DNA of 64,000 nt. Origin: a virus. This document shows, in pieces, positions 1 through 64,000 of the stretch. Numbering within the stretch: position 1 is the first letter of the stretch; each line of letters begins with the position of its first letter. The notes beneath the pieces are model-generated. The model searched no databases, was not told the DNA's origin, and worked only from the letters and a program-made list of their open reading frames with translations. The stretch is taken from the IMG/VR virus record IMGVR_UViG_3300021511_000003, positions 1 to 64,000 of that record, one strand, 5' to 3'. Position numbers and translations under genes: made by a program.

Positions 1-55
1 CATTTCTAGGGCCACCAGATTGATTCGGAGGTCCTTGTCCATTTTGTTTTGGCAT
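1..55 (-). CDS. N-terminus of a protein cut by the window edge
   Basis: Only the first 18 codons are present. They read MPKQNGQGPPNQSGGPRN, a Pro/Gly/Asn/Gln-rich start that looks like a disordered N-terminal tail. An AAGGA ribosome binding site lies eight bases before the ATG. The rest of the gene lies to the left of the window, so the product cannot be named. Confidence 0.55.
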   Translation of the reverse strand, partial: MPKQNGQGPPNQSGGPRN

Positions 56-90
56 AATACATTCCTTTTTGTTATGGGTTAATATAATAT

Positions 91-104
91 CACGAAGATT
101 CGTG
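91..104. terminator. Small hairpin after leftward small genes
   Basis: CACGAA GA TTCGTG forms a six base pair stem with a two-base gap. It lies between the stop of the 36-residue gene ending at 154 and the ribosome binding site of the gene starting at 55. There is no clear T run, so it may be an attenuator or RNA-end structure rather than a full terminator. Confidence 0.3.
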
Positions 105-153
105 ACTTAAATTTATATGTGGGCGATACTGTTGCACCATTGTCGCCAGTATT

Positions 154-264
154 CTAATTCGGGGAAGCTTTATCCCAATCCGGACTCACTAAATAATTTT
201 GGGGTGAGTCATCACTTTCTTGGAACAGGCTCCAGATGACTCGATCCAGAAATCCCCCAAGCAT
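154..264 (-). CDS. 36-residue hypothetical protein
   Basis: An ATG at 264 follows a G-rich stretch (GGGGGTG) that could serve as ribosome binding site, and the frame runs 36 codons to a TAG. The start MLGGFLDRVIWSLF is amphipathic and hydrophobic, and the tail is polar and acidic. It lies between two leftward genes and reads in the same direction. No family was recognised, and chance cannot be excluded at this length. Confidence 0.35.
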   Translation of the reverse strand: MLGGFLDRVIWSLFQESDDSPQNYLVSPDWDKASPN

Positions 265-279
265 AGCACCCCCAAAACC

Positions 280-540
280 TTAATTACTCATGTAATAAAA
301 CATTGTTATAACGACCGTAATTACAAATATGAATATAAACCAGATTCCGTAGTTATAAGGTACTTGTTGAGTACGTTCACCGTAGACATACTTTACGGCG
401 TTATCAATTGCAATATTTCTGATGTTTTGTTCTCCTAACCTCTGTATTGATACAGGTTTATCTTCTGATGTTAATTTTCCGATAATTATTTCAAGGTTAG
501 GATAATTTTGTCGATGTGTTAATGTCTTTTCTAATTTCAT
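280..540 (-). CDS. Small tail-anchored membrane protein
   Basis: The product is 86 residues, with a polar N-terminus and one strong hydrophobic segment at about residues 66-83 (IWFIFIFVITVVITMFYY), so a tail-anchored inner membrane protein is likely. A strong AAAGGAG ribosome binding site lies before the ATG. The promoter-like AT-rich element at 576-595 points at it. The family was not recognised; a role in lysis or the host membrane is only a guess. Confidence 0.65.
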   Translation of the reverse strand: MKLEKTLTHRQNYPNLEIIIGKLTSEDKPVSIQRLGEQNIRNIAIDNAVKYVYGERTQQVPYNYGIWFIFIFVITVVITMFYYMSN

Positions 541-575
541 TAATATATCTCCTTTAAAATAATAAGTATTTGATA

Positions 576-595
576 TTCACTTATTTATATATATA
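576..595 (-). promoter_or_regulatory. Candidate late-type promoter, leftward
   Basis: On the minus strand this reads TATATATATAAATAAGTGAA and contains TATAAATA, the T4 late promoter core. It matches 17 of 19 positions of a 19-base sequence found exactly at 7457-7475 (minus) and 25074-25092 (plus), all in intergenic regions. It points toward the membrane protein gene starting at 540. Confidence 0.4.
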
Positions 596-597
596 GT

Positions 598-617
598 AAA
601 ATATATATAAATGATAT
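598..617 (+). promoter_or_regulatory. Candidate promoter, rightward half of a divergent pair
   Basis: The plus strand reads AAATATATATAAATGATATT, a near mirror image of the leftward element at 576-595. The two form an inverted AT-rich pair between divergent genes. This half points at the gene starting at 726. Confidence 0.3.
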
Positions 618-626
618 TGTAAATTT

Positions 627-644
627 TTTAGAACAAATTATATG
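627..644 (+). promoter_or_regulatory. Conserved GAACAAA motif upstream of a rightward gene
   Basis: TTTAGAACAAATTATATG matches the elements at 1607-1624 and 7513-7530, whose common form is TTAGAACAAAATATAAA. All three lie 35-85 bases before the first codon of a rightward gene. It could be a promoter class, perhaps read by the phage RNA polymerase, or a conserved leader element. Confidence 0.35.
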
Positions 645-725
645 AAACGTCTGCACGATAAATCACCCAACAGACTTTAAATACAAAACGAGGTTTTAGT
701 CTGTAACCTGATAAGGAGAAATATC

Positions 726-1517
726 ATGACTTATAAAGAAAATTTTGTAGTAGAATTAAAATGCAATGGTAAAATTATGCGTGTTAAAGATGGAGTTGTT
801 TATTTACCTTATGGATCTGAATATACGCTTCTTCTCAAAAATCTTAACTCAAGAAAAGCATCAGTCAAGATTCACATTGATGGTCAGGATGTTCTTGATT
901 ATAGCAGTTTAATTCTTGAAGCAAATTCCAGTACTGAACTTAAAGGATTCCTTAATGGTTCCGTTGCTAAAAATCATTTCAAGTTTATTCATAAAACAAG
1001 AAAAATTCAAGAACATAGAGGCGATAAAATTGATGATGGATTAATAAGAGTTGAATTTGCTTTCGAAAAAGTACAACCTAAGATTCTTAAAAGATCTGTT
1101 ATATATGATAATAATAGTTGGTTTGATGCAGATACAACTGTATATAAAACAATTGCTCAACCAATGGTTTCAAATAATGCCAGTAATTTTGTAAAGGGTT
1201 CAATAGATGGAAAAATTAGAGGTATTTCTAATGATTTTCACGTTGATTATTTGGGAATTGAATCTATTGGTCAACCTCTTGATGATGAAGGTATTACTGT
1301 TAAGGGATCTGAATGTAATCAATCATTTAGGTATGGAATGATCGGTGAAACCGAACAATCGAATGTAATAACCATACAATTAAAAGGTATGACCGGATCA
1401 GGTACTCAAGTAAAACAACCCATAACGGTAAATAAAAAACTTGAATGTTATATATGTGGAACAAAATCAAAATCATCATTTAAATATTGTCCTGTTTGTG
1501 GAACATTTTTAGAATAA
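726..1517 (+). CDS. Conserved virion-type protein with C-terminal zinc ribbon
   Basis: The product is 263 residues. The N-terminal half is beta-rich (YGSEYTLLLKNLNSRKA, then HIDGQDVLDYSSLILEANS), which I associate from memory with a structural-looking protein family in large myophages. The last 30 residues hold two CxxC pairs (CYICG and CPVCG) separated by about 15 residues, a typical zinc ribbon. An AAGGAG ribosome binding site precedes the ATG. It is followed by its own hairpin and then other virion genes. The exact role is unknown. Confidence 0.7.
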   Translation: MTYKENFVVELKCNGKIMRVKDGVVYLPYGSEYTLLLKNLNSRKASVKIHIDGQDVLDYSSLILEANSSTELKGFLNGSVAKNHFKFIHKTRKIQEHRGDKIDDGLIRVEFAFEKVQPKILKRSVIYDNNSWFDADTTVYKTIAQPMVSNNASNFVKGSIDGKIRGISNDFHVDYLGIESIGQPLDDEGITVKGSECNQSFRYGMIGETEQSNVITIQLKGMTGSGTQVKQPITVNKKLECYICGTKSKSSFKYCPVCGTFLE

Positions 1518-1541
1518 AAATAAATCATGCAGATTTAAAAA

Positions 1542-1576
1542 AAACGATGGTTAATTAATTTTTGTTACCATCGTTT
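1542..1576 (+). terminator. Hairpin after the zinc-ribbon gene
   Basis: AAACGATGGT pairs exactly with ACCATCGTTT across a 15-base loop, giving a ten base pair stem followed by an AT-rich tail. It lies between the stop at 1517 and the promoter-like motif at 1607. It probably terminates or processes the upstream transcript. Confidence 0.5.
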
Positions 1577-1606
1577 ATATTATTTTAGTTCTAAACCTTC
1601 CATCAA

Positions 1607-1624
1607 CTAAGAACAAAATATAAA
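1607..1624 (+). promoter_or_regulatory. Conserved GAACAAAATATAAA motif
   Basis: The sequence CTAAGAACAAAATATAAA differs from the element at 7513-7530 only at its first two or three bases. It lies 36 bases before the ATG at 1660, just after a hairpin, which is the arrangement expected for a terminator followed by a new promoter. Confidence 0.4.
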
Positions 1625-1659
1625 GTGTGTCCACCATCGTTTTAAAGGAAACTTAAAAT

Positions 1660-2349
1660 ATGGAAAAGAAATTAGAATCAAAAGAAATTCTCATCAAAGA
1701 TATATACGGTGATCATTGTTTAAACGATTCCTTAGGGGGTCCGTCTAGATCTAAAAAAGGAAATCCATCTGGATATGTTGAAATTTATGAGGTGAATGAA
1801 AATAATAATAAAAAATTACTTGGGCGATATAATCTAGTTCTTTATATTGGTCGAGAATGGTTAGCCCAAAGAATATTTAATGTAAATAATATAAATATTA
1901 CATCAACCAGAGAAGAGTTTATCAGTTGGTTTGGATTAGGAAATGGTGGTGTCATTCCAGGTGACCCATTAAATCCATCCCCTCCAACATTAGATGATGA
2001 AGGTCTATCTTCTGAAGTTATGATATCCCCTTCTGATTCATCAGCTGCGGACTATCATGTAGTGGATGTAGATCATCCAGAAGAAGGTTATTATAAAATA
2101 CCGTTTGATTCAGTTATATTTGAATCTGATGCTCTTAATAATGATAGATGGTTGGTAATAAATGTTACTACTACTGTCGGTGCTAGTTATGCAAACGACA
2201 AACAGTTAAGTGAAGCAGGTTTATTTTCTGCAGCAAGTTCTGTCGGAGGATATACCGGAAATTTTACAATTTTTTCAAGAGTTACATTCCCATCAATTGT
2301 TAAAACAACTGATAGAAGATTAATATTTTCATGGTTCATATATGTATAA
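1660..2349 (+). CDS. Probable virion structural protein
   Basis: The product is 229 residues and beta-rich, with no transmembrane segment and no catalytic motif. Segments such as LYIGREWLAQRIFNV and FISWFGLGNGG, and the C-terminal RVTFPSIVKTTDRRL, look to me like a conserved structural family in jumbo myophages, but this is from memory. It lies directly upstream of the tail sheath gene and shares its direction, so a tail or neck component is likely. The function is unproven. Confidence 0.6.
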   Translation: MEKKLESKEILIKDIYGDHCLNDSLGGPSRSKKGNPSGYVEIYEVNENNNKKLLGRYNLVLYIGREWLAQRIFNVNNINITSTREEFISWFGLGNGGVIPGDPLNPSPPTLDDEGLSSEVMISPSDSSAADYHVVDVDHPEEGYYKIPFDSVIFESDALNNDRWLVINVTTTVGASYANDKQLSEAGLFSAASSVGGYTGNFTIFSRVTFPSIVKTTDRRLIFSWFIYV

Positions 2350-2437
2350 AAATTATAGACCTGGAGAGAAAGGAAGATAAAAAAATAGAAAAATAAATAA
2401 ACATTAGAGAAATTAATTTATTTAGGAGGAAACTAAC

Positions 2438-4390
2438 ATGGCTGCTAATGTTTCGCCAGGAGTTTTTAGTAAAATTATAGACCTTTCTCAATTCGTTCAA
2501 GCAGTACCATCAACAATTGGATTTATTGCTGCCCTTACTGAAAAAGGTGAGGATAATGTATTAAAATTTATCGGTTCAAGATCTGATTATATCAGCGAGT
2601 TTGGTGAACCAAATATTTCTACTTATGGAAAACAATATGGGCAAGGACCATATTGTGCATATAATTATTTGGGAGAATCAGGTGCTTTATATTTCATGAG
2701 ATGCCTGCCTGATAATGCAACATTTTCAAATATTAGAATTGATACAACAGTTGGAGCAGGTGACTCAACCGCTGGGTATCAAATTACATTTGTGGAAGGA
2801 ATGAATTCACAATCTGAACTTAAAAGCAATTTACAGCAAGATGGAACTACATATCCAATTTGTTTCTTATATCCAATTGGAAGAGGTCAGTGGTATAATA
2901 AATTAGGTGTAAGAATCACAGAGGTATCTAATCCAACTATTTGGGAGCAATATATCTTAGATATCTATGAAAAACAATCTGATGGGCAAGATGCAATTAT
3001 TGAATCATTTGGTATTTCATTTGAACAAAATGCTAAAGACACAGGTGGAGAATCTATTTGGATTGTTGATGTTTTGAACACATATTCATCTGTATTAAGA
3101 GCTGAAATGTATGTCGATGAAAATCTAGATATTAAATCAGCTGGTTATAATGAAAATATCAAATTTTATGATAAAGATATTGATACAAATGTTAGAGTTA
3201 CCTTAACACCTGGCTCAGCAGATATCACAGATATTAAACAAGATTTTTCAGATTGGGAAGGTTCCGCATCAGGTAATTTTGTTATTATTGCTAAAGATGG
3301 TAAAGGTAATGAAATTTGGGGTTGGTTAGGAACTGCCGGTGGCGTTGATGATGAAGTTATTACAGTATTTTCAGAAGTGTCACTATCAACACAATCATGG
3401 AATGGTTCTATATCAGAATTTGATGATGGAAGTACCATTGAATATCGTATTAAGAAATCATATGGTTCCGTAGTAGGTGCATTTGCATCAGCCAACCCTG
3501 TTCCATTAAGAAAGGGTGGAGATGGTGATTTGTTACAAGCTGATGGTTCATTAGATACAGTAGAAGCTACAACTTTATTGAACCAAGCCTATAATGGTAT
3601 TATTGATGATAATGTTCTCGATAATGAAAATATTTATTTTTCAATGGTATTTGATTGTGGTTATCCAGCGGATGTAAAATCAGCTATCAGTACATTATGT
3701 CAAACAAGACGTGACTGTGTTGGTATTTTAGATAATGGTGATAATTCATCTGCTAATTTAGCACTTACTGCAAGAAATAATGTTAATACTTTTAATAATT
3801 ATTTTGTTGCTCTTTATGAATCATATAATAAAGTATTTGATCCATTCACAGGTCAAGACGTTTGGTTTTCACCTATTTATCATATGTCTTATATTTTGCC
3901 AAGAAATGATACTGTTGCTGAACTTTGGTATGCAGCAGCAGGTTTCAATAGAGCAGCAATTGATACTATTAAAGAACAACGTTATAATCCAAGACTTGGT
4001 CAAAGAGATCAACTGTACTTAAAACAATTAAATCCAATTGTAAAATTTAATCCGGGTTATGTTGTTTGGGGCCAGTTAACCTCTCAAGCTAAAGCTAGTG
4101 CTCTTCAAGATCTTAATATTGTTCGACTTGTTTTATATATCAAGAGAGCGTTTGAAGACTTCTGTAGATTTTTCATCTTTGAGCAAAATGATGCAATCAC
4201 TTGGTCATTAGTATCAGGTAAATTGGTTGACTTTCTCGAAGTAATCAGAAAGAAACGTGGTCTTGTAAATTATACAATAGATGTTGGAGCTACAGAGTAC
4301 GAACAACGTACTAAGAGATTCCATGTCAATGTAACATTAGAACCTACAAGAACTGTTGAACAAATTGAATTGAACTTCTTTATAATATAA
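2438..4390 (+). CDS. Contractile tail sheath protein (T4 gp18-like)
   Basis: The product is 650 residues, close to T4 gp18 (659). The N-terminus ANVSPGVFSKIIDLSQFV is the classic sheath start that threads between subunits. The C-terminal domain has the usual sheath pattern: IKEQRYNPRLGQRDQLYLKQ, a helix around VLYIKRAFEDFCRFFIFEQND, and the final strand region VNVTLEPTRTVEQIEL. An AGGAGG ribosome binding site precedes the ATG. A strong terminator follows. It forms the contractile outer tube of the tail and is presumably expressed late. Confidence 0.95.
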   Translation: MAANVSPGVFSKIIDLSQFVQAVPSTIGFIAALTEKGEDNVLKFIGSRSDYISEFGEPNISTYGKQYGQGPYCAYNYLGESGALYFMRCLPDNATFSNIRIDTTVGAGDSTAGYQITFVEGMNSQSELKSNLQQDGTTYPICFLYPIGRGQWYNKLGVRITEVSNPTIWEQYILDIYEKQSDGQDAIIESFGISFEQNAKDTGGESIWIVDVLNTYSSVLRAEMYVDENLDIKSAGYNENIKFYDKDIDTNVRVTLTPGSADITDIKQDFSDWEGSASGNFVIIAKDGKGNEIWGWLGTAGGVDDEVITVFSEVSLSTQSWNGSISEFDDGSTIEYRIKKSYGSVVGAFASANPVPLRKGGDGDLLQADGSLDTVEATTLLNQAYNGIIDDNVLDNENIYFSMVFDCGYPADVKSAISTLCQTRRDCVGILDNGDNSSANLALTARNNVNTFNNYFVALYESYNKVFDPFTGQDVWFSPIYHMSYILPRNDTVAELWYAAAGFNRAAIDTIKEQRYNPRLGQRDQLYLKQLNPIVKFNPGYVVWGQLTSQAKASALQDLNIVRLVLYIKRAFEDFCRFFIFEQNDAITWSLVSGKLVDFLEVIRKKRGLVNYTIDVGATEYEQRTKRFHVNVTLEPTRTVEQIELNFFII

Positions 4391-4397
4391 GTAGAAT

Positions 4398-4435
4398 AAG
4401 GAGCCGCACACATTAAGTGAGTGGCTCCTTTTTTT
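4398..4435 (+). terminator. Rho-independent terminator after the sheath gene
   Basis: AAGGAGCC pairs with GGCTCCTT around a loop, and the stem runs into a seven-base T run. It ends the rightward sheath transcript and separates it from the convergent leftward gene ending at 4448. Confidence 0.9.
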
Positions 4436-4447
4436 CGTTGGAATATT

Positions 4448-4942
4448 TTATGGAGATAGTGGTTTACCCAATGGTACAACTGATAACGAATGTTTTAATG
4501 ATCCATCTAAAATTTTAGTTGTGTAAACCAAATATACTAACATATTCATTTTTTTATCATAGAATCTAGCAATTTTCATTACCTTTGATCCAATGGATTT
4601 ACTGATGTGAGTAATGTTTGTTCTTGTTGTTTTATCAACTACCATTTTTCCATTTTTAATGGGGATTTCCCCTGTAAGTCTTGCTGCAATTGCTGTGTTA
4701 CTGGGGTCTGCTATTGCGAACATTCGACCAGATTTGATTGTTGTGAAAACAATTGAAATGAATGGATTATCAGGATCTTGAACCCTAATTATTTTTATTT
4801 TATCCCCACCTTGAATTAATCGTTTAACACATTCAACTTCACCAATTTGAACAATTGCATCATTTCCTGCAAACGATTTATTTACACCAATCATACCAAT
4901 CATAACAAGCACTATACATGTGAGTTTTACATTTTTACTCAT
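4448..4942 (-). CDS. CreA-family secreted protein
   Basis: The product is 164 residues. A signal peptide is clear: basic MSKNVK, a hydrophobic core, then NKSFA before a probable signal peptidase I cleavage. The mature part follows the bacterial CreA pattern: IGEV, then DKIKIIRVQDPDNP, and at the end VMKIARFYDKKMNMLVYLVY, DGS and SVVP. CreA is a periplasmic protein of unclear function found mainly in Proteobacteria. It is last in a leftward cassette inserted among tail genes, and reads like an accessory gene acting on the host envelope. The family call is firm; the role is unknown. Confidence 0.8.
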   Translation of the reverse strand: MSKNVKLTCIVLVMIGMIGVNKSFAGNDAIVQIGEVECVKRLIQGGDKIKIIRVQDPDNPFISIVFTTIKSGRMFAIADPSNTAIAARLTGEIPIKNGKMVVDKTTRTNITHISKSIGSKVMKIARFYDKKMNMLVYLVYTTKILDGSLKHSLSVVPLGKPLSP

Positions 4943-4950
4943 AATTTTCC

Positions 4951-5502
4951 CTAATCAATTTTAAATTCATTTTTATTAACTTCTATTTGAAATTTATATA
5001 TATCATTCATAGCATCCCATGATTCATCAATAATTTTATTATTTAATAGTGGTACTATATTAATGATGAGAAAACTAATTGCATGTTGCTCTTGTATATA
5101 TCCGGATTTATCATTCTCGTATCTTTTTGAAAGTTGTTTATATTCAATGTTGGACCTTCTTAGAGGATTATAAATATTTTTTATAATAAGATTCAATTCA
5201 CTTATTAATTGAAGAAAGAATAAACATGTATTTGAATTTATATTTGGATTGTTCATAGAACTAAATAATGCTGAGTTGGCAACTCCATCTGAAATAATTG
5301 ATAGCTGCTTTAAATTAATGTCTTTCAATTCAAATAATCCAATATGTTCTCTCATAGATAAATGACTTTGAATATCAAAATCTGGAGGGATAGCTACAAA
5401 TTCTGCTAAAACATAATTATCTATAGTACTTTGATCGATCATCTCATGAGAATTATCGATAGGTAGACTATCACGGTTTTTACTGGTCGGTTTTATAATC
5501 AT
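4951..5502 (-). CDS. Hypothetical helical protein
   Basis: About 183 residues if translation starts at the ATG at 5502. The frame is open up to an ATG at 5628, but that start would overlap the TNSSSSSF gene by over 100 bases, so the internal start is preferred. The protein is polar, mostly helical, with no cysteine motif or membrane segment that I recognise. It lies between the CreA-like gene and the TNSSS protein in one leftward set. No family was recognised. Confidence 0.6.
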   Translation of the reverse strand: MIIKPTSKNRDSLPIDNSHEMIDQSTIDNYVLAEFVAIPPDFDIQSHLSMREHIGLFELKDINLKQLSIISDGVANSALFSSMNNPNINSNTCLFFLQLISELNLIIKNIYNPLRRSNIEYKQLSKRYENDKSGYIQEQHAISFLIINIVPLLNNKIIDESWDAMNDIYKFQIEVNKNEFKID

Positions 5503-5515
5503 TTCATCTTTATAA

Positions 5516-6016
5516 TTAATGTTGACTGACTTTGATATATGGGAGTCCACCCCAGTCGTTGTCGTGTTCGAGGTCAGAAAAGAATTCACCATCTTCATCA
5601 CCGTATTGAAAAAAGTATATATATCCATTATTCTCCTCTAGTAATTTTTTGCCTTTATTTAAAGCATCATTTTTTTGTATCATATCTATTTCATCATCAC
5701 ATTGTTTTTGCCATGCTTGATTATGCCATAAGTCCCTTTCTGTTATTCCTTCTCGCTTACAAAAAGTTTTAGAGTGGTCCCATGATGAAATAATTCCATC
5801 AACCCAACCTGAACACAGAACTTCAATAATTTGTGGCAAAGCTTCTGGTCCAGCTTTTAATGGTTTTTGTTTGATGCCATCGGTAAATATTTGTTTTTGA
5901 AAATCAGGTCTACTTATATAACGAGATACATTTTTTTCATTTTCAATCTTACATGGCCAAATAACAATGAATGAAGAAGAACTTGAGTTAGTTACAAAAT
6001 CACTTTTTATTTTCAT
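5516..6016 (-). CDS. TNSSSSSF-motif protein next to a radical SAM gene
   Basis: The product is 166 residues and starts MKIKSDFVTNSSSSSFIV. The same N-terminus, with little else in common, begins two other proteins here (start codons at 48149 and 51944). This motif is known to me as a recurrent N-terminus of otherwise unrelated hypothetical proteins in bacteria. The rest is acidic and Trp-rich, ending ...GGLPYIKV. It starts two bases after the radical SAM gene stops, so the two are probably co-translated. An enzyme-substrate relation is an inference. Confidence 0.75.
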   Translation of the reverse strand: MKIKSDFVTNSSSSSFIVIWPCKIENEKNVSRYISRPDFQKQIFTDGIKQKPLKAGPEALPQIIEVLCSGWVDGIISSWDHSKTFCKREGITERDLWHNQAWQKQCDDEIDMIQKNDALNKGKKLLEENNGYIYFFQYGDEDGEFFSDLEHDNDWGGLPYIKVSQH

Positions 6017-6017
6017 T

Positions 6018-7016
6018 TTATAATCCTAGTGGGCATGAGTATCTATTATTGTTTAATGATTCTCTAAATAGTTGAAATGGGGATGTATTATTCCAGATAT
6101 ATTCAATGTCGTGATCGTTTGTTATGGGAACTGACCACAAATTCTTATCTGCAAAACTACATGGCATAAGTCGCATATCTGGAGTTATATATGCTGACAT
6201 TCGTGCCGCTTCACAGGAATCAATTGACATTTGTTGTAGTTTATTTGGAGTAACATATTTTAAAACATGATTTACTAAACAGCTATCCATTCCAATTTTA
6301 AATTTACTTTGTGGTTTGAAAACAACTTCTGAAAATTTTTTCAATTGGTGGGGTTCGGGTACCCAATCAAGGTTTACACCTGCACCTGCTGGTTTGAATA
6401 ATAGAAATATAACAGCATTTAATTTATCAATATCAACCAAACTCGATTCACCTTCTTGCCAAGGGTTTTCTCCAGATAATATTTGTACTGCCATATTATA
6501 TGATTCTTTTGAAAAAATTGTATGGATGTTAGTTTTAACTCCAGCATTCAATAATTTTTCAATGGCATTATATGTATACTCTTTACAATAATTACTAATT
6601 GCAACCGCTCCACACACTTTTGATATTTCAATATGTTTATCTGTTAACCCAATACCACTTGTTGTATAGTTTGGTGTAACCCCATTATCTTTGGCATATG
6701 TCACAATTTTCTCAAATTCTTCATGCTGATTAGGATCACCTCTACCACCCAAAGCAACTTGGTTTGTGTGATGTTTAGTTTGATCTATTATTATTTTGAA
6801 ATTATCAAATGACATGTTTGGTTCATTGATATGACCTTGATAACAAAATTTACATTTGTTTTTACAATGACCCATAATTCCAACGTCAATTAATGAGGGA
6901 AGATATAATGAAAAAGGATCTTCTTTTCCAGTTGTTCCTCTTAGTACTTCAACACCGGTTGCAGTGCTAAAAAATAATTCATAGTCATTATTTTTAAAAA
7001 ATTTATTGAATATCAT
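6018..7016 (-). CDS. Radical SAM protein with Cys-rich C-terminus
   Basis: The product is 332 residues. CKNKCKFC at about residues 52-59 is the CX3CX2C 4Fe-4S motif of radical SAM enzymes, and LGGRGDP at about residue 94 is the glycine-rich SAM-binding strand. The C-terminal third holds further cysteines (SCEAAR, MPCSFA, SCPLG) in a SPASM/twitch-like layout, typical of peptide-modifying members. It lies between a membrane-anchored protein and the TNSSSSSF protein, overlapping or abutting both. It is not QueE, which is shorter and has a different cluster motif. The substrate is unknown; the neighbouring protein is the obvious candidate. Confidence 0.85.
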   Translation of the reverse strand: MIFNKFFKNNDYELFFSTATGVEVLRGTTGKEDPFSLYLPSLIDVGIMGHCKNKCKFCYQGHINEPNMSFDNFKIIIDQTKHHTNQVALGGRGDPNQHEEFEKIVTYAKDNGVTPNYTTSGIGLTDKHIEISKVCGAVAISNYCKEYTYNAIEKLLNAGVKTNIHTIFSKESYNMAVQILSGENPWQEGESSLVDIDKLNAVIFLLFKPAGAGVNLDWVPEPHQLKKFSEVVFKPQSKFKIGMDSCLVNHVLKYVTPNKLQQMSIDSCEAARMSAYITPDMRLMPCSFADKNLWSVPITNDHDIEYIWNNTSPFQLFRESLNNNRYSCPLGL

Positions 7017-7420
7017 AATTTTTTCATGCCGATTTCGTTGTTTGGCTTTTCTTTCTCAATGGGTTTAATTTTTTCCACCACTTCGTCTTCAATGGTTTCT
7101 TTTTCAATAGGTTTTTTTTCTTCTTTGATATCTTGTGTCTTGTCATTTCTCTCCTCGCCCTTTATTTTAATTTCATGTACAACAATGTCTACACCATCTT
7201 TTATAATATTAATACCATCCTTCATAATTACTTTTGTTTTTTTACCAAGTTCTTTAAATTTTATTTCTAAAGATGACCTCCCTGTTGTAACCTTTTGGTT
7301 AACTTCTGTTTTAACTTGGTTGATTTTTTTTTCATCGTCATGGTCATTTATTACAATGTAGCTTATGATAACAACAATAATAATTGGCCAACTAACAATA
7401 AATCTAATTATTTTACTCAT
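7013..7420 (-). CDS. Membrane-anchored charged protein
   Basis: The product is 135 residues. One N-terminal transmembrane segment (FIVSWPIIIVVIISYIVI) is followed by a long, highly charged, probably coiled or disordered tail with several Lys-Pro-Ile-Glu-Lys repeats (KKPIEKE, KIKPIEKEKP). An AAAAGGAG ribosome binding site precedes the ATG, and the stop overlaps the radical SAM start. The Pro/Lys/Glu tail resembles periplasm-spanning proteins such as TonB or spanins in style only. The family was not recognised. Confidence 0.65.
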   Translation of the reverse strand: MSKIIRFIVSWPIIIVVIISYIVINDHDDEKKINQVKTEVNQKVTTGRSSLEIKFKELGKKTKVIMKDGINIIKDGVDIVVHEIKIKGEERNDKTQDIKEEKKPIEKETIEDEVVEKIKPIEKEKPNNEIGMKKL

Positions 7421-7456
7421 ATTTTCTCCTTTTAAAAAATTAAAGTTAATTATTGT

Positions 7457-7475
7457 TTCATTTATTAATATATAT
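7457..7475 (-). promoter_or_regulatory. Candidate promoter, exact 19-base match to 25074
   Basis: On the minus strand this reads ATATATATTAATAAATGAA, identical to the plus strand at 25074-25092 and 17 of 19 identical to the minus element at 577-595. It lies 37 bases before the leftward gene starting at 7420. Repetition in unrelated intergenic regions supports a functional site. Confidence 0.45.
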
Positions 7476-7512
7476 AGTTATTGATTTAATTTATGAACAA
7501 TGTCCCACACAG

Positions 7513-7530
7513 TTTAGAACAAAATATAAA
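7513..7530 (+). promoter_or_regulatory. Conserved TTTAGAACAAAATATAAA motif
   Basis: This is the clearest copy of the motif also seen at 627 and 1607. It lies 41 bases before the ATG of the HAD gene at 7571, in the divergent spacer between a leftward cassette and the rightward tail operon. Confidence 0.45.
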
Positions 7531-7570
7531 ATTGTTCGCCGGTACTATATAAAAATTATGGAAACTAATT

Positions 7571-8065
7571 ATGAAAAAAGTCAAAGATAATGAGGCGGTT
7601 GGAGGGTTTGCTATCGACTCGTTTCCACGAAAAAAGAAACAGAAAGATAATAGAGTTGTATACCCAGAAATTAAATCTGAACCGATATTTAAAAGAGCTA
7701 TGATTGATCTTGATGGTACTATTCATAGATATTCTCAGGGTTATAAAAATGGTGAAATCTATGATGATGCGTTTGATGGAGCTAAAGAGGTCATAGAATG
7801 GTTAAAACAAAATGGGTACGAGATAGTCATATTCACTACTCGAGCATCAAAACAAAATGCTAAAGAATTTGGTGGTAATGATCAAGAACAAATTAAAAAT
7901 GTGGGTAAATGGTTAACTGATAAAGGTATTTATTTTGATAAAATTACTGCTGAAAAACTTGCAGCGGATTTTTATATCGACGACAAAGCCATCAGTATTT
8001 CGAATGGTAATTGGAAAGCAGTTTTAAATGTAATAAAAAAACGTATAAAGTACAAAGTTGTATAA
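7571..8065 (+). CDS. HAD-superfamily phosphatase-like protein
   Basis: The product is 164 residues. MIDLDGTIHRY at about residue 45 is HAD motif I (DxDGT), IVIFTTRASK is motif II (TTR), and ADFYIDDKAIS is the motif III/IV acidic region. This small cap-less subfamily is common in large phages and is usually annotated as a hydrolase or nucleotidase of unknown substrate. The first 40 residues are basic and lie outside the domain. It is the first gene of the rightward operon that continues with the tail tube. Confidence 0.8.
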   Translation: MKKVKDNEAVGGFAIDSFPRKKKQKDNRVVYPEIKSEPIFKRAMIDLDGTIHRYSQGYKNGEIYDDAFDGAKEVIEWLKQNGYEIVIFTTRASKQNAKEFGGNDQEQIKNVGKWLTDKGIYFDKITAEKLAADFYIDDKAISISNGNWKAVLNVIKKRIKYKVV

Positions 8066-8084
8066 CAACTAGGAGGATACTAAA

Positions 8085-8813
8085 ATGGGTATGAAATACT
8101 CTTTTGCCGAACTCGGAAATAATATATTAACAAGAAAGTTTGGTGGAACAACAGCTGGTGTTGCTGATCCTTATGTAACTGGTTATCATTTCATATGGTT
8201 TGATAAATTACCTGGTGCATTGGAAACTTATGTTAAAGAAGGTAATTCAGGGATACAATCAAATGCAGAAATTAGAAATGTGCTTGCGGCATCTTGTTTG
8301 TCAGTTACTCCACCAGGTGGAACTCTCAATAAAATTGAGTACACTGGTCTTGGTGGTGTAAAATGGGCTGTTCCTGGAAATATTGATTATGGAAATACTG
8401 TATCAGTAAAATTCTTAGAATTTAATAAAACTCCAATTCTTGATATTATGCATTCTTGGGTTAAACTTATTCGCGATTACAGAACAGGTATTACTGATCT
8501 TGATGATGGTGATAATGGTGAAGGATATACCAAGAAAACATATGCTGGATTGATGTATTACTGGACAACAGCACCGGATGCAAAAACAATAGAATACTAT
8601 GCAGCATATGATGGTGTTTTTCCAGCAAAAGATCCACAAGACTTATTTACAAGTGATGTTGAAACAGTTGGTAGATTAGATTTAGAAATGGAATTCAATG
8701 TTGATTATGCATGGCATGAACCTTGGGTACTTAATAAATGTCAAACACTATCTGCACCATTTACTAAATCAGCTGATAATATTAAAAAATATGGACCAAC
8801 ACAGGCTGCTTAA
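8085..8813 (+). CDS. Tail tube protein (T4 gp19-like)
   Basis: The product is 242 residues. Its layout suits a myophage tube subunit: beta-rich, with VSVKFLEFNKTPILDIMHSW in the middle and RLDLEMEFNVDYAWHEP near the end. An AGGAGG ribosome binding site precedes the ATG. It is followed by baseplate genes, and the sheath gene lies 3.7 kb upstream, separated by the inserted leftward cassette. The assignment rests on size, fold pattern and position rather than an invariant motif. Confidence 0.75.
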   Translation: MGMKYSFAELGNNILTRKFGGTTAGVADPYVTGYHFIWFDKLPGALETYVKEGNSGIQSNAEIRNVLAASCLSVTPPGGTLNKIEYTGLGGVKWAVPGNIDYGNTVSVKFLEFNKTPILDIMHSWVKLIRDYRTGITDLDDGDNGEGYTKKTYAGLMYYWTTAPDAKTIEYYAAYDGVFPAKDPQDLFTSDVETVGRLDLEMEFNVDYAWHEPWVLNKCQTLSAPFTKSADNIKKYGPTQAA

Positions 8814-8825
8814 TGAGGCAAATAT

Positions 8826-9308
8826 ATGTTACCAAAATCTTATCTTAGAGTTATTGCTGCCTATATGGTTTACGAATCTGCACTTTCAAAGATTGCTAAA
8901 ATTCAGGCGTTTCGTTTTATTGAACTCGAAGCGTCTGATATACAACTAAAAGTATTTATTAATGAAGGGAAGATTCGTCAAGTATATGAAGGTGAGATGA
9001 TTCAGGATGCAGTTTTTATTCCTGCATTGATAATTGGAGCAGCTCTTGGGGCAGCAAAAATGGCATATTCTCAATTTTTATCAAAAGCTGCAATAAAATG
9101 TAAAGGGAAAGAACATTCAGAAAAACAAAAATGTATGCGGGATTATAGAATAAAAGCTAATTATATAAAAGTTGCAGCATTGAAAAGGGAAATAAGTAAA
9201 TGTAATCAAACAAACAATGTCAAAAAATGTCGAGATTTATTTCTCAAGCACATAAAGAAGATTGAAAGTCAAATTCAAAAAGATAAGATCAAAAATATTA
9301 GGAGGTAG
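8826..9308 (+). CDS. Cys-module helical protein of the baseplate region
   Basis: The product is 160 residues. A hydrophobic glycine/alanine-rich segment at about 67-85 (IPALIIGAALGAAKMAYS) is followed by a basic helical region with C-x10-C and then LKREISKC-x8-C. The last element recurs twice in the 382-residue protein starting at 11250. It starts just after the tail tube stop. It may be a helical disulfide-linked virion or membrane-active protein, but no family was recognised. Confidence 0.65.
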   Translation: MLPKSYLRVIAAYMVYESALSKIAKIQAFRFIELEASDIQLKVFINEGKIRQVYEGEMIQDAVFIPALIIGAALGAAKMAYSQFLSKAAIKCKGKEHSEKQKCMRDYRIKANYIKVAALKREISKCNQTNNVKKCRDLFLKHIKKIESQIQKDKIKNIRR

Positions 9309-9314
9309 TTACAA

Positions 9315-9794
9315 ATGGATACTAATAGAATGAGGTTAGGTCTTGTATATATTTTCGATGAAAATAAAAATATTCCATCAAAAGCCAAACTTCACTTGAT
9401 TAACTTTATCGAAAATGCTAATAAATATCAATTAAAAGTTTTAGCGATGGATGGTGAGCTTATACCAAAAGAATCAATTGATGAAAATACCAAATCTATC
9501 ATAGAGGATAGATTTGAAACAAGAAATGATATAAATGAAGTATTAAATAAAGCATCGTTAAAAGGGATTAAAGAAAGTATTTTTAAAAAGAGTAATAGGA
9601 CTTCAGCAAGACTTGAAAAATCTCTTAACTATTACAAACACAAACTTGCACAATGCCAAAAGAAATATGTTGGGAAACCAGATAAAATTAAGTTATGTCA
9701 AATAAAAATGAAAGAAGCTGTCAAAGAGTTTCAAGCTGCACTACAACATGTTAAACAAAATATAGCAGCTCAAAAAAATAACAAAACTAAATAA
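9315..9794 (+). CDS. Helical hypothetical protein with a Cys pair
   Basis: The product is 159 residues, mostly charged and helical. Near the C-terminus it has YKHKLAQC-x13-C, which loosely resembles the cysteine helix of the preceding gene. The ribosome binding site is AGGAGG within the end of that gene. It lies between the tail tube and the gp26/gp51-like chaperone. No family was recognised. Confidence 0.6.
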   Translation: MDTNRMRLGLVYIFDENKNIPSKAKLHLINFIENANKYQLKVLAMDGELIPKESIDENTKSIIEDRFETRNDINEVLNKASLKGIKESIFKKSNRTSARLEKSLNYYKHKLAQCQKKYVGKPDKIKLCQIKMKEAVKEFQAALQHVKQNIAAQKNNKTK

Positions 9795-9834
9795 AGAAAA
9801 AACTAATTCGATACGAAAGAAAGGAGATAAACAA

Positions 9835-10626
9835 ATGACATTCAAAGGATTTGCAGTACAGTATCCGGAATATGAAGTATTAACGCCACAAACCAAACAA
9901 TCATATACTTTAAGATCTCTTAGTGTTCAAGAGGAAGAGAGATTAAAAGGTAGTATGATTACACCAACTAAAATTGCGGAACATCTGAATAGTTGTATTT
10001 TTGATTCTTTAGTTAACAAACCAGAAGATGTTACAGATCTAGATTCATTTTTAAGGACTACAACATTAAAAGATAGAGACGCTTTATTATATGGTCTTTA
10101 TCACATAACATATGAAGAAATTAGAAACTATCAGGTCAAATGCACATCATGTGCTACTGAATATGCTGTAACAATTGCAGCATCTAGTACATTCAATTTT
10201 AATACTTATCAAGGTACAAATGTTTTAACTGATAAACATAAATTTGAGTTACCTGTTTCAAAGGGTGTTTTTGTTACAGTTAAACAACCAACATTATTTG
10301 ATGAAATTACTGCAATAAAACAACTGGGGAACAGACCTGGAAGTACAATTGAATTAATTACCGAAATTCTTATCATTGATAAATTCGAACAGGATGTTAA
10401 GGAAAGTAAAAAACAAATTCTTTATAATGATAGAATCGATATTCTTGATGCTTATCTTTCGCTTCCTGCTAAAGATAAAAGAGAAATTTATAAAGTATAT
10501 AATGAATCTTTCGGAAAATATGGTGTTGATCTTAAAATGCAAAGTAATTGTACAAGTTGTGGTAATCAAGATAATTATGATATTGATTTAGTGGAAAGCT
10601 TTTTTCGCTCATTGTTCTCAGCATAA
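9835..10626 (+). CDS. T4 gp26/gp51-like baseplate hub assembly protein
   Basis: The product is 263 residues. The N-terminal part (LTPQTKQSYTLRSLSVQEEERLKGS, quoted in parts: SYTLRSLSVQEEE) and the middle region DALLYGLYHITYEEI follow the T4_baseplate family pattern. Two CxxC pairs (CTSC at about 103 and CTSC at about 240) suggest bound zinc. It precedes the gp25 gene, as expected for a hub or chaperone gene. Near its end a T run followed by C (10600-10606) leads into a second reading frame that lacks a start codon, suggesting a +1 frameshift product. Confidence 0.75.
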   Translation: MTFKGFAVQYPEYEVLTPQTKQSYTLRSLSVQEEERLKGSMITPTKIAEHLNSCIFDSLVNKPEDVTDLDSFLRTTTLKDRDALLYGLYHITYEEIRNYQVKCTSCATEYAVTIAASSTFNFNTYQGTNVLTDKHKFELPVSKGVFVTVKQPTLFDEITAIKQLGNRPGSTIELITEILIIDKFEQDVKESKKQILYNDRIDILDAYLSLPAKDKREIYKVYNESFGKYGVDLKMQSNCTSCGNQDNYDIDLVESFFRSLFSA

Positions 10627-10813
10627 TCAAATAGGTGAATTTAAAGATAACTTGTCTGAGAACATATTTTCGTGTATGGAATTAAGCAAACAATCATATA
10701 ATGATGTTATACTTATGCCCGTCAAAAGATTTACAGACTATCTCAAATGGAAAAGCAGTTTAGAGGAAGAAAAACAAAAGAGATACGAAGAGGAAACAAA
10801 AAAATATGGCTAA
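10607..10813 (+). CDS. C-terminal extension in the +1 frame of the chaperone gene
   Basis: This frame opens after a TAG at 10589 and runs to a TAA at 10811-10813, which overlaps the gp25 start. It has no good start codon or ribosome binding site near its beginning. The sequence contains LSKQSYNDVILMPVKRFTDY and a charged coiled end (SSLEEEKQKRYEEETKKYG). Slippage of tRNA-Phe from TTT to TTC at 10603-10606 would join it to the upstream protein, giving about 326 residues. This resembles the frameshifted tail assembly chaperones of other phages. An internal ATG at 10675 is an alternative start. Confidence 0.55.
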   Translation, partial: AHCSQHNQIGEFKDNLSENIFSCMELSKQSYNDVILMPVKRFTDYLKWKSSLEEEKQKRYEEETKKYG

Positions 10814-11249
10814 TTTATTAGATAGATTTAATGAAACAGTTGCTGGTTCAAATTCTAAATTAGCTGATTATATTTCAAAGATTTCTGTAAGAAGTGATTT
10901 TAAAAGAATTACAGATATTAAAGTTTTAATTAATTCTTGGAACAATATTTTGATAACTCCAAGAAGAACTTATATGTATGACCCTGAATATGGTAGCGAA
11001 TTATATAAAATGATTTTTGAACCTGCTGATGAATCAACAGTTAATAAAGTTATTGAAGAAGTAACATCTAATTTATTGAGATATGATGATCGAGCAACTA
11101 TTGAAGATGTGAATGTTACGTTTTTTCCTAATAGAAAAGGGTTTTCTGTTGCAGTTGATATAAATTATGAGGGGGAGACCGGTCAATTAGAAGTTATAGT
11201 TGATGAGGATGTTTACTTTAAATTTTTTGAATCTACTGAGGCGAATTAA
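10806..11249 (+). CDS. Baseplate wedge protein, gp25/GPW family
   Basis: The product is 147 residues, close to T4 gp25 (132). The family signature is clear: INSWNNILITPRRTYMYDPE, then GSELYKMIFEP, and the C-terminal strand pattern ATIEDVNVTF. It forms part of the baseplate wedge and contacts the sheath initiator. The ATG overlaps the end of the frameshift extension of the preceding gene. Confidence 0.92.
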   Translation: MANLLDRFNETVAGSNSKLADYISKISVRSDFKRITDIKVLINSWNNILITPRRTYMYDPEYGSELYKMIFEPADESTVNKVIEEVTSNLLRYDDRATIEDVNVTFFPNRKGFSVAVDINYEGETGQLEVIVDEDVYFKFFESTEAN

Positions 11250-12398
11250 ATGCTTACTCAATATAATAGACATATTTTAAAAGAGGCTGGACAAAAATAT
11301 TTATTCGATATTGCTATAGATAGTCAAGTCTTAAAGAAAAAATTAACATTTATAGAACATGTTGAATTGTGTAATTCAATTTATTCTCTAACATATGAGG
11401 AAATTATTGGCTTAACAATTACAGAAGATATAAAAGAATTTGAAAGTAAATTTAAAAAGTTTTTAAAATATAGTCTTGCCACAATTGCAAGCGCAATCAC
11501 ACTTGGTCCTCTAGCTCCACCGATTGCAATGTTTATTTTATATTTATTTAGAAAGATGACTGATACATGTTCAAGAAGATGCATTAGAATGATGCCAACA
11601 TCAATTAAAAGAAAAATATGTCGTTATGAGTGTCAAGTTAATGCATGTCGTCAAATTGTAAATAAATTGAGATCTGAAATATCAAGATGTAGTACATTTT
11701 CTAATAGTGACAAGTGTGAAAAAAAATTAAAAAAAGAATTTATTAAATGGTCAAAAAGACTTCAACAACAAATAATTAAATTACAACAGGCCAAATTAGG
11801 TGTTGAAGAAAAAAAGAGAAAATTAAAATCAAAAGAACTTTCAAAAAAGATAAGAACAATTACTAATAATTATAATTTACCAAAGAGCCAATTAATGAAA
11901 ATAGTTGTTGAAAGTAAAAGGTTAAGACAGTCAATTCCATTTAGAAATCATTTAAAAATGTATCAAAGAGTTACAGCTTTAAAAGAAAATGAATATACAA
12001 TTAACCCTCCAAAAATTGATCCTGCAAAAGAAAAATATGCAAGACAAGCTCTTTACCTTGGTTTGTGGATTATACCAATACCATTTTTTAATGATGTTGT
12101 TAATTATATAATAAAAAAATATAATTTTGCATGTGTTGGAAAATGTTTAGGGCAGAAAAAATATTCTAAAATATTATGTATTCACCAATGTTCTTATCTT
12201 TCTGCACAATATGGTGTGCAGTTGTTAAAAAAACAGCTTTCTAAATGTAATAAATCTAACAATCCAGTTAAGTGTAAGAAAAAAATTTATAGTCTTCTTG
12301 AAGATTGGAAACAAAGAGAGATTGAAGCAAAAATTAAATTTCAATCATCACTAAGAAATGAAATGAGGAAAGCTAAAGAAAGAGAAGGAAAACAATAA
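11250..12398 (+). CDS. Baseplate-region protein with duplicated twin CX3C modules
   Basis: The product is 382 residues. It contains two similar modules. The first has a hydrophobic stretch (about 75-100), then C107xxxC111-x12-C124xxxC128 and C147-x8-C156. The second has a hydrophobic stretch (about 268-290), then C295xxxC299-x10-C310xxxC314 and C333-x8-C342. The LxxEIS-RC and LKKQLSKC helices are alike and recur in the gene at 8826. Twin CX3C helices recall small TIM-type disulfide hairpins in form only. It lies between gp25 and gp53-like genes. A membrane-interacting virion role is possible. Confidence 0.7.
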   Translation: MLTQYNRHILKEAGQKYLFDIAIDSQVLKKKLTFIEHVELCNSIYSLTYEEIIGLTITEDIKEFESKFKKFLKYSLATIASAITLGPLAPPIAMFILYLFRKMTDTCSRRCIRMMPTSIKRKICRYECQVNACRQIVNKLRSEISRCSTFSNSDKCEKKLKKEFIKWSKRLQQQIIKLQQAKLGVEEKKRKLKSKELSKKIRTITNNYNLPKSQLMKIVVESKRLRQSIPFRNHLKMYQRVTALKENEYTINPPKIDPAKEKYARQALYLGLWIIPIPFFNDVVNYIIKKYNFACVGKCLGQKKYSKILCIHQCSYLSAQYGVQLLKKQLSKCNKSNNPVKCKKKIYSLLEDWKQREIEAKIKFQSSLRNEMRKAKEREGKQ

Positions 12399-13075
12399 TG
12401 TCGGATATTCAAAACTACGAAAGAATATACCAGTATGTGCATGAATATCAAAATTTGTTATATAAATATTATAGCAAACATGTCGTTAGATATTTAGTAA
12501 CATATTACAATTTAAATATTGATAACACTATATGGGAAGATGAAGATGTGTTTGGTGGTGCTTATGAACAAACCGGTAATCTTACAGGTATAAGAAGAAA
12601 TAAAATTTTATTACTGCCTGTATATTTTCCGGAAGAAATAAATACAGCATTTGATGGTGAGGATGTTGGTTATAACAAAACTACAGAAACAACTATTGTA
12701 ATACCAAGCACATATGGATTTAAACCATACCCACATGATATTATTAAACTAGAACAGGAATTTTTAAGAACCAATGATGATACATATCCATTATATCAAG
12801 TAACTGGTGTTGAAGTTCATCCCAATACAGATAAAAGATATTGGAAACTAAAATGTCAAGTATTTCAAAGTGAATCATTAAATGTAGTAGATGAACAAGT
12901 TGAAAATATATATTCTTTTGTTGAATATGATAAACAAATTCATACTCTTGATAATAGTCGATTCATTTCAAGAATGTTATATAAAGATTCATTGTTAAAA
13001 CCAGTTTTAAAAGATGTATTATTTGATAATAGAGTTGGTTTTTATTTTACACCAAGAACACCACCTGGATGTTAA
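12398..13075 (+). CDS. Baseplate wedge protein, gp53-like
   Basis: The product is 225 residues and lies between gp25 and gp6-like genes, the usual place for gp53 in T4-type maps. The region YPHDIIKLEQEFLRTNDDTY and the later strand region YWKLKCQVFQSES fit this family, which links the wedge to the hub. The ATG overlaps the stop of the previous gene (TAATG). The call rests mainly on size, pattern and gene order. Confidence 0.65.
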   Translation: MSDIQNYERIYQYVHEYQNLLYKYYSKHVVRYLVTYYNLNIDNTIWEDEDVFGGAYEQTGNLTGIRRNKILLLPVYFPEEINTAFDGEDVGYNKTTETTIVIPSTYGFKPYPHDIIKLEQEFLRTNDDTYPLYQVTGVEVHPNTDKRYWKLKCQVFQSESLNVVDEQVENIYSFVEYDKQIHTLDNSRFISRMLYKDSLLKPVLKDVLFDNRVGFYFTPRTPPGC

Positions 13076-13086
13076 GGAGATAACGA

Positions 13087-15573
13087 ATGGCTGATACATT
13101 ATTATCAGAACAAATATATTTATCTAGAGATTCGTTCCGTGAATTGATTTCTGCTGAGGCGAAAAAATATTTAGAACTAGAAAATGTGGATTTAACGAAA
13201 TCGTCATTTCTCAGTTTCCTCATTGATACAATTTCTACAGTATCTGGTAATCTTTTGTTTTATCAATTATCATCATACCGTGAATTTTTTCTCACAAAGG
13301 CTCAATTACCCGAATCAATTCTAAATCTTTCTTCATTTCTTGGATATAATACAGTTGAAGCAACACCAGCTACTGTTAATGTTTTAATGACATTCCCGTT
13401 TGGTTTTGAAGATCCAATAAGTCAATTTGTTATATCAGAAGGGTTTGTATTTACTGCTGATAATGATGTTGATTTTGTAACATACTATTCAACAACAGTG
13501 GAAGTAATAAATAATGCAAATGTAAATGTTCAAATTACTGAAGGTAATAAACGGTATAATTTACCAGTTGAAATAACAACTGATTCATTTAGTTTTGTTT
13601 TACCATTAAAACAAATCAAAACATCTGAACAGGAATTTCAAATTGATTCTGATACAAGAGAGTATCAATTTGTTTCGTTGAATGTTCCTATTACAGGTGA
13701 AGTTGCCGACTTACAAATTGAAATACAAGATCCTGGAAGTTCTGGTACAACAATATGGGATGAATTTACAAGTTTGTTTCTTATGTCGTCTTCTGATAAG
13801 GGTTATATATCAAGGAGAACAGATTATGGAAGAGTTGTGACATTTGGTAATGGTTTAATTGGTGTTCAACCAACTCCTGGTTCTTCTGTTTTTATGAATA
13901 TATTAACAACATTAGGAGCTGACGGAAATGTAATTGCTGGATCAATAAGAGAAGGTGAAAGAATTTATTTAACAACTTTAGGTGGTACAACACAAATTGT
14001 TGATTACGAAGTTATTAACAATTCTTCAGCGTTTGGTGGTAAAGATGAGGAGTCACTTGAAGAAATAAGACGAAATTCAATTGAGTCGATTAGGTCATTA
14101 GAGCGTCTTGTTTCATCTGATGATTATAAAAGTATCAATATAGTTGTTCCTGATATTCCATTTGCTCAAAATGCATTACCTGTTTTAAAGAGATCTGATT
14201 TACAAGTTAATGAAATTGAATTGTTTACTGCTTTACTCTTTGGTTCTAACGAAGTAGGTGAATTTTCAAATCTTGTACCAACACGAAATGCAGTTTTTAC
14301 AGTTCCAATAACAACATCGAGATTGTATAGAAATGATATAATAACGATTGGAAGTTCAGAATATTATAATATTTTTGAAATAGAAATTGATACACAAAAT
14401 ACTGTTGGTATTTATGAGTATATTATTTTAGCAATCGAAGTGATACCAGCATTAGAAACAAGTTATACATCTACATATAACATATATGCAGATCTTTTAG
14501 AAATCGAAAGAAACGGAACAGAGGGTATATTTAAGTTACATTATAAATCACTTGAAGTCGACCCAGACTTAACAACATGTGAAATGGTAATACAATCAAG
14601 TGGTTCAACGAAGACAATGATTAATGATGCAACCAATGGCTATTTTATTTATACATTTGATCCTTACACAGGTATACCAATTGGTGAGCAAACATATGAA
14701 TTTACAATTAGTGACCCATATGGTTCTGAGGTTGCTTTATATTCGAACAAGGTTACATTTAGAGCAGACTTGAGCTCATTTATGAGATCAAATGTTCAAT
14801 TTGATTCAACAAATGTTATTATTTATGATGTGCCGGTAATTGAAAAAGAATACTATGATTCAATTGATCAAAAGGGATTTGAACTTCAAGTATTACAAAC
14901 ATTGATTAGCAGTGCTGATTTATCAAATGCAAGAATGTTAACTGATTTTTCAAATGTTAAATTTACAAATACACACGGTATTCTTAATACTATGCTTCTC
15001 AATCAACCTACGATTACTTCAGTTATTGATATAGTAGAAACCATTCCTGTCACACCTGCGATAGGTGATAGATATATATTTTCACCAACATCTAGAAATG
15101 ATGAATATCAAGATAATATCATGAGATGTACTAGTCTTGGTCCTGTTGAATTTGTATATGAAAAACCTGTTGCTGATTCTATTGTGTATATTACAAATAT
15201 TGGTGAGAATTATATTCATTCAGAATCAGGATGGATTCCATTACCAATTTATAACGTACCAGTTGAAGTTGAAATAGAAGTATTTAGAGATAACACATTC
15301 ACCGGGAATTTATCATCTCTTCAAGATACTGTTAGAACAACTATCATTGAAGCTTTTGAGGATAGATTTGGTACTGCTGCAGAGATATATAGATCAGAAA
15401 TTATTGATACTGTTCAAGAAATTGCTGGTATTAGTCATTGTAGATTACGAAAACCAATAACTAGTATTTTCTTTAACTTTGATTTGAAGGACTTAACCGA
15501 GGATGAACTATTAAGATATGGACCAGAGTATGTTTATTTTACAAAAGACACTATTTCAGTTAGGGTGGTATAA
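13087..15573 (+). CDS. Baseplate wedge protein, gp6-like (baseplate J superfamily)
   Basis: The product is 828 residues, larger than T4 gp6 (660). The N-terminal half is that of gp6: FLSFLIDTISTVSGNLLFYQ, LSSFLGYNT and the later baseplate-J core VTFGNGLIGVQPTPGS, followed by GGKDEESLEEIRRN and LVSSDDYKSI. The C-terminal part (TVQEIAGISHCRLRKP) matches the end of that family. The middle (about 440-600) holds an additional beta-rich section that looks like an inserted Ig-like domain. It builds the ring of the baseplate with gp7-type partners. Confidence 0.88.
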   Translation: MADTLLSEQIYLSRDSFRELISAEAKKYLELENVDLTKSSFLSFLIDTISTVSGNLLFYQLSSYREFFLTKAQLPESILNLSSFLGYNTVEATPATVNVLMTFPFGFEDPISQFVISEGFVFTADNDVDFVTYYSTTVEVINNANVNVQITEGNKRYNLPVEITTDSFSFVLPLKQIKTSEQEFQIDSDTREYQFVSLNVPITGEVADLQIEIQDPGSSGTTIWDEFTSLFLMSSSDKGYISRRTDYGRVVTFGNGLIGVQPTPGSSVFMNILTTLGADGNVIAGSIREGERIYLTTLGGTTQIVDYEVINNSSAFGGKDEESLEEIRRNSIESIRSLERLVSSDDYKSINIVVPDIPFAQNALPVLKRSDLQVNEIELFTALLFGSNEVGEFSNLVPTRNAVFTVPITTSRLYRNDIITIGSSEYYNIFEIEIDTQNTVGIYEYIILAIEVIPALETSYTSTYNIYADLLEIERNGTEGIFKLHYKSLEVDPDLTTCEMVIQSSGSTKTMINDATNGYFIYTFDPYTGIPIGEQTYEFTISDPYGSEVALYSNKVTFRADLSSFMRSNVQFDSTNVIIYDVPVIEKEYYDSIDQKGFELQVLQTLISSADLSNARMLTDFSNVKFTNTHGILNTMLLNQPTITSVIDIVETIPVTPAIGDRYIFSPTSRNDEYQDNIMRCTSLGPVEFVYEKPVADSIVYITNIGENYIHSESGWIPLPIYNVPVEVEIEVFRDNTFTGNLSSLQDTVRTTIIEAFEDRFGTAAEIYRSEIIDTVQEIAGISHCRLRKPITSIFFNFDLKDLTEDELLRYGPEYVYFTKDTISVRVV

Positions 15574-15576
15574 TAT

Positions 15577-16695
15577 ATGGATCAATTACTTGCAAAGGCA
15601 AAAATTAATGATGCACAATTAAAAAGACATATAGTGAGAGTTGTGGCTAAAAATTTGGGTGCATTAACCGAACCTTGTTATTTTCCGCAAATTAAAAAAA
15701 ATTTTTATGAATTTTTAAAGTTAACTAATTTAACAGAACAAGATATTAGAGATTTTGCTAAGCGAAGATGGAAAGGAAGAAAGGAAGCAAAATTCGGTAC
15801 TCAAAGTAGTCATGTTGCAAATTTTTATGTTTTTCTTATGCAATATTTTTTGAATAAAAGAGATAAAACAACATATAAATACCTAATGGTTTTTTATATG
15901 ATTAGAATTTATGCTGGTTTTATGCATAAGGCTTTTAAAAAATATTGTAATGATGATGTTTTTAAATATGCATTAGATACTTTAACAAAAACACATTTAT
16001 TTTCAAGAGAAAAAACAATACCGAATGCTTTGTTTTATATTGCAGGTGAAATGGTTAGACGATGGACTAAAGGAATAAGAACAGGTGATCTTGATAATAT
16101 TTCCAAATTTATGCAGGATAGTAGAACAAGAGTAACTCAGAGTATGAAAAGTTTTGCAAATACATATTACAAAGCATCTGATGCTGGGGTAGGTATTAAA
16201 AGTGAAGAAGAACCATCAGATGATGAAAATAATTATCAAATAAAAGTTGCTGATAAAGGTATAAAACTTGCTGATACTATTACAAAAAAAATAACAGTTT
16301 ATAGATTTACAGATCGTAAAAGTCAAGAAAATGCAAGACGACTTGCAAAAATTAATTCATCGCTTGCAACCCAAATTGTTTCTAAACTTAATAATATTAA
16401 ATTAGCAGATAAGTTAAGACTTATTTTCAGATTATATATGAAGGATTTACCCGACGCTGAATCTATATGTGGAGATAAATATGAATCTTACATTAGACAA
16501 TTAATGTCTATTAAAAGAACAAAAATAAAAATTTACTTTAAACAACAAGTTAATTTATTACTTATAAATATATTAGATGATATTAACTATAAAGATAAAT
16601 ATGATGAACTTACCTCACAAACTCAATTTCTTATTAATTTATTTCTTGCCTACTATTTAACTATGGTATTAAAAAATACTGTTTGTGTTAATTAA
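15577..16695 (+). CDS. Large helical hypothetical protein, last gene of the baseplate operon
   Basis: The product is 372 residues, basic and helical, with an acidic linker near residue 210 (KSEEEPSDDENN). No catalytic motif was seen. The start lies three bases after the gp6-like stop, so it belongs to that operon. The stop overlaps the convergent gene on the other strand by a few bases, with no room for a terminator. Probably a virion or assembly protein of large myophages; no family was recognised. Confidence 0.65.
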   Translation: MDQLLAKAKINDAQLKRHIVRVVAKNLGALTEPCYFPQIKKNFYEFLKLTNLTEQDIRDFAKRRWKGRKEAKFGTQSSHVANFYVFLMQYFLNKRDKTTYKYLMVFYMIRIYAGFMHKAFKKYCNDDVFKYALDTLTKTHLFSREKTIPNALFYIAGEMVRRWTKGIRTGDLDNISKFMQDSRTRVTQSMKSFANTYYKASDAGVGIKSEEEPSDDENNYQIKVADKGIKLADTITKKITVYRFTDRKSQENARRLAKINSSLATQIVSKLNNIKLADKLRLIFRLYMKDLPDAESICGDKYESYIRQLMSIKRTKIKIYFKQQVNLLLINILDDINYKDKYDELTSQTQFLINLFLAYYLTMVLKNTVCVN

Positions 16696-17942
16696 GTAGT
16701 ATAAATTGGCCCGCCCTTAGCAACTAAGTCATCTTCTGTTTTTTTACTTTCATGTGGCGCTCTATTACTAGTAATAACTTGACTAACTTCTGCATTTTGT
16801 CTTTTTGCTACAGCGTTATTTCTTGCAATTAAATCCATTTCTTCTGTAATATTACTTCTTGAAGCTGATACATAACCTTTAGATGCTCCATTTGTTGAAC
16901 CAGCTAAATTTGAAGCAATAGAATTTACACGACCTCTCTTTGTTGATAATGACCTATCATCAGCTGATAAAGATTTAAGATAACTTCTTAGTGTTGGTCT
17001 ATTTGAGAATTTTTTATTTTCTTCTATTAAAATACTTCCATATAAACTTGTAAACTCTATTCTTACATCAACCATAGCAAGCTTTTGATTATATGATATT
17101 TGTTGTTGATCACCACCTTTAATGACAGTAACGTTTGTTATAACAGAAGGGTCCAGATTATAAATACCAGGAGCATTTATTTTATGAAAAAATGGCCAAT
17201 TATATGTTTCACCATCTTTTGATCTTGGAAGAGCAAGAGCTAATATTACAGCGAGAGGTCCAATGATATGTTGTTTAGTAGAATTTTCATTGCCAGGATT
17301 TGGATTGTATAATCTAACGGTTGCTGTATATGAAGGTTGAAAACCACTATTTCTCCATACTTGAGGAAAATCAACTCTATGACCAGCAAGCATACTATTA
17401 ATCACCCCTGCTCCACCACCTACCATTTTTGAAAATTCCGAACCTTCTTGATTCGCTTTTCCAGCAATTTTGTTTATTCCACTGGCCATCTTAGTCATAC
17501 CACCACCGCCGCTTTTAAGAATACTTCCAATAACTCCCTCCATACTACCGCCAAGATCAGTCATGGCCCCACCCATCTTTTTTACACCCTCACTTGCGGT
17601 TTCTGAACCTGTCATTTGCATTAGTTGAGACATACCTTGTGACGCAACATCTGTAAACTTTTGTAAGAAGGTTTCTCCGTATTCATTTGTAAAGGTATCT
17701 GTTGGAAAACTATCTGCTAAAAAAGCTAAATGAATAGGTACTTCTGTTGTAAAACCATGACTTTTCAAAATCCTTAAATAAGATTTTTTATCTTCTTCAA
17801 TGGTAAACAAATTTAAACCAGTTGAAAAATGTGGCTTACATGGTTTGATTTCAAATACTGGCATGGTATTAACAATCATTTCATCGCTAACCCATGTACT
17901 TGGAGGTAACCCAAAGGCTCCATTAATAGGTTCTAGACGCAT
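16692..17942 (-). CDS. Probable tail tube/baseplate-associated protein
   Basis: The product is 416 residues. A glycine- and methionine-rich low-complexity section (about 120-180) is followed by a beta-rich part with HRVDFPQVWRNSGFQPSYTA and PLAVILALALPRS. The pattern and position next to the tape measure suggest a tube initiator or tube-cap protein like gp48/gp54, but this is inference. The ribosome binding site is AAGGAG before the ATG. It is transcribed with the tape measure, opposite to the baseplate operon it meets. Confidence 0.55.
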   Translation of the reverse strand: MRLEPINGAFGLPPSTWVSDEMIVNTMPVFEIKPCKPHFSTGLNLFTIEEDKKSYLRILKSHGFTTEVPIHLAFLADSFPTDTFTNEYGETFLQKFTDVASQGMSQLMQMTGSETASEGVKKMGGAMTDLGGSMEGVIGSILKSGGGGMTKMASGINKIAGKANQEGSEFSKMVGGGAGVINSMLAGHRVDFPQVWRNSGFQPSYTATVRLYNPNPGNENSTKQHIIGPLAVILALALPRSKDGETYNWPFFHKINAPGIYNLDPSVITNVTVIKGGDQQQISYNQKLAMVDVRIEFTSLYGSILIEENKKFSNRPTLRSYLKSLSADDRSLSTKRGRVNSIASNLAGSTNGASKGYVSASRSNITEEMDLIARNNAVAKRQNAEVSQVITSNRAPHESKKTEDDLVAKGGPIYTT

Positions 17943-17952
17943 TTTTATCTCC

Positions 17953-20900
17953 TTACTTGATATTACACATAGTTACATCTCTTGCTGCATTAAGACCAGA
18001 AGAAAATTGAATACCTCGACGTCCTGGCCCACCATGATTAACAACTTGATTTGCAGATTTATTAGTTGAAGTTAAAACATTTGTATTTTGTACAATTGCA
18101 GCTGTTGTTTGTGTTTGACCTTTTTCGTAACTTGTGGCCATTCGTTCAGCAAGAGTTTTATATCCAGCTGTTTTTGCTTGAGCTTCTGTCGCCATTTTTG
18201 CTCCACTCATATTAACAATATCTTTTCTTCTTGTTCCATCTGAATAATTATCAATACCAATAATATCATTATATAATTCTTTTTCAATATTATTTAATTG
18301 AGCTTTTTTATCTATTGGTATTTTAGTTGCTTGTATTGTTTTTCTTGTATTGCTACTTTCTTCCAATGCCTGCTCTAATTTATTAGCTAAATTTCCTTCT
18401 TTGATATCTTTGATAGTTCCAATCAATTTCTTAAATATAGTTCCGATTACAGGAAGACTACTAATTTTATTAACAAATTGATCTTTTAAATAAGTATAAG
18501 CTTTTTTCAATCCCACAAGTGGAAACATAGCAGTGAATATAATTTCTTTTACAAGATTGCCATATCGTTTTAATAAATTATCACCGAATATACCTCTTAG
18601 TTTTTTACCAAGCCATTTAAATGGTGTCATAATCCAGTTAACAATTTTTGATACCCACTCTGAAACAAAACTTACTGAGTCTTGTAAAATACCTGGTTTT
18701 GCCATCCAATCATTTATCCATTTTTTGACGTTTCCTAAACCAAATTTTGCAAGTACCCAAACACTTTTTATACCTTCTTTAAATGCTCTAAATGGAAACA
18801 TTGCAATATTCCACATTCCTTTTGCGAGATCTCCAATTGTTGATAATGATTTACTGATACCTTCAGATATTTTCTTACCACCAACGAATCCTAAAACACC
18901 ACCAGCTACTGCACCGATTGCACCACCAATTAATGTACCAATACCAGGCACAACACTACCAATAGCTGCACCCATTGCAGCACCTTTCAATGCACCATGT
19001 GTAGAACCTGCAAGACCAGTTTCTTTTCCGCCAACAAACCCAGCCAACCCACGAATTAAGAAATTACCCATAAATGCTTCTGGGTCTCTGATTGCTTGTA
19101 TGGCATCCCATAACCCCATTCCACCAGCAACAAGACCTCCACCAACAAGACCAGCTGCCGAACCGGCCATTTTTAATCCACCACGGGCCATATAACTAAC
19201 AACCCCTCGTGCTCCACCACCAGCTGCTGCACCTGAAAAACCACCCATATATTTTCCTACTGCACCAAACGGAGATGTGAGGAGTCCTTTTATACCTTTA
19301 CTACCAAGTCCTTTAAATAATGTTCCAAGAGGACCGAGTACTGTTTTAAATACTCTAAAGAATGGTCCTAATAAAAATATTGACATTCCTGCAAGTTTAT
19401 TAAAAATACCAGTGGTAGTTCTTATCAATGTTGAAGCAAAACCAATTAGAATACCAGTCCAACCTTTTCTATCTTTTCTATTTTGTGACAATATCCAAGA
19501 CATCTTCTCTCTAATCCATGAAGATTTCTTGTTTTGTTTGTTTAGTTCATCTAATTTTTTTGAAGATTGTCTACCTTGTTTTCTCATTTCTGCTAAATGT
19601 TTTTGTGTCTTATATTCATTAGAGTAACTCTTTTTATATCTATCTTTTGCTGCTTTTTTAAATGAAATGATACTCTTCTTTATTGATGAAATTGTTTTGA
19701 AAATTGATTTTAAAAATTTATTATTTTTGAGTCTAGATTTTATACCCTCTACTGTTGTTTCATATAAACCTGAAATTTTTTCTTTTGTATCATTTACAAG
19801 CTTATTATTTAATATAGCTTCTTTTGCAGATGTCGCTATATTCTGAGCCATACTTGGAGAATGAGGACCTTCTCTTTCTTCTTGCGCTTCTTTCATTTTA
19901 TTTAGATTTGAAATTTTTTCTGCAATTTTAATCCATAACTTATAAATTGAAGACTCTTCAGCTGCTTTTCCATACCCCTCAAATATTGAACCACCAATAT
20001 TTTGTTTTGATACACCCATATTTCGAAGTATTTTTATTGGATTGAGAAGATTCATAGGGGTATTTATGCCCGCTTCTCTCATAGCATCTCTATCAAGATT
20101 ATACTTTTCAGCGAGGTTATCCATAAATCCTGGTCGTTCACCAATTTTTCTTGAAGTTAAAACTTCTTTAATTTTTCCAAATATTGTATAAGTATATTGT
20201 TTAGGACCTTTTATTTCTTCTCCAACAACAGCTTCTGCTGACGTTTTTGTATAAAGAACTAGTTTATCAAGTTTTGGCATCATATTACTATATATAAGAC
20301 CAAGAAGATTTGATATTCTTAAAAATGCATTGCTAGTACTTGTTGCTTTTCTTACATCACCTGCATACCCACCTCTAACTCCAAAAAGGAATTGCATAGG
20401 CGCAAGAAGACCTGATTTCATTAAATCAGTAAACATAAGCATATTTCTAAATGTAGGATGTTGTAATAAAGTTCTCTGCCATGCAATTGTCAATCGAGAA
20501 GTCATACCAACCATAGCAACTTTTAATTCAAGTATACCTCTTAACAATCTCTTTTGAAATGTTTCCTCATTATCCCCCCGTGCACGTTTATATTCATCCA
20601 CGAATGTTTCTAATATATTATTTGACCTTTTATCTCTTTCAACAACAACTGTTTCTAATCGTATGAGATTTTCAGACATCATTGATAGAGTACTATTTAA
20701 TTTTTTTGAGATATCAGCAGATTTTGCTTCATCAATCTGTTTTAAGATTTTATCAATTGGGGCAACAATTTCAGCTGAATGAACTTCAACAACACCACCT
20801 TCTTTAATATAACCACCATCTTGTAGTTTTGGTGGATTTGCTTCAATTGTTTGTTGAAGTTTTTCTAAATCAGCTATTGATGCATGCTTTTTATCTTGTT

Positions 20901-21495
20901 CTTCACCTTCGATTTTTTTACCTTTTTTGAAAATATTTGCAATACCGCTACCTGCTTTTGACAAGCCTTCGGTCATTGCATTACCAACTTTATCTTTTAT
21001 TTTACGAGCTGCACCTTGAAAAACATCTGTTTCCATGAATTTTGCTGCAAAGAAACCAAAAAGAGGAGTGGCTTTTGCTAAAGACATTGCAACTGTATTA
21101 GTTTTATTTATACTAATATCATCTCCAATTGCTTTACCATATTGTGAAACAGCATCTGCAGTTGCTTTACTTGTATCAATAGTTATATTTTTAACGCCAC
21201 TTGCCAAAGAATTGATTGTTCTTCCTAATCCTTTTAAAACAGTATTATATCCTTGGGCTGTTTCAGCTGTCATATCAGTACGTTCTTGGTCAAGTTGCGT
21301 CATCATTTTTTGTTGTTGTTTAGTAATCGAACTGATCTCAGTTGATATTTGTAACCTTTTCCTATTTTGCTCTTGAACTAAATCGTCAACACTACGATGC
21401 AAACTATTAATACGACGAGCTCTATCACTTGCTATATTTTGACTATTTTCATCAAGTAAGTTTGTTCCTGGTGGTAAATTTTCATTAGCAGCCAT
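17953..21495 (-). CDS. Tape measure protein
   Basis: The product is 1180 residues, the longest in the window. It has coiled-coil rich N-terminal and central regions, then a glycine/alanine-rich hydrophobic block (about 740-870, with repeated GGxxG and AAIGSVVPGIGTLIGGAIG-like segments) typical of tape measure proteins. A second hydrophobic part follows near 880-1040. It sets tail length and lies inside the tube. An AAGGAG ribosome binding site precedes the ATG. Its strand is opposite to most tail genes. Confidence 0.85.
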   Translation of the reverse strand: MAANENLPPGTNLLDENSQNIASDRARRINSLHRSVDDLVQEQNRKRLQISTEISSITKQQQKMMTQLDQERTDMTAETAQGYNTVLKGLGRTINSLASGVKNITIDTSKATADAVSQYGKAIGDDISINKTNTVAMSLAKATPLFGFFAAKFMETDVFQGAARKIKDKVGNAMTEGLSKAGSGIANIFKKGKKIEGEEQDKKHASIADLEKLQQTIEANPPKLQDGGYIKEGGVVEVHSAEIVAPIDKILKQIDEAKSADISKKLNSTLSMMSENLIRLETVVVERDKRSNNILETFVDEYKRARGDNEETFQKRLLRGILELKVAMVGMTSRLTIAWQRTLLQHPTFRNMLMFTDLMKSGLLAPMQFLFGVRGGYAGDVRKATSTSNAFLRISNLLGLIYSNMMPKLDKLVLYTKTSAEAVVGEEIKGPKQYTYTIFGKIKEVLTSRKIGERPGFMDNLAEKYNLDRDAMREAGINTPMNLLNPIKILRNMGVSKQNIGGSIFEGYGKAAEESSIYKLWIKIAEKISNLNKMKEAQEEREGPHSPSMAQNIATSAKEAILNNKLVNDTKEKISGLYETTVEGIKSRLKNNKFLKSIFKTISSIKKSIISFKKAAKDRYKKSYSNEYKTQKHLAEMRKQGRQSSKKLDELNKQNKKSSWIREKMSWILSQNRKDRKGWTGILIGFASTLIRTTTGIFNKLAGMSIFLLGPFFRVFKTVLGPLGTLFKGLGSKGIKGLLTSPFGAVGKYMGGFSGAAAGGGARGVVSYMARGGLKMAGSAAGLVGGGLVAGGMGLWDAIQAIRDPEAFMGNFLIRGLAGFVGGKETGLAGSTHGALKGAAMGAAIGSVVPGIGTLIGGAIGAVAGGVLGFVGGKKISEGISKSLSTIGDLAKGMWNIAMFPFRAFKEGIKSVWVLAKFGLGNVKKWINDWMAKPGILQDSVSFVSEWVSKIVNWIMTPFKWLGKKLRGIFGDNLLKRYGNLVKEIIFTAMFPLVGLKKAYTYLKDQFVNKISSLPVIGTIFKKLIGTIKDIKEGNLANKLEQALEESSNTRKTIQATKIPIDKKAQLNNIEKELYNDIIGIDNYSDGTRRKDIVNMSGAKMATEAQAKTAGYKTLAERMATSYEKGQTQTTAAIVQNTNVLTSTNKSANQVVNHGGPGRRGIQFSSGLNAARDVTMCNIK

Positions 21496-21506
21496 TAAAT
21501 ATCTCC

Positions 21507-22418
21507 TTACAATTTGTTAATCAGCTTATAAACTTTTTGACTTGGACGTTTAACTAATGCAGGCAATGAGATTACCTCTGATGGAGCATATAATTCTTGG
21601 TAACATAATTCTTTTATATGTTTTACATTAATTCCAAATACAGTTTTATATGCTGTATAAAGAGGAGTAATAAATTTTCTATTTACAAATACTACCTTTT
21701 CAATAAGTTGTGGTGAATTTGAAGATATTCCTTTCCAGATAATTTTTATCATTACAATATAGTCTGTAATAAGTTTTTCTATTTCTTCTTTGTTCAATGT
21801 TGTTATATCAGTAAAAGTTTCCAATAGTAGTTTATGATACTGACTTAACATTTTATTTGTTCTTTCTTTTATTTCAATATTTAAATAAATAAACGATATT
21901 AATTTTTGTGTCTGTTTAATATCTAATTTTCCAGACTGTACTGAAAATATTTTTGACCAATAAAAATGATAAAACATTGTCAATTCAGATTTGAATGTTT
22001 GATAAAATTGATTCGGAAATTTATTGGATGATTTATGTATAAGTTCATGTAAAGTTGTTATTGATAATTCATTATTTGATGCAAAACCAAATATATTTAC
22101 ATCATTATCAACAAATACTAAAATATATTTACCCATTGTAAAACCAGCGTACCCTTTAAATTCCGGAGGTTGTCTTTTTAACAATACCTTATATATTTTA
22201 TCTGTCAAATAACAAGGGAAAAATTCTCCTTTTTTCATCAATTTAACCAGTGTTTTAACAATAGGAGCAACTCGTGAAGTCTTACCCATAGCTTTAATGA
22301 AGTTTTGTTTTAATAAAACAGAACTATATATGTTTACACCACCCATATTTAAAACGAGACGAAGATCTCCTTTTGGTGCAGCAAACATTTCATTAATATG
22401 TGTAATTTGATCTCCCAT
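21507..22418 (-). CDS. Putative HExxH metallopeptidase-like protein
   Basis: About 303 residues with the start at 22418, chosen because AAGGAG lies nine bases upstream of this ATG, while the earlier ATG at 22445 lies within the end of the terminase gene. THELIH (residues about 144-151, LHELIHKSS) is a zincin HExxH motif. No full zincin family could be assigned and the third ligand was not identified. It lies between the terminase and the tape measure. It could be a structural or head protease-like protein. Confidence 0.6.
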   Translation of the reverse strand: MGDQITHINEMFAAPKGDLRLVLNMGGVNIYSSVLLKQNFIKAMGKTSRVAPIVKTLVKLMKKGEFFPCYLTDKIYKVLLKRQPPEFKGYAGFTMGKYILVFVDNDVNIFGFASNNELSITTLHELIHKSSNKFPNQFYQTFKSELTMFYHFYWSKIFSVQSGKLDIKQTQKLISFIYLNIEIKERTNKMLSQYHKLLLETFTDITTLNKEEIEKLITDYIVMIKIIWKGISSNSPQLIEKVVFVNRKFITPLYTAYKTVFGINVKHIKELCYQELYAPSEVISLPALVKRPSQKVYKLINKL

Positions 22419-22431
22419 ATTTAACATCTCC

Positions 22432-24084
22432 TTAATTTTTTTCATATAAACTTAATATATCTATAAATCCACCCATTTCTTCTATATGTTTTTGTACATG
22501 CCCCATAACGCCTTCATTTGTAAAATTATTTGGCACATCACTATTACTAGAAATAATACTTGCCATTTCATTTGTAATCGCTGAGAATTCTTGTGTATCT
22601 ATCATCAATGGAGGATCATATTTTCTTACATAATGTACACATGATGTGGCTAGCGCCAAGTCATCGTGACATCCTGTATCTGCTTCAACTCTACCATTTG
22701 TTTTAGTAACAAGCCCAATTAATTCTAGTACTAATCTTTCAGATTTAATACATTCAGGATATTGTGTTGTGTATGAATATAATGAATCAATCATTAATGG
22801 TCTTGTTTTTGAATTTGTTGAAAGGCCCGGAAGTACAGTTTGCTTCCCACGTTTTTCTTTATAAATCATAAAGGAAAATTCACTGTTATTTAATTGCTCA
22901 ACAACTTGATTACCATATGAATTTGATTCAACAACAATCATTCCACTATATTGTTGTGCTAGAACTTTAATAACTTTGACATAATCCAGTACCTTACATT
23001 TTCCTTGATATTCAGCTACCTGTTCGAGAGTCTCATAATCCCACACTGTAGCTGCCGATTTATCTTCACCATGTTCAGGAGCTGTATCGACGCCCATTAT
23101 ATAGTATCTACCGGGTATTGGATTTTTAAATTTCCACAATTCTCCGTTAAATAGTTTCAATCTTTCAATTGGTTCTGTTACTGAATTTTGTAGCGCCTCA
23201 ACTGTATCAGTTTCAAAGAATGAACCTTCTGTTGGTAGGAATTTTAATTCCAATTCCTGTGCAATTTTGCGTTGGTCACCATCAAATAATCTACATTGAG
23301 TCTTATACCAATCCGGATCATCAGCTAATTCAGGAATCATTTTCCAATGAATCACAAATGGTTCAAAAATATCATCTCTTGATACTGCTTTCATATATCG
23401 TTGAAAATACCATTCCCCAATACCATTGGTTTTATTTGGAGTAGATAAAACAACTGTTCCATATGGTACTTGTGCTTTCTTAGCTTGCATCTGGTTTGTA
23501 GAAAGTGCTGGCACAAGTGAAGTCCAAGCTGTATCAATGTGATGAACGAATGCTGCCTCATCAATTACAAGAAAAGTGATAGCTTTACCACGAAGAGTTT
23601 TATCTGGAGCATTTGGATTAACAGGTGATGCAAATACTTTACTTCCATTTGTAAGAATGAATGATTGCTCTGTTCTTTTTGAGAAACCTCTTCCTAAAGG
23701 TCCTTTTGGTGGTTTCATCCAATTGGGTAACTTTTCAACCATACCTCTAATTGCACGAGCAAAATCAGTGGCTTCTTTTCCATCCTTTGAAATAATACCG
23801 ATAACAGCATTATCAAAAAATACAGTTAACCATGCAGAATATGCCTGGATAATTGTTGATATTCCTATCTGACGACTCTTTAGAACGAGTACGTAATGTT
23901 TTTTTTCAATGAGGTTGACAAGTTCAACCTGTTTTCGATATGGTTTTAAGTTTACATCTCGTCCCGGTATTTCGATTAAAACATAATTGCGACAAAAGTG
24001 GTCAAAATCAGCCTTACATTTTAGGTATTCCGAAAGATACTCATCAGCTTTTCCCTTAACTTCAGAGGCTTGTAATCTTGGCAT
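22432..24084 (-). CDS. Large terminase subunit (T4 gp17-like)
   Basis: The product is 550 residues. The ATPase has Walker A-like LKSRQIGIST at about 53-62 and Walker B FLVIDEAAF at about 170. The C-terminal RNase H-like nuclease has YIMGVDTAPEHGEDKS (first acidic residue), IVVESNSYG and GCHDDLALATS (last acidic pair). It packages DNA into the head. The HNH endonuclease gene directly upstream ends two bases before this start, a frequent site of homing endonuclease insertion. No intron or intein was seen within it. Confidence 0.95.
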   Translation of the reverse strand: MPRLQASEVKGKADEYLSEYLKCKADFDHFCRNYVLIEIPGRDVNLKPYRKQVELVNLIEKKHYVLVLKSRQIGISTIIQAYSAWLTVFFDNAVIGIISKDGKEATDFARAIRGMVEKLPNWMKPPKGPLGRGFSKRTEQSFILTNGSKVFASPVNPNAPDKTLRGKAITFLVIDEAAFVHHIDTAWTSLVPALSTNQMQAKKAQVPYGTVVLSTPNKTNGIGEWYFQRYMKAVSRDDIFEPFVIHWKMIPELADDPDWYKTQCRLFDGDQRKIAQELELKFLPTEGSFFETDTVEALQNSVTEPIERLKLFNGELWKFKNPIPGRYYIMGVDTAPEHGEDKSAATVWDYETLEQVAEYQGKCKVLDYVKVIKVLAQQYSGMIVVESNSYGNQVVEQLNNSEFSFMIYKEKRGKQTVLPGLSTNSKTRPLMIDSLYSYTTQYPECIKSERLVLELIGLVTKTNGRVEADTGCHDDLALATSCVHYVRKYDPPLMIDTQEFSAITNEMASIISSNSDVPNNFTNEGVMGHVQKHIEEMGGFIDILSLYEKN

Positions 24085-24085
24085 A

Positions 24086-25024
24086 TTATTCCTTTTTACA
24101 TTTTATAATAGATAATTTTTGAGTGTTGCATTCTGTTTCTTTTTTATGACCATATTTATAATGACACTTCTTACAAACAGCTATTGTATAATCAGGATCA
24201 AGTGCAAAAAATGGTTCTAATTTTTTTGGTTTTATATGATGAACTTCTGTTGCTTTTTTACCACAATATTGACAAGTATAATTATATCTTGTCATTACAA
24301 ATTGATTAAGAGTATGGAGTTCACTTGAACTATATGTGAATTTATCATCTTCTTCTGTTTTATATGGATCATTTCTTAGTCTATATAATGGACATTCATT
24401 TTTACATTCTTCACAACAATAAAAATAACTTCCACCGTTACCTTTTTCTAATTGTCTTATTCTTTCATAAAGTTGAATATAAGTTGGTGTAAACCAACCA
24501 CCTTGTTCTTTAGAATTCGAGCAATTGTGATTTTTACATCTAACTTGAATTTCTTTTACATCAATATTAATAGGGTTATAACGCATTTCTTCAATTTTAG
24601 AAAAAAACGGATATCTTTTATTAATAACTTTTATTGTCATCCTTCTATTTTCATATACACTTTGTTTATATTTTTTTCCTTTGGCATTCACATTTCCTTT
24701 TAAAGCTTTTTGTAGTTTTTCTTTTGTCTCTTTATTAATTATTTTTCCTTTGTGGGAATCACTAATTTTTTGTTTGTGTATTTCTGTTAATTTTTGATGA
24801 TGCCAATAATTTTTTATTCCTGAATGTGACTCTTTCATTTTTTTTAAAGTTTCTTCTGAGTATATATTAGTCTTTCCTTTATTCCATGGAATATACTTTT
24901 TCATCTTTACGCTTATTTTACGTTTTACTTCGGGGCAATGATTATAATTTTTACTACAACACCATTTTCCATTTTTAAATTGGTAGTTTACTTCTTGACC
25001 ACATCCATAGTCACACTTTGGCAT
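24086..25024 (-). CDS. HNH homing endonuclease with NUMOD3-type repeats
   Basis: The product is 312 residues. The first half holds DNA-binding NUMOD3-like repeats (EETLKKMKESHSGIKN, HKQKISDSHKGK, TKEKLQKALKGN). The C-terminus is an HNH domain: CQYCGKKATEVHHIKP, followed by CKKCHYKYGHK. An N-terminal CDYGCGQEV and CCSKNYNHCP may bind zinc. It lies just upstream of the terminase gene, which is probably its homing target. A GAACAAAAAATAAAGGAG leader precedes the ATG. Confidence 0.9.
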   Translation of the reverse strand: MPKCDYGCGQEVNYQFKNGKWCCSKNYNHCPEVKRKISVKMKKYIPWNKGKTNIYSEETLKKMKESHSGIKNYWHHQKLTEIHKQKISDSHKGKIINKETKEKLQKALKGNVNAKGKKYKQSVYENRRMTIKVINKRYPFFSKIEEMRYNPINIDVKEIQVRCKNHNCSNSKEQGGWFTPTYIQLYERIRQLEKGNGGSYFYCCEECKNECPLYRLRNDPYKTEEDDKFTYSSSELHTLNQFVMTRYNYTCQYCGKKATEVHHIKPKKLEPFFALDPDYTIAVCKKCHYKYGHKKETECNTQKLSIIKCKKE

Positions 25025-25033
25025 ACTACACTC

Positions 25034-25051
25034 CTTTATTTTTTGTTCTAA
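25034..25051 (-). promoter_or_regulatory. GAACAAAA motif overlapping a ribosome binding site
   Basis: On the minus strand TTTAGAACAAAAAATAAA differs from the 7513-7530 element at one position. Here it runs straight into GGAG and the ATG at 25024, so it cannot act as a normal -10 region. A leader or RNA element is more likely at this site. A related GAACAAAAAAATAAAGGA precedes the hub gene at 26530. Confidence 0.3.
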
Positions 25052-25073
25052 ATTAGTATATATATCTCAAGTT

Positions 25074-25092
25074 ATATATATTAATAAATGAA
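25074..25092 (+). promoter_or_regulatory. Candidate rightward promoter in a leftward region
   Basis: The plus strand reads ATATATATTAATAAATGAA, identical to the minus-strand element at 7457-7475. It points right, against all neighbouring genes, toward a tandem repeat, a tiny open frame and a hairpin with a T-rich tail at 25240. This suggests a short transcript. Confidence 0.4.
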
Positions 25093-25112
25093 TATAAAGA
25101 ATGGTTTTTAAC

Positions 25113-25147
25113 ATCGGGAAAGGAGAATCGGGAAAGGAGAATCGGGA
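25113..25147 (+). repeat. Tandem 14-base repeat
   Basis: ATCGGGAAAGGAGA occurs twice in tandem (25113-25126 and 25127-25140) and a third, partial copy ATCGGGA follows. Each copy carries an AAGGAG sequence, so the repeat multiplies a ribosome binding site just before the ATG at 25149. Confidence 0.85.
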
Positions 25148-25148
25148 T

Positions 25149-25220
25149 ATGCAAAATGTAAAGACTAGGAAATGTTACACACAACGAAAATTAAACATTT
25201 ATTTTTTTAAACTTTGCTGA
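25149..25220 (+). CDS. 23-codon open frame or small RNA
   Basis: The ATG lies nine bases after AAGGAG and the frame encodes MQNVKTRKCYTQRKLNIYFF and three more residues, a basic peptide. It follows a promoter-like 19-base element and a tandem repeat and is followed by a hairpin terminator. It may be a real microprotein, a leader peptide, or a chance frame in a small RNA. Confidence 0.25.
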   Translation: MQNVKTRKCYTQRKLNIYFFKLC

Positions 25221-25239
25221 CGTGATAATAATAGTGAAT

Positions 25240-25265
25240 ATAGGGCGTTGCCCTATTTCTTTTTG
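25240..25265 (+). terminator. Hairpin with T-rich tail, rightward
   Basis: ATAGGGC GTT GCCCTAT forms a seven base pair stem followed on the plus strand by TTCTTTTTG. It overlaps the stop of the leftward hub gene at 25253. As a plus-strand terminator it would end the putative short transcript starting near 25100; on the minus strand it lies right after the hub gene without a T run. Confidence 0.5.
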
Positions 25266-26530
25266 TTTGTTCTAATTAAGTTTACTACCGCGGTTGTTTC
25301 CCAATCTTTTTTTCTTTCGAATGAAACCTCTGAACTCCACAAGATATATTTTCCTTCAAAATCTTGATATTCTATTGTCATTGGTTTAAATTTTACACAT
25401 TCACCAACATCAATTAAATTCAATACTGGTAAATTTCTTTCTATATTTATTGAAATGCTTGATAAATCACCAACTGTTCTTGCATATCTCGAATTAAATA
25501 TTATCTCATTTTCATCAAACCCTGTATCTTCATTATAATATCTTACTCGATCTGCTGATGAATCTATATTTAATTGTGGGGGTAATCCTTGTGATGAATA
25601 AATTAATGAATAATCTTTTGCAACATCTTTCAATTCTTGTGTTATTGTTTTTGTAAGTTTGTTTTTTGGTCTTATTAAATGTTTTAATGTAGTTCCTAAC
25701 TTCGCAAATTTTGCATTACCTGAATAGTCTGTCTCAATTGCATCATATGTGTAAAATGTTTTTCCTTTCATAGCTTCTTGTAATATTTTATTTGACTCTT
25801 GTTTTTCTTGATAATTTGCTATTTGATATATTGTAAAAGTTTGATCTTTTTTAAACTTGTCGGTTAAATTTTTTATATAAACTGTATTATCATGTTGACA
25901 AAACACTCCTGGTACTCCATCAAATAAACCAAATCGTTGATCTAAATATCCATCAAATACATCCGGATCATTTCTTGTATGCTCTTTAATGATTTTATAA
26001 AATGTTGTTGGTGGAATACAAACTTGACTAATTACTTTTTTATTTTGATTTTTCTTATCATATTCTAAAGTTGCTCCAACATCACCTGCTAATTCATCTA
26101 GAATCTCGGGTATTTTTTTTCCAATAAAAACTTTATTAACAAGAGTGTTCATTGTTTTATAGGCTTCTCTTGCTACAGTGACAATTGTAAGTACAGTTCT
26201 ATCTTTATCAGGAATCTTTGACATTTTTTCTTTTTGTATAAGTTGAAAAGATGATGTGATATACATTAATTCAATATCAATTGATGGTCCTGAAACTGTA
26301 TATTCTCTATTCAAAGTAATTTGTAGTTTAATTGGTTCACCACCAAAAATATCTTCAATGATTACATCAGTCGGATCAATAAGCATAGATAAAGTTATTA
26401 CCTGATATGCACTTGATAATGACGATCCGATTACAACATTTATCATTTCATTTGAGTAATCCAGATCTTTAATTTTTACCTGGATTTCATATAGTTGTCT
26501 TGGGACAAACACTTTTTTAGTTTCTGGCAT
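25253..26530 (-). CDS. Probable baseplate hub protein
   Basis: The product is 425 residues. The N-terminal domain (YEIQVKIKDLDYSNEMINVV, then DVIIEDIFGGEPIKLQI) and the later hub domain with VGECVKFKPMTIEYQDFEGK suit gp27/gp44-type hub proteins, which are beta-rich trimers capping the tail tube. I saw no lysozyme domain. It is the only good candidate for the hub in the window, but the assignment is by general fold pattern. A GAACAAAAAAATAAAGGA leader lies upstream. Confidence 0.55.
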   Translation of the reverse strand: MPETKKVFVPRQLYEIQVKIKDLDYSNEMINVVIGSSLSSAYQVITLSMLIDPTDVIIEDIFGGEPIKLQITLNREYTVSGPSIDIELMYITSSFQLIQKEKMSKIPDKDRTVLTIVTVAREAYKTMNTLVNKVFIGKKIPEILDELAGDVGATLEYDKKNQNKKVISQVCIPPTTFYKIIKEHTRNDPDVFDGYLDQRFGLFDGVPGVFCQHDNTVYIKNLTDKFKKDQTFTIYQIANYQEKQESNKILQEAMKGKTFYTYDAIETDYSGNAKFAKLGTTLKHLIRPKNKLTKTITQELKDVAKDYSLIYSSQGLPPQLNIDSSADRVRYYNEDTGFDENEIIFNSRYARTVGDLSSISINIERNLPVLNLIDVGECVKFKPMTIEYQDFEGKYILWSSEVSFERKKDWETTAVVNLIRTNKKK

Positions 26531-26584
26531 TACACATATCCTTTATTTTTTTGTTCCAAAAAAAAATATATAAAAATATGAAGA

Positions 26585-26632
26585 ATGGGATAATAATCTT
26601 AACCAGGTGACCGAACCCAATTAAGTTCCCAT
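26585..26632. terminator. Structured intergenic hairpin
   Basis: ATGGGA (26585-26590) pairs with TCCCAT (26627-26632), and inside it CTTAA (26598-26602) pairs with TTAAG (26621-26625). The remaining inner loop has GGTGACCGAACCC. It lies in a 139-base spacer between two leftward genes. It may terminate the upstream transcript or be a processed RNA element. The cloverleaf needed for a tRNA is absent. Confidence 0.35.
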
Positions 26633-26669
26633 CCTTCACTTAACAAAAGGAGTAATCCACAATGTGGAT

Positions 26670-27578
26670 TTATGATGACTGAAGTTGGTCTAATACTTCA
26701 TACATCCGAGGTGGAATAACAAGTACAGCTTCCGCAGCATTTTCCAATAGTCTTTTAATATTCAAATTGGCTTCAAAACTACTATACCGTACAATTGCTA
26801 AAAAGATGTTCCATACTGATGGCATACCACCTGTTGGAGTCATCTCTGATAGAAGAGTAGATACAGCTTCTCTTCTTTTTTTACCGAACCCTTCAATAAC
26901 ATCAAGGGTGGACATCATATCATCTTCGGTTAATGTGGTATTAAAACTTTGAGTAATCATGTCAAAGATATTATCTGTAAATACCGCCATATATGAATTG
27001 ACAGCAGAAGTCATACTTGTTGTTGAACTTTCAACATGAACCTGACGAATTTCACCTAAACTAAAACCAAATGTACATCTTTGACTGTTATAATCCATAG
27101 TAATACCAAAAGAAATAGATGCCGCTTTTGTTCCGTTGTAACTATTGTTCACAATCATAACAGGAAGAATATCACCAACATTTACTACATTTTGTGAACT
27201 CTGAATGATAATTTCATTCCTTAGTTGTGTAAGAAAATAATCAGAAACAGCATTCTCTGTCATAATCGGCATACCAACTTCTGTAATTGCATCCCTGATT
27301 TTTTGATTGAGTACATCATTTCCCATAAATTTGTATAATTGTGAAACGTACCCTGCATGTTTATATTCTTCCCATTCAGGAGATTTTGTATAAATAGCTA
27401 TTTTGGGAACTTCAAGCCCATCTGTTGGGTGAATATTTGGATCTTCAAGATTTAATAATTGAGTTGCAAGTTGTCTATATACAACTTCGCCATATCTATC
27501 ACTGTATGAAAATAGACCTTTTTCAGCAAGAGAAGTATCAAGCCCCATTGCTTCAGCTCTTTCACTAAATGGTGTCAT
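26670..27578 (-). CDS. DUF932-like phage protein
   Basis: About 302 residues from the ATG at 27578, preferred because AAAGGGGAA lies directly before it; an in-frame TTG at 27593 is the alternative. The middle region (VNVGDILPVMIVNNSYNGTK, then SISFGITMDYNSQRCTFGF) resembles the DUF932 phage/plasmid family, whose function is unknown. No catalytic motif is evident. It heads a leftward run with a small protein and a methyltransferase. Its G+C content is a little above the neighbours, which may reflect expression. Confidence 0.5.
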   Translation of the reverse strand: MTPFSERAEAMGLDTSLAEKGLFSYSDRYGEVVYRQLATQLLNLEDPNIHPTDGLEVPKIAIYTKSPEWEEYKHAGYVSQLYKFMGNDVLNQKIRDAITEVGMPIMTENAVSDYFLTQLRNEIIIQSSQNVVNVGDILPVMIVNNSYNGTKAASISFGITMDYNSQRCTFGFSLGEIRQVHVESSTTSMTSAVNSYMAVFTDNIFDMITQSFNTTLTEDDMMSTLDVIEGFGKKRREAVSTLLSEMTPTGGMPSVWNIFLAIVRYSSFEANLNIKRLLENAAEAVLVIPPRMYEVLDQLQSS

Positions 27579-27852
27579 ATTTTCCCCTTTCAATTACTTT
27601 GTTAATTGCTGTTTTTATTTTTGTTTGCATCCCTGCCTGAAATAGTTTTAAACGACCGTTAAATAAATGTTCAGTTAAAATAAGTGATAAAATTTCAACC
27701 AATTCTTCAGTTGTATTCTTACCATGCTGACCATATCTATTTTTATAAATATCAATACCATGTATATGATCTAAAAATATTATGATGTCTGCACTATACA
27801 CTTTTTCATTTAATGTTGGTCGTTTAATTTTATAAGAACGTTCTGAACTCAT
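27565..27852 (-). CDS. Small hypothetical protein
   Basis: The product is 95 residues, basic and helical at the ends, with DIIIFLDHIHGIDIYKNRYG in the middle. It starts one base from the methyltransferase stop and its end overlaps the start of the DUF932-like gene, so the three are translationally linked. No family was recognised. Confidence 0.6.
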   Translation of the reverse strand: MSSERSYKIKRPTLNEKVYSADIIIFLDHIHGIDIYKNRYGQHGKNTTEELVEILSLILTEHLFNGRLKLFQAGMQTKIKTAINKVIERGKYDTI

Positions 27853-28448
27853 TAGATTCTTTTCGCCTTGAATCTGAGATATATATTACGTCCATCGAAT
27901 GAATAATTTTGATCAATTTCTTTTATTACAAATCGTCCTTCCATTTGAAAGAAATGAATTGCTCTGTCGGCAGTCCATATTGAAGCATGTGGGCATCCCG
28001 GTTCATTAACAAGTTCGGTTGTAAGAAGAATATTATTCTTTTCAAAATCAGGATGGTTAACTTTTTCATCAAGTAGCATTTGAGCAAGAATTCTATAATT
28101 CGGAACAATTATATCAATCAATCCTCCCTTCCGAATAACAGTTGATAATAAATATATAAAATACATTATTCTATCGAATGGAATATGTTCAAGAAATCTG
28201 TATAAGCATATCCTATCGAATTGTATGGTTGTTCGTTCCATAAATTCAAATGCATCTTTATTACAATAATATTTAACATTACACCGATCACCATCACTAT
28301 ACCACTTAGAAAGATCTGTCTCAATTAATTCAGGTGCAGTAGATCTATAATATGACGTATCCAAATTGACCAATGCGTATGATGCTAATTCTTCAACATC
28401 CTTCAATATCGGTTTGAGTTTCCCTGCTGCTATGTTTAATATAAGCAT
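27852..28448 (-). CDS. SAM-dependent methyltransferase
   Basis: The product is 198 residues. ILNIAAGKLKPI at the N-terminus is the glycine-containing SAM-binding motif I, VNLDTSYY holds the acidic residue of motif II, DRICLYRFLEHIPFDRI corresponds to motif IV, and RKGGLIDIIVPN is the post-motif loop. It is a class I enzyme of the Methyltransf_11 type. The target is not evident; there is no DNA methylase NPPY or DPPY motif, so a small molecule, lipid, sugar or RNA target is as likely. Confidence 0.75.
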   Translation of the reverse strand: MLILNIAAGKLKPILKDVEELASYALVNLDTSYYRSTAPELIETDLSKWYSDGDRCNVKYYCNKDAFEFMERTTIQFDRICLYRFLEHIPFDRIMYFIYLLSTVIRKGGLIDIIVPNYRILAQMLLDEKVNHPDFEKNNILLTTELVNEPGCPHASIWTADRAIHFFQMEGRFVIKEIDQNYSFDGRNIYLRFKAKRI

Positions 28449-28460
28449 ATTTTATCCTTA

Positions 28461-29195
28461 TCATCTAACAAATTCTATGACAATACTTTTAGTAAACGGT
28501 TCAATATAATGTTTAAAATATCTTTGTTTATCAATATCGTCTGTGTCGATGATTTTTAATGTTTGTGATGAAATTACTATTTCACCATATCCTTTAAGAA
28601 AGATACTCACTTTTCCATTTTTTAATGGTATACCAAATAGTCTAGCATTTTTACTTGCTATAAATTTATCTTTTATTTTTTGAAGATTTCTGAATATTGA
28701 ATCCTTATTAGCAAAATTAATTCTACAAATCTGTTCAAATATTTTATCAATTTCTGGATATCTATACGGGACACCTTTAATAGATATTTGATGTTTGCTA
28801 TCAAATGAGATATATTTTTTTCGGTCTATAGATGAAATGAATATTTGATAATGCTTTCTTACGTGTAAAGGAACATGATTTAAAAAAGATGTCTCGTTTA
28901 AAGTTTTTGTTATAATAATGCCATCATATTGTCTAAGAATTATATCATCTTCTGTAATTTTATTTCTCAAAATATATTCATCTATAATTGATCGTGTTGT
29001 ACTTCGTAACATTGATGTTAATTTAGGATTTTTTTTCATCATTTTACCGATCTGAGTATTTCTTTGTAACTTATTATTCTTATCAATACCAGGCATATCA
29101 ATTCCGAGTTTTGTTAATATTGTATAATGACATGCTTCAATGTCATATAAATAAACATCTCTTAAAACTAGTTTTGCATTTTTATTAATATTCAT
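28461..29195 (-). CDS. Protein with polymerase-like palm motifs, unassigned
   Basis: The product is 244 residues. VYLYDIEACHYTILTKLG near the N-terminus looks like motif A of DNA polymerases (acidic residue, then aromatic). LRQYDGIIITK at about residue 108 looks like a motif C loop. Between them lies RSTTRSIIDEYI. The protein is too short for a polymerase and no exonuclease or thumb is visible. It may be a degenerate or minimal palm protein of large phages. The similarity is only by eye. Confidence 0.4.
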   Translation of the reverse strand: MNINKNAKLVLRDVYLYDIEACHYTILTKLGIDMPGIDKNNKLQRNTQIGKMMKKNPKLTSMLRSTTRSIIDEYILRNKITEDDIILRQYDGIIITKTLNETSFLNHVPLHVRKHYQIFISSIDRKKYISFDSKHQISIKGVPYRYPEIDKIFEQICRINFANKDSIFRNLQKIKDKFIASKNARLFGIPLKNGKVSIFLKGYGEIVISSQTLKIIDTDDIDKQRYFKHYIEPFTKSIVIEFVR

Positions 29196-29207
29196 AGTAA
29201 GTAAAGG

Positions 29208-29234
29208 ACGGGACTACTAAGTAGTTACCCGCCC
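29208..29234. terminator. GC-rich hairpin between leftward genes
   Basis: On the minus strand GGGCGGG pairs with CCCGTCC (one G-U pair), with ACTA/TAGT pairing further inside. It lies in the 46-base spacer between genes starting at 29195 and ending at 29242. There is no T run, so it may stall or stabilise the transcript rather than terminate it. Confidence 0.45.
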
Positions 29235-29241
29235 AACATCC

Positions 29242-29985
29242 TTATGTTAAAATATTAATTAGAACACCATCAATTTGAAGATGATGGTTAATATCTGTAA
29301 CTGATGCCTGACGTTCAATAAGCCAATTCACAACATCCTGAATTGTTGTAAGATCTTTAACTGCTTTTGCACTTTGTTTATATAGAAGTTGTAATGATTC
29401 TAGATCAGCATTCAAAGGAAGTTTTTCAATGACTGATGCTGGATCGTTTGTAACAACTTCAAGCTCAGTATCTTTCTTTTTGGGTTTGATAATTGTATAT
29501 GGGATCAAATTTCCATCAATGTTATTACAGAAAACAGCAATCATTCCTGTTCTGACCCCATAACATTTGATGAATATGTTATTTTGATATTCATAAACAA
29601 TCCTGAAACCATTGTTATATACATCCATCGTTTCACCAGGCATATTCAATACTGGGTGAGTATCGGCATTTTCATAAACACGAAGGCTTCGTTTATCGTT
29701 ACCTTCCGAATCTTGTTCACCGGATAAATTTTTCACAGCCATGATAAGAGTCTTTTCTGAATTGACTCCACGAATAGCTACTTTTACTTGATTGATGTTT
29801 TCAAAATTGTTACAGTTTGATTCAAACCAACTTGCTAAAGATGTAATACCGATTACATCTGTAGTTTCACCTGCCTCTTCTTCAACGGGAACGGCATTTT
29901 CTGGGATATCCAGGTCTGTTTCTGGGAATACAACTGGTTCATCTGCCGGTGCGTCTTTAACCATTTGGGATAAATTCTCGTTCAT
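29242..29985 (-). CDS. Hypothetical acidic protein
   Basis: The product is 247 residues. The first 45 residues are acidic and proline-rich (PADEPVVFPETDLDIPENAV) and probably disordered. The rest is a beta-rich domain of unknown type. The gene is richer in G+C than its neighbours (23 of 60 in one line checked). A GC-rich hairpin follows. No family was recognised; the composition suggests high expression. Confidence 0.6.
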   Translation of the reverse strand: MNENLSQMVKDAPADEPVVFPETDLDIPENAVPVEEEAGETTDVIGITSLASWFESNCNNFENINQVKVAIRGVNSEKTLIMAVKNLSGEQDSEGNDKRSLRVYENADTHPVLNMPGETMDVYNNGFRIVYEYQNNIFIKCYGVRTGMIAVFCNNIDGNLIPYTIIKPKKKDTELEVVTNDPASVIEKLPLNADLESLQLLYKQSAKAVKDLTTIQDVVNWLIERQASVTDINHHLQIDGVLINILT

Positions 29986-30012
29986 AATACTCCTTTATAT
30001 TAAAATGTCTTT

Positions 30013-30366
30013 TTATTCGTTGAGTTCTTTTTTAAGTTCAGGTCTCCAATTTTCGGCATCTACATCTGTATATGTTTCTAGTGCAGCTCCTGCTAAACCC
30101 ATAATTTTTATAACTTCTTCATATGCCTTAATAGGTGCTACTCCATGATTTTGTAATTCTCTACAATCCTTTAACCATGTAGGTTTTTCTCTTTGCCACT
30201 TTCCTGTATATGCTGTAATTGCTTTGTCAACATACGTTTTCAAAAATAATAGAAAACTTGGAAAACTTAAAGATTTATCATCGATATATTCGCCGAATAT
30301 ATGAGTTTCATAATCACGTTCTTTGATATATAATTTTATAACTTCTAATTCTTTTGTTTTACTCAT
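30013..30366 (-). CDS. Hypothetical protein
   Basis: The product is 117 residues, mixed helical, with ISDKSLSFPSFLLFLKTYVD-like central hydrophobic residues and a C-terminal acidic helix. Its start overlaps the stop of the next upstream gene (30363). No family or motif was recognised. Confidence 0.55.
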   Translation of the reverse strand: MSKTKELEVIKLYIKERDYETHIFGEYIDDKSLSFPSFLLFLKTYVDKAITAYTGKWQREKPTWLKDCRELQNHGVAPIKAYEEVIKIMGLAGAALETYTDVDAENWRPELKKELNE

Positions 30367-30965
30367 ATATTATTCTCCAATAATTCTTTTATTTGCTTGA
30401 GAAACATGTTTCGAGAAAATTCATTATTTCCATAATTTTTTATTAATTCTGTTATAAATTTTGAAAGGTTAAAGTTATAGATAGACCATATTTTATTTGT
30501 AATATGAAATGGTTTTTTCATTTTTACATGAATACCACCTCCTTGTTTAATATGTGGAAATTTTGATATTATTTTATATGGGTATGTTGTATAATATTTC
30601 CTTATATGACCTGGTTTAGAACCAGTTAACATCATAATAATTACACCATAATCTGCAAAGGTACGATATTTATATTTAACAACTCTATATCTATTAATAA
30701 CAATTCCATATTCATTCATTGCATAAAAAGGTATTTTTTTATTTCGTCTATAAAACTTTTTTTTATCTTCTTGGTTAACAAACCACTCACGCCAGTCATA
30801 AAAATTATTTTTATGATAACCGCTATTGAATTTTATTATATCTCCTTTTCTACTTGAAAGTTTTTTACTATCAAGTACTGCTTCAAATGTTCGCTGAAAT
30901 ATTGAATGACGATAACCCATTCCATGATAATAATCACTATGTTTTTGATAATCCCATACTTCCAT
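30363..30965 (-). CDS. Basic aromatic hypothetical protein
   Basis: The product is 200 residues, very rich in Lys, Tyr and Phe (for example KYKYRTFADYGVIIMMLTG and IRKYYTTYPYKII). The composition suggests nucleic acid binding but no motif supports it. It is translationally coupled to the following gene and lies downstream of FolE2. No family was recognised. Confidence 0.55.
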   Translation of the reverse strand: MEVWDYQKHSDYYHGMGYRHSIFQRTFEAVLDSKKLSSRKGDIIKFNSGYHKNNFYDWREWFVNQEDKKKFYRRNKKIPFYAMNEYGIVINRYRVVKYKYRTFADYGVIIMMLTGSKPGHIRKYYTTYPYKIISKFPHIKQGGGIHVKMKKPFHITNKIWSIYNFNLSKFITELIKNYGNNEFSRNMFLKQIKELLENNI

Positions 30966-31006
30966 TATTTGGTATCCTTTGTTAGGTCGGTTTACAATTG
31001 TATCTT

Positions 31007-31894
31007 TTATAAATAACGTCTACCATCAAATCCGTTAATGTGACCGCCTTTCCAATTAACTGCAATTGCTTCGGAAGTGTGTATTGATTCCTCATGACTA
31101 CATTTGATAATCCAATCTATAATACCATCCAGTGAATTAATCGAAGTTGAAATTGATCGTATAGCATCTTCAACAAACATTGGATTTTCGCCAGCAATTC
31201 GAGCAATTTCTTGTTCATCAACTCTTTTAATTATAGGGTATGGTAGAGTTGGAATAACATTTTCAACAGCTTCAATAACATCTTCCAGCCAGACATATTT
31301 ATCGCTGGATGTATCAGTTTCAACTAATACATCTGCATATGATCTTTGATTATGAGGGTATCCTTTTGTTTCAAGAACGCTACATAATTCAGCAGAACAC
31401 GGACAGTATGATGCATATTGTATTGTTGCTCCCTGAAAGAATCTATAATACCAATTTTGTTGATCTATGATTACATCATCATATAATTGACCTTCAAATC
31501 TACATTTATAATAAAGCGGAAATTGATTATCAGATATGACCGACTTTCTAATTATTGGTATTCTGAAATCAAATGTCATGTATGCAGCATTGGTTCCAGG
31601 TGTTTCATTCAGTCCAATATTTTCAAGTAATTTTTCAAGTATTTCTTTTATCAATTTGCTTTTTAAAGGCAAATCCAAATATGGTTTTAATGTAAGTAGT
31701 AATCTTGACATTGAAATACCTTTAATATTAGAATCAAGTCTTGTTCTTAAAGACACATTGGCAATTGCTTCATTAAACCCGCCGTACTTAGATTCTAACT
31801 TAAATGGTACCTCCACATTTTCAACCCCAACTTGCATAATGGGCATTTTAATGTTTGGTATTGTGCATTGAATATCTGGTAAATCTTTGGACAT
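31007..31894 (-). CDS. folE2: GTP cyclohydrolase FolE2 (type IB)
   Basis: The product is 295 residues. The GCYH-IB hallmarks are present: GISMSRL at about 59, the CPCSAELC metal/active-site region at about 168, HNQRSYADVLVET after it and HEESIHTSEAIAVNWKGG near the end. The enzyme converts GTP to dihydroneopterin triphosphate, the first step of both folate and 7-deazaguanine synthesis. With QueD at 53505-53939 it supplies two steps toward carboxytetrahydropterin; QueE and QueC are not in this window. A role in phage DNA modification is plausible. Confidence 0.93.
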   Translation of the reverse strand: MSKDLPDIQCTIPNIKMPIMQVGVENVEVPFKLESKYGGFNEAIANVSLRTRLDSNIKGISMSRLLLTLKPYLDLPLKSKLIKEILEKLLENIGLNETPGTNAAYMTFDFRIPIIRKSVISDNQFPLYYKCRFEGQLYDDVIIDQQNWYYRFFQGATIQYASYCPCSAELCSVLETKGYPHNQRSYADVLVETDTSSDKYVWLEDVIEAVENVIPTLPYPIIKRVDEQEIARIAGENPMFVEDAIRSISTSINSLDGIIDWIIKCSHEESIHTSEAIAVNWKGGHINGFDGRRYL

Positions 31895-31963
31895 AAATAG
31901 TTCTCCTGTTGTTTATAATTATCCAAATTATCTGAGTCAAAAACTGGCAAATATCTATATTAT

Positions 31964-34900
31964 TCAGTTATGGTCCACTCCTATGACAGTAAGATAGGAA
32001 TTAAGTAATTTAACTGATTCTGGTGTTGTATCTATTGATTGTTTCTCATCTGTTAAAGTTGAATTGATGAAAGTACGGATGTAAGAATTTTTTAAATCAA
32101 TACAGTCAGATTTAGTAGTAAGAAACTCATGTAAATTACATGGTGCATCATGCCCAATTAAACATGCAGTTTCCATCTCACCACATCTTTGACCGCCTTT
32201 ATTTTTTCTACCACCCAATGGTTGAAGTGTTCTCCTTGCATACGCTCCAATACCTCTTGCAGCTAATTTTTCTTCTGCAATATGAACCATTCTAAAAAAG
32301 TAAATAAACCCAACTGCAACAGGATTTACTAAAGATGCTTTTGATAATGGATCATATATTGGAAATTTAAAATCGCTTTCAACGTATTCTATTGCTTTTT
32401 CAACATGTTGTAATTTACATGATTGAAAGGGTGCTTGTATGATTGTAAAATTTTTCAAAAATTCTGCATTGATTTCTTCTGGTAATTGTTCATTAAATTG
32501 GTTATAATACCAATTGTTATCTGTACAATCTATTACCTCAATAAATCCCAGTAAATATTTCTTTATTTCTTCTTGGTTAATCCCATCTTCAGACATTTTT
32601 ATAATATTTTGTTTGAGTTTATCAACAGCCATAGCCATATGTAATTCATACAACTGGCCAATATTCATTCTCGATATAATACCAAGTGGATTAATGCAAA
32701 TATCAAGATGTCTCCCATCTGGCAACTGTGGCATTTTTTCATGATCAACAATTCTGGAAATTACTCCTTTATTTCCATGTCTATTAGCCATTTTATCACC
32801 AACTTGGACTCTCCTGAAATGAACACCAAACATTTCAACATGTATCCCATTGATTCGTTCACGTTTCTTTTTATATTTCCCAACGAACGAAAATTTATCA
32901 AGACTTTTTTCTCTAATAACTTTTAAAGCATCTTCTTTCGACATAACATCCCGTAGAATTTTATGAAGAAATTTTTCTTTATCTTGTTGATCTGCAAGTT
33001 TATTTTCAACCCACTCTTTGTATTCAGGTACTTCTTCATTCCATGTATTTCCGTATATATTAACTTCGGAAATAATATAATTTTTTCGGGCTTCTAATGG
33101 TACAGTTTCAGAAAATACTGAATATTGTTCATCGGAATTTAATTTTTTCAAGATGGCATAAGGATCGCCAGATTTAATTGTTTCAAGTTCTTCAGGTAAT
33201 GGTTTATACTCACCATTTTGTAATGACAAAAGAACCTTATCTGGTGTTATTGTAAATGATAAATCTTTATAATGAACTGATGTTAAAACGTCTTCCTTTA
33301 CAAGTCTATCTGATATAACAATTCCATCCTCATAATTATTACCGTAATAAACCATAACACCAGTTAATAAATTTTTTCCAATATTAATATTACCATTATT
33401 ACAGAAATTACTTTCTGCAATAATATCCCCTGCTTTAAATTTATCTCCGCTTTTTACATATATATTCATAAAGTCCATATGTTCAACATAGATTTTTCTA
33501 TAACGGATATCAAATATATCGGTATCTTTATCATTATAAATAACAATTATATATTCTTTATCAATATGAACGACTTCCCCATCTTTCTTTGCAATTTTAA
33601 CGAATTGCGTATATGATGTGTATAACCCTTCTGACCCTGAACTGATTAGCGGAGTATCAAATTTTCTAAGCATAATTGACTGTCTCATTTGTGATGCAGC
33701 CATTTGTAGTCGAGTTTGATCATTATGCTTTAAAAATGGAGTCATTGATACCGGTATTGATATTGGATGTTTGTCACAAATTTCATCTGTGAATTTCATC
33801 TTTTCATTGATATGTACATTTGGAAGAATGTTTTGTAATACTCCACAGTTGTCTCTATCTGGTGTATCAACAGGACATAATCTACCGAACATACTTGGGC
33901 AAATATCTCTTAAATGCTTGGGAATGTTCTCCCGTTTGAAGCCTCCGGGTCCAAGAAGACTAATTCTCGATAACTTTGTTAATTCTTCAATTGGATTAAT
34001 TGAGAAATCAAATTGAACAATATCTGAAACGTTACACTCTGAAAGTATTTGAGTTGAATTAATATTAAATTTGGGTTGCCTTGCAGTTCGATTTGCAAAA
34101 CATAGATCGAATATGATTTTTGAAATTTTTGCAATGACAATATATTCAAAGCATCTGATTCTTTTATTCGTAAATAGTGTATCATCAACCGAACCAGTTT
34201 TTAATATTTCAGATATTTCTTCAAGGATTGTTGGGTATGTCATAAATTGTGCTGTAATTAAATCAACTTTTGGTATTAAATCAATTGCGTAAAGAATATC
34301 CTCACCTTTTGATTTTGCATTATACCTAGAATAAAGTCTTCCAAGTTCTAATATAAAATCGTCTATTGTGTAACCAATTGATTCATCAATGTATAATTTT
34401 AGATCTTGTCTTAATATATCAAAGAGGTTATCTCTTTCTTGTTCAATATCTATATCTAAATCATATTTTTCTGTGATACCTTCAATTCCATAATATGCAA
34501 GTAATATTAATGATAAAGGAACTTTTTTACCCATGAAGCTAATTTTAATACGTGGTCCTTCTTTGTCTTTAAATGCCATTATGGTTGCTACATTCGTACG
34601 TAGCTTTATATTTTCTCCCCTTGTTACTATGGGTATATCAAAAAGTTGTAATAAGGGAATTTTTCTTCTTCCATTGATATAAATATAATTTTTATCAACC
34701 AATTTTGGAATGAAAATACTTATATCAATTTCAGAAGATCCTTTTTGTAATTTAATAGCCAATGTTTCTTTGAGTGTTTTGGCCAATTCACCAGATGAAA
34801 ATCGTGAATCTTTTAAACTAATATCATTTATTTGAAATCCGATTTCTTCAACCGGTTTTACTATATTTTGTACAATAGGTAAAATATTTTCATAATCCAA

Positions 34901-34966
34901 TTGTCTTAAAGTGAATATATTATTTTCACTATTTTGTATTACAGCATTCGGGTTGATTATTTTCAA
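31964..34966 (-). CDS. RNA polymerase beta subunit, phage-encoded
   Basis: The product is 1000 residues, against about 1340 in E. coli RpoB. The conserved parts are in bacterial order: SRISLLGPGGFKRENIP and PSMFGRLCPVDTPDRDNCG (fork/rifampicin area), NYEDGIVISDRLV, VGDKMANRHGNKGVIS near residue 720, and GGQRCGEMETACLIGHDAP with HEFLTTKSD near the end. It is one unsplit chain, unlike the split subunits of phiKZ-like phages. The start is TTG, seven bases after AGGAGG, and overlaps the end of the DUF1040 gene. It pairs with the beta' gene at 35637. Confidence 0.93.
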   Translation of the reverse strand: MKIINPNAVIQNSENNIFTLRQLDYENILPIVQNIVKPVEEIGFQINDISLKDSRFSSGELAKTLKETLAIKLQKGSSEIDISIFIPKLVDKNYIYINGRRKIPLLQLFDIPIVTRGENIKLRTNVATIMAFKDKEGPRIKISFMGKKVPLSLILLAYYGIEGITEKYDLDIDIEQERDNLFDILRQDLKLYIDESIGYTIDDFILELGRLYSRYNAKSKGEDILYAIDLIPKVDLITAQFMTYPTILEEISEILKTGSVDDTLFTNKRIRCFEYIVIAKISKIIFDLCFANRTARQPKFNINSTQILSECNVSDIVQFDFSINPIEELTKLSRISLLGPGGFKRENIPKHLRDICPSMFGRLCPVDTPDRDNCGVLQNILPNVHINEKMKFTDEICDKHPISIPVSMTPFLKHNDQTRLQMAASQMRQSIMLRKFDTPLISSGSEGLYTSYTQFVKIAKKDGEVVHIDKEYIIVIYNDKDTDIFDIRYRKIYVEHMDFMNIYVKSGDKFKAGDIIAESNFCNNGNINIGKNLLTGVMVYYGNNYEDGIVISDRLVKEDVLTSVHYKDLSFTITPDKVLLSLQNGEYKPLPEELETIKSGDPYAILKKLNSDEQYSVFSETVPLEARKNYIISEVNIYGNTWNEEVPEYKEWVENKLADQQDKEKFLHKILRDVMSKEDALKVIREKSLDKFSFVGKYKKKRERINGIHVEMFGVHFRRVQVGDKMANRHGNKGVISRIVDHEKMPQLPDGRHLDICINPLGIISRMNIGQLYELHMAMAVDKLKQNIIKMSEDGINQEEIKKYLLGFIEVIDCTDNNWYYNQFNEQLPEEINAEFLKNFTIIQAPFQSCKLQHVEKAIEYVESDFKFPIYDPLSKASLVNPVAVGFIYFFRMVHIAEEKLAARGIGAYARRTLQPLGGRKNKGGQRCGEMETACLIGHDAPCNLHEFLTTKSDCIDLKNSYIRTFINSTLTDEKQSIDTTPESVKLLNSYLTVIGVDHN

Positions 34967-35153
34967 ACTGAATCCTCCTATCTTTACAGTATACTTTCAA
35001 GTTTTCCTCCAATTTGTCATCGTCAATATAATAAGGATCCCCATGTACTAATAAAACATTCATAATAAGTTGAGTTAAACGAAGATCTGGGTTATTGTAC
35101 CAAACCTTTTTAATTAATACAAGAATTCTATCAATTCTTTTTATGTCTCTCAT
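34929..35153 (-). CDS. DUF1040 (YihD-like) small protein
   Basis: About 74 residues from the ATG at 35153. The start MRDIKRIDRILVLIKKVWYN followed by NPDLRLTQLIMNVL matches the DUF1040 family, common in bacteria and phages and of unknown function. An AAGGAG ribosome binding site lies inside the end of the HNH gene. An upstream in-frame ATG at 35189 is a less likely start. Its end overlaps the TTG start of the beta subunit gene, so the two are coupled. Confidence 0.8.
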   Translation of the reverse strand: MRDIKRIDRILVLIKKVWYNNPDLRLTQLIMNVLLVHGDPYYIDDDKLEENLKVYCKDRRIQFENNQPECCNTK

Positions 35154-35419
35154 AAAATGTATCTCCTTAGAACTATAGCTTGATACCATGCTTTATGCCA
35201 CGTTCTATTATAATTTGCTGTTGTATTACAACTATTACAAATAGTTATAAGATTTAATGGGTTACAATCTTTTTTATTATAATTGATATGATGAACAACT
35301 AAATTTGAAGGATTTATTAAATAATTACATACAGGATTTAAACATCTATAACCATCGCGATATTTTATATATTCTTTGTAGATGATTTTTATATGTTCCT
35401 GAAATGAATTTGTAACCAT
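35150..35419 (-). CDS. Small HNH endonuclease between the RNA polymerase genes
   Basis: The product is 89 residues. A compact HNH fold is visible: RCLNPVCNY, LVVHHINYNKKDCNPLNLI and TICNSCNTTANYNR, giving two Cys pairs and the HH...N core. There is no good ribosome binding site before the ATG. It may be a free-standing homing endonuclease or its remnant, since a second, frameshifted endonuclease-like frame lies directly upstream. Confidence 0.8.
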   Translation of the reverse strand: MVTNSFQEHIKIIYKEYIKYRDGYRCLNPVCNYLINPSNLVVHHINYNKKDCNPLNLITICNSCNTTANYNRTWHKAWYQAIVLRRYIL

Positions 35420-35636
35420 ACATGTTTAATGTTTTTTTAATATTATGAATACTTTTCTTTTTTTTTACCTGAGCATTTTAAACATCTTCGACCATTTCTA
35501 AAATTATTTTAAATGAATGATTATTATCACATACCCAGATTAAAGGATCATATCTTGTTTTGTATTCTTTTGATATACAAACATAAGAAAATTGCTTAGC
35601 ATATTCTTTTATGAATTGTATGGTTACTTTTTTCAT
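35408..35636 (-). pseudogene. Frameshifted homing-endonuclease-associated zinc repeat
   Basis: An ATG one base after the beta' stop begins MKKVTIQFIKEYAKQFSYVC and continues ISKEYKTRYDPLIWVCDNNH, the repeat type (cysteine, W-x-C, H) found in many homing endonucleases and related phage proteins. The frame then stops (LEMVEDV). Adding one T in the run at about 35507-35510 restores FRNGRRCLKCSGKKKKSIHN, the expected second half. So the gene is broken by a one-base deletion, or the sequence has a homopolymer error. Confidence 0.7.
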
Positions 35637-38348
35637 CTATATAATTTTTTCTCCCTTTAGTATTTTATCCATAACACCAGAATATCTTCCTTCATATAGA
35701 ATTCCTTGTAGAATTGCTCTTTTGGGATTTGAGAACGCCATTGCCAAAATCCAACTTTCTTGGTTGGGTACAGTTTGAATACTATAATACTTTGGAGATA
35801 CTTTTTCACGATTTTCTATCAATCTCCATTTTTTATTATCTCTCCACATTAACTGAGCAACTACAGATTCAAAATGAACATTATGAATATCTTTACCATA
35901 TGCATCAAATAATTCATCAACTATCATGGTATATGTTTTATTTTCGAATTTATGTAATAATTTAGAAACAGATGCAAGATCTCCAATAATATCCTTTTGC
36001 TTCATAGATGTATCATCATCCCCTATTTCTTCACCTTTGATGACTGCTGATCCAGAAGTATGAAATGTACGAAGAACTAATTGAGTTCCTCTCTCACCCA
36101 ATGTTTGAGCTGCTATAATTCCAATAAATCGACTATTAAGAATTTTATATAAATCACCATAACACTTTTTACATATTTTAGGTGATTTACATAATATTGG
36201 GCTTCGTATAAAAATAATTTTTCCGATTATATTTTTATAATTATCTTCTGTGATTTTATATAGGGTTTTATCTTCTTCATTAAGAGCCCATCTGTTAATT
36301 AACATTCGAGCTTTTCTATTATTTTTTACATCAACTTCCAATAAATCTGTTGTACCACAATCGTCAAGATCTTTATCAATCTGTAAATTGGCACATGTAA
36401 AAATAAGTTTTCTTGAAAGATAACCTGATGTTCCTGTATTTAATGCAACGTCCAACAAACCTTTTCTACAACCATATGTTGAATAGAAAAATTCTTTTTG
36501 TGTAAGCCCATCAACTAGAGAATTTTTGATTGGATGGGGTAAAATTTCTCCATCGAAGTTTGAAATAAACCCTCTGGATAAAATTAATTGTTTAACTTGT
36601 CCCCAACTTCCTCTTGCACCTGATTCTATCATATATGAATATTTGAATTTTTCTTTTAACTCATCAATCAAACTTGGATCCGAAAATGCAGTTAATTGAT
36701 TTCTTATACTGCTATGTGAAAAAATATCATGTCTTATTTTCTTTGCTCCTACAATAGGAAAATCTTTTAGTGACATCGTTGTACCATAAAGAGTTGCAAA
36801 TTTAAACCCGGTCTTTTTAATATTATCAAGAATTACAATTGTTTCTTCTTGTGGGTATTTATTTTTAATATCATTCAGGATTCGAAGTAAACCTTTTTCT
36901 GAAATCTTTTTATCGACAACTGGATAATCTTTTGGTAATTGTCTATTAAATTCAGCTCGACCGATTAATAATTTATGTTCTTTATATGTAATTATTTTTT
37001 TTGAAAATTCCTCAGATGTTAAATAATATATTCCCAGAATAATATCTTGACTCGGTGTTGTTGTTAAGTACTCATTAGATGGACTACTTAGATTCGATGT
37101 TATTACAATCTTTTCTTTAATTTCATTTTTGGCGTCATCTGAAATGGGTATATATACAGCCATTTGATCCCCATCAAAATCTGCATTAAATGGAGGACAT
37201 GCGAGCGGATGTATTTTAATAACTGAATCTAATGTAATCTTAATTTTAAAACCTAACATTCCAAGTTTGTGAAGCGAAGGTTGTCTATTTAATATACAGT
37301 ATTCATTTTTTGTTACGTCTTTACAAATTTTTAATAAGACAGGTGTTTTATTTTCAATACATTCGTTTACATAATCAATTGATTTATTGAGTAATTTGAA
37401 TTTACCAAGTTGGATGATTCTTTTTGCTATAGGAAGTTTAAATATTTCAAGTACCATTATATATGGTAACTTACACTCATCCAATGAAAGAGTTGGATCA
37501 GGGGAAATAACTGCACGACCGGAGAAGTCAATTCTTTTTCCAAGAATATTCCCTCGTATCAACCCCTCTTTTTTAGCCATCTTTTCAAGAATTCTTGTAT
37601 AAAGTTCGCTAACGTCTTTTTGTAATTGTTTAAAATATGTATAATAGAGAGCCTTATCACGTTGAATATCAATAATTGTGTCTCTCATAATTTCTTTTTT
37701 AGTTAGTATTTGAACATAATAACGATTGATTTTATCCATTAACTGTTTTGTTTCGCCTGAACTTTTTGATGTTGGTCGTAACTCAGGTGGTAATACAATA
37801 ATCTGATTTATCAATAAATTACTTAGATTATCTTTAATAATTTGCCATTCTGGTGGGTTATCTGGGTTTTCAGCAACAGCTCTGACCAACTCTTCAATTG
37901 CTTCCACTCGTTCCCACTTTTCTGCACCTACTGGTATTTGATCTTCACTTATTGTAACTACATATTCATCTAAAGCTGAGTCTAAATAAAGAATACTTTT
38001 ATCATTTTTCATAAGATCATCGATTGCTTTTTTTAAGCCTTTACCGCCCAAATTAACAATTAGATCATAAAATAATGGATTAACCACAGATATCGGTATT
38101 ACAATTTTTGCGAATGTTTTTCTTCTGGAATCACTATTTATAATAGGAACACCACAAATATCACACACACTACCGGATTTCGATACACCATGATAAATGC
38201 CACATTGGCATGTATAATTTCTCACTGGCCCAAATATTTGTTCAGAGAATAAGCCTTCTGGGTTAAACTTTTTCTTTCCGAATGTTTTTAGAGACGTTAC
38301 TTCGTCTAAGTTTTCACAGAAATCACTATAATTTAAAATCTTAGGCAT
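35637..38348 (-). CDS. RNA polymerase beta' subunit, phage-encoded
   Basis: The product is 903 residues, against about 1400 in E. coli RpoC. The N-terminus has GLFSEQIFGPVRNYTCQCG with a CxC...CxxC zinc site. The catalytic NADFDGD motif lies at about residue 388, and KRIDFSGRAVISPDPTL and RQPSLHKLGMLG precede it as in bacteria. The trigger-loop region GERGTQLVLRTFHTSGSA lies near 750. It is a single unsplit chain. It is transcribed upstream of the beta gene; alpha, omega and sigma homologues are not seen in the window. Confidence 0.95.
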   Translation of the reverse strand: MPKILNYSDFCENLDEVTSLKTFGKKKFNPEGLFSEQIFGPVRNYTCQCGIYHGVSKSGSVCDICGVPIINSDSRRKTFAKIVIPISVVNPLFYDLIVNLGGKGLKKAIDDLMKNDKSILYLDSALDEYVVTISEDQIPVGAEKWERVEAIEELVRAVAENPDNPPEWQIIKDNLSNLLINQIIVLPPELRPTSKSSGETKQLMDKINRYYVQILTKKEIMRDTIIDIQRDKALYYTYFKQLQKDVSELYTRILEKMAKKEGLIRGNILGKRIDFSGRAVISPDPTLSLDECKLPYIMVLEIFKLPIAKRIIQLGKFKLLNKSIDYVNECIENKTPVLLKICKDVTKNEYCILNRQPSLHKLGMLGFKIKITLDSVIKIHPLACPPFNADFDGDQMAVYIPISDDAKNEIKEKIVITSNLSSPSNEYLTTTPSQDIILGIYYLTSEEFSKKIITYKEHKLLIGRAEFNRQLPKDYPVVDKKISEKGLLRILNDIKNKYPQEETIVILDNIKKTGFKFATLYGTTMSLKDFPIVGAKKIRHDIFSHSSIRNQLTAFSDPSLIDELKEKFKYSYMIESGARGSWGQVKQLILSRGFISNFDGEILPHPIKNSLVDGLTQKEFFYSTYGCRKGLLDVALNTGTSGYLSRKLIFTCANLQIDKDLDDCGTTDLLEVDVKNNRKARMLINRWALNEEDKTLYKITEDNYKNIIGKIIFIRSPILCKSPKICKKCYGDLYKILNSRFIGIIAAQTLGERGTQLVLRTFHTSGSAVIKGEEIGDDDTSMKQKDIIGDLASVSKLLHKFENKTYTMIVDELFDAYGKDIHNVHFESVVAQLMWRDNKKWRLIENREKVSPKYYSIQTVPNQESWILAMAFSNPKRAILQGILYEGRYSGVMDKILKGEKII

Positions 38349-38350
38349 AT

Positions 38351-38575
38351 TTATTCTCCTATATTTATATTTTCAATTATGAATTGCCCTATTGCAAGAA
38401 AATGACTTTTTATTTTTTGAGCAATTATTCGATCTAAATCAGGCATAATTTCATGAGCTATAATTTTTATATCATCTACTGACAATTCAATCTTTGAATC
38501 TTTTATAGCTTTGTCAACTATGCGGGTGATTTCCTTTTCTAATAGTGATGGTTGTTCGATATTAATCTTTTTCAT
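38351..38575 (-). CDS. Small hypothetical helical protein
   Basis: The product is 74 residues, charged and helical. It lies between the beta' start and another small helical gene whose end it overlaps. No family was recognised. Because it precedes the beta' gene directly, a link to the polymerase is possible but not shown. Confidence 0.55.
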   Translation of the reverse strand: MKKINIEQPSLLEKEITRIVDKAIKDSKIELSVDDIKIIAHEIMPDLDRIIAQKIKSHFLAIGQFIIENINIGE

Positions 38576-38780
38576 TTTTTTTAGATTCCTTTTTATCGAT
38601 CTTGATTTTTATCTTATCAACTCCTTTGTCAACTATTTCATCTGCTGTATCAGCAGTACGTTCAACCATCAGTTTAATTAATGATCTTATTGATTTTTTA
38701 CCTGTTGTTGCAATATCATCAATAATAATTTTAATCTGTTTTTTCACTTCTTTATTAGTTAATTTTTTTTTATTTTCCAT
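38562..38780 (-). CDS. Small lysine-rich helical protein
   Basis: The product is 72 residues, very rich in Lys, Asp and Ile, predicted to be a charged helix or coiled coil (ADTADEIVDKGVDKIKIKID). It overlaps the end of the E2-like candidate upstream and the start of the next small gene. No family was recognised. Confidence 0.55.
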   Translation of the reverse strand: MENKKKLTNKEVKKQIKIIIDDIATTGKKSIRSLIKLMVERTADTADEIVDKGVDKIKIKIDKKESKKNEKD

Positions 38781-39127
38781 GCTCCTAACACCTCTTGTTT
38801 TTTATATTGTATTTCATCCCAAGGTGTAAAGTAACAGTCATCTAAATTAAAGCATAATAACATATTAGTAATCATATTTTTAGACTTGTTCGTTAAATTA
38901 TATTTTCGTAAACTATGTGGTATACAAAACTCTCCACTTTTTGGTATTGCATTTGGGTGTGGATTATCTAATATAACCATATCAATTTTACCATTAACAG
39001 TTTTAACAATAAAACCATCAACTTCAAATTTATTTGCTAGTTTCGTAATTGTATATATTTCATTTTTATATATTAATTTCCTTGGTTTGATAAATTCGGT
39101 TATTTCATGATTTTTTATTATCATCAT
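38759..39127 (-). CDS. Possible E2-like conjugating protein
   Basis: The product is 122 residues. After a beta-rich first half, NPHPNAIPKSGEFCIP (residues 55-70) matches the E2 arrangement in which an HPN motif is followed about eleven residues later by the catalytic cysteine (H57-P-N, C68). Further on, TPWDEI recalls the W that follows in E2 folds. The gene directly follows the E1-like gene, overlapping it by four bases. The match is short and by eye; a structure prediction would be needed to be sure. Confidence 0.45.
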   Translation of the reverse strand: MMIIKNHEITEFIKPRKLIYKNEIYTITKLANKFEVDGFIVKTVNGKIDMVILDNPHPNAIPKSGEFCIPHSLRKYNLTNKSKNMITNMLLCFNLDDCYFTPWDEIQYKKQEVLGAWKIKKN

Positions 39128-39984
39128 GCAGCTCCGGTTTCAGGAATTAACTCGACATAAACATTACTGTTTTCATTGTATAGTGATATTACAAAATTAT
39201 TAAAATCTGTCTGACAAGATACTAAAGACATAAATAATGTAATTAAATCTTTACCATTTTTCAAAGAGTTCATTGGAATCACTTTTTCAGAAACAGGAAA
39301 CATTCTACTTCCAAGAAATACAGTAACATCTTTATCTTTGTTTATATCCATTATTGGGACAATTTTATCTGGCAAATTTAAAAATTTTTCATTCCCCAGA
39401 ATGTTTTCATATACTATATCATAATTTTTATTATCAATATGCTTGACATAATCGAGTTCATATTTTTGAATAGATTTACTTTTTATAAGAGTTGTAATTA
39501 TATCACAATGAATCAACATAGAAATAATTGAAGCAGCATACCTCAAATCATTTCTTGATAATTCTAAAATATATTTTCCAGCCTGTAAGCAAGAGTATGT
39601 AACATTTTTTCTAAAGTCACCCATTAAATATCTTGATGATATGTAAAATCTTGCATCAATCTCTTTTTGTCGATCATAGGTATAATCTCTACAATCAATT
39701 ACTAAATCCTCTTTTATAAGTTTTGTTTTACCTTCCTTATATTTACTTTGAAATGCACATATTTCAAGATCAGGATTTTGATCATGTAGAATATCTTTTA
39801 GAGCTTCGACTTTTGGGGCACCTATATCGACTTGTCGGTAAATCGAATTCTTCAAATTCTTTTTCTCAACTATATCGTGGTCTAATATAACTATCTTCTC
39901 AATTCCTTCCAAATTAGCTATAGCTTCTGCTACAAATCCACCGAGTGTTCCTAACCCAATTATTACTATATTTTTATACACCAC
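39124..39984 (-). CDS. ThiF/E1-like adenylyltransferase, second copy
   Basis: The product is 286 residues. The nucleotide-binding IGLGTLGG lies at residues 9-16, VILDHDIVEKKNL holds the two aspartates (D35, D37) and N43, followed by YRQ (R50, Q51) and DIGAPK (K58). This is the ThiF/MoeB/E1 core used to adenylate a ubiquitin-like C-terminus. No zinc CxxC pairs are seen and no catalytic cysteine stands out. It differs from the PRTRC-like ThiF at 41162, so the cluster carries two E1-type genes. Confidence 0.8.
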   Translation of the reverse strand: MVYKNIVIIGLGTLGGFVAEAIANLEGIEKIVILDHDIVEKKNLKNSIYRQVDIGAPKVEALKDILHDQNPDLEICAFQSKYKEGKTKLIKEDLVIDCRDYTYDRQKEIDARFYISSRYLMGDFRKNVTYSCLQAGKYILELSRNDLRYAASIISMLIHCDIITTLIKSKSIQKYELDYVKHIDNKNYDIVYENILGNEKFLNLPDKIVPIMDINKDKDVTVFLGSRMFPVSEKVIPMNSLKNGKDLITLFMSLVSCQTDFNNFVISLYNENSNVYVELIPETGAA

Positions 39985-40012
39985 GGGTCATAGTCTCCTT
40001 TACTGATATTGT

Positions 40013-40028
40013 GGGGGGATACAATATC
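40013..40028. other. GC-rich hairpin between cluster genes
   Basis: GGGGGATA and TATCCCCC pair across a short loop (CAA), and the stem extends by neighbouring bases. It lies between the 188-residue gene ending at 40052 and the E1-like gene starting at 39984. No T run follows on either strand, so it is more likely an RNA processing or stability element. Confidence 0.5.
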
Positions 40029-40051
40029 CCCCTCATTATAAAAACTGATAT

Positions 40052-40618
40052 TTATAGTTGAGCTTCCTCCATCGGTTCAGTGAAAATATCTAGTTCTTTA
40101 AGCATTTGTTGTTCTTCAGTACCAACCGGAACTGGTCGATAATGTGATTTATACTTAAAGAAATTATTTGCCAATTTAATGGGATAGCTTAAGGGGATAT
40201 TATATGAATATTTCTTTATTTTACCACTTTTCAAAATATTAACTGGTAATGTCGGATCTATTCGTGATAATTCTCCAGCAATTTCACTCCTGAAATGAAG
40301 GTCACCTTTTGCATCTTTTACTTTAAAAGATCGGTTAATAACTTTATCATCTCGGGATGAACCGTTGATTTTCATTTTATTTTCTTTTCTGATCAATGCT
40401 TTCATAGCGCGACCAAATGCTATATTTTTTCCTTTTACTTTTGAAAATGTATCGCGTAGAGAGCATATTGCAACTCCTCTTGATTCAATACGTTTTAACT
40501 TTGAATTGATAAAAACACAAGCTGTGAAAACATTATTCGCAATAGCACTTCCTGCAACATAAAATGCTACTTTATCAACTCTATTGTTGTTCAATATCTT
40601 TTGTGTTTCAGGATTCAT
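40052..40618 (-). CDS. Conserved hypothetical protein in the conjugation cluster
   Basis: The product is 188 residues. The N-terminal half (KVAFYVAGSAIANNVFTACVF, then RGVAICSLRDTFSKVKGKNI and AFGRAMKAL) looks like a family I have seen in phage and plasmid genomes, without known function. It lies between the ubiquitin-like gene and the second E1-like gene, all in one direction. GC-rich hairpins flank it on both sides. A role as target or adaptor of the conjugation system is speculation. Confidence 0.6.
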   Translation of the reverse strand: MNPETQKILNNNRVDKVAFYVAGSAIANNVFTACVFINSKLKRIESRGVAICSLRDTFSKVKGKNIAFGRAMKALIRKENKMKINGSSRDDKVINRSFKVKDAKGDLHFRSEIAGELSRIDPTLPVNILKSGKIKKYSYNIPLSYPIKLANNFFKYKSHYRPVPVGTEEQQMLKELDIFTEPMEEAQL

Positions 40619-40642
40619 ATCATATTCCTTTGTTATTGGTTA

Positions 40643-40660
40643 GGGGGCCCGAAGACCCCC
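40643..40660 (-). other. UUCG-tetraloop hairpin after the ubiquitin-like gene
   Basis: On the minus strand GGGGGTC TTCG GGCCCCC forms a seven-pair stem (one G-U pair) closed by a UUCG tetraloop, a very stable RNA hairpin. It lies 15 bases after the ubiquitin-like stop. Without a T run it would slow 3' exonucleases or reduce read-through, and could raise the level of the ubiquitin-like mRNA. Confidence 0.75.
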
Positions 40661-40674
40661 ATTTCTAATGATAT

Positions 40675-41145
40675 TTAACCTTTCTTCCCTGCTGGTTTCA
40701 GGAATTCCAGATTGTCGCCGGAGTTTAGAACATACTCCGCATCGACTTCTTTGCCATTAACCAGTCCTGTAGAAAGACGATCAACATTCAGAACTTCACG
40801 AAGGAAGTCACCAACTTCTTTTACGCTCTTACCGGCAACTGGGAAATTACCAGAAGATGCTCCACAAGATACATGAATGGTTGTGGTGGCACGGGAACCG
40901 AAAGGGGCATCGGGTTTAGTAATTGTACTTTGACCGGTAAACTGAATACCGGTAAGTTTTTCCATTGCCTTTTCGGGAGCTTTGCTAATTGTTGAACCAC
41001 CGCCATAACGAGCGAGAATTGCATTGATAACGGTATTTTTATTTTTTTTGGAAACCCCCGGGATATTCAATTCATCAATACACATTCTTTTAAGGGCTTT
41101 GGATGTTTTGGCTTCAAGTTCTTCTCTTTTGAAAATTCTTCCCAT
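40675..41145 (-). CDS. Ubiquitin-like protein with N-terminal SAP-like domain
   Basis: The product is 156 residues. The C-terminal 70 residues (about 87-156) have the beta-grasp pattern of MoaD/ThiS and PRTRC protein C: TTIHVSCGASSGNFPV, a helix KEVGDFLREVL, LVNGKEV, LNSGDNLEFLKPAGKKG with glycine at the end. The N-terminal part (about 16-46, LKRMCIDELNIPGVSKKNK and TVINAIL) resembles a SAP or HeH helical domain that binds DNA. The gene is about 50 percent G+C by spot count against 20-27 percent nearby. JAB and ThiF genes lie directly upstream. Confidence 0.75.
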   Translation of the reverse strand: MGRIFKREELEAKTSKALKRMCIDELNIPGVSKKNKNTVINAILARYGGGSTISKAPEKAMEKLTGIQFTGQSTITKPDAPFGSRATTTIHVSCGASSGNFPVAGKSVKEVGDFLREVLNVDRLSTGLVNGKEVDAEYVLNSGDNLEFLKPAGKKG

Positions 41146-41161
41146 TGTAAAATCTCCTTTG

Positions 41162-41848
41162 TTAATGTTTCACGATTCGAATTTTTGCATCTGCAGTCAT
41201 TTTTGTTAAATCAAAATAAACTTCAGATCGTTCATACTCGTCTTTGACTACAACGTTGTAGAAAGACCAACACATCAAAGTTGCAACCCCCAGATTTGCA
41301 AAGTATAGTTGGGGGTCAGAATGAGCAAGCTCATCACAACTCATTTCTTCTGGTAATTTATCATCTGGCTCTGCTATTTCTGGATGATATGCACATAGAT
41401 CAGGAGTTAAGTCTTTTCCATCTCTTCTAATATAAATCTGCACATTACCATCTGTATAGTCATTGCCACCAGAAATTAAAATAACATTTTGTAAATTTTT
41501 ACAGTAATTGGATACAATCATTCTGGTTTTGTGATTATCAACACATAGAAATACAATATAGTCTTCTTTAATAACTTCTTCTACAGTTTTTTCATTTACA
41601 AAAGCTTCGAATGCATTAAACTCTAGTCCATCAAATTTCATTTCAAGTTCGGTAGCTTTTATATCAGCTTTATTTCCGATACGAAAAAACTCTTGTCGTT
41701 CATAATTTTTTTGTTCATACTCGTCTCCATCCACCAATAGTAATTCTGCATCAAGATCTTTTGAATAGTTTAAAAATCTACATAATCTCTCAACTAATAT
41801 AGAACCAACTCCACCAAGTCCAATAACTGATATAAACATGTCAGACAT
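41162..41848 (-). CDS. PRTRC-like ThiF/E1 enzyme
   Basis: The product is 228 residues. GLGGVG (10-15) binds nucleotide, VDGDEYEQKNYERQEF carries D40, D42, N48 and R51, LCVDNHKTR (102-109) holds a further aspartate, and EMSCDELAHSDPQ places C171 where E1-type enzymes have the catalytic cysteine. This resembles the PRTRC cassette ThiF. It would adenylate the ubiquitin-like protein encoded next. The start overlaps the stop of the JAB gene. Confidence 0.88.
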   Translation of the reverse strand: MSDMFISVIGLGGVGSILVERLCRFLNYSKDLDAELLLVDGDEYEQKNYERQEFFRIGNKADIKATELEMKFDGLEFNAFEAFVNEKTVEEVIKEDYIVFLCVDNHKTRMIVSNYCKNLQNVILISGGNDYTDGNVQIYIRRDGKDLTPDLCAYHPEIAEPDDKLPEEMSCDELAHSDPQLYFANLGVATLMCWSFYNVVVKDEYERSEVYFDLTKMTADAKIRIVKH

Positions 41849-43386
41849 TATAAAACCTCTCTTTTAAATACTTTTTTAAACATAGCCATGAGACCATTTG
41901 GTTGTTCTGATATTGGTATTATGGTTGATCCTGGTTCCGGTATTCTTTGAATAGGTTCATCCTCCTTTTTAGCAGCTTGAGTTATCTCATCTACTTCTCG
42001 TGTTAAAAGCACTCCTTTATTTGTATATGGTTGTTCAGGTTTTTCTATACTATTAATTGGAGTGTAACAGAAAGGACAAGTTTCATCACTATTGTTTAAG
42101 TGAAAGCCATTACCACATTCTTTACATTTAATATATGAAGATTCTTCAATTTCTTTTGTAGAATCTTTTTTAAACATGTGGTCATATTCATCGCCTGGTA
42201 TATATTGATCTGACAGAACTTCCTCTTTATCTAATAGAATAAGATGTTCATTTGTATTACATGTGGAACATTGGAGTTCGAATCCTTCTTCCTCTTTAAC
42301 AATCTCGCCACAATTTTTACAAAAATACATCTCTTCAAAATCATCTTCCTCAATCTCAGAAGTAAGTTTGCAAAGTCTATGAGTGCATGTGGCACATGGT
42401 ACAAAGTCACCATCCTGAGTATGTGGAGGGAACTTTAAAGGTGTTGGTATCACTGGTTTAATACCTGGCTTGGAAGCACGTGAATTAATATTTTTTCCAT
42501 TTTGCTTCCAAATAGAACGATCATAATTAAAACCCCAACCATCATTATATGCATGAGCAGCATATCCATACCATCCAGCGTATCCATTACGATAACTTGG
42601 GAAGGTGTAAACACCCTTTTCTACCATACTCATCCAGTTTTTATTGAAAATACGATCCTCATCTGAGCATACTATATCATATCTACGATCAAATTTTTTA
42701 CGCTCGAATGGATATTTGGGCTTGACATCTACATCTTCAATAAGTTTTCCATTTTTCCATTTATAAACTGTTTTAACTGATTTATTATCAATGGAATTAG
42801 TTTCAGACATACACACTATATTATCAATATATTTTTCAGGTTCTATCATTTGTCGAAACCCGTTTGATACAATTGATGAAGAAAGGCTGGGATATTTATC
42901 ACCTAAATCTCCAAATGTCAGATGAAGTCCATCAAAATGTTCTTCATCACTATCATCAACTCCTGAATGAAACGCTGACATGTTTCCATGACTATGAATA
43001 GTTCCAATCATTGTATATCCATCAATAGTCAAACCTTTATCATAATCACAGCTAGCACCTGCGACTTTTTGATGTGGCGGAACAATTTTATGTTCTCCCG
43101 TTTGTTCATTATAGAACAATAGAACGATTGCTTCTGATCTGTTATATGTATCATATACTTCTCGAAAAAAGCTTATAACTTTTGCAATATATTTTCCAGG
43201 AATCTTTGTAATATGCATTCGTGCACTTGATGCCACACTTTCAAGAATTGAGATATTTTTAACCGGTGCAATACTTTCCATTACACCAAGTTTCTTTTTA
43301 AGAAATACTCCCTCCTTACCAATAATATAATAAATATCATCTTTAGGCATTTCATTTTGCCCATCATTCAGGACTACTTTAAACAT
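41848..43386 (-). CDS. JAB/JAMM metalloprotease with zinc ribbons
   Basis: The product is 512 residues. The N-terminal domain has the complete JAMM motif: E85, H131-S-H133, then S141 and D144 with the HxHx7Sx2D spacing, within TIHSHGNMSAFHSGVDDSDE. The first 60 residues look like a PRTRC protein A type N-terminus. The C-terminal part holds five CxxC or CxxCx pairs (CATC, CKNC, CSTC, CKEC, CPFC) forming probably two or three zinc ribbons. Such enzymes remove ubiquitin-like tags or process precursors. Its start overlaps the end of the 859-residue gene. Confidence 0.92.
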   Translation of the reverse strand: MFKVVLNDGQNEMPKDDIYYIIGKEGVFLKKKLGVMESIAPVKNISILESVASSARMHITKIPGKYIAKVISFFREVYDTYNRSEAIVLLFYNEQTGEHKIVPPHQKVAGASCDYDKGLTIDGYTMIGTIHSHGNMSAFHSGVDDSDEEHFDGLHLTFGDLGDKYPSLSSSIVSNGFRQMIEPEKYIDNIVCMSETNSIDNKSVKTVYKWKNGKLIEDVDVKPKYPFERKKFDRRYDIVCSDEDRIFNKNWMSMVEKGVYTFPSYRNGYAGWYGYAAHAYNDGWGFNYDRSIWKQNGKNINSRASKPGIKPVIPTPLKFPPHTQDGDFVPCATCTHRLCKLTSEIEEDDFEEMYFCKNCGEIVKEEEGFELQCSTCNTNEHLILLDKEEVLSDQYIPGDEYDHMFKKDSTKEIEESSYIKCKECGNGFHLNNSDETCPFCYTPINSIEKPEQPYTNKGVLLTREVDEITQAAKKEDEPIQRIPEPGSTIIPISEQPNGLMAMFKKVFKREVL

Positions 43387-45958
43387 TAATCATACTCCTT
43401 TCATCATTTATGAATTCAAATATTGAAGAATTACAGGTATAAGTATGTCCGTGGCAATTTGTCCAACCTCTTTTAGTACCAATTTCATTCTGTATTCTTT
43501 GTGAAATTCTTGGATTTAATATATAATCGAATTTGTAGTTTACAGCAGTATATTTATCCAGTAAAGTATACCTTGGAATTCGTGTATAATATTTCAAGTC
43601 TAATATATTTAACTTATGATTACCGTTTATCTTAAACACAATGCAACCGGCATCGGTTTGATATTCATTCTCACCAACAATAATATCACCAGGTTGAAAT
43701 TTAATTTTTGCAATATCAATGGGGGCATGTGAAATAGTTGCCCATTTTTTATTCGTCATTGAAATTTTCTTGAACTTATTGATTACATCACTGTACCATA
43801 AAGTACAACAATTTGAACATAGTACTAATGGATCAGACCCACCTGTATCTGTTATAAAACCAATGATAATATGTGTATCTTTTTTAAGGAAATGTAAAAT
43901 ACCAGTCTCTTGAGCTTGAATTTTCATCCCTGCTGTAAGGTTGCCATATACATTTGTAATATGCCTGATTTTTCCTGTAAATATTGATCCGGTTGGTCCA
44001 TCAACATACTTTATTTGGTGTAGTATACCTTCCTTATCAGCTAATATAAAATGTATATCTCCTCTCTCTTCATTAAATTTAAATCCTTGAATTATTTTTA
44101 TCGAAAGCATATTTATTGGATTTTCCCAATCAGAAGTAACAACTTTGTCTCCTATAGCAAAGTCAATGTTCATATCATAACTTTCAACTCTGAATTTATC
44201 ATCGTTCAAAATATATTTTTTTATTTCCAATGGTGATGGAATTGCGGCAGATTGATATCTATTATCAATTGCGACACCATTTGGAGTACCAAATGTTGTA
44301 CCTTCCATGGGATCATGTGTATTTCGTCTCGACATTATTAATGTACGACCGACTCTAACAAGTGGCGGTAATGGTTTGATAGTTTCTGTATCAAATATCA
44401 ATGAATTGTGTATTGTTGAATCTATGTTTATTCTAAAATAGTCATTATTTAAGTTATCATCTATACTTCGAAATTGTAGTTTTAATCTATCTGTATGATC
44501 AACATTAAAATCATCATATTTTACCAAATAACCACTGAGTAGGGGGGTTTCATTTGTTGCACCATTTATAAATAAATAAGTTTTATCCTTTGTTAGTTTA
44601 AGACCATTATATACTGGGTTTGATAAATTATAAACTTTCGCTTCTAAATGTTCAAGAATATAGAAACCATCACCAAAACATGCTTCGTGATATCCTTCTT
44701 GATTAAGACGAATATAACCAACCTTCTTATATACAGTATTACCGATACCATTTTTCATTTGAACAATGTCATCCTTTTTAACAATATCACCATTTTTCAA
44801 CGTACCTTCTTTTTCGTATCGAAGTTCTATAGTTTTTTCTTTCAGAAATTTTGAAAATGCTTTTGTGTTTTTATAAATAATCAAACGACCATCTTCTCTT
44901 TCAACTCTGAAATATTTGATACCTCCACTATTTTCAAAACTAATAAGCGAATTGATATAACACATACGTTTATTATTTTTAATAAGGAATGGATCTCCTA
45001 CATGAATATAAAATTTGTTATCCAGAAATACACCCTCTGCAACATCATAGTATAACTTATATTTCTTTTTGGCTCGCTTTGTTGGTTTGGCAACTTTACC
45101 TGTATCCATTTTTGTTGAAAACATTTGAGTGAGGGATTTATATTCAACTTGTTTTGTGGTTTTATTATTATGTCGTTTTATTTCATCAATGGCTTGACCA
45201 AAATTCATTGGAATTTTAATCCAGTCAACATTATAAATAAACATAGGATTTAATTTAGATAAACCCTGCCATTCCATATATGTACTAACACCAGCAACTT
45301 TTTCATATGCATGATAGTTATACATGTAGTCATTATTAAACTCAGCACCCCAGAATACATTAATTGCTTTTTCAACTGCTGCATTCAATGACTCAGATAT
45401 TCCACTTGATTTAGTACCAAAACAAATATACTGACTTTCTGAAATATTTGGTAATGGTATTTTAAGAAGATAATCTGATAATCCTGTTAATCTTGCAACT
45501 CTCAAAAATGCCTGACCACATCGTATATCATAAAAATCATCGATATATAAAATAAAGATAACATATGGGAATGCCAAATTAAATGACGGTACTTCATCAA
45601 TGTTGGTTGTAAAATTTTCACTATAATCATATTTTTCAAGTCTACCACTACGTTTTAGTATATTAGTTTCACGTTGAAAATTTAAATCGATTTTAATTGT
45701 TCTAAACGCTGGTGGTTCTTCAATAGCAATGATATACCCACCTTGTACTCTTTCCATAAATCTACAATTTGGTGGTAAAACATTCATTGATTGATCGTTT
45801 ATAGTAAGTGCAATACGTTTAAGATAATCTATAGTAAGAAGGGATTTCTTATGAATAACTGGTAATGAATCATTATTTAATATTGAATCCTTGTATTCAG
45901 ATCTATATAAATTCGTATACTTTGAGTTTATTCTTATTTCATTTTTTAAATTCATCAT
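43379..45958 (-). CDS. Large cluster protein with a PRTRC-B/E2-like region
   Basis: The product is 859 residues. Around residues 130-210, IPLPNISESQYICFG is followed by INVFWGAEFNND, which looks like the PRTRC protein B or bacterial E2-like pattern with the conserved cysteine C179 after a PN motif. An upstream GGYIIAIEEPPAFRTI region is conserved in style with phage JAB-linked proteins. The remaining 600 residues contain many beta strands and a CSNCC site near 740, unassigned. It heads the cluster. E2-like activity is an inference. Confidence 0.55.
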   Translation of the reverse strand: MMNLKNEIRINSKYTNLYRSEYKDSILNNDSLPVIHKKSLLTIDYLKRIALTINDQSMNVLPPNCRFMERVQGGYIIAIEEPPAFRTIKIDLNFQRETNILKRSGRLEKYDYSENFTTNIDEVPSFNLAFPYVIFILYIDDFYDIRCGQAFLRVARLTGLSDYLLKIPLPNISESQYICFGTKSSGISESLNAAVEKAINVFWGAEFNNDYMYNYHAYEKVAGVSTYMEWQGLSKLNPMFIYNVDWIKIPMNFGQAIDEIKRHNNKTTKQVEYKSLTQMFSTKMDTGKVAKPTKRAKKKYKLYYDVAEGVFLDNKFYIHVGDPFLIKNNKRMCYINSLISFENSGGIKYFRVEREDGRLIIYKNTKAFSKFLKEKTIELRYEKEGTLKNGDIVKKDDIVQMKNGIGNTVYKKVGYIRLNQEGYHEACFGDGFYILEHLEAKVYNLSNPVYNGLKLTKDKTYLFINGATNETPLLSGYLVKYDDFNVDHTDRLKLQFRSIDDNLNNDYFRINIDSTIHNSLIFDTETIKPLPPLVRVGRTLIMSRRNTHDPMEGTTFGTPNGVAIDNRYQSAAIPSPLEIKKYILNDDKFRVESYDMNIDFAIGDKVVTSDWENPINMLSIKIIQGFKFNEERGDIHFILADKEGILHQIKYVDGPTGSIFTGKIRHITNVYGNLTAGMKIQAQETGILHFLKKDTHIIIGFITDTGGSDPLVLCSNCCTLWYSDVINKFKKISMTNKKWATISHAPIDIAKIKFQPGDIIVGENEYQTDAGCIVFKINGNHKLNILDLKYYTRIPRYTLLDKYTAVNYKFDYILNPRISQRIQNEIGTKRGWTNCHGHTYTCNSSIFEFINDERSMINV

Positions 45959-45963
45959 AACAT

Positions 45964-46344
45964 TTATTCACCTCGTAGAAATTTATATCGTTTGGCATAT
46001 TCAGTTAATATCATTTCAGGTCTATTATCATTGATTGACCATACTCTTTGCCTCTTTATTGAGAGAGTTTTTGATTCTCTAAAAATATATTCTTTTCTAG
46101 ATGTTACAAATAATACAGCTAACCAAACATCTTCACTTTCACGTTCTAATGAAAGAAAAGCAATTTCATTTGTTATTCTTCCAGGAACTTCCAGTGTAAG
46201 AAATAGATTTGGTCCCTTTGGAATTATTTCAGTATGTATAATATTTTCTTCTTCTTCTTCAGAAATCATATCACATAATTGTCTTATTTCATCAATATTA
46301 TTATCACCTTTGATTTCTGAAAGTAATTTATTTAAAATTCCCAT
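45964..46344 (-). CDS. Hypothetical protein
   Basis: The product is 126 residues with an acidic helical start (SEEEEENII) and a beta-rich remainder. The ribosome binding site is AAAGGAG before the ATG. It lies directly upstream of the 859-residue cluster gene and may belong to its operon. No family was recognised. Confidence 0.55.
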   Translation of the reverse strand: MGILNKLLSEIKGDNNIDEIRQLCDMISEEEEENIIHTEIIPKGPNLFLTLEVPGRITNEIAFLSLERESEDVWLAVLFVTSRKEYIFRESKTLSIKRQRVWSINDNRPEMILTEYAKRYKFLRGE

Positions 46345-46366
46345 TTAGTATCTCCTTTATTAAGAT

Positions 46367-46717
46367 TTACTTGTAAGGTGTTCTTGGCGGTTTGGATTTT
46401 TTTGTGTAGTATCTCATTGTTTTAGTATCCATCCATTCAACTCCATCAAACGGAACAGAACGCCACGCTTTTTTATCTAGATCATAAACATGCATTATTT
46501 TATTTTTTTGAATCAAACTAAGTATATTTTGAATATTAACACCTTTTGGGTGATCCTTCTTTGGAATTTTTGTAAAATCCAATGTACATCTCATAATACG
46601 ATTAGTTTTATCTTTTTTTTCAAACTTGATAACAACTTCTTTTTCATCATAAACTTTTTTCCAAAATGTGATCGCACTCATAATTACATTGCTATCTAAA
46701 GGTTTTTGATCTACCAT
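46367..46717 (-). CDS. SH3-fold (DUF2693/WYL-like) small protein
   Basis: The product is 116 residues. MRCTLDFTKIPKKDHPKGVN, then NKIMHVYDLDKKAWRSVPFD and VEWMD form the pattern of the small SH3 beta-barrel family found in T4-type phages. The function is unknown; nucleic acid or protein binding is usual for the fold. It lies four bases downstream of the second radical SAM gene. Confidence 0.65.
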   Translation of the reverse strand: MVDQKPLDSNVIMSAITFWKKVYDEKEVVIKFEKKDKTNRIMRCTLDFTKIPKKDHPKGVNIQNILSLIQKNKIMHVYDLDKKAWRSVPFDGVEWMDTKTMRYYTKKSKPPRTPYK

Positions 46718-46720
46718 AAT

Positions 46721-47767
46721 TTATTCTCCCCGTTTATCAGAGTGTACTAACGTATTTACTCCTTCTTCTGTTTCATCAAGATATTGACTCATCATCAAGC
46801 ATGAATGATTACAGGATTTACAATAATATTGCTTGTCTGACACTATTGCATTGAATACATACGCAGATATAAGATGTGGATCTGTTTTATCAAACAACTG
46901 TGTTACATTCAATTCTGGACTCGAAACACCCTTGATTCTCAAACATAATCTAATTGTTCCATCTGCATCAATTGAAATATTATGCAAACCTTGTTCCAAT
47001 TTGCAATCATAATTTGTTGGTAATGTATTAAACATTTTTGGGATTAAAATGTCTTTCATATGAACATATAAAGATAGATTGTTTACAATATTAACCAACT
47101 CCTCTGCTAATCTGAATGTTGGTTGAACTAATGTTTTTATATCCCAAACATTTGAAAAGTCGTAAAATGGACTTTTTGCAATATCAACAAATGTAATATC
47201 GCTATATATGTTATTCATACTCAACTGTTCTACGAGTTTATACAATAGATGTTGATTATGATTCATAACTGTTATTTCAGCCACAACATCCTTAACTTTA
47301 CCTGCTTCCTGAATCTCCTTCAATCTTTTGAGACCTTCAATGCTTTTCATTACTCGATCTTCATCTGCACCGATTTCATTAAAGATTGGATCCACTGAAC
47401 TCGTAAAACCTTCTATATGATCAACCTTATCAAATAACTTTTTGATTAATGGTTGAATTGTTGGGGTGTTGTTCGTAATAATGGTATAGTAGATTTCATT
47501 GTCATTACAATAATTTATAATATCAGGTAGATCAGGTCTTAATAATGGTTCACCACCATAAAATATATGAAACACATCTGGATTGTGAACCTTAAATGCT
47601 GCAAGGGTTTTAATAACAACTTCTGTTGGCATTTCATTTTTGATATAATGTTTCATATCAGGATATAGATATGGTTTTCCATTATAGTTTCTCACAATAG
47701 CACAATATTCACATTCAAGATTACATTTTCTTGTGAGAAGCCAATTTACAATTCTTACTTGACTCAT
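46721..47767 (-). CDS. Radical SAM protein with SPASM-like C-terminus
   Basis: The product is 348 residues. CNLECEYC at residues 14-21 is the CX3CX2C cluster motif, FYGGEPLLRPD at about 70 is the conserved GGEP motif, and the end has NYDCKLEQG, GTIRLCLRIKG and CKSCNHSCLM, a SPASM-like set of cysteines that binds an auxiliary 4Fe-4S cluster. SPASM enzymes usually modify peptides or proteins. It directly follows the second TNSSS-motif gene, two bases apart, repeating the arrangement at 5516-7016 with the order reversed. Confidence 0.9.
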   Translation of the reverse strand: MSQVRIVNWLLTRKCNLECEYCAIVRNYNGKPYLYPDMKHYIKNEMPTEVVIKTLAAFKVHNPDVFHIFYGGEPLLRPDLPDIINYCNDNEIYYTIITNNTPTIQPLIKKLFDKVDHIEGFTSSVDPIFNEIGADEDRVMKSIEGLKRLKEIQEAGKVKDVVAEITVMNHNQHLLYKLVEQLSMNNIYSDITFVDIAKSPFYDFSNVWDIKTLVQPTFRLAEELVNIVNNLSLYVHMKDILIPKMFNTLPTNYDCKLEQGLHNISIDADGTIRLCLRIKGVSSPELNVTQLFDKTDPHLISAYVFNAIVSDKQYYCKSCNHSCLMMSQYLDETEEGVNTLVHSDKRGE

Positions 47768-47768
47768 A

Positions 47769-48149
47769 TTATTCTCCAGTTATACTTAATGTTTGACCAC
47801 CACGTTCTTCAATTAAATCAAGGAGTTTTTCATGCCTTTCATGATTGTGTCTATTCATGACCACATAGATAGCATATAATCCTCTATCCAATGCTATACA
47901 TGAAATATCATAACAATGTTTATCCATCTGACTAAATACAGAAGGAGTATTCCTTGCTTTTGATATCCAATCGTTTTTGCCTTTTTCTGTAAAATGAATA
48001 AGACTTTTTTTATTTTTGAAACATCTAAATGTTTCACCCCAATATAACTTGAGATGTTTTTCAATATATTTTCTCAAAATTTTATTGGGGGCCTCAAAAA
48101 CATACATAGTAGATGAACTGTTTGTGTTAAAGTCTTGTTTGATTTTCAT
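47769..48149 (-). CDS. TNSSS-motif protein next to a radical SAM gene
   Basis: The product is 126 residues and starts MKIKQDFNTNSSSTMYVFEA, the same N-terminal motif as at 6016 and 51944. The rest differs from both. Its last bases abut the radical SAM gene start, so both are on one message. The recurrence of the N-terminus with unrelated remainders suggests a leader recognised by the enzyme. No known family can be given for the C-terminal part. Confidence 0.75.
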   Translation of the reverse strand: MKIKQDFNTNSSSTMYVFEAPNKILRKYIEKHLKLYWGETFRCFKNKKSLIHFTEKGKNDWISKARNTPSVFSQMDKHCYDISCIALDRGLYAIYVVMNRHNHERHEKLLDLIEERGGQTLSITGE

Positions 48150-48156
48150 AATATGC

Positions 48157-50367
48157 CTAATGAAGTGTTAATGTTTCATCAGCTTCCAATTGATCTTCAT
48201 GACGATGAGAAATCAATACTATTGATTTACCAAACTTCAAGTTTGATAACACTTTAGATACATAACCAATATTTTCTTCATCAAGACTATCAAAAATTTC
48301 ATCAAATAGTAATATATTTATTGATACATCTTGAATAGTCTCTTGTAAATTACCAAGAGTTAAAATAGTAGCAATATCAATAATTCGTGTTTGACCGCCT
48401 GATAATTGAATTCTTGAATTTGCTCGAGTATGTGTATCAACAACATTCACTGATATTTTATCTCTGAACTCGCCAGCTTTGGTTGATGCTAGTGTATCAA
48501 ATGACACAATATATCGCCCGTTTGTAAACTTATCTAAATAATAAGCTACCTTTTCATTCATAAATGGTATTGCTTCATCAATTAACATTGATGGGATACC
48601 CGAAGATGAGAAAGCTGTTTTCCAAAATTCAAGTATTTCACATTTTCTAATCAGTTTTAATTGTTTACTTTTAAAGTTTGTCGACTCTTTTTCAAGATCA
48701 ACTACTCGTTTATGATATAATATAAGTTGTGTTTTATCATATTTAACTTTTTCTTTTTCCGTTATTTGCATTTTTTCTTGACTTATATTATTTTTCAGAG
48801 TTTCGATTTTTGTATGTATATCATTCATTTCTTTAATTACTGCTTCTTGATCTTTTTTCTTTTTTTGCAATAATATTTTGGTTGATTCAAGCTCATGTGT
48901 TGATTTTTGTATTGCAGTTTCTTTTTGTTCTTTCTCATTTGATACTAACTTATTAACTTTATTAATTGTATTAGTTAATCTAAGATCCAATTGTTGTAAT
49001 TCAATTTTTTCTTTTGATATTAATTCATTATTTTCGTTTATAAGTCTATCAACACACAAGTTTAAGTCATCTGTCTCTTTAATTATTTTACTATTTAAAT
49101 CATTCATTTTTTCTTTTAATGTAATTATTAATTTATTTGCTACATCAATATTTATATTGAACTTATTAACTTTTTGTTGAAGTATATCAATTGTTTGATC
49201 AGATACTTTTTGTTCACATAAAGGGCATTCAGCAACACCAGCTTCAATTACATTTGTTTGAATTTCATTTATTCTTTCTTTCCAATTATTAATATCAGAA
49301 TAATTATTGTTAATTTTTAATTCAAGTTTATGCTTTCGAGCCTGACTTGTTGTAATAAGATCATTTCTTATTTCTTTTAATTCTGCTTTTTCTTTTATTA
49401 TACGATCATATTCGACTCTGAATTTAGATTTGATTTTTGTCTTTGCATCATCTACAGCACTTTTTAACTCAAGCATTTTACTTATTTTTCGTTGATCAAT
49501 TAATTTGAGCTCATTATAAAGTTCTGTTTGAAATGTTTTTATATGTGAATCAATATCTGCAAGTTCTGACACAGTATTTTCAATATCAGTATCTTCTTTT
49601 TCAAAATTTTTAAATGTTTCTTGCCATTTTTCTAACAGATGTTGATTTACTTCAATTGATTTTTTAAGTTCTGCTATAGCAGTTTCTTTTTCTGTTTTAT
49701 ATTTTTTCTCTACTGCTAATAGGATCTTAATTTGTTGGTTTGCATCTTTATTAAGTTCATCATTAATCGCCAGTTGCTTCTCAATCGCAGAGAGTTTCTC
49801 ATTAACTATTTTTAAGCGTTTGTCAACTTCTTTGTAATAAATTTGATATAATTCTAATGCTAATAGTTCTCTAAAGATTAATTTCTTATCAGAGTCAATT
49901 AAATCTGTAAAGAAGTCTTTCACCTTTTGTCCAAACATTAATGTGTTCACAAATGCTCGTTTTGAACAAATTAACCGTACAATTTCAGGGAGTACTTCTC
50001 TATGACCTTGTTTAATATCAACATTGTTTTTATTCAGAATAACTGTATTACCGAGTCTGGTATATTTTTGATATCGAGTTATTAAATAATTATCTGAGTC
50101 AATTTTAAACTTAACCCATGTCTTACAATCTTTACCTGTAATATTATTTACAACATCATCACCTTTTGCTCCACGACTTGTAACTCCATATAATGTATAT
50201 GGTATTGCATCAAGACACATTGTTTTACCAACCCCATTTGGGCCAGTCATCAAAACCATAGTGTTATTTTTAAATTGTAATATCATCGGGTCAAGATATG
50301 GACCAAAATTTTCCATTCCTACTTCTTCAAAATCAATATGTCTCATATCACACCTCACAATTTTCAA
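48157..50367 (-). CDS. Recombination nuclease ATPase subunit (gp46/SbcC-like)
   Basis: The product is 736 residues. The Walker A motif MTGPNGVGKT lies near residue 35. A long coiled coil is broken by the zinc hook CPLC at about 380. The ABC signature LSGGQTR and Walker B NILLFDEIFDSLDEEN lie near the C-terminus, followed by the LISHRHE H-loop. With gp47 it forms the Rad50/Mre11-type complex that resects DNA ends for recombination-dependent replication. Its start overlaps the gp47 stop. Confidence 0.95.
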   Translation of the reverse strand: MKIVRCDMRHIDFEEVGMENFGPYLDPMILQFKNNTMVLMTGPNGVGKTMCLDAIPYTLYGVTSRGAKGDDVVNNITGKDCKTWVKFKIDSDNYLITRYQKYTRLGNTVILNKNNVDIKQGHREVLPEIVRLICSKRAFVNTLMFGQKVKDFFTDLIDSDKKLIFRELLALELYQIYYKEVDKRLKIVNEKLSAIEKQLAINDELNKDANQQIKILLAVEKKYKTEKETAIAELKKSIEVNQHLLEKWQETFKNFEKEDTDIENTVSELADIDSHIKTFQTELYNELKLIDQRKISKMLELKSAVDDAKTKIKSKFRVEYDRIIKEKAELKEIRNDLITTSQARKHKLELKINNNYSDINNWKERINEIQTNVIEAGVAECPLCEQKVSDQTIDILQQKVNKFNINIDVANKLIITLKEKMNDLNSKIIKETDDLNLCVDRLINENNELISKEKIELQQLDLRLTNTINKVNKLVSNEKEQKETAIQKSTHELESTKILLQKKKKDQEAVIKEMNDIHTKIETLKNNISQEKMQITEKEKVKYDKTQLILYHKRVVDLEKESTNFKSKQLKLIRKCEILEFWKTAFSSSGIPSMLIDEAIPFMNEKVAYYLDKFTNGRYIVSFDTLASTKAGEFRDKISVNVVDTHTRANSRIQLSGGQTRIIDIATILTLGNLQETIQDVSINILLFDEIFDSLDEENIGYVSKVLSNLKFGKSIVLISHRHEDQLEADETLTLH

Positions 50368-51376
50368 TTATATCAAATACTTCTTGTTCATATTCAATTT
50401 TAAAATTATCCGGGATTTCTTTGATTTCAAGATAACGTTTTATTCTATCTTGTTGAGACATTGTACTTGTTATGCCTCTATCGGTTATATCAGTTTCTGT
50501 TTTATCAATAATATTAAATTTTCCTTTGAATGGAGTTGTATCAACACGATCATCCAAAATAACTTTTACATGATGCCCATTTTCTTTTGCTTCTTGAGCA
50601 GATTTTAATGCATCATTTGTATTGTCGCTTCTTACATGAATTTCAATATGTTTTTTATACTGTGTTAATGGGATTGATTCAACATCAAGAGTATCTGAAT
50701 CAACAATCAAAAATCTTTTTTCTTCACCTTTTTCGCCCCAATCTAATTGAATTAATGAACCAACATAATAAAGAGCAAAACCTTCTTTTATAATTTCTTG
50801 AGGTTTATGATAATGTCCCAGTAATACTAATTTATAGTTTTTTACCAAATCTGCCACGCTAATATCAGATATAATACTCATACCTGAGTTCAAAACTCCT
50901 TCACTTAAACCAAAATGTGAAACAAGAATTTTAGCTTTGTTTTCTTTCACAACTTGTGGTACATTATATGAGTAAGGAACAAATAATATATCTTCATCAT
51001 CCATTCTATATGTTGTATTATGAGGAATCCAGTTAACACCTGGTATTGAATTAATAGATTTTAATGCTGAAACAACAGTTTGACCCTTACCAGATAAATC
51101 ATGATTTCCATCAATTACATAAAAGTTAATAAATTTACCATAGTGAGTAAGATACTCAATTATAAGATCTTGGGCAATTGCATAAATTATCGACTTTCCA
51201 TGAAGTATATCACCACCAATAATAATAGTTGAAATATCATGACTAATAGAATAGTCTACAACTTCGTGTAAAGCTAATTTAATACTATGCAATCGTTCAG
51301 GAAGATTTGATGCATATTCAATTTTATCTTGAGCATATCTCGAAAGATGTATATCTGCAATATATGCAAATTTCAT
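50348..51376 (-). CDS. Recombination nuclease subunit (gp47/SbcD-like)
   Basis: The product is 342 residues. The calcineurin-type phosphoesterase motifs are in order: YIADIHLS, GGDILHG, DGNHDLSGKG, SHFGLSEG and LLGHYHKP. These bind the two metal ions of Mre11/SbcD nucleases. It overlaps the gp46 gene downstream and begins at the end of the pseudopilin gene. It acts with gp46 on DNA ends. Confidence 0.95.
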   Translation of the reverse strand: MKFAYIADIHLSRYAQDKIEYASNLPERLHSIKLALHEVVDYSISHDISTIIIGGDILHGKSIIYAIAQDLIIEYLTHYGKFINFYVIDGNHDLSGKGQTVVSALKSINSIPGVNWIPHNTTYRMDDEDILFVPYSYNVPQVVKENKAKILVSHFGLSEGVLNSGMSIISDISVADLVKNYKLVLLGHYHKPQEIIKEGFALYYVGSLIQLDWGEKGEEKRFLIVDSDTLDVESIPLTQYKKHIEIHVRSDNTNDALKSAQEAKENGHHVKVILDDRVDTTPFKGKFNIIDKTETDITDRGITSTMSQQDRIKRYLEIKEIPDNFKIEYEQEVFDIIENCEV

Positions 51377-51636
51377 AATTTCTTATTTACTCCTTTTGTT
51401 TTAAGATTACCTTTATAATTTTTGTCAGTGGGTTGAGTCTGTTCATTTGTATTATTCAATTGTTCTTCTTGTTCTTGAGTTATAACATTTTTCAATAGTG
51501 AACCATCGTTACTCGTAGGCCAAATATTTAAAAGACCTGGAAGTATCAGTGCTGCAAATATAGTAATTAATACGATAACAACTAATACTTCAACCAATGT
51601 AAATCCTTTACAACTTTTCACTTTTTGTATTAACAT
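51373..51636 (-). CDS. Type IV pilin-like (pseudopilin) protein
   Basis: The product is 87 residues. CKGFTLVEVLVVIVLITIFA is the class III signal: a prepilin peptidase site after glycine, then phenylalanine methylation position and Glu5, then a hydrophobic helix. The short remainder is polar, Gln/Asn-rich and lacks a normal pilin globular domain. It lies between the TNSSS-motif gene and gp47, overlapping the latter. Phage-encoded pseudopilins are unusual. It would be processed by a host prepilin peptidase and could enter type IV pili or type II secretion. Confidence 0.8.
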   Translation of the reverse strand: MLIQKVKSCKGFTLVEVLVVIVLITIFAALILPGLLNIWPTSNDGSLLKNVITQEQEEQLNNTNEQTQPTDKNYKGNLKTKGVNKKL

Positions 51637-51662
51637 ATTTATTTTACCTTTTATTGTGTTAA

Positions 51663-51944
51663 TTAATAACTTTCATATTTTATATTGTCTCTATCAACAC
51701 CGATTTCTGATAAAATCCATAACATATCAAAGTTATCCATACTTGTTGAACCTTCAATTGTATCTTTGGTTTCTGTTATCACCCATCCACTATTGGTAGA
51801 TGATCCAATATTATATCGATGATACATTTTAGCATATTCATAATGATGTTTAATTAAAAGTATTTGTAGTTCTGTAATATTAATCTTTTGAATTATAAAA
51901 CTAGCTGATGAACTGTTGGTTACGAAATCTGATTTTATTTTCAT
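51663..51944 (-). CDS. TNSSS-motif protein, third copy
   Basis: The product is 93 residues and starts MKIKSDFVTNSSSASFII, almost identical to the copy at 6016. Unlike the other two it has no adjacent radical SAM gene; the pseudopilin gene follows. The remainder contains a short acidic and Tyr-rich region without known motif. Its ATG overlaps the stop of the zinc-motif gene (ATGA). Confidence 0.75.
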   Translation of the reverse strand: MKIKSDFVTNSSSASFIIQKINITELQILLIKHHYEYAKMYHRYNIGSSTNSGWVITETKDTIEGSTSMDNFDMLWILSEIGVDRDNIKYESY

Positions 51945-52111
51945 TTTTCTACCTCAAAACAATTTATTATACTCATTTCATTATCAGTAGCACATTTAGA
52001 ACATATTGGTGGTCCATTATAAACTGCTTCGTAAATATCACATTTTTCTATATTTTTACACTCAACACACTCAAATTCAATTTGAATAGTTGATGGATTT
52101 ATCATTAACAT
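51941..52111 (-). CDS. Small zinc-motif protein
   Basis: The product is 56 residues and holds CVECKNIEKC and CSKC, a likely single zinc-binding knuckle. The ATG overlaps the helicase stop (TAATG) with AGGTGA upstream, and its stop overlaps the next ATG, so it is embedded in the operon. No family was recognised. Confidence 0.65.
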   Translation of the reverse strand: MLMINPSTIQIEFECVECKNIEKCDIYEAVYNGPPICSKCATDNEMSIINCFEVEK

Positions 52112-53508
52112 TATTCACCTCTAATTATTTTATATGTCGTTTCTCGGTCTATTTTATTTAATTTATTTTTTGAGTATATTAAATATTCAATAGGCCAGTT
52201 TTCTTCATTATAATAATGTTCACGTTTATAAAATGTATTCGCCATATATTTACAACCATAATCAACCATATCAACAACTATTGGTGTTAATTTTCCTTCT
52301 TTATTTCTAATAACTCTTCCTGTTAATTGTTTAATGTTTGATATAGGGGATGTCATAATAACTGAATCTTTCCATGGTGCATCAATACCATCTCGACATT
52401 TTCCGGGAGTTGCGAATGTTATTTGTGAATTAAGAGTTTCAAGTCCACCCGTCCCACAAAATTTGGCTTTGTCTTTATTAGGCATTAGTTCATAAAGATC
52501 ATCAATCAACTTAATTCTTTCAGCTATACATATCAGTTGTCTTGATTTAAAACGTCCCAATAAACCCCTCATTACCTCTATAAACGGTTTTGATTTTTTT
52601 ATTAGATTAAGATATCTAGATCGTTGAAAATCACCACCCCAACGAATATAACGTGACCTCCTTGGTGTATCTATTTGATAATCTAATAAAATTACAATAA
52701 CTTTCGCTGTCATTGTACCTTCTGAATCATCATCTGCATATATCGGTCCAAGATGAAATTCAATAATATCTCCATTCCCATCATGCCTATATGGAGTTGC
52801 ACTCAAACCATACACACATCTTGATGGAATATGTATTGAACATTCTGAAAATGTTGGTGCCCCAACTGTTGTATGTACTTCATCTGCTACACACACGCCC
52901 ACATTTGCGTCATTTAATTTAACTAAGAAATCTTTACGTTTTCTTTTTAATAATGATATAAATGTTTGAACTGTAGTAATAATTATTGGTTTATCAAGAT
53001 CCTTTTCAAATGTTGCTGAACTTAGAGTCGCAATATTATCATCTTTCAAATTTGTAAACTCTTTGAATCTATTACGCCATTGTTTTGCAAGAGGATCTCT
53101 ATGAACTAAAATTATTGCTTTCTTTTTTCTTTCAGCTATCATGTAAATTGAAATTATAGTTTTACCAACCCCCGGGGCTAGTTGTAATGTTGCATTTTCA
53201 TTTTCCATGATATGTTGTATTGCTTTTACTTGTGCTTCACTCCTTGGGGTAATATTATGCTCAATATTTATGTCTTGCCCATCATGCCTAATATCCTGGA
53301 TTTCACAGTCAGATATGTATTTTTGAATCGGAAAATCCCGTGGTATTAAGAGAAATTTCTCCGATTCAATATAGAAAGTTTGGATAGTATAATTGGATGT
53401 ATTATATGCTTTTATCCTTCTTTCCAAAAATTCTTTTATTCTAATGTACCATTCTTCATATTGATGATCCTTAGAAATTAGTAATCCAGAACGTTTTATA
53501 ATTTTCAT
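52111..53508 (-). CDS. Superfamily 2 helicase, UvsW-like
   Basis: The product is 465 residues. Motif I is LAPGVGKTIIS at about 113, motif II is VADEVHTT, motif III LSATPYRH, and motif VI QLTGRVIRN. The N-terminal 85 residues are a small extra domain, as in T4 UvsW. It is expected to remodel recombination and replication-fork intermediates. The stop of the QueD gene overlaps the start. Confidence 0.9.
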   Translation of the reverse strand: MKIIKRSGLLISKDHQYEEWYIRIKEFLERRIKAYNTSNYTIQTFYIESEKFLLIPRDFPIQKYISDCEIQDIRHDGQDINIEHNITPRSEAQVKAIQHIMENENATLQLAPGVGKTIISIYMIAERKKKAIILVHRDPLAKQWRNRFKEFTNLKDDNIATLSSATFEKDLDKPIIITTVQTFISLLKRKRKDFLVKLNDANVGVCVADEVHTTVGAPTFSECSIHIPSRCVYGLSATPYRHDGNGDIIEFHLGPIYADDDSEGTMTAKVIVILLDYQIDTPRRSRYIRWGGDFQRSRYLNLIKKSKPFIEVMRGLLGRFKSRQLICIAERIKLIDDLYELMPNKDKAKFCGTGGLETLNSQITFATPGKCRDGIDAPWKDSVIMTSPISNIKQLTGRVIRNKEGKLTPIVVDMVDYGCKYMANTFYKREHYYNEENWPIEYLIYSKNKLNKIDRETTYKIIRGE

Positions 53509-53939
53509 TCTCTACTATATACCGCCTTTGAATTTTCATTTTCATAAACTGTTACATACTCAAGTTTAAATTTAATCTTCATATCTGAAAAGATTTTATC
53601 TAATTTGAAAAACAGTTGTTGTGAAAGTCTTTCTGCTGTTGGATCATGATCTTCATTATCAAAAATCATTGATCTTAAGCACATTTTATCTGCAAGTGGT
53701 TTCAACCATTGTTCATCTATCTTATTAACTAACAATGTATGATCATATTGATCAAGCAAAGAACCAACGATTGATTTTAAATCTGAAAAGTCAATGATCA
53801 TATCATCTTTATTTAATTTCTCACTTTTCAAACCAACAAGAATTGTAAAATTGTGACCATGAATAGAAAAACAACGCCCTTTGTTTTTACTCAATCTATG
53901 ACCAATTGGTACTGTGAATCTTTTTTCAATTCTATACAT
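53505..53939 (-). CDS. queD: 6-carboxytetrahydropterin synthase QueD-like
   Basis: The product is 144 residues. The zinc histidines are H17 and the IHGH pair at 27-30, and the catalytic cysteine precedes it in KGRCFSIHGH. Further motifs are IIDFSDLK, LLDQYDHTLL and PTAERLSQQL, all as in QueD/PTPS. It makes carboxytetrahydropterin from dihydroneopterin triphosphate, the product of the FolE2 encoded at 31007. QueE and QueC were not found, so the pathway in the phage is incomplete within this window. Confidence 0.92.
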   Translation of the reverse strand: MYRIEKRFTVPIGHRLSKNKGRCFSIHGHNFTILVGLKSEKLNKDDMIIDFSDLKSIVGSLLDQYDHTLLVNKIDEQWLKPLADKMCLRSMIFDNEDHDPTAERLSQQLFFKLDKIFSDMKIKFKLEYVTVYENENSKAVYSRE

Positions 53940-53969
53940 AAACTTCTCCTTTTATGGAAGGTGATGATC

Positions 53970-54284
53970 TTAAATAATTTTATCTTTTAAAGTCGTGTTC
54001 ATTTTGAAATTTGAAATTTGAAATTCAATCTTCACATCAACTATTATTCCAAGATTCATTCCTTGGTTTCTTATTTCATGCACAAGTATATCAATATTAT
54101 TCATTGTCATTCTATATACCAAATTATGCTCAGGTGAATATGATGGGGGGGTACCTACTACATTAGATACCCAATCAACATTTCCTTCACCATTACATTT
54201 AGTACAAATTTTTTTAATACCTTCAATTGCTTGTGGAATAGCTCCATAACCACCACATTTTCTACAAGTATATTCAGAGATCAT
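53970..54284 (-). CDS. Small protein with DnaJ-type zinc motif
   Basis: About 104 residues from the ATG at 54284, chosen because GGAG lies seven bases before it. CRKCGGYGAI and CTKCNGEGNVDW form a CxxCxGxG pair as in DnaJ-type zinc modules. The rest is beta-rich with no further motif. It overlaps the end of the topoisomerase subunit gene. Similar small proteins occur in large phages; the role is unknown. Confidence 0.65.
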   Translation of the reverse strand: MISEYTCRKCGGYGAIPQAIEGIKKICTKCNGEGNVDWVSNVVGTPPSYSPEHNLVYRMTMNNIDILVHEIRNQGMNLGIIVDVKIEFQISNFKMNTTLKDKII

Positions 54285-55572
54285 TATATTGCTCCAATAC
54301 AAATTTATCAATATTTTTTAAATTAGTTGTAAGTTCTTTTATTTTATCATCTATTTCAGTTGTATCTGTATTTAATGTAAACATTTTATGTATTCTATAT
54401 TTATTAATAAGAATTTTTGTTTTTTCAATAGATACACCTGTTAATTTCTCTATTTCACTAAGAGCAAAATCAATATCATTATTCTTACTAATATAATCTC
54501 CAAGTGGTTTACGAATAAGATCGAGAATTTTATATTCTTCAATAAGTTCCGTCAATTTCATAATTTCACAATCCAACATGCTTTTATTCATTGCTGAAAA
54601 CATTTTATATGTTTGTAATAACATATCATCAATAGATCTAACAACTACTTTTTGATTTGCATCTGTAAGATTAATCTCAAAAGATATAACCCCTACTACA
54701 ACAGATTTTAACTTTTTAACAAATTCTTTGTATATCTTATCTCTATTTCTTTCACGCAAAACTTGAAATTTAATTTCTGTTTCAGATGCTGACATATCTG
54801 TAAAACCAATCATCCCATCACCAAGCTCTTTTGAAAATTTATTCAATAGAGATTCAAACTTTTTTCCTGGTGGCCATGATTTCAATATAACTGTGTTTGT
54901 TCTAGCATTTTCTAAAATAATACCTTCAACTGCAATTTTTGCTTTACCTGTAGTTAATAACAATTCAAGTTTTTCTGGTTTAGCAGTAATATTACAATTT
55001 GATTTTGGTGCAATTGTTGGCTTTCTTTTTCTTATTCCCAGCAACCATAACAATCGTTGTTGAAGATCTCTTTGATCATAACATGGTATAACTGTTTTAA
55101 AACCAAACCCAATACCTTGTGTATAATCACTCCCCAATAAACATGCAGGATACATTATTGGAAGAAAAGTTGGTTCCTTATCTCCCAATTCACTAGCAAT
55201 CCATGGTACATGATCAATATATTTAAATGCTAGATCTAATGTTTTTGGGTTCATCTTACATTCAGTATATCTTGGAGCAGCAGGCCCAACTGGTTCAACA
55301 CCAACATTTGTACCAAAATTTCCCTGACCAATTAAAAATCCTTGACGAACCAATTGAACAATTGTACCATAACATTCACCATGAGGATGATAATGACCAA
55401 TTGTATACGCATCAACCTGCCGCGATTTTACAAACTTATGTCTCGCAATTTTAGATGTTGATAATAATACTCTTCGTTCAACTGGTTTTAGTCCATCAAT
55501 GTCAAGTGGAAAGTTTCTATAGTTAGAATACTCACCATAATCTTTATACAGCCTTGGCAGATTGTAATCCAT
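54274..55572 (-). CDS. Type II topoisomerase, gp52/GyrA-like subunit
   Basis: The product is 432 residues, like T4 gp52 (442). DGLKPVERRVLLS at about 28 is the GyrA-type winged-helix start and PAAPRYTECKM at about 100 carries the DNA-cleaving tyrosine. It has no C-terminal wrapping domain. It acts with the ATPase subunit at 56898 to relax DNA. Its start lies in the end of the preceding gene. Confidence 0.95.
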   Translation of the reverse strand: MDYNLPRLYKDYGEYSNYRNFPLDIDGLKPVERRVLLSTSKIARHKFVKSRQVDAYTIGHYHPHGECYGTIVQLVRQGFLIGQGNFGTNVGVEPVGPAAPRYTECKMNPKTLDLAFKYIDHVPWIASELGDKEPTFLPIMYPACLLGSDYTQGIGFGFKTVIPCYDQRDLQQRLLWLLGIRKRKPTIAPKSNCNITAKPEKLELLLTTGKAKIAVEGIILENARTNTVILKSWPPGKKFESLLNKFSKELGDGMIGFTDMSASETEIKFQVLRERNRDKIYKEFVKKLKSVVVGVISFEINLTDANQKVVVRSIDDMLLQTYKMFSAMNKSMLDCEIMKLTELIEEYKILDLIRKPLGDYISKNNDIDFALSEIEKLTGVSIEKTKILINKYRIHKMFTLNTDTTEIDDKIKELTTNLKNIDKFVLEQYNDL

Positions 55573-55996
55573 GTTTGTAATTTTTCTCCTGTGTTATATC
55601 TGTTACTATTGAAGGATTATTTTGCATCGTTGGAAATTTTATACTATATGGAACAAATGAATTTTCAATACTCTCTCCTTGGATGAATTTTAAAGGATCG
55701 AATAAATTTCCAATACTTGGTGAATATGCAAATACTCTTTCCTTTGTAAAAATATATGAATAATCAGTTAGATAACTATCTGACCATATCCATGGCCATT
55801 TATCGCCATCTTCTCTAATGAAGGAATCATCTCTAGACATATGTAAAAAATCCAAGATCATTTCTTCAAACATAATAGGATTTACTTGAATTAAAATATT
55901 CACTGGAATTTTTAAAGGATTACCATTATGTTTTTTACTTCCGATCCATACTATTTTATCATAATTTTCCATGTAAAAATCAGCTTTTGTTCCCAT
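55544..55996 (-). CDS. Conserved small phage protein (GTKADFY type)
   Basis: About 150 residues from the ATG at 55996, chosen since CGGAG lies nine bases before it. The pattern GTKADFYMENYDKIVWIGSK, then DGDKWPWIWSDSYLTDYSYI, is one I associate with a family widespread in phages and bacteria; function unknown. Its end overlaps the start of the topoisomerase subunit gene. Confidence 0.65.
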   Translation of the reverse strand: MGTKADFYMENYDKIVWIGSKKHNGNPLKIPVNILIQVNPIMFEEMILDFLHMSRDDSFIREDGDKWPWIWSDSYLTDYSYIFTKERVFAYSPSIGNLFDPLKFIQGESIENSFVPYSIKFPTMQNNPSIVTDITQEKNYKHGLQSAKAV

Positions 55997-56010
55997 ATTT
56001 TTCATCTCCG

Positions 56011-56277
56011 TTATTTGAGGATGTCTATATCACCATTTTCCTCAACTTTTTGATGCTCATAAGGTGCAACAACTCGTCGATAAAATTCCATCTTTGCAGA
56101 ATCTAAAACACCAATACATTCATTCATAGTTGTATATGATTTACCATTATCTTTTACATATCTTTGAATTAAACATGTAATACAATAATTCAATTCACCT
56201 GGTGACATGATTCCAATTGAAATTAATTCTAAATGATGATCTAATGATTGACGTATATCTTTTTTAATATATGGCAT
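56011..56277 (-). CDS. DUF6899-like small protein
   Basis: The product is 88 residues. GELNYCITCLIQRYV, then IGVLDSAKMEFYRRVVAPYE, and the acidic ending EENGDIDIL match a small family I recall as DUF6899 (number from memory), with no known function. It lies two bases after the stop of a 50-residue gene and in the topoisomerase neighbourhood. Confidence 0.65.
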   Translation of the reverse strand: MPYIKKDIRQSLDHHLELISIGIMSPGELNYCITCLIQRYVKDNGKSYTTMNECIGVLDSAKMEFYRRVVAPYEHQKVEENGDIDILK

Positions 56278-56279
56278 TT

Positions 56280-56432
56280 TTATCTCTTTAATTTACATAT
56301 CAAGGGTTTCTTGCCTTTTTGGGGTTCAAGGATTTTTTCTTGTTTACCCCAATGACATATCATTTGACTTCGCTTATTTATCTTCATGAGTTTACATGCA
56401 CTACAATCACTCGTTACTGATTTTTTTCTCAT
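56280..56432 (-). CDS. 50-residue zinc-motif protein
   Basis: An ATG with AAGGAAA upstream begins MRKKSVTSDCSACKLMKINK, and the frame ends KKPLICKLKR. Four cysteines (CSAC pair and two later ones) suggest a small metal-binding protein. The gene sits tightly before the next start. No family was recognised. Confidence 0.55.
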   Translation of the reverse strand: MRKKSVTSDCSACKLMKINKRSQMICHWGKQEKILEPQKGKKPLICKLKR

Positions 56433-56478
56433 AAGCAGTTTTCCTTATTTTTAAAAATCAAATTTATTAATTCTTTTC

Positions 56479-56757
56479 TCATAATGTAAGAATATCATGA
56501 GGCTTTTTAAATGTTTTATTTTGATCTACCAATTCTTCAACTGTAAGAATTTGTATCTTATCAACATCACCTAATTGTCCGTATGATTTAGCTTCTTGTA
56601 TCATACCCGATGTAACTTTATCTTTAAATGTTATATATACTCCAAGTTCTCCTGTTCCTTTACCAATTTCAGAACAGAATGCTTTAAGATGGTTTTTATC
56701 GACGCCTGTTGTTACCTGAACTAGTCCATTACGCATCTTGTCTTGATATTTAAACAT
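56479..56757 (-). CDS. Restriction-endonuclease-like C-terminal fragment
   Basis: The product from the only ATG is 92 residues. LVQVTTG, then ELGVYITFKDKVTSGMIQEA and KIQILTVEELVDQ match the C-terminal part of restriction-endonuclease-like domains fused to adenine methylases. The frame stays open for 61 more codons upstream without ATG, GTG or TTG (back to about 56952, overlapping the topoisomerase gene in another frame), and this part (FAFEDVIIRYYLNN) reads like real protein. It is probably a remnant, or has an unusual start. Confidence 0.5.
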   Translation of the reverse strand: MFKYQDKMRNGLVQVTTGVDKNHLKAFCSEIGKGTGELGVYITFKDKVTSGMIQEAKSYGQLGDVDKIQILTVEELVDQNKTFKKPHDILTL

Positions 56758-56897
56758 AAAACGTCCATCAATAGATTTATCATTACCTTGCTTTTTATTG
56801 CCAATAACATTGTTTAAATAGTATCTTATAATAACATCTTCAAAAGCAAATTTACTATTTTTCTGTTTACCTAATAGGTTATTATCAACTAAATGTT

Positions 56898-58688
56898 TTA
56901 ATTCACTACTAATTTTCGTTTCTCTTGTGCACTTGAAAATAATTTTATAAGATCATTTATTTTTTTACTATATGTTATCGGAGTATGATTTCTTGTTGCT
57001 TCATCTAATAAACATATTTTTAGTTGAGCAGGATTCATTTCCCCAAGACCTTTATATCTTTGAATATTTCTTCCTTTGTTTCTTGCAGCTTGTAACATTT
57101 TATCATTCCATAAAGGAATGAATACGTTTTTCTCTTTAATTGCAAAGAGTGGAGTTTGAGCAATAAAATATTTCCCTGACCTTATCATTTCAGGTAACAA
57201 GACAGCAATAACCATTGTAACAAGACATGCAATATGATTTCCATCATGATCAGCATCTGTTGCACATACTATTTTGTCATATCTCAATTTTGATATATCA
57301 AATTGAGGATCAATACCTGTACCAATGGCTCTGACTAATTCTCCTACTTCTTTATTATCAAGAATACCTTTCTTTGTTGTAACATTTGGAATTGATTTTC
57401 CTCTTAATGGTAAAACTGCATGTATTCTTGGATCTCGTGATTGTATAATAGAACCACCTGCTGAATCACCTTCCACAATATATAATTCACCTTTTCTACT
57501 GGTACAATCTCTTAATTTGGTGAATGTTGTAGATGCTCTTCTTCCACCAGTTCTATTTGTTTTCATTTTATTTGCATCTAATTTTTTTCTATATTCCTGA
57601 AATCTTTCCAAATATTCAACGAGTATTTGTTCTTGGTTTCTTGCAAAAGTTTCTAATTGTTTTCGAAATTCAGCTTCGAATCTTTTAAAATCTGATTTTG
57701 GATTAATCAATCTATCTTTTGTCTGACCTGCAAATTTTGGTTCAATCATACTTAATACAAGATAAATTCTTAATCGAAAGAATATATCATTTGGTTGAAA
57801 TTTAAATCCATATTTTTTTGCTTTTAACATAAAAAAGTCTCGTAACATATCACAAAACCAACCTACATGATTTCCTCCATTATCAACTGGTAATAGATTT
57901 ACCGAAGAAAGTGCTTTATAACCAACTGCACCAGTAGGTTCATATGTAAACAACACTTCAAATTTTTCTGGTTTCTTTTCTGAAATTAATCTTATTATAT
58001 TAATATTTTCTATTGGACTATTAATAGTTGATTGTGTAAAATGAGTTTTTACATCTAATTTGAATACTTCTTTTACTCCATCAATAATTAAGACAAAACT
58101 TAAATCTTCCGGTAACTCTGCTGATGCGGTTGTTAGTCTTCTTCTTAACCTTTTTAAATCTGGTTTCAAAGTTTCAAAATATTTCTTATTCGGTTTGAAT
58201 TCGATTTTAGTTGAGAATGGGTGGTCTCCATTGGGTTTATCAATCTTTTTTGATTTCAATTTACCATCTTTAAAAGTAAATAATGCATGTTTCGTGTTTC
58301 TAAATATTTCAACAGAATAAACACTACTGAGTGCATTAATGGCAATTAAACCCACACCATGCAATCCTGAACTAATCTCATATGCTGTTTTTTTATCTTG
58401 AAATTTTGCACCTGAAAATAATTTTGATGATATGATAATAGGTGTATCATCTTCAAGAGGTATTCCTCTTCCATTATCAAGAACAGAAAAATTATTTAAT
58501 TTTGTATCAATAATAACAGCAACAATTGTGGCATGCCCAGCAAGAGCCTCATCGAGTGCATTATCTAAAGCTTCTTCAATAAGATGAACAGGATTTGATG
58601 TCTCACCTATATACATTCCAGGATTTAATCTAACATGCTCAATTTCTTCTAAAACCCTGATATCTTTTGATGTGTAATTAAGAGACAT
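56898..58688 (-). CDS. Type II topoisomerase ATPase subunit (gp39/GyrB-like)
   Basis: The product is 596 residues, covering T4 gp39 plus gp60 in one chain. The GHKL ATPase has EEALDNALDEA, DNGRGIPLED and GLHGVGLIAINALS, and QTKDRL in the transducer. The TOPRIM domain has EGDSAGGS and ATDADHDGNH. The C-terminal IQRYKGLGEMNP is the end of the GyrB core. It works with gp52-like at 54274. The region just upstream holds a homing endonuclease remnant. Confidence 0.95.
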   Translation of the reverse strand: MSLNYTSKDIRVLEEIEHVRLNPGMYIGETSNPVHLIEEALDNALDEALAGHATIVAVIIDTKLNNFSVLDNGRGIPLEDDTPIIISSKLFSGAKFQDKKTAYEISSGLHGVGLIAINALSSVYSVEIFRNTKHALFTFKDGKLKSKKIDKPNGDHPFSTKIEFKPNKKYFETLKPDLKRLRRRLTTASAELPEDLSFVLIIDGVKEVFKLDVKTHFTQSTINSPIENINIIRLISEKKPEKFEVLFTYEPTGAVGYKALSSVNLLPVDNGGNHVGWFCDMLRDFFMLKAKKYGFKFQPNDIFFRLRIYLVLSMIEPKFAGQTKDRLINPKSDFKRFEAEFRKQLETFARNQEQILVEYLERFQEYRKKLDANKMKTNRTGGRRASTTFTKLRDCTSRKGELYIVEGDSAGGSIIQSRDPRIHAVLPLRGKSIPNVTTKKGILDNKEVGELVRAIGTGIDPQFDISKLRYDKIVCATDADHDGNHIACLVTMVIAVLLPEMIRSGKYFIAQTPLFAIKEKNVFIPLWNDKMLQAARNKGRNIQRYKGLGEMNPAQLKICLLDEATRNHTPITYSKKINDLIKLFSSAQEKRKLVVN

Positions 58689-58689
58689 T

Positions 58690-58838
58690 ATTTTTTTCCT
58701 TTTTTCGTGGTTTAATACATTTTTTAATAATTTTAGGGTTTCTCATTGGATTATCATCTCCAAATATTAATTTATTATTTGTATTGCCTAACATAGAAGG
58801 TCTTGGTTTACCTGTTAATGATTTACTTATTTTTCTTT
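58690..58838 (-). pseudogene. Remnant of a NUMOD3-type homing endonuclease
   Basis: Read without a start codon, this strand gives ISKSLTGKPRPSMLGNTNNK, then LIFGDDNPMRNPKIIKKC and IKPRKKEKN. The SKSLTGKP and DDNPM segments are typical NUMOD3 repeat remnants. No ATG with ribosome binding site precedes it and no nuclease domain is left. It lies directly upstream of the topoisomerase ATPase gene and after a terminator. Confidence 0.6.
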
Positions 58839-58840
58839 AA

Positions 58841-58886
58841 AAAACACCAATGAATAAATATTCTAATATTTATTCATTGGCGTTTT
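58841..58886 (-). terminator. Strong rho-independent terminator, leftward
   Basis: CCAATGAATAAATATT (58847-58862) pairs perfectly with AATATTTATTCATTGG (58865-58880) across two bases, with AAAAC/GTTTT flanks. On the minus strand the stem is followed by TGTTTTTT. It ends the transcript of the MoxR/VWA genes and the small membrane protein. Confidence 0.85.
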
Positions 58887-58888
58887 AA

Positions 58889-59050
58889 TTAATCCTCCGT
58901 TATATATAATGGAAATATTAATACTATACCATTAAACATTCCCATAATTGAAAATAATAACATCCCATCGCTTCCCTTATTAATAGCAGAAATGAATTTG
59001 CTTAATATATAAGTATAATAAAACATTGATAATATTAAATGATGTTTCAT
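58889..59050 (-). CDS. 53-residue membrane protein
   Basis: The ATG overlaps the stop of the VWA gene (ATGA), so it is translationally coupled. The product has two hydrophobic segments (MFYYTYILSKFISAI and LLFSIMGMFNGIVLIFPLYI) and an acidic end. It lies before the terminator. It may be a small inner-membrane protein linked to the MoxR/VWA pair; no family was recognised. Confidence 0.6.
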   Translation of the reverse strand: MKHHLILSMFYYTYILSKFISAINKGSDGMLLFSIMGMFNGIVLIFPLYITED

Positions 59051-60306
59051 ATTTGTACCACATACCCTGTTCGATTAACATTTTTTGCTGTACCATTTTT
59101 GTTAATCACCCAAATAATTTTCTTTGGTAGTCGTTTTCTTGAAATAGAGTTTATATCTTCAACATAGCCATCCGTAAAAACTAAACAAACATCAACATTC
59201 AATTGTTTTAATCTTTCAAGACCAGGTAGTAATTTTGTTCCACCACGACCTTTTACATTAAATTGAATATCTCTAACCCTTTTTACTCTATATTCTTTTT
59301 CAATAATAGTATCAACTTCGAGTACAGTTGTATAACAATAACGATCTTTTTCAATTATACTCTTGATGCCTGATAAACCCTCCTTAATTTCATCTATAGA
59401 CATACTAGCGGAAACATCAAGAAGAACACCAATATCGAATGTTGTATCTCTTATTTTGCCTGGAAAAGGCGATATTTGTGGGATACATTTATCATCCTTT
59501 AATGTAAAAACATATGTACGTTTACGGTTTATCTTTGTAGGACTTCTTCGAAATTTACTGAATCTCGACCCCCGTACTAACTTTCTGATAATTTGATAGT
59601 ATGGTGCTTTTGGTGGGGCAAGAGCTCCTTCAATTAAAGTCGAAATATGACCTGGTATTGTTCCACGATGTTTATTAAAACTTTTAACTGACTCTTTAAT
59701 AATACCTTGAACATGATGATCTATTTTTCTTGATAATGAACTTAAATCAGCTACTCCATCAACTCCGTTATTCCATTGTTCATGCCCATTAAATGCTTTA
59801 TTCGATGGGAATTTAATTGTCTTTGCATTCTTTAATAATTTATAAAAATAATATTCGGTTAATTTACCTTCTTGTAACTTAAAGTTTTCTGGAAGACATG
59901 GTTTCCAAGATTCACCATTTACTATAAGAGGAGTCCTAATATTTGCTTGAACATTAACACAACAGTCTGCTGCAATATTCCATATATTAAACTTATCTTT
60001 CTTTTTTTCCTCAGATGTTTCATTTGCTAAAATTCTGATATATCGTGATACATGTTTATTTAAAACATGCATACCTTCATGTTCAATTATTCTCAATATT
60101 TCCTTATCAGTAGTTCCAGCTAACAACTCTGGTTCATAATAAAGAGATAAGGTCCCATCTTTCTCAGAAGCTATTCCCATTACCGATTGAAGTTTTGCAA
60201 ATGTAATAGGTTTTCTTCGAATCCTTGAGAACAAGTAACCCCAATAATTATATTTCAATACAAATCTTGCAATTAATTCTTTGAGTCGTTCTCCTTGATT
60301 TTTCAT
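59047..60306 (-). CDS. Metallopeptidase-like/VWA protein (DUF2201 type)
   Basis: The product is 419 residues. The N-terminal domain has IIEHEGMHVLNKHVSR, an HExxH-type site. The C-terminal domain is VWA-like with the MIDAS motif LLDVSASMS at about 296 and LVFTDGYVED later. MoxR ATPases and VWA proteins usually work as pairs, in metal insertion or protein remodelling; the MoxR partner lies directly upstream. The target is unknown. Confidence 0.85.
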   Translation of the reverse strand: MKNQGERLKELIARFVLKYNYWGYLFSRIRRKPITFAKLQSVMGIASEKDGTLSLYYEPELLAGTTDKEILRIIEHEGMHVLNKHVSRYIRILANETSEEKKKDKFNIWNIAADCCVNVQANIRTPLIVNGESWKPCLPENFKLQEGKLTEYYFYKLLKNAKTIKFPSNKAFNGHEQWNNGVDGVADLSSLSRKIDHHVQGIIKESVKSFNKHRGTIPGHISTLIEGALAPPKAPYYQIIRKLVRGSRFSKFRRSPTKINRKRTYVFTLKDDKCIPQISPFPGKIRDTTFDIGVLLDVSASMSIDEIKEGLSGIKSIIEKDRYCYTTVLEVDTIIEKEYRVKRVRDIQFNVKGRGGTKLLPGLERLKQLNVDVCLVFTDGYVEDINSISRKRLPKKIIWVINKNGTAKNVNRTGYVVQI

Positions 60307-61550
60307 TAAAAATTTCCTTCACCAGCTTTTACAATCGGATCGTAAAAATTTTCTTTGTATGAAGATGAGCTTTTTAAAAGAGATAAATGAATCTTTGTCA
60401 TGTATTTAAATGATTTACTATTTCGTTCAAATGAATCAACCTGTGATATAAATAATGCCGCTGTATCAATGGGCATCATTAATAGAAAATCAAGTACATT
60501 ATTCAACTGCGAAAGATTATATTTAGGCATTGAAGTTGTCATAAATGTACAAAACCCGACCATCAATTCACCCAATTTCGCATTATCATTTTCTTTCAAT
60601 AGTTTTTGGATCTGAGGTTTTATATGACTAAAATCATAGAATACATCCTTTGGATTGATATCTTTCTTATCTCGAGCAAATTCAATAAACATTCGTGTCA
60701 TGTTTGTATTAAGAAGACCAGCTGCTTTATGTTCTATTTCATCAAAATCAATTTTACCTCTACCAATTTCCATTTTCCATAAATGATCTGATAGTTTTTC
60801 ATAACTTGCTGGATTTGCATACACAGATCCAATTTTTTGTGCTTGAAAATCATATAGATATTCTGGATGAGTTTGAATAAACTCAATTACATATGGATGA
60901 AAATTACATTCAATTGCATATTTTAAGAAATCTGTTGCAAGCACTTCTGTATAAATATGCAATTGTCTTCTAAGTCCAGCTGCATCTTCAAGATTATCCA
61001 TTGAATATTCCGAGTCATCCGGATTATCAATTGATACAACAAACCAACCTTTTGGAAACTGATGTCTGTGAACAGAGTATTCATTTTGAATTTGCCATAG
61101 TAGTTGCTGTAATTGATGGTCACCACGTGAAAATTCATCAATAACAAACAAACCATAAGAGTTTTTCTCTTTCGGTACAAAATCTGAATACAACATCCTA
61201 AATGATGGATCTCCAATTTCTGCAGCAACCGGGAATGGAATAATAAAGTCATCTCTTGATAGAACAGGAGATTTAACCATAAGACATTGAAACTTCATAT
61301 CTTTTTGATCGGCAAATAAATCTTGTGTTAATTCATTTGCAATTTGATAACATATTTGTGTTTTACCGACGCCCGCTGGTCCAATAATATGATAACATTG
61401 TTTGTCAACATTACGACCTTTTTGCCAAGTACTGATCGTATCTTTGATATCATTTTTCAGTAATGTCTTAATCTTCGCAATTGAGAGGACTGAAATATTC
61501 AGTCTCTCGTAATATTTCAATTCTTCTTCTTTAGTATTTTCGTCAGGCAT
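60306..61550 (-). CDS. MoxR-type AAA+ ATPase
   Basis: The product is 414 residues. Walker A is IIGPAGVGKTQIC at about 53, Walker B GLFVIDEFSRGD at about 135, and SIDNPDD plus LRRQLHIY belong to sensor regions. The fold is that of MoxR/RavA-type ATPases. Its stop overlaps the start of the VWA protein. The pair may act as a chaperone in phage assembly or on host proteins. Confidence 0.88.
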   Translation of the reverse strand: MPDENTKEEELKYYERLNISVLSIAKIKTLLKNDIKDTISTWQKGRNVDKQCYHIIGPAGVGKTQICYQIANELTQDLFADQKDMKFQCLMVKSPVLSRDDFIIPFPVAAEIGDPSFRMLYSDFVPKEKNSYGLFVIDEFSRGDHQLQQLLWQIQNEYSVHRHQFPKGWFVVSIDNPDDSEYSMDNLEDAAGLRRQLHIYTEVLATDFLKYAIECNFHPYVIEFIQTHPEYLYDFQAQKIGSVYANPASYEKLSDHLWKMEIGRGKIDFDEIEHKAAGLLNTNMTRMFIEFARDKKDINPKDVFYDFSHIKPQIQKLLKENDNAKLGELMVGFCTFMTTSMPKYNLSQLNNVLDFLLMMPIDTAALFISQVDSFERNSKSFKYMTKIHLSLLKSSSSYKENFYDPIVKAGEGNF

Positions 61551-61574
61551 TATTAACTCCTTTTATTATTTTAA

Positions 61575-62522
61575 CTAAAATTGTATATCATCAAAACTAA
61601 ATGTTTTTTCATCTTCCGGTGTTACTTCCTGTTGTTTCGCAGGAGTTTCTGGTAAGGGTGTTTCTGTTTCTGGTGAGGGTGTTTCTGTTGTTAATATACC
61701 ATCTGTTTTTGCTCCATACCCAGTGGTTTGTGCTTGTTTGCTTTTTGACCAATCGAATTTTTCATTAAACTTCCCAACTGTATCTTTAGATAATTTTAAT
61801 ATTTTCAATACAGCATCCTTTGGTAATTCGGCACCCTTTTTCATTGCAAAGATATTTACCTCATTATTATATGACGAAGTTGCTGTAGTTCTCGTAATAT
61901 TTGTCACATATCTTTTTTGATTCACAACTGATTTCTCGAACATTTTACTTTGTTCAGTAACCGGTTCAAAGATGGGGGGCAAATCTTCATTATACAGATT
62001 ATTAAGATATTCGGAAATATTTGAATATTTCATCCCTTTCCCTCTGATAAATATAAAAATTGGTTTCTTATCATCAGTCAAAATGGGACTGCCGTTTTTA
62101 TTACAATAAATACCTGCAACTAACAACTGTGATCGACATGCATTACAAAAATCAACCGTGGCTCTTTCCGCTGAGGTCATTGGGCATGTTCTTATTTCAC
62201 CATTTGCCAATTTACTTGAGCCTTTCCATGGCGGAGTTCCTTCTTTGAAAGAAAAACATATAATTGTATCACGTCCACGTTCATTTTCAATTTTCGCCAA
62301 AATCTCTTTGGTGTGCGTAATAATCATATTTACTTCACTCAAATTATATTCAACACCTCTTATCTGAAAGTGCTCAATCTTTTCTTCAATATTCAAATGG
62401 TTTTTTCTTGTTTTACCGGAAATATAAACACTGTGAAAAAACTCATCCTCTGGAGCAATTTTTTCGCCACTACCACCTTGAAAACCAGTTCCCTGTAGAT
62501 CTTGATATTCCTCAAAACTCAT
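61575..62522 (-). CDS. Probable single-stranded DNA-binding protein
   Basis: About 315 residues from the ATG at 62522, with AGGAGG nine bases upstream; an ATG at 62531 is less likely. Four cysteines near residues 113-140 (C...CNAC...C) suggest a zinc site as in gp32-type proteins, and IFIFIRGKGMKYS lies in the core. The C-terminal 50 residues are disordered (Thr/Pro/Glu-rich) and end DEKTFSFDDIQF, much like the acidic DDDIPF tip by which SSB proteins bind partners. The fold call is by pattern only. Confidence 0.6.
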   Translation of the reverse strand: MSFEEYQDLQGTGFQGGSGEKIAPEDEFFHSVYISGKTRKNHLNIEEKIEHFQIRGVEYNLSEVNMIITHTKEILAKIENERGRDTIICFSFKEGTPPWKGSSKLANGEIRTCPMTSAERATVDFCNACRSQLLVAGIYCNKNGSPILTDDKKPIFIFIRGKGMKYSNISEYLNNLYNEDLPPIFEPVTEQSKMFEKSVVNQKRYVTNITRTTATSSYNNEVNIFAMKKGAELPKDAVLKILKLSKDTVGKFNEKFDWSKSKQAQTTGYGAKTDGILTTETPSPETETPLPETPAKQQEVTPEDEKTFSFDDIQF

Positions 62523-62543
62523 AATGTACATCCTCCTTTAAAG

Positions 62544-63119
62544 TTACTTATTTGGTATCAAACACCAATTTTGGCCATTTCTGTCATCTGGTATTGTAAC
62601 AAGAGAAAACTCGTTGTTAAACCAGCATCTTATATATTGATCTAATAAATCACTTGAAATAAAATCACATAATTTATCATATTCAGGTAACGCAACTAAA
62701 TTTGAATCTTCAATTGTAATTGGGGTGATTTTTCTTACCTTTGAATCTGTTATATCACCTGTGATTAATTTAGGGTGTGGGCAATAAACTATTACTAATC
62801 TTTTTCCCACCATTCTAAAGATTTCATTTTTATACAAGTACGTATTTGTATCTAAATCATATGCAACATTCCTGGCGGTTAATACTCGATCAATTGATGT
62901 ATGTTGTCTGCATAAAATACCATCTTTAGCTTTCATTTTACAAACTTCACAATTTGAATGATCAACCGTATATTTAACTCTTAGTTCAAAATTATCGTTT
63001 GCAGCTTTAGAAAAATATGATATTATCCGCCGTTTATTTAATAAAAATTTTACAATAGTTATTGGGTATACATCTGCACCCATTTTTTCAATGAACTTTT
63101 CAACTGAAACTTGTTTCAT
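62544..63119 (-). CDS. Hypothetical protein with cysteines
   Basis: The product is 191 residues. CEVCKMKAKDGILCRQH gives a probable metal-binding site near residue 60, within a mixed alpha/beta protein. It precedes the SSB-like gene in the same direction. It could be a replication accessory protein, but no family was recognised. Confidence 0.55.
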   Translation of the reverse strand: MKQVSVEKFIEKMGADVYPITIVKFLLNKRRIISYFSKAANDNFELRVKYTVDHSNCEVCKMKAKDGILCRQHTSIDRVLTARNVAYDLDTNTYLYKNEIFRMVGKRLVIVYCPHPKLITGDITDSKVRKITPITIEDSNLVALPEYDKLCDFISSDLLDQYIRCWFNNEFSLVTIPDDRNGQNWCLIPNK

Positions 63120-63185
63120 TTATTAACTCCTTTGCTTTTTTTCTTTAATTTTTTCAGAACAAAAAACCAGCTATTTTGGCATATC

Positions 63186-63274
63186 TCCCACTTAGTAAAA
63201 TTTAATATAACTTTATTACCTAAATTAAAAGGATATAAAAGCTATATCAAACCACTAAGTGGAGAGACGATGCT
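63186..63274. other. Long-range stem-loop in a non-coding spacer
   Basis: CTCCCACTTAGT near 63186 and ACTAAGTGGAG near 63264 pair, with one bulged C, to close an AT-rich loop of about 65 bases. The spacer 63120-63316 has no convincing gene. It could be a leader of the downstream gene or a small RNA. Confidence 0.4.
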
Positions 63275-63316
63275 AGTATTCGCATTGAAAAGTTCATATA
63301 TATCAGTAGATAATGT

Positions 63317-63478
63317 TTAATTACTATTATCCTTAGATATATACCGATTTCTGATATTATCAGAAACATTTATTTTACATATATCTGCGACCTTGATTAA
63401 CATCTCAGGAGTCGTATTTCTTAAAAATTCCTCTATACGTCTTCGCAGTTTTCGAAGCTGGTTATCAATCTGTTTCAT
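63317..63478 (-). CDS. 53-residue helical protein
   Basis: An ATG with AAGGGGAAT directly upstream begins MKQIDNQLRKLRRRIEEFLR. The product is basic and helical, probably a short coiled coil, ending KDNSN. It lies just after the gene at the right edge. It may bind nucleic acid; no family was recognised. Confidence 0.55.
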   Translation of the reverse strand: MKQIDNQLRKLRRRIEEFLRNTTPEMLIKVADICKINVSDNIRNRYISKDNSN

Positions 63479-63487
63479 TTATTCCCC

Positions 63488-64000
63488 TTAAAGTACGAGT
63501 GACAAATATACAGGTTTATTTTTTTGGTAAATTATATCACCACCACCAGATGATGTTTGGATCAATGTTGTTTGAAGTGAGCCAATTTGATCTATAGTTT
63601 TACTGGATTTAATTTTAATATTTTCCATAAGAGGTAATATTTCCTCTCTAAGATGTTGAGAGAATTTTTCTAAAATATATTTAACATCAGATGGTGTTGC
63701 ATCGTTTGGAAATTCTGGCAATAATAATACTTTATTATTCAATTTACCCAATAGTTTTAACCTAACCATTTCTGCTCCATAACATCCACGGATTAAAAGT
63801 TTCCAGTATTCTTCCCAATGCTCACTTGATGGCATGATTTCGATACCAACTGGAACACCTGAAAACATAATGATGGCACCAATTTGATTTTCAACTGGTT
63901 CAAACTCTGCCGCAAAAATTTCGAGTTCTTCTTTAATAGTCGGATTATCATAAAAATATCTCAAATGCGCTGAACCAATATTAACACTTGGAATTCCCCT
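63488..64000 (-). CDS. ARPP-1-like protein, cut by the window edge
   Basis: The frame is open to the right edge of the window, so the N-terminus is missing. A TTG at 63964 has no ribosome binding site and is unlikely to be the start. The sequence (NPTIKEELEIFAAEFEP, GAIIMFSGVPVGIEIMPSSE, then YWKLLIRGCYGAE) resembles the ARPP-1/DUF6569 family, of unknown function. The C-terminal tail is polar with SSGGGD. Confidence 0.6.
   Translation of the reverse strand, partial: RGIPSVNIGSAHLRYFYDNPTIKEELEIFAAEFEPVENQIGAIIMFSGVPVGIEIMPSSEHWEEYWKLLIRGCYGAEMVRLKLLGKLNNKVLLLPEFPNDATPSDVKYILEKFSQHLREEILPLMENIKIKSSKTIDQIGSLQTTLIQTSSGGGDIIYQKNKPVYLSLVL

Follow-up and report, generated by a model that had tools for sequence, protein, structure and literature searches.

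A predicted virus-encoded ubiquitin-like conjugation cluster adjoining phage RNA polymerase genes

The components of ubiquitin-like conjugation occur together in several kinds of prokaryotic and phage gene sets, of which the PRTRC, or Iyer class 6d, cassettes are the closest to the cluster described here. PRTRC cassettes unite in a single operon the genes for a JAMM protease, a ThiF-type E1, a family-D E2 and a small ubiquitin-like protein (Ubl) whose tail reads G-x-K-G. In class 6d, as described by Iyer, Burroughs and Aravind in 2006, the JAB-N domain carries a strictly conserved Arg and Trp, and the E2 a Cys with a downstream conserved His (PMC1779556). Type II CBASS employs an E1, an E2 and a JAMM protease as Cap2 and Cap3, with the E1 and E2 joined in the single protein Cap2, which tags a nucleotidyltransferase; the cGAS proteins that Cap2 conjugates have Gly or Ala as their last residue (PMC10097602). 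The Bil and Bub systems follow the same logic of E1, E2, Ubl and protease. Among phages, the lambdoid tail assembly pair TAPI/TAPK comprises a Ubl and a JAMM protease and is described without E1 or E2 (PMC1779556), and the 217-kb Bacillus phage vB_BauM_KLEB27-3 (OM634661) carries a PRTRC_A-like JAMM, a ThiF and a Prok-E2_D protein as neighbours (gp194-gp196). A search of the open-access literature returned no paper on phage E1/E2/Ubl systems, which does not exclude that one exists.

The present analysis concerns a compact operon on the minus strand (38759-45958) of a 64,000-nucleotide stretch of DNA, hereafter the window, which forms part of the 223,015-base IMG/VR virus record IMGVR_UViG_3300021511_000003. 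It encodes proteins referred to here as E2D, JAMM, E1a, Ubl, p3, E1b and E2x, p3 being variable among relatives. Judged by sequence, a giant-phage lineage looks to carry a complete-looking protein tagging pathway, together with a second E1/E2-like pair, beside its own RNA polymerase genes. The fusion of a SAP domain to the Ubl, the pairing of E1b with E2x and the linkage to the phage RNA polymerase are new here.

The cluster shares with PRTRC cassettes the set of genes given above, and TIGR03735 (PRTRC_A, 38.5 bits) and TIGR03736 (PRTRC_ThiF, 42.2 bits) are the top NCBIfam models for JAMM and E1a; the family-D E2 is likewise present, as detailed below. However, both scores lie under the model cut-offs (101.8 and 144.75, respectively), the plasmid Ubl of locus L015 matches Prok_Ub (PF14454) whereas the scanned Ubls of the present family match ThiS/TGS or nothing, and E1a falls in a clade separate from the plasmid/KLEB27-type ThiFs (five rows; SH-aLRT 100 in a quick tree with long branches). 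The phage cluster also adds the fused SAP/Rho_N domain, the E1b/E2x pair and the long C-terminal region of E2D. Membership of PRTRC in the strict sense was rejected on the scores, the Ubl type and the E1 tree, and the PRTRC likeness drawn in an earlier, sequence-only reading of the window does not hold in that sense. Class 6d is matched in having a Ubl with a C-terminal Gly, a JAMM protease, an E1-like protein and an E2-like protein with a Cys but without the classical active-site His; in contrast to that class, residues 1-100 of the phage JAMM hold no invariant Arg or Trp, the E2D keeps the Cys without an invariant downstream His, and the alpha-helical partner was not identified in the phage cluster.

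The other systems differ further. The E1 of KLEB27-3 groups with plasmid PRTRC-like ThiFs, and no Ubl, E1b or E2x was found adjoining gp194-gp196. Although Cap2 provides the nearest solved folds to E1b, the phage cluster has separate E1 and E2 genes and its own Ubl, and contains no CD-NTase. E1a gives weak matches to BilD and BubCD, but no Bil- or Bub-specific architecture was detected in the cluster. Unlike TAPI/TAPK, the phage-encoded Ubl and JAMM described here are accompanied by E1 and E2 proteins and adjoin RNA polymerase genes.

Gene order and conservation of the cluster

Transcription on the minus strand runs from a radical SAM gene through p9, p8, E2D, JAMM, E1a, Ubl, p3, E1b and E2x to two small ORFs and rpoC. 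The upstream genes encode a co-conserved radical SAM protein (46721-47767; PF04055, 3e-14), p9, a co-conserved WYL_2/Sm-like small protein (46367-46717; PF10902 at 1.7e-5, just under the cut-off, and phrog_1086 at 3e-13), and p8 (45964-46344), which usually is conserved immediately upstream of E2D. The co-conserved downstream gene rpoC (35637-38348), identified by matches to the RNA polymerase beta' of phages, directly follows the cluster in the six-gene loci, the two small ORFs lying between E2x and rpoC in the window. The gene p3 (40052-40618), situated between Ubl and E1b, was recognised by synteny in a minority of relatives (L003, L027, L058, L059, L066-L068 and some others) and is missing elsewhere. 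Leftward, tightly packed and partly overlapping genes had been noticed at the outset, and overlaps of 8 bases between E2D and JAMM, 1 base between JAMM and E1a and 4 bp between the E1b stop and E2x bear this out in the window. No match to the terminase family PF03237 was found in the whole 223,015-base record, and the assignment to a virus therefore rests on IMG/VR, a tail-sheath match and the phage-type gene content.

Related viral contigs, numbering in the dozens, were gathered by scans seeded with E1a, Ubl and E2x. Among the best 80 of the 97 contigs matching an E1a-only seed, JAMM immediately precedes E1a in 79 and Ubl immediately follows it in 79. All six genes (E2D, JAMM, E1a, Ubl, E1b and E2x) are present in 49 of the 51 untruncated loci linked to rpoC. 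Some contigs are near copies of one another, and 55 E1a sequences of the six-gene type were left after the removal of close copies. The survey of related viruses had been set beforehand by the sequence-only reading as a refutation test, and it found the gene order conserved across dozens of contigs, well beyond chance. The JAMM-E1a-Ubl core is present in 17 untruncated loci lacking rpoC, 13 of which also have an E2D-like ORF. The E2D-like ORF in these 13 loci is often a weak match lying several kilobases off.

The cluster genes are under purifying selection, with NG86 dN/dS values mostly of 0.04-0.25 among relatives; higher values (0.32-0.43) are seen between the window and L003 in E2D, E2x and JAMM. 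Pseudogenes were ruled out by these ratios, and chance motif matches by the synteny together with the invariance of key residues. In all the residue counts given below, a single contig may contribute several alignment rows, through loci that overlap.

The E2D, JAMM, E1a and Ubl proteins

E2D (43379-45958, 859 aa) has a Prok-E2_D-like N-terminal domain (about residues 56-217) with a candidate catalytic Cys, C179, in PLPNISESQYICFG, followed by a conserved C-terminal region of about 600 aa. The window protein alone matches Prok-E2_D (PF14460) weakly (E 0.012, below the 25-bit cut-off), while 10 of 11 E2D homologs match the family (best 5.3e-5), and the profile of the N-terminal domain aligns with the annotated family-D E2 of a Cytobacillus plasmid (hhalign Prob 96.3, E 1.5e-9) with the active sites in register. 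C179 is found in 128/128 rows and N171 in 126/128; the alignment contains no invariant active-site His, D210 being conserved instead.

The adjacent gene (41848-43386) encodes a PRTRC_A-like JAMM/JAB metalloprotease with a Prok-JAB match (7.5e-5) in addition to TIGR03735. Its MPN+ signature of a Glu and HxHx7SxxD is complete, with E85 and the motif H131-S-H133-x7-S141-x2-D144, each residue being absent from at most one of the 148-149 rows (H131 and H133 in 148/148), in agreement with the complete motif reported for a JAB/JAMM protease at this position. CxxC pairs resembling zinc ribbons occur in its C-terminal part at residues 331/334, 356/359 with 373/376, and 421/424 with 437/440.

The ThiF-type activating enzyme E1a (41162-41848) matches PF00899 with 61.9 bits (6.7e-17), and a profile search of the PDB with E1a finds MoeB and ThiF. 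The GLGGVG motif and the candidate C171 on which its recognition as an E1 had been based are both present in a complete set comprising GxGxxG, DxD, Asn, the Arg finger and the candidate thioester Cys; D40, D42, N48 and C171 are conserved in 154/154 rows and R51 in 153/154. An intact adenylation site, as expected by the sequence-only reading for its E1-like proteins, is thus found in E1a; for E1b this is not clearly so, since the nucleotide-binding residues are kept and the Arg finger is absent.

The Ubl (40675-41145) consists of a SAP/Rho_N domain (about residues 9-45) and a predicted beta-grasp domain (about 85-156), and ends in KPAGKKG. Among 11 homologs, Rho_N was matched by 10, TGS by 11 and ThiS by 10 (best TGS/ThiS 6e-4), while a PDB profile search (E<=1) gave nine matches, none significant, which include PF1061, SAMP2, MoaD and a designed ubiquitin variant. 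By these sequence criteria the window Ubl is a predicted beta-grasp protein with a terminal Gly, as had been proposed. The tail is KG rather than GG, a point against a conjugation reading. The K-G end is present in 96 of 98 homologous ORFs, that of L117 having been read by eye and the exceptions being L088 and L138; the Ubl-E1b fusion in L138 was left out of consideration, because the terminus of its Ubl is disrupted, probably by a frameshift.

Of these 98 ORFs, 59 terminate with the final Gly of G-x-K-G, 18 bear one extra Cys after this Gly and the remainder mostly bear one to many residues past it, so that more than one-third of the Ubls are extended overall. In L133, a SAP-Ubl-SAP-Ubl arrangement in a single frame has the junction KPAGRKG|ADETATS, resembling a polyubiquitin precursor. 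The extended ends and this tandem precursor make processing by a JAMM protease likely and fit the adjacent JAMM as the candidate enzyme.

The E1b and E2x pair

The second E1-like gene of the sequence-only reading, E1b (39124-39984), matches PF00899 with 69.6 bits (2.9e-19). Its AF2 model (pLDDT 83.9) contains a ThiF domain followed by a C-terminal bb-a-bb domain, and Foldseek matches CBASS Cap2 best, and also ThiF, MoeB and UBA5 (E about 1e-8). GxGxxG, D35, D37 and K58 are kept; the consensus residue in place of the usual Arg finger is Asn, and no Cys is conserved in the alignment after C98. The C-terminus carries a conserved ETG[AG]A, with a terminal Ala in 110/125 rows. No sequence match was found for the C-terminal domain in Pfam or the PDB, and hhalign to the Ubl gave 0.1%; a proven beta-grasp assignment was rejected as unsupported by sequence. 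The only hints of a beta-grasp in this domain come from the predicted topology and the MoaD-like GG-A end in L138.

E2x (38759-39127, 122 aa) contains the motif HPNAIPKSGEFC, an HPNx8C pattern with an N-to-Cys spacing of 9 against the canonical 8, in which H57 and C68 are conserved in 109/109 rows and N59 in 108-109 of 109. Its AF2 model (pLDDT 93) shows a beta-meander, then HPNx8C, then a helix. No convincing Pfam match and no match in a viral structure library were obtained; the PDB profile search gave two matches only, both ubiquitin E2s on that motif (E 0.41 and 1.1), and the top eight Foldseek matches are UBC entries but weak (E 0.3-1.6, TM about 0.3, none at E<=1e-3). These matches are only suggestive of an E2 fold. 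Two E2-like proteins with PN...C patterns had been proposed for the cluster; E2D is well supported as a relative of Prok-E2_D, while for E2x the motif is invariant and the fold no more than suggestive.

The sequence-only reading had made no mention of the SAP/Rho_N domain of the Ubl, the CxxC ribbons of JAMM, the C-terminal region of E2D, the missing Arg finger of E1b or its ETGAA end.

Probable function and relatives on bacterial chromosomes

Homology, synteny, purifying selection and the invariance of the active sites lend strong support to a complete E1/E2/Ubl/JAMM set in the cluster, and the core is probably a virus-encoded ubiquitin-like conjugation pathway, a degree of confidence that attaches to the core pathway and extends neither to the second branch nor to the target. 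The chemical steps that we infer would begin with JAMM trimming the residues past the Gly of the Ubl, where present. E1a would adenylate the terminal Gly with ATP and take the Ubl on C171, from which it would pass to C179 of E2D and then into an isopeptide bond with a substrate, probably bound by the long C-terminal region of E2D; JAMM would later remove the tag. Conjugation would thereby bring the nucleic-acid-binding SAP/Rho_N module onto the target. We also infer a second, coupled branch of E1b and E2x, in which a C-terminus, possibly the -GAA tail of E1b itself, may be adenylated by E1b and then passed directly to C68 of E2x, direct transfer being proposed because no catalytic Cys is conserved beyond the DCRD motif of E1b. 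The RNA polymerase linkage and the SAP domain prompt the guess, held with low confidence, that the pathway modifies components of phage transcription or nucleoprotein; host proteins are possible targets as well. The complete two-branch scheme, with SAP-Ubl placed on such phage components and E1b activating its own C-terminal domain for a minimal HPN-type E2, is considered unlikely to hold in full.

Besides the E1/E2/Ubl/JAMM homology, the invariant active sites, the synteny and the dN/dS values, the extended Ubls and the tandem precursor of L133, the Cap2/ThiF/MoeB folds matched by E1b together with the Gly or Ala ends of Cap2 substrates, and the overlapping genes on one strand were counted for the pathway. 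Counted against it were the KG end, the non-significant fold matches of E2x, the unmatched C-terminal domain of E1b, its Asn for Arg, the lack of the His in E2D and the failure to identify an E3 in the cluster. The ThiS/TGS-like nature of the Ubl, the MoeB and ThiF matches of E1a and the radical SAM gene co-conserved in rpoC-linked loci would also suit a sulfur-carrier or small-molecule/peptide biosynthesis pathway, in which E1a makes a Ubl thiocarboxylate or carrier, as in ThiS/ThiF and MoaD/MoeB, with JAMM as the trimming protease and the radical SAM protein assisting in the synthesis of a cofactor, a peptide or a modified nucleoside. Sulfur transfer, however, needs no E2, and the cluster has two proteins with invariant E2-type Cys residues, one of them a clear Prok-E2_D relative; it holds no rhodanese or biosynthetic enzyme, and the core is found without radical SAM in other contigs, which leaves this pathway improbable. 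More improbable still is a counter-defence role, in which the E1/E2-like proteins and JAMM would target the Bil, CBASS or Bub systems of the host by tag removal or titration of factors, with no tagging of their own. Bacterial defence does use E1/E2/JAB proteins (PMC10097602) and the best fold matches of E1b are to CBASS Cap2, but the cluster has a conserved Ubl of its own that bears features of processing, full active sites and stable synteny with the phage RNA polymerase, its core also occurs on bacterial chromosomes, and PADLOC matches only generic E1 domains.

An account compatible with the first branch of the conjugation pathway is that E2D, JAMM, E1a and Ubl conjugate while E1b and E2x serve otherwise, for example E1b as an E1-like scaffold without activity and E2x in a structural role. 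The absent Arg finger, the non-significant fold match of E2x and the core standing alone in other contigs speak for such a division, which we hold possible though rather doubtful, as E1b and E2x occur together in the 49 of 51 rpoC-linked loci and overlap in the window, their GxGxxG/D/K and HPN...C residues are kept, and both genes are under purifying selection.

If the core pathway works as proposed, viruses of prokaryotes would run a reversible protein tagging of their own, in which E1, E2, Ubl and protease each have a gene of their own, in the manner of eukaryotes, and the Ubl itself bears a nucleic-acid-binding domain. Being small and conserved, the module lends itself to reconstitution in vitro, which makes prokaryotic Ubl conjugation directly testable, including the question of whether PRTRC-type cassettes conjugate protein. 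Relatives of the core on bacterial chromosomes likewise make it testable whether hosts passed the module to viruses or received it from them, and because of these relatives the viral form is viewed as a single branch within a broader family of prokaryotes. In Methylomirabilota the core neighbours thiolase and Hsp70 and directly follows an AAA+ ATPase, and in Falkowbacteria it adjoins DNA polymerase I and YebC, ordinary bacterial genes in both cases.

The putative conjugation core on bacterial and archaeal-binned contigs

The core comprising the E2D, JAMM protease, E1 and Ubl genes was also observed amid ordinary bacterial genes, as on contigs L080 (3974-9000) and L079 (4779-8957). In the Methylomirabilota contigs L080, L084 and L086, a gene encoding an ATPase with a Walker A motif is located directly upstream of this core, and the ATPase of L080 was assigned to AAA+ by Pfam. 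Clusters of the rpoC-linked type, adjoining the phage RNA polymerase beta' gene, are carried by two contigs (L077 and L083) from bins of Thermoplasmatales and Woesearchaeota; these may be viral contigs within archaeal bins, and their binning provides a weak hint of the host.

Domain copies in Ubl proteins and an inverted repeat beside the Ubl gene

The Ubl open reading frames of three other loci (L127, L136 and L120) encode two SAP/Rho_N copies followed by a single Ubl domain. In the window, the Ubl and p3 genes are separated by an inverted repeat (gggggtcttcgggccccc; 40643-40660, minus strand) that is rich in GC and has TTCG as its loop; it lacks a T run and could serve in transcript stabilisation or separation.

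RNA polymerase, radical SAM and other genes

The phage seems to encode several RNA polymerase subunits, with the beta subunit at 31964-34966 of the window and a second beta'-like open reading frame elsewhere in the same virus record (L069, 7821-10853). Two radical SAM genes are present (46721-47767 and 6018-7016), the former co-conserved with the cluster and its product weakly similar to the PapB and viperin models. A VWA/metallopeptidase-like DUF2201 protein (59047-60306) is encoded next to a gene with a weak AAA match (60306-61550), an arrangement resembling MoxR/VWA pairs, and a NUMOD3/HNH homing-endonuclease-like gene occurs at 24086-25024.
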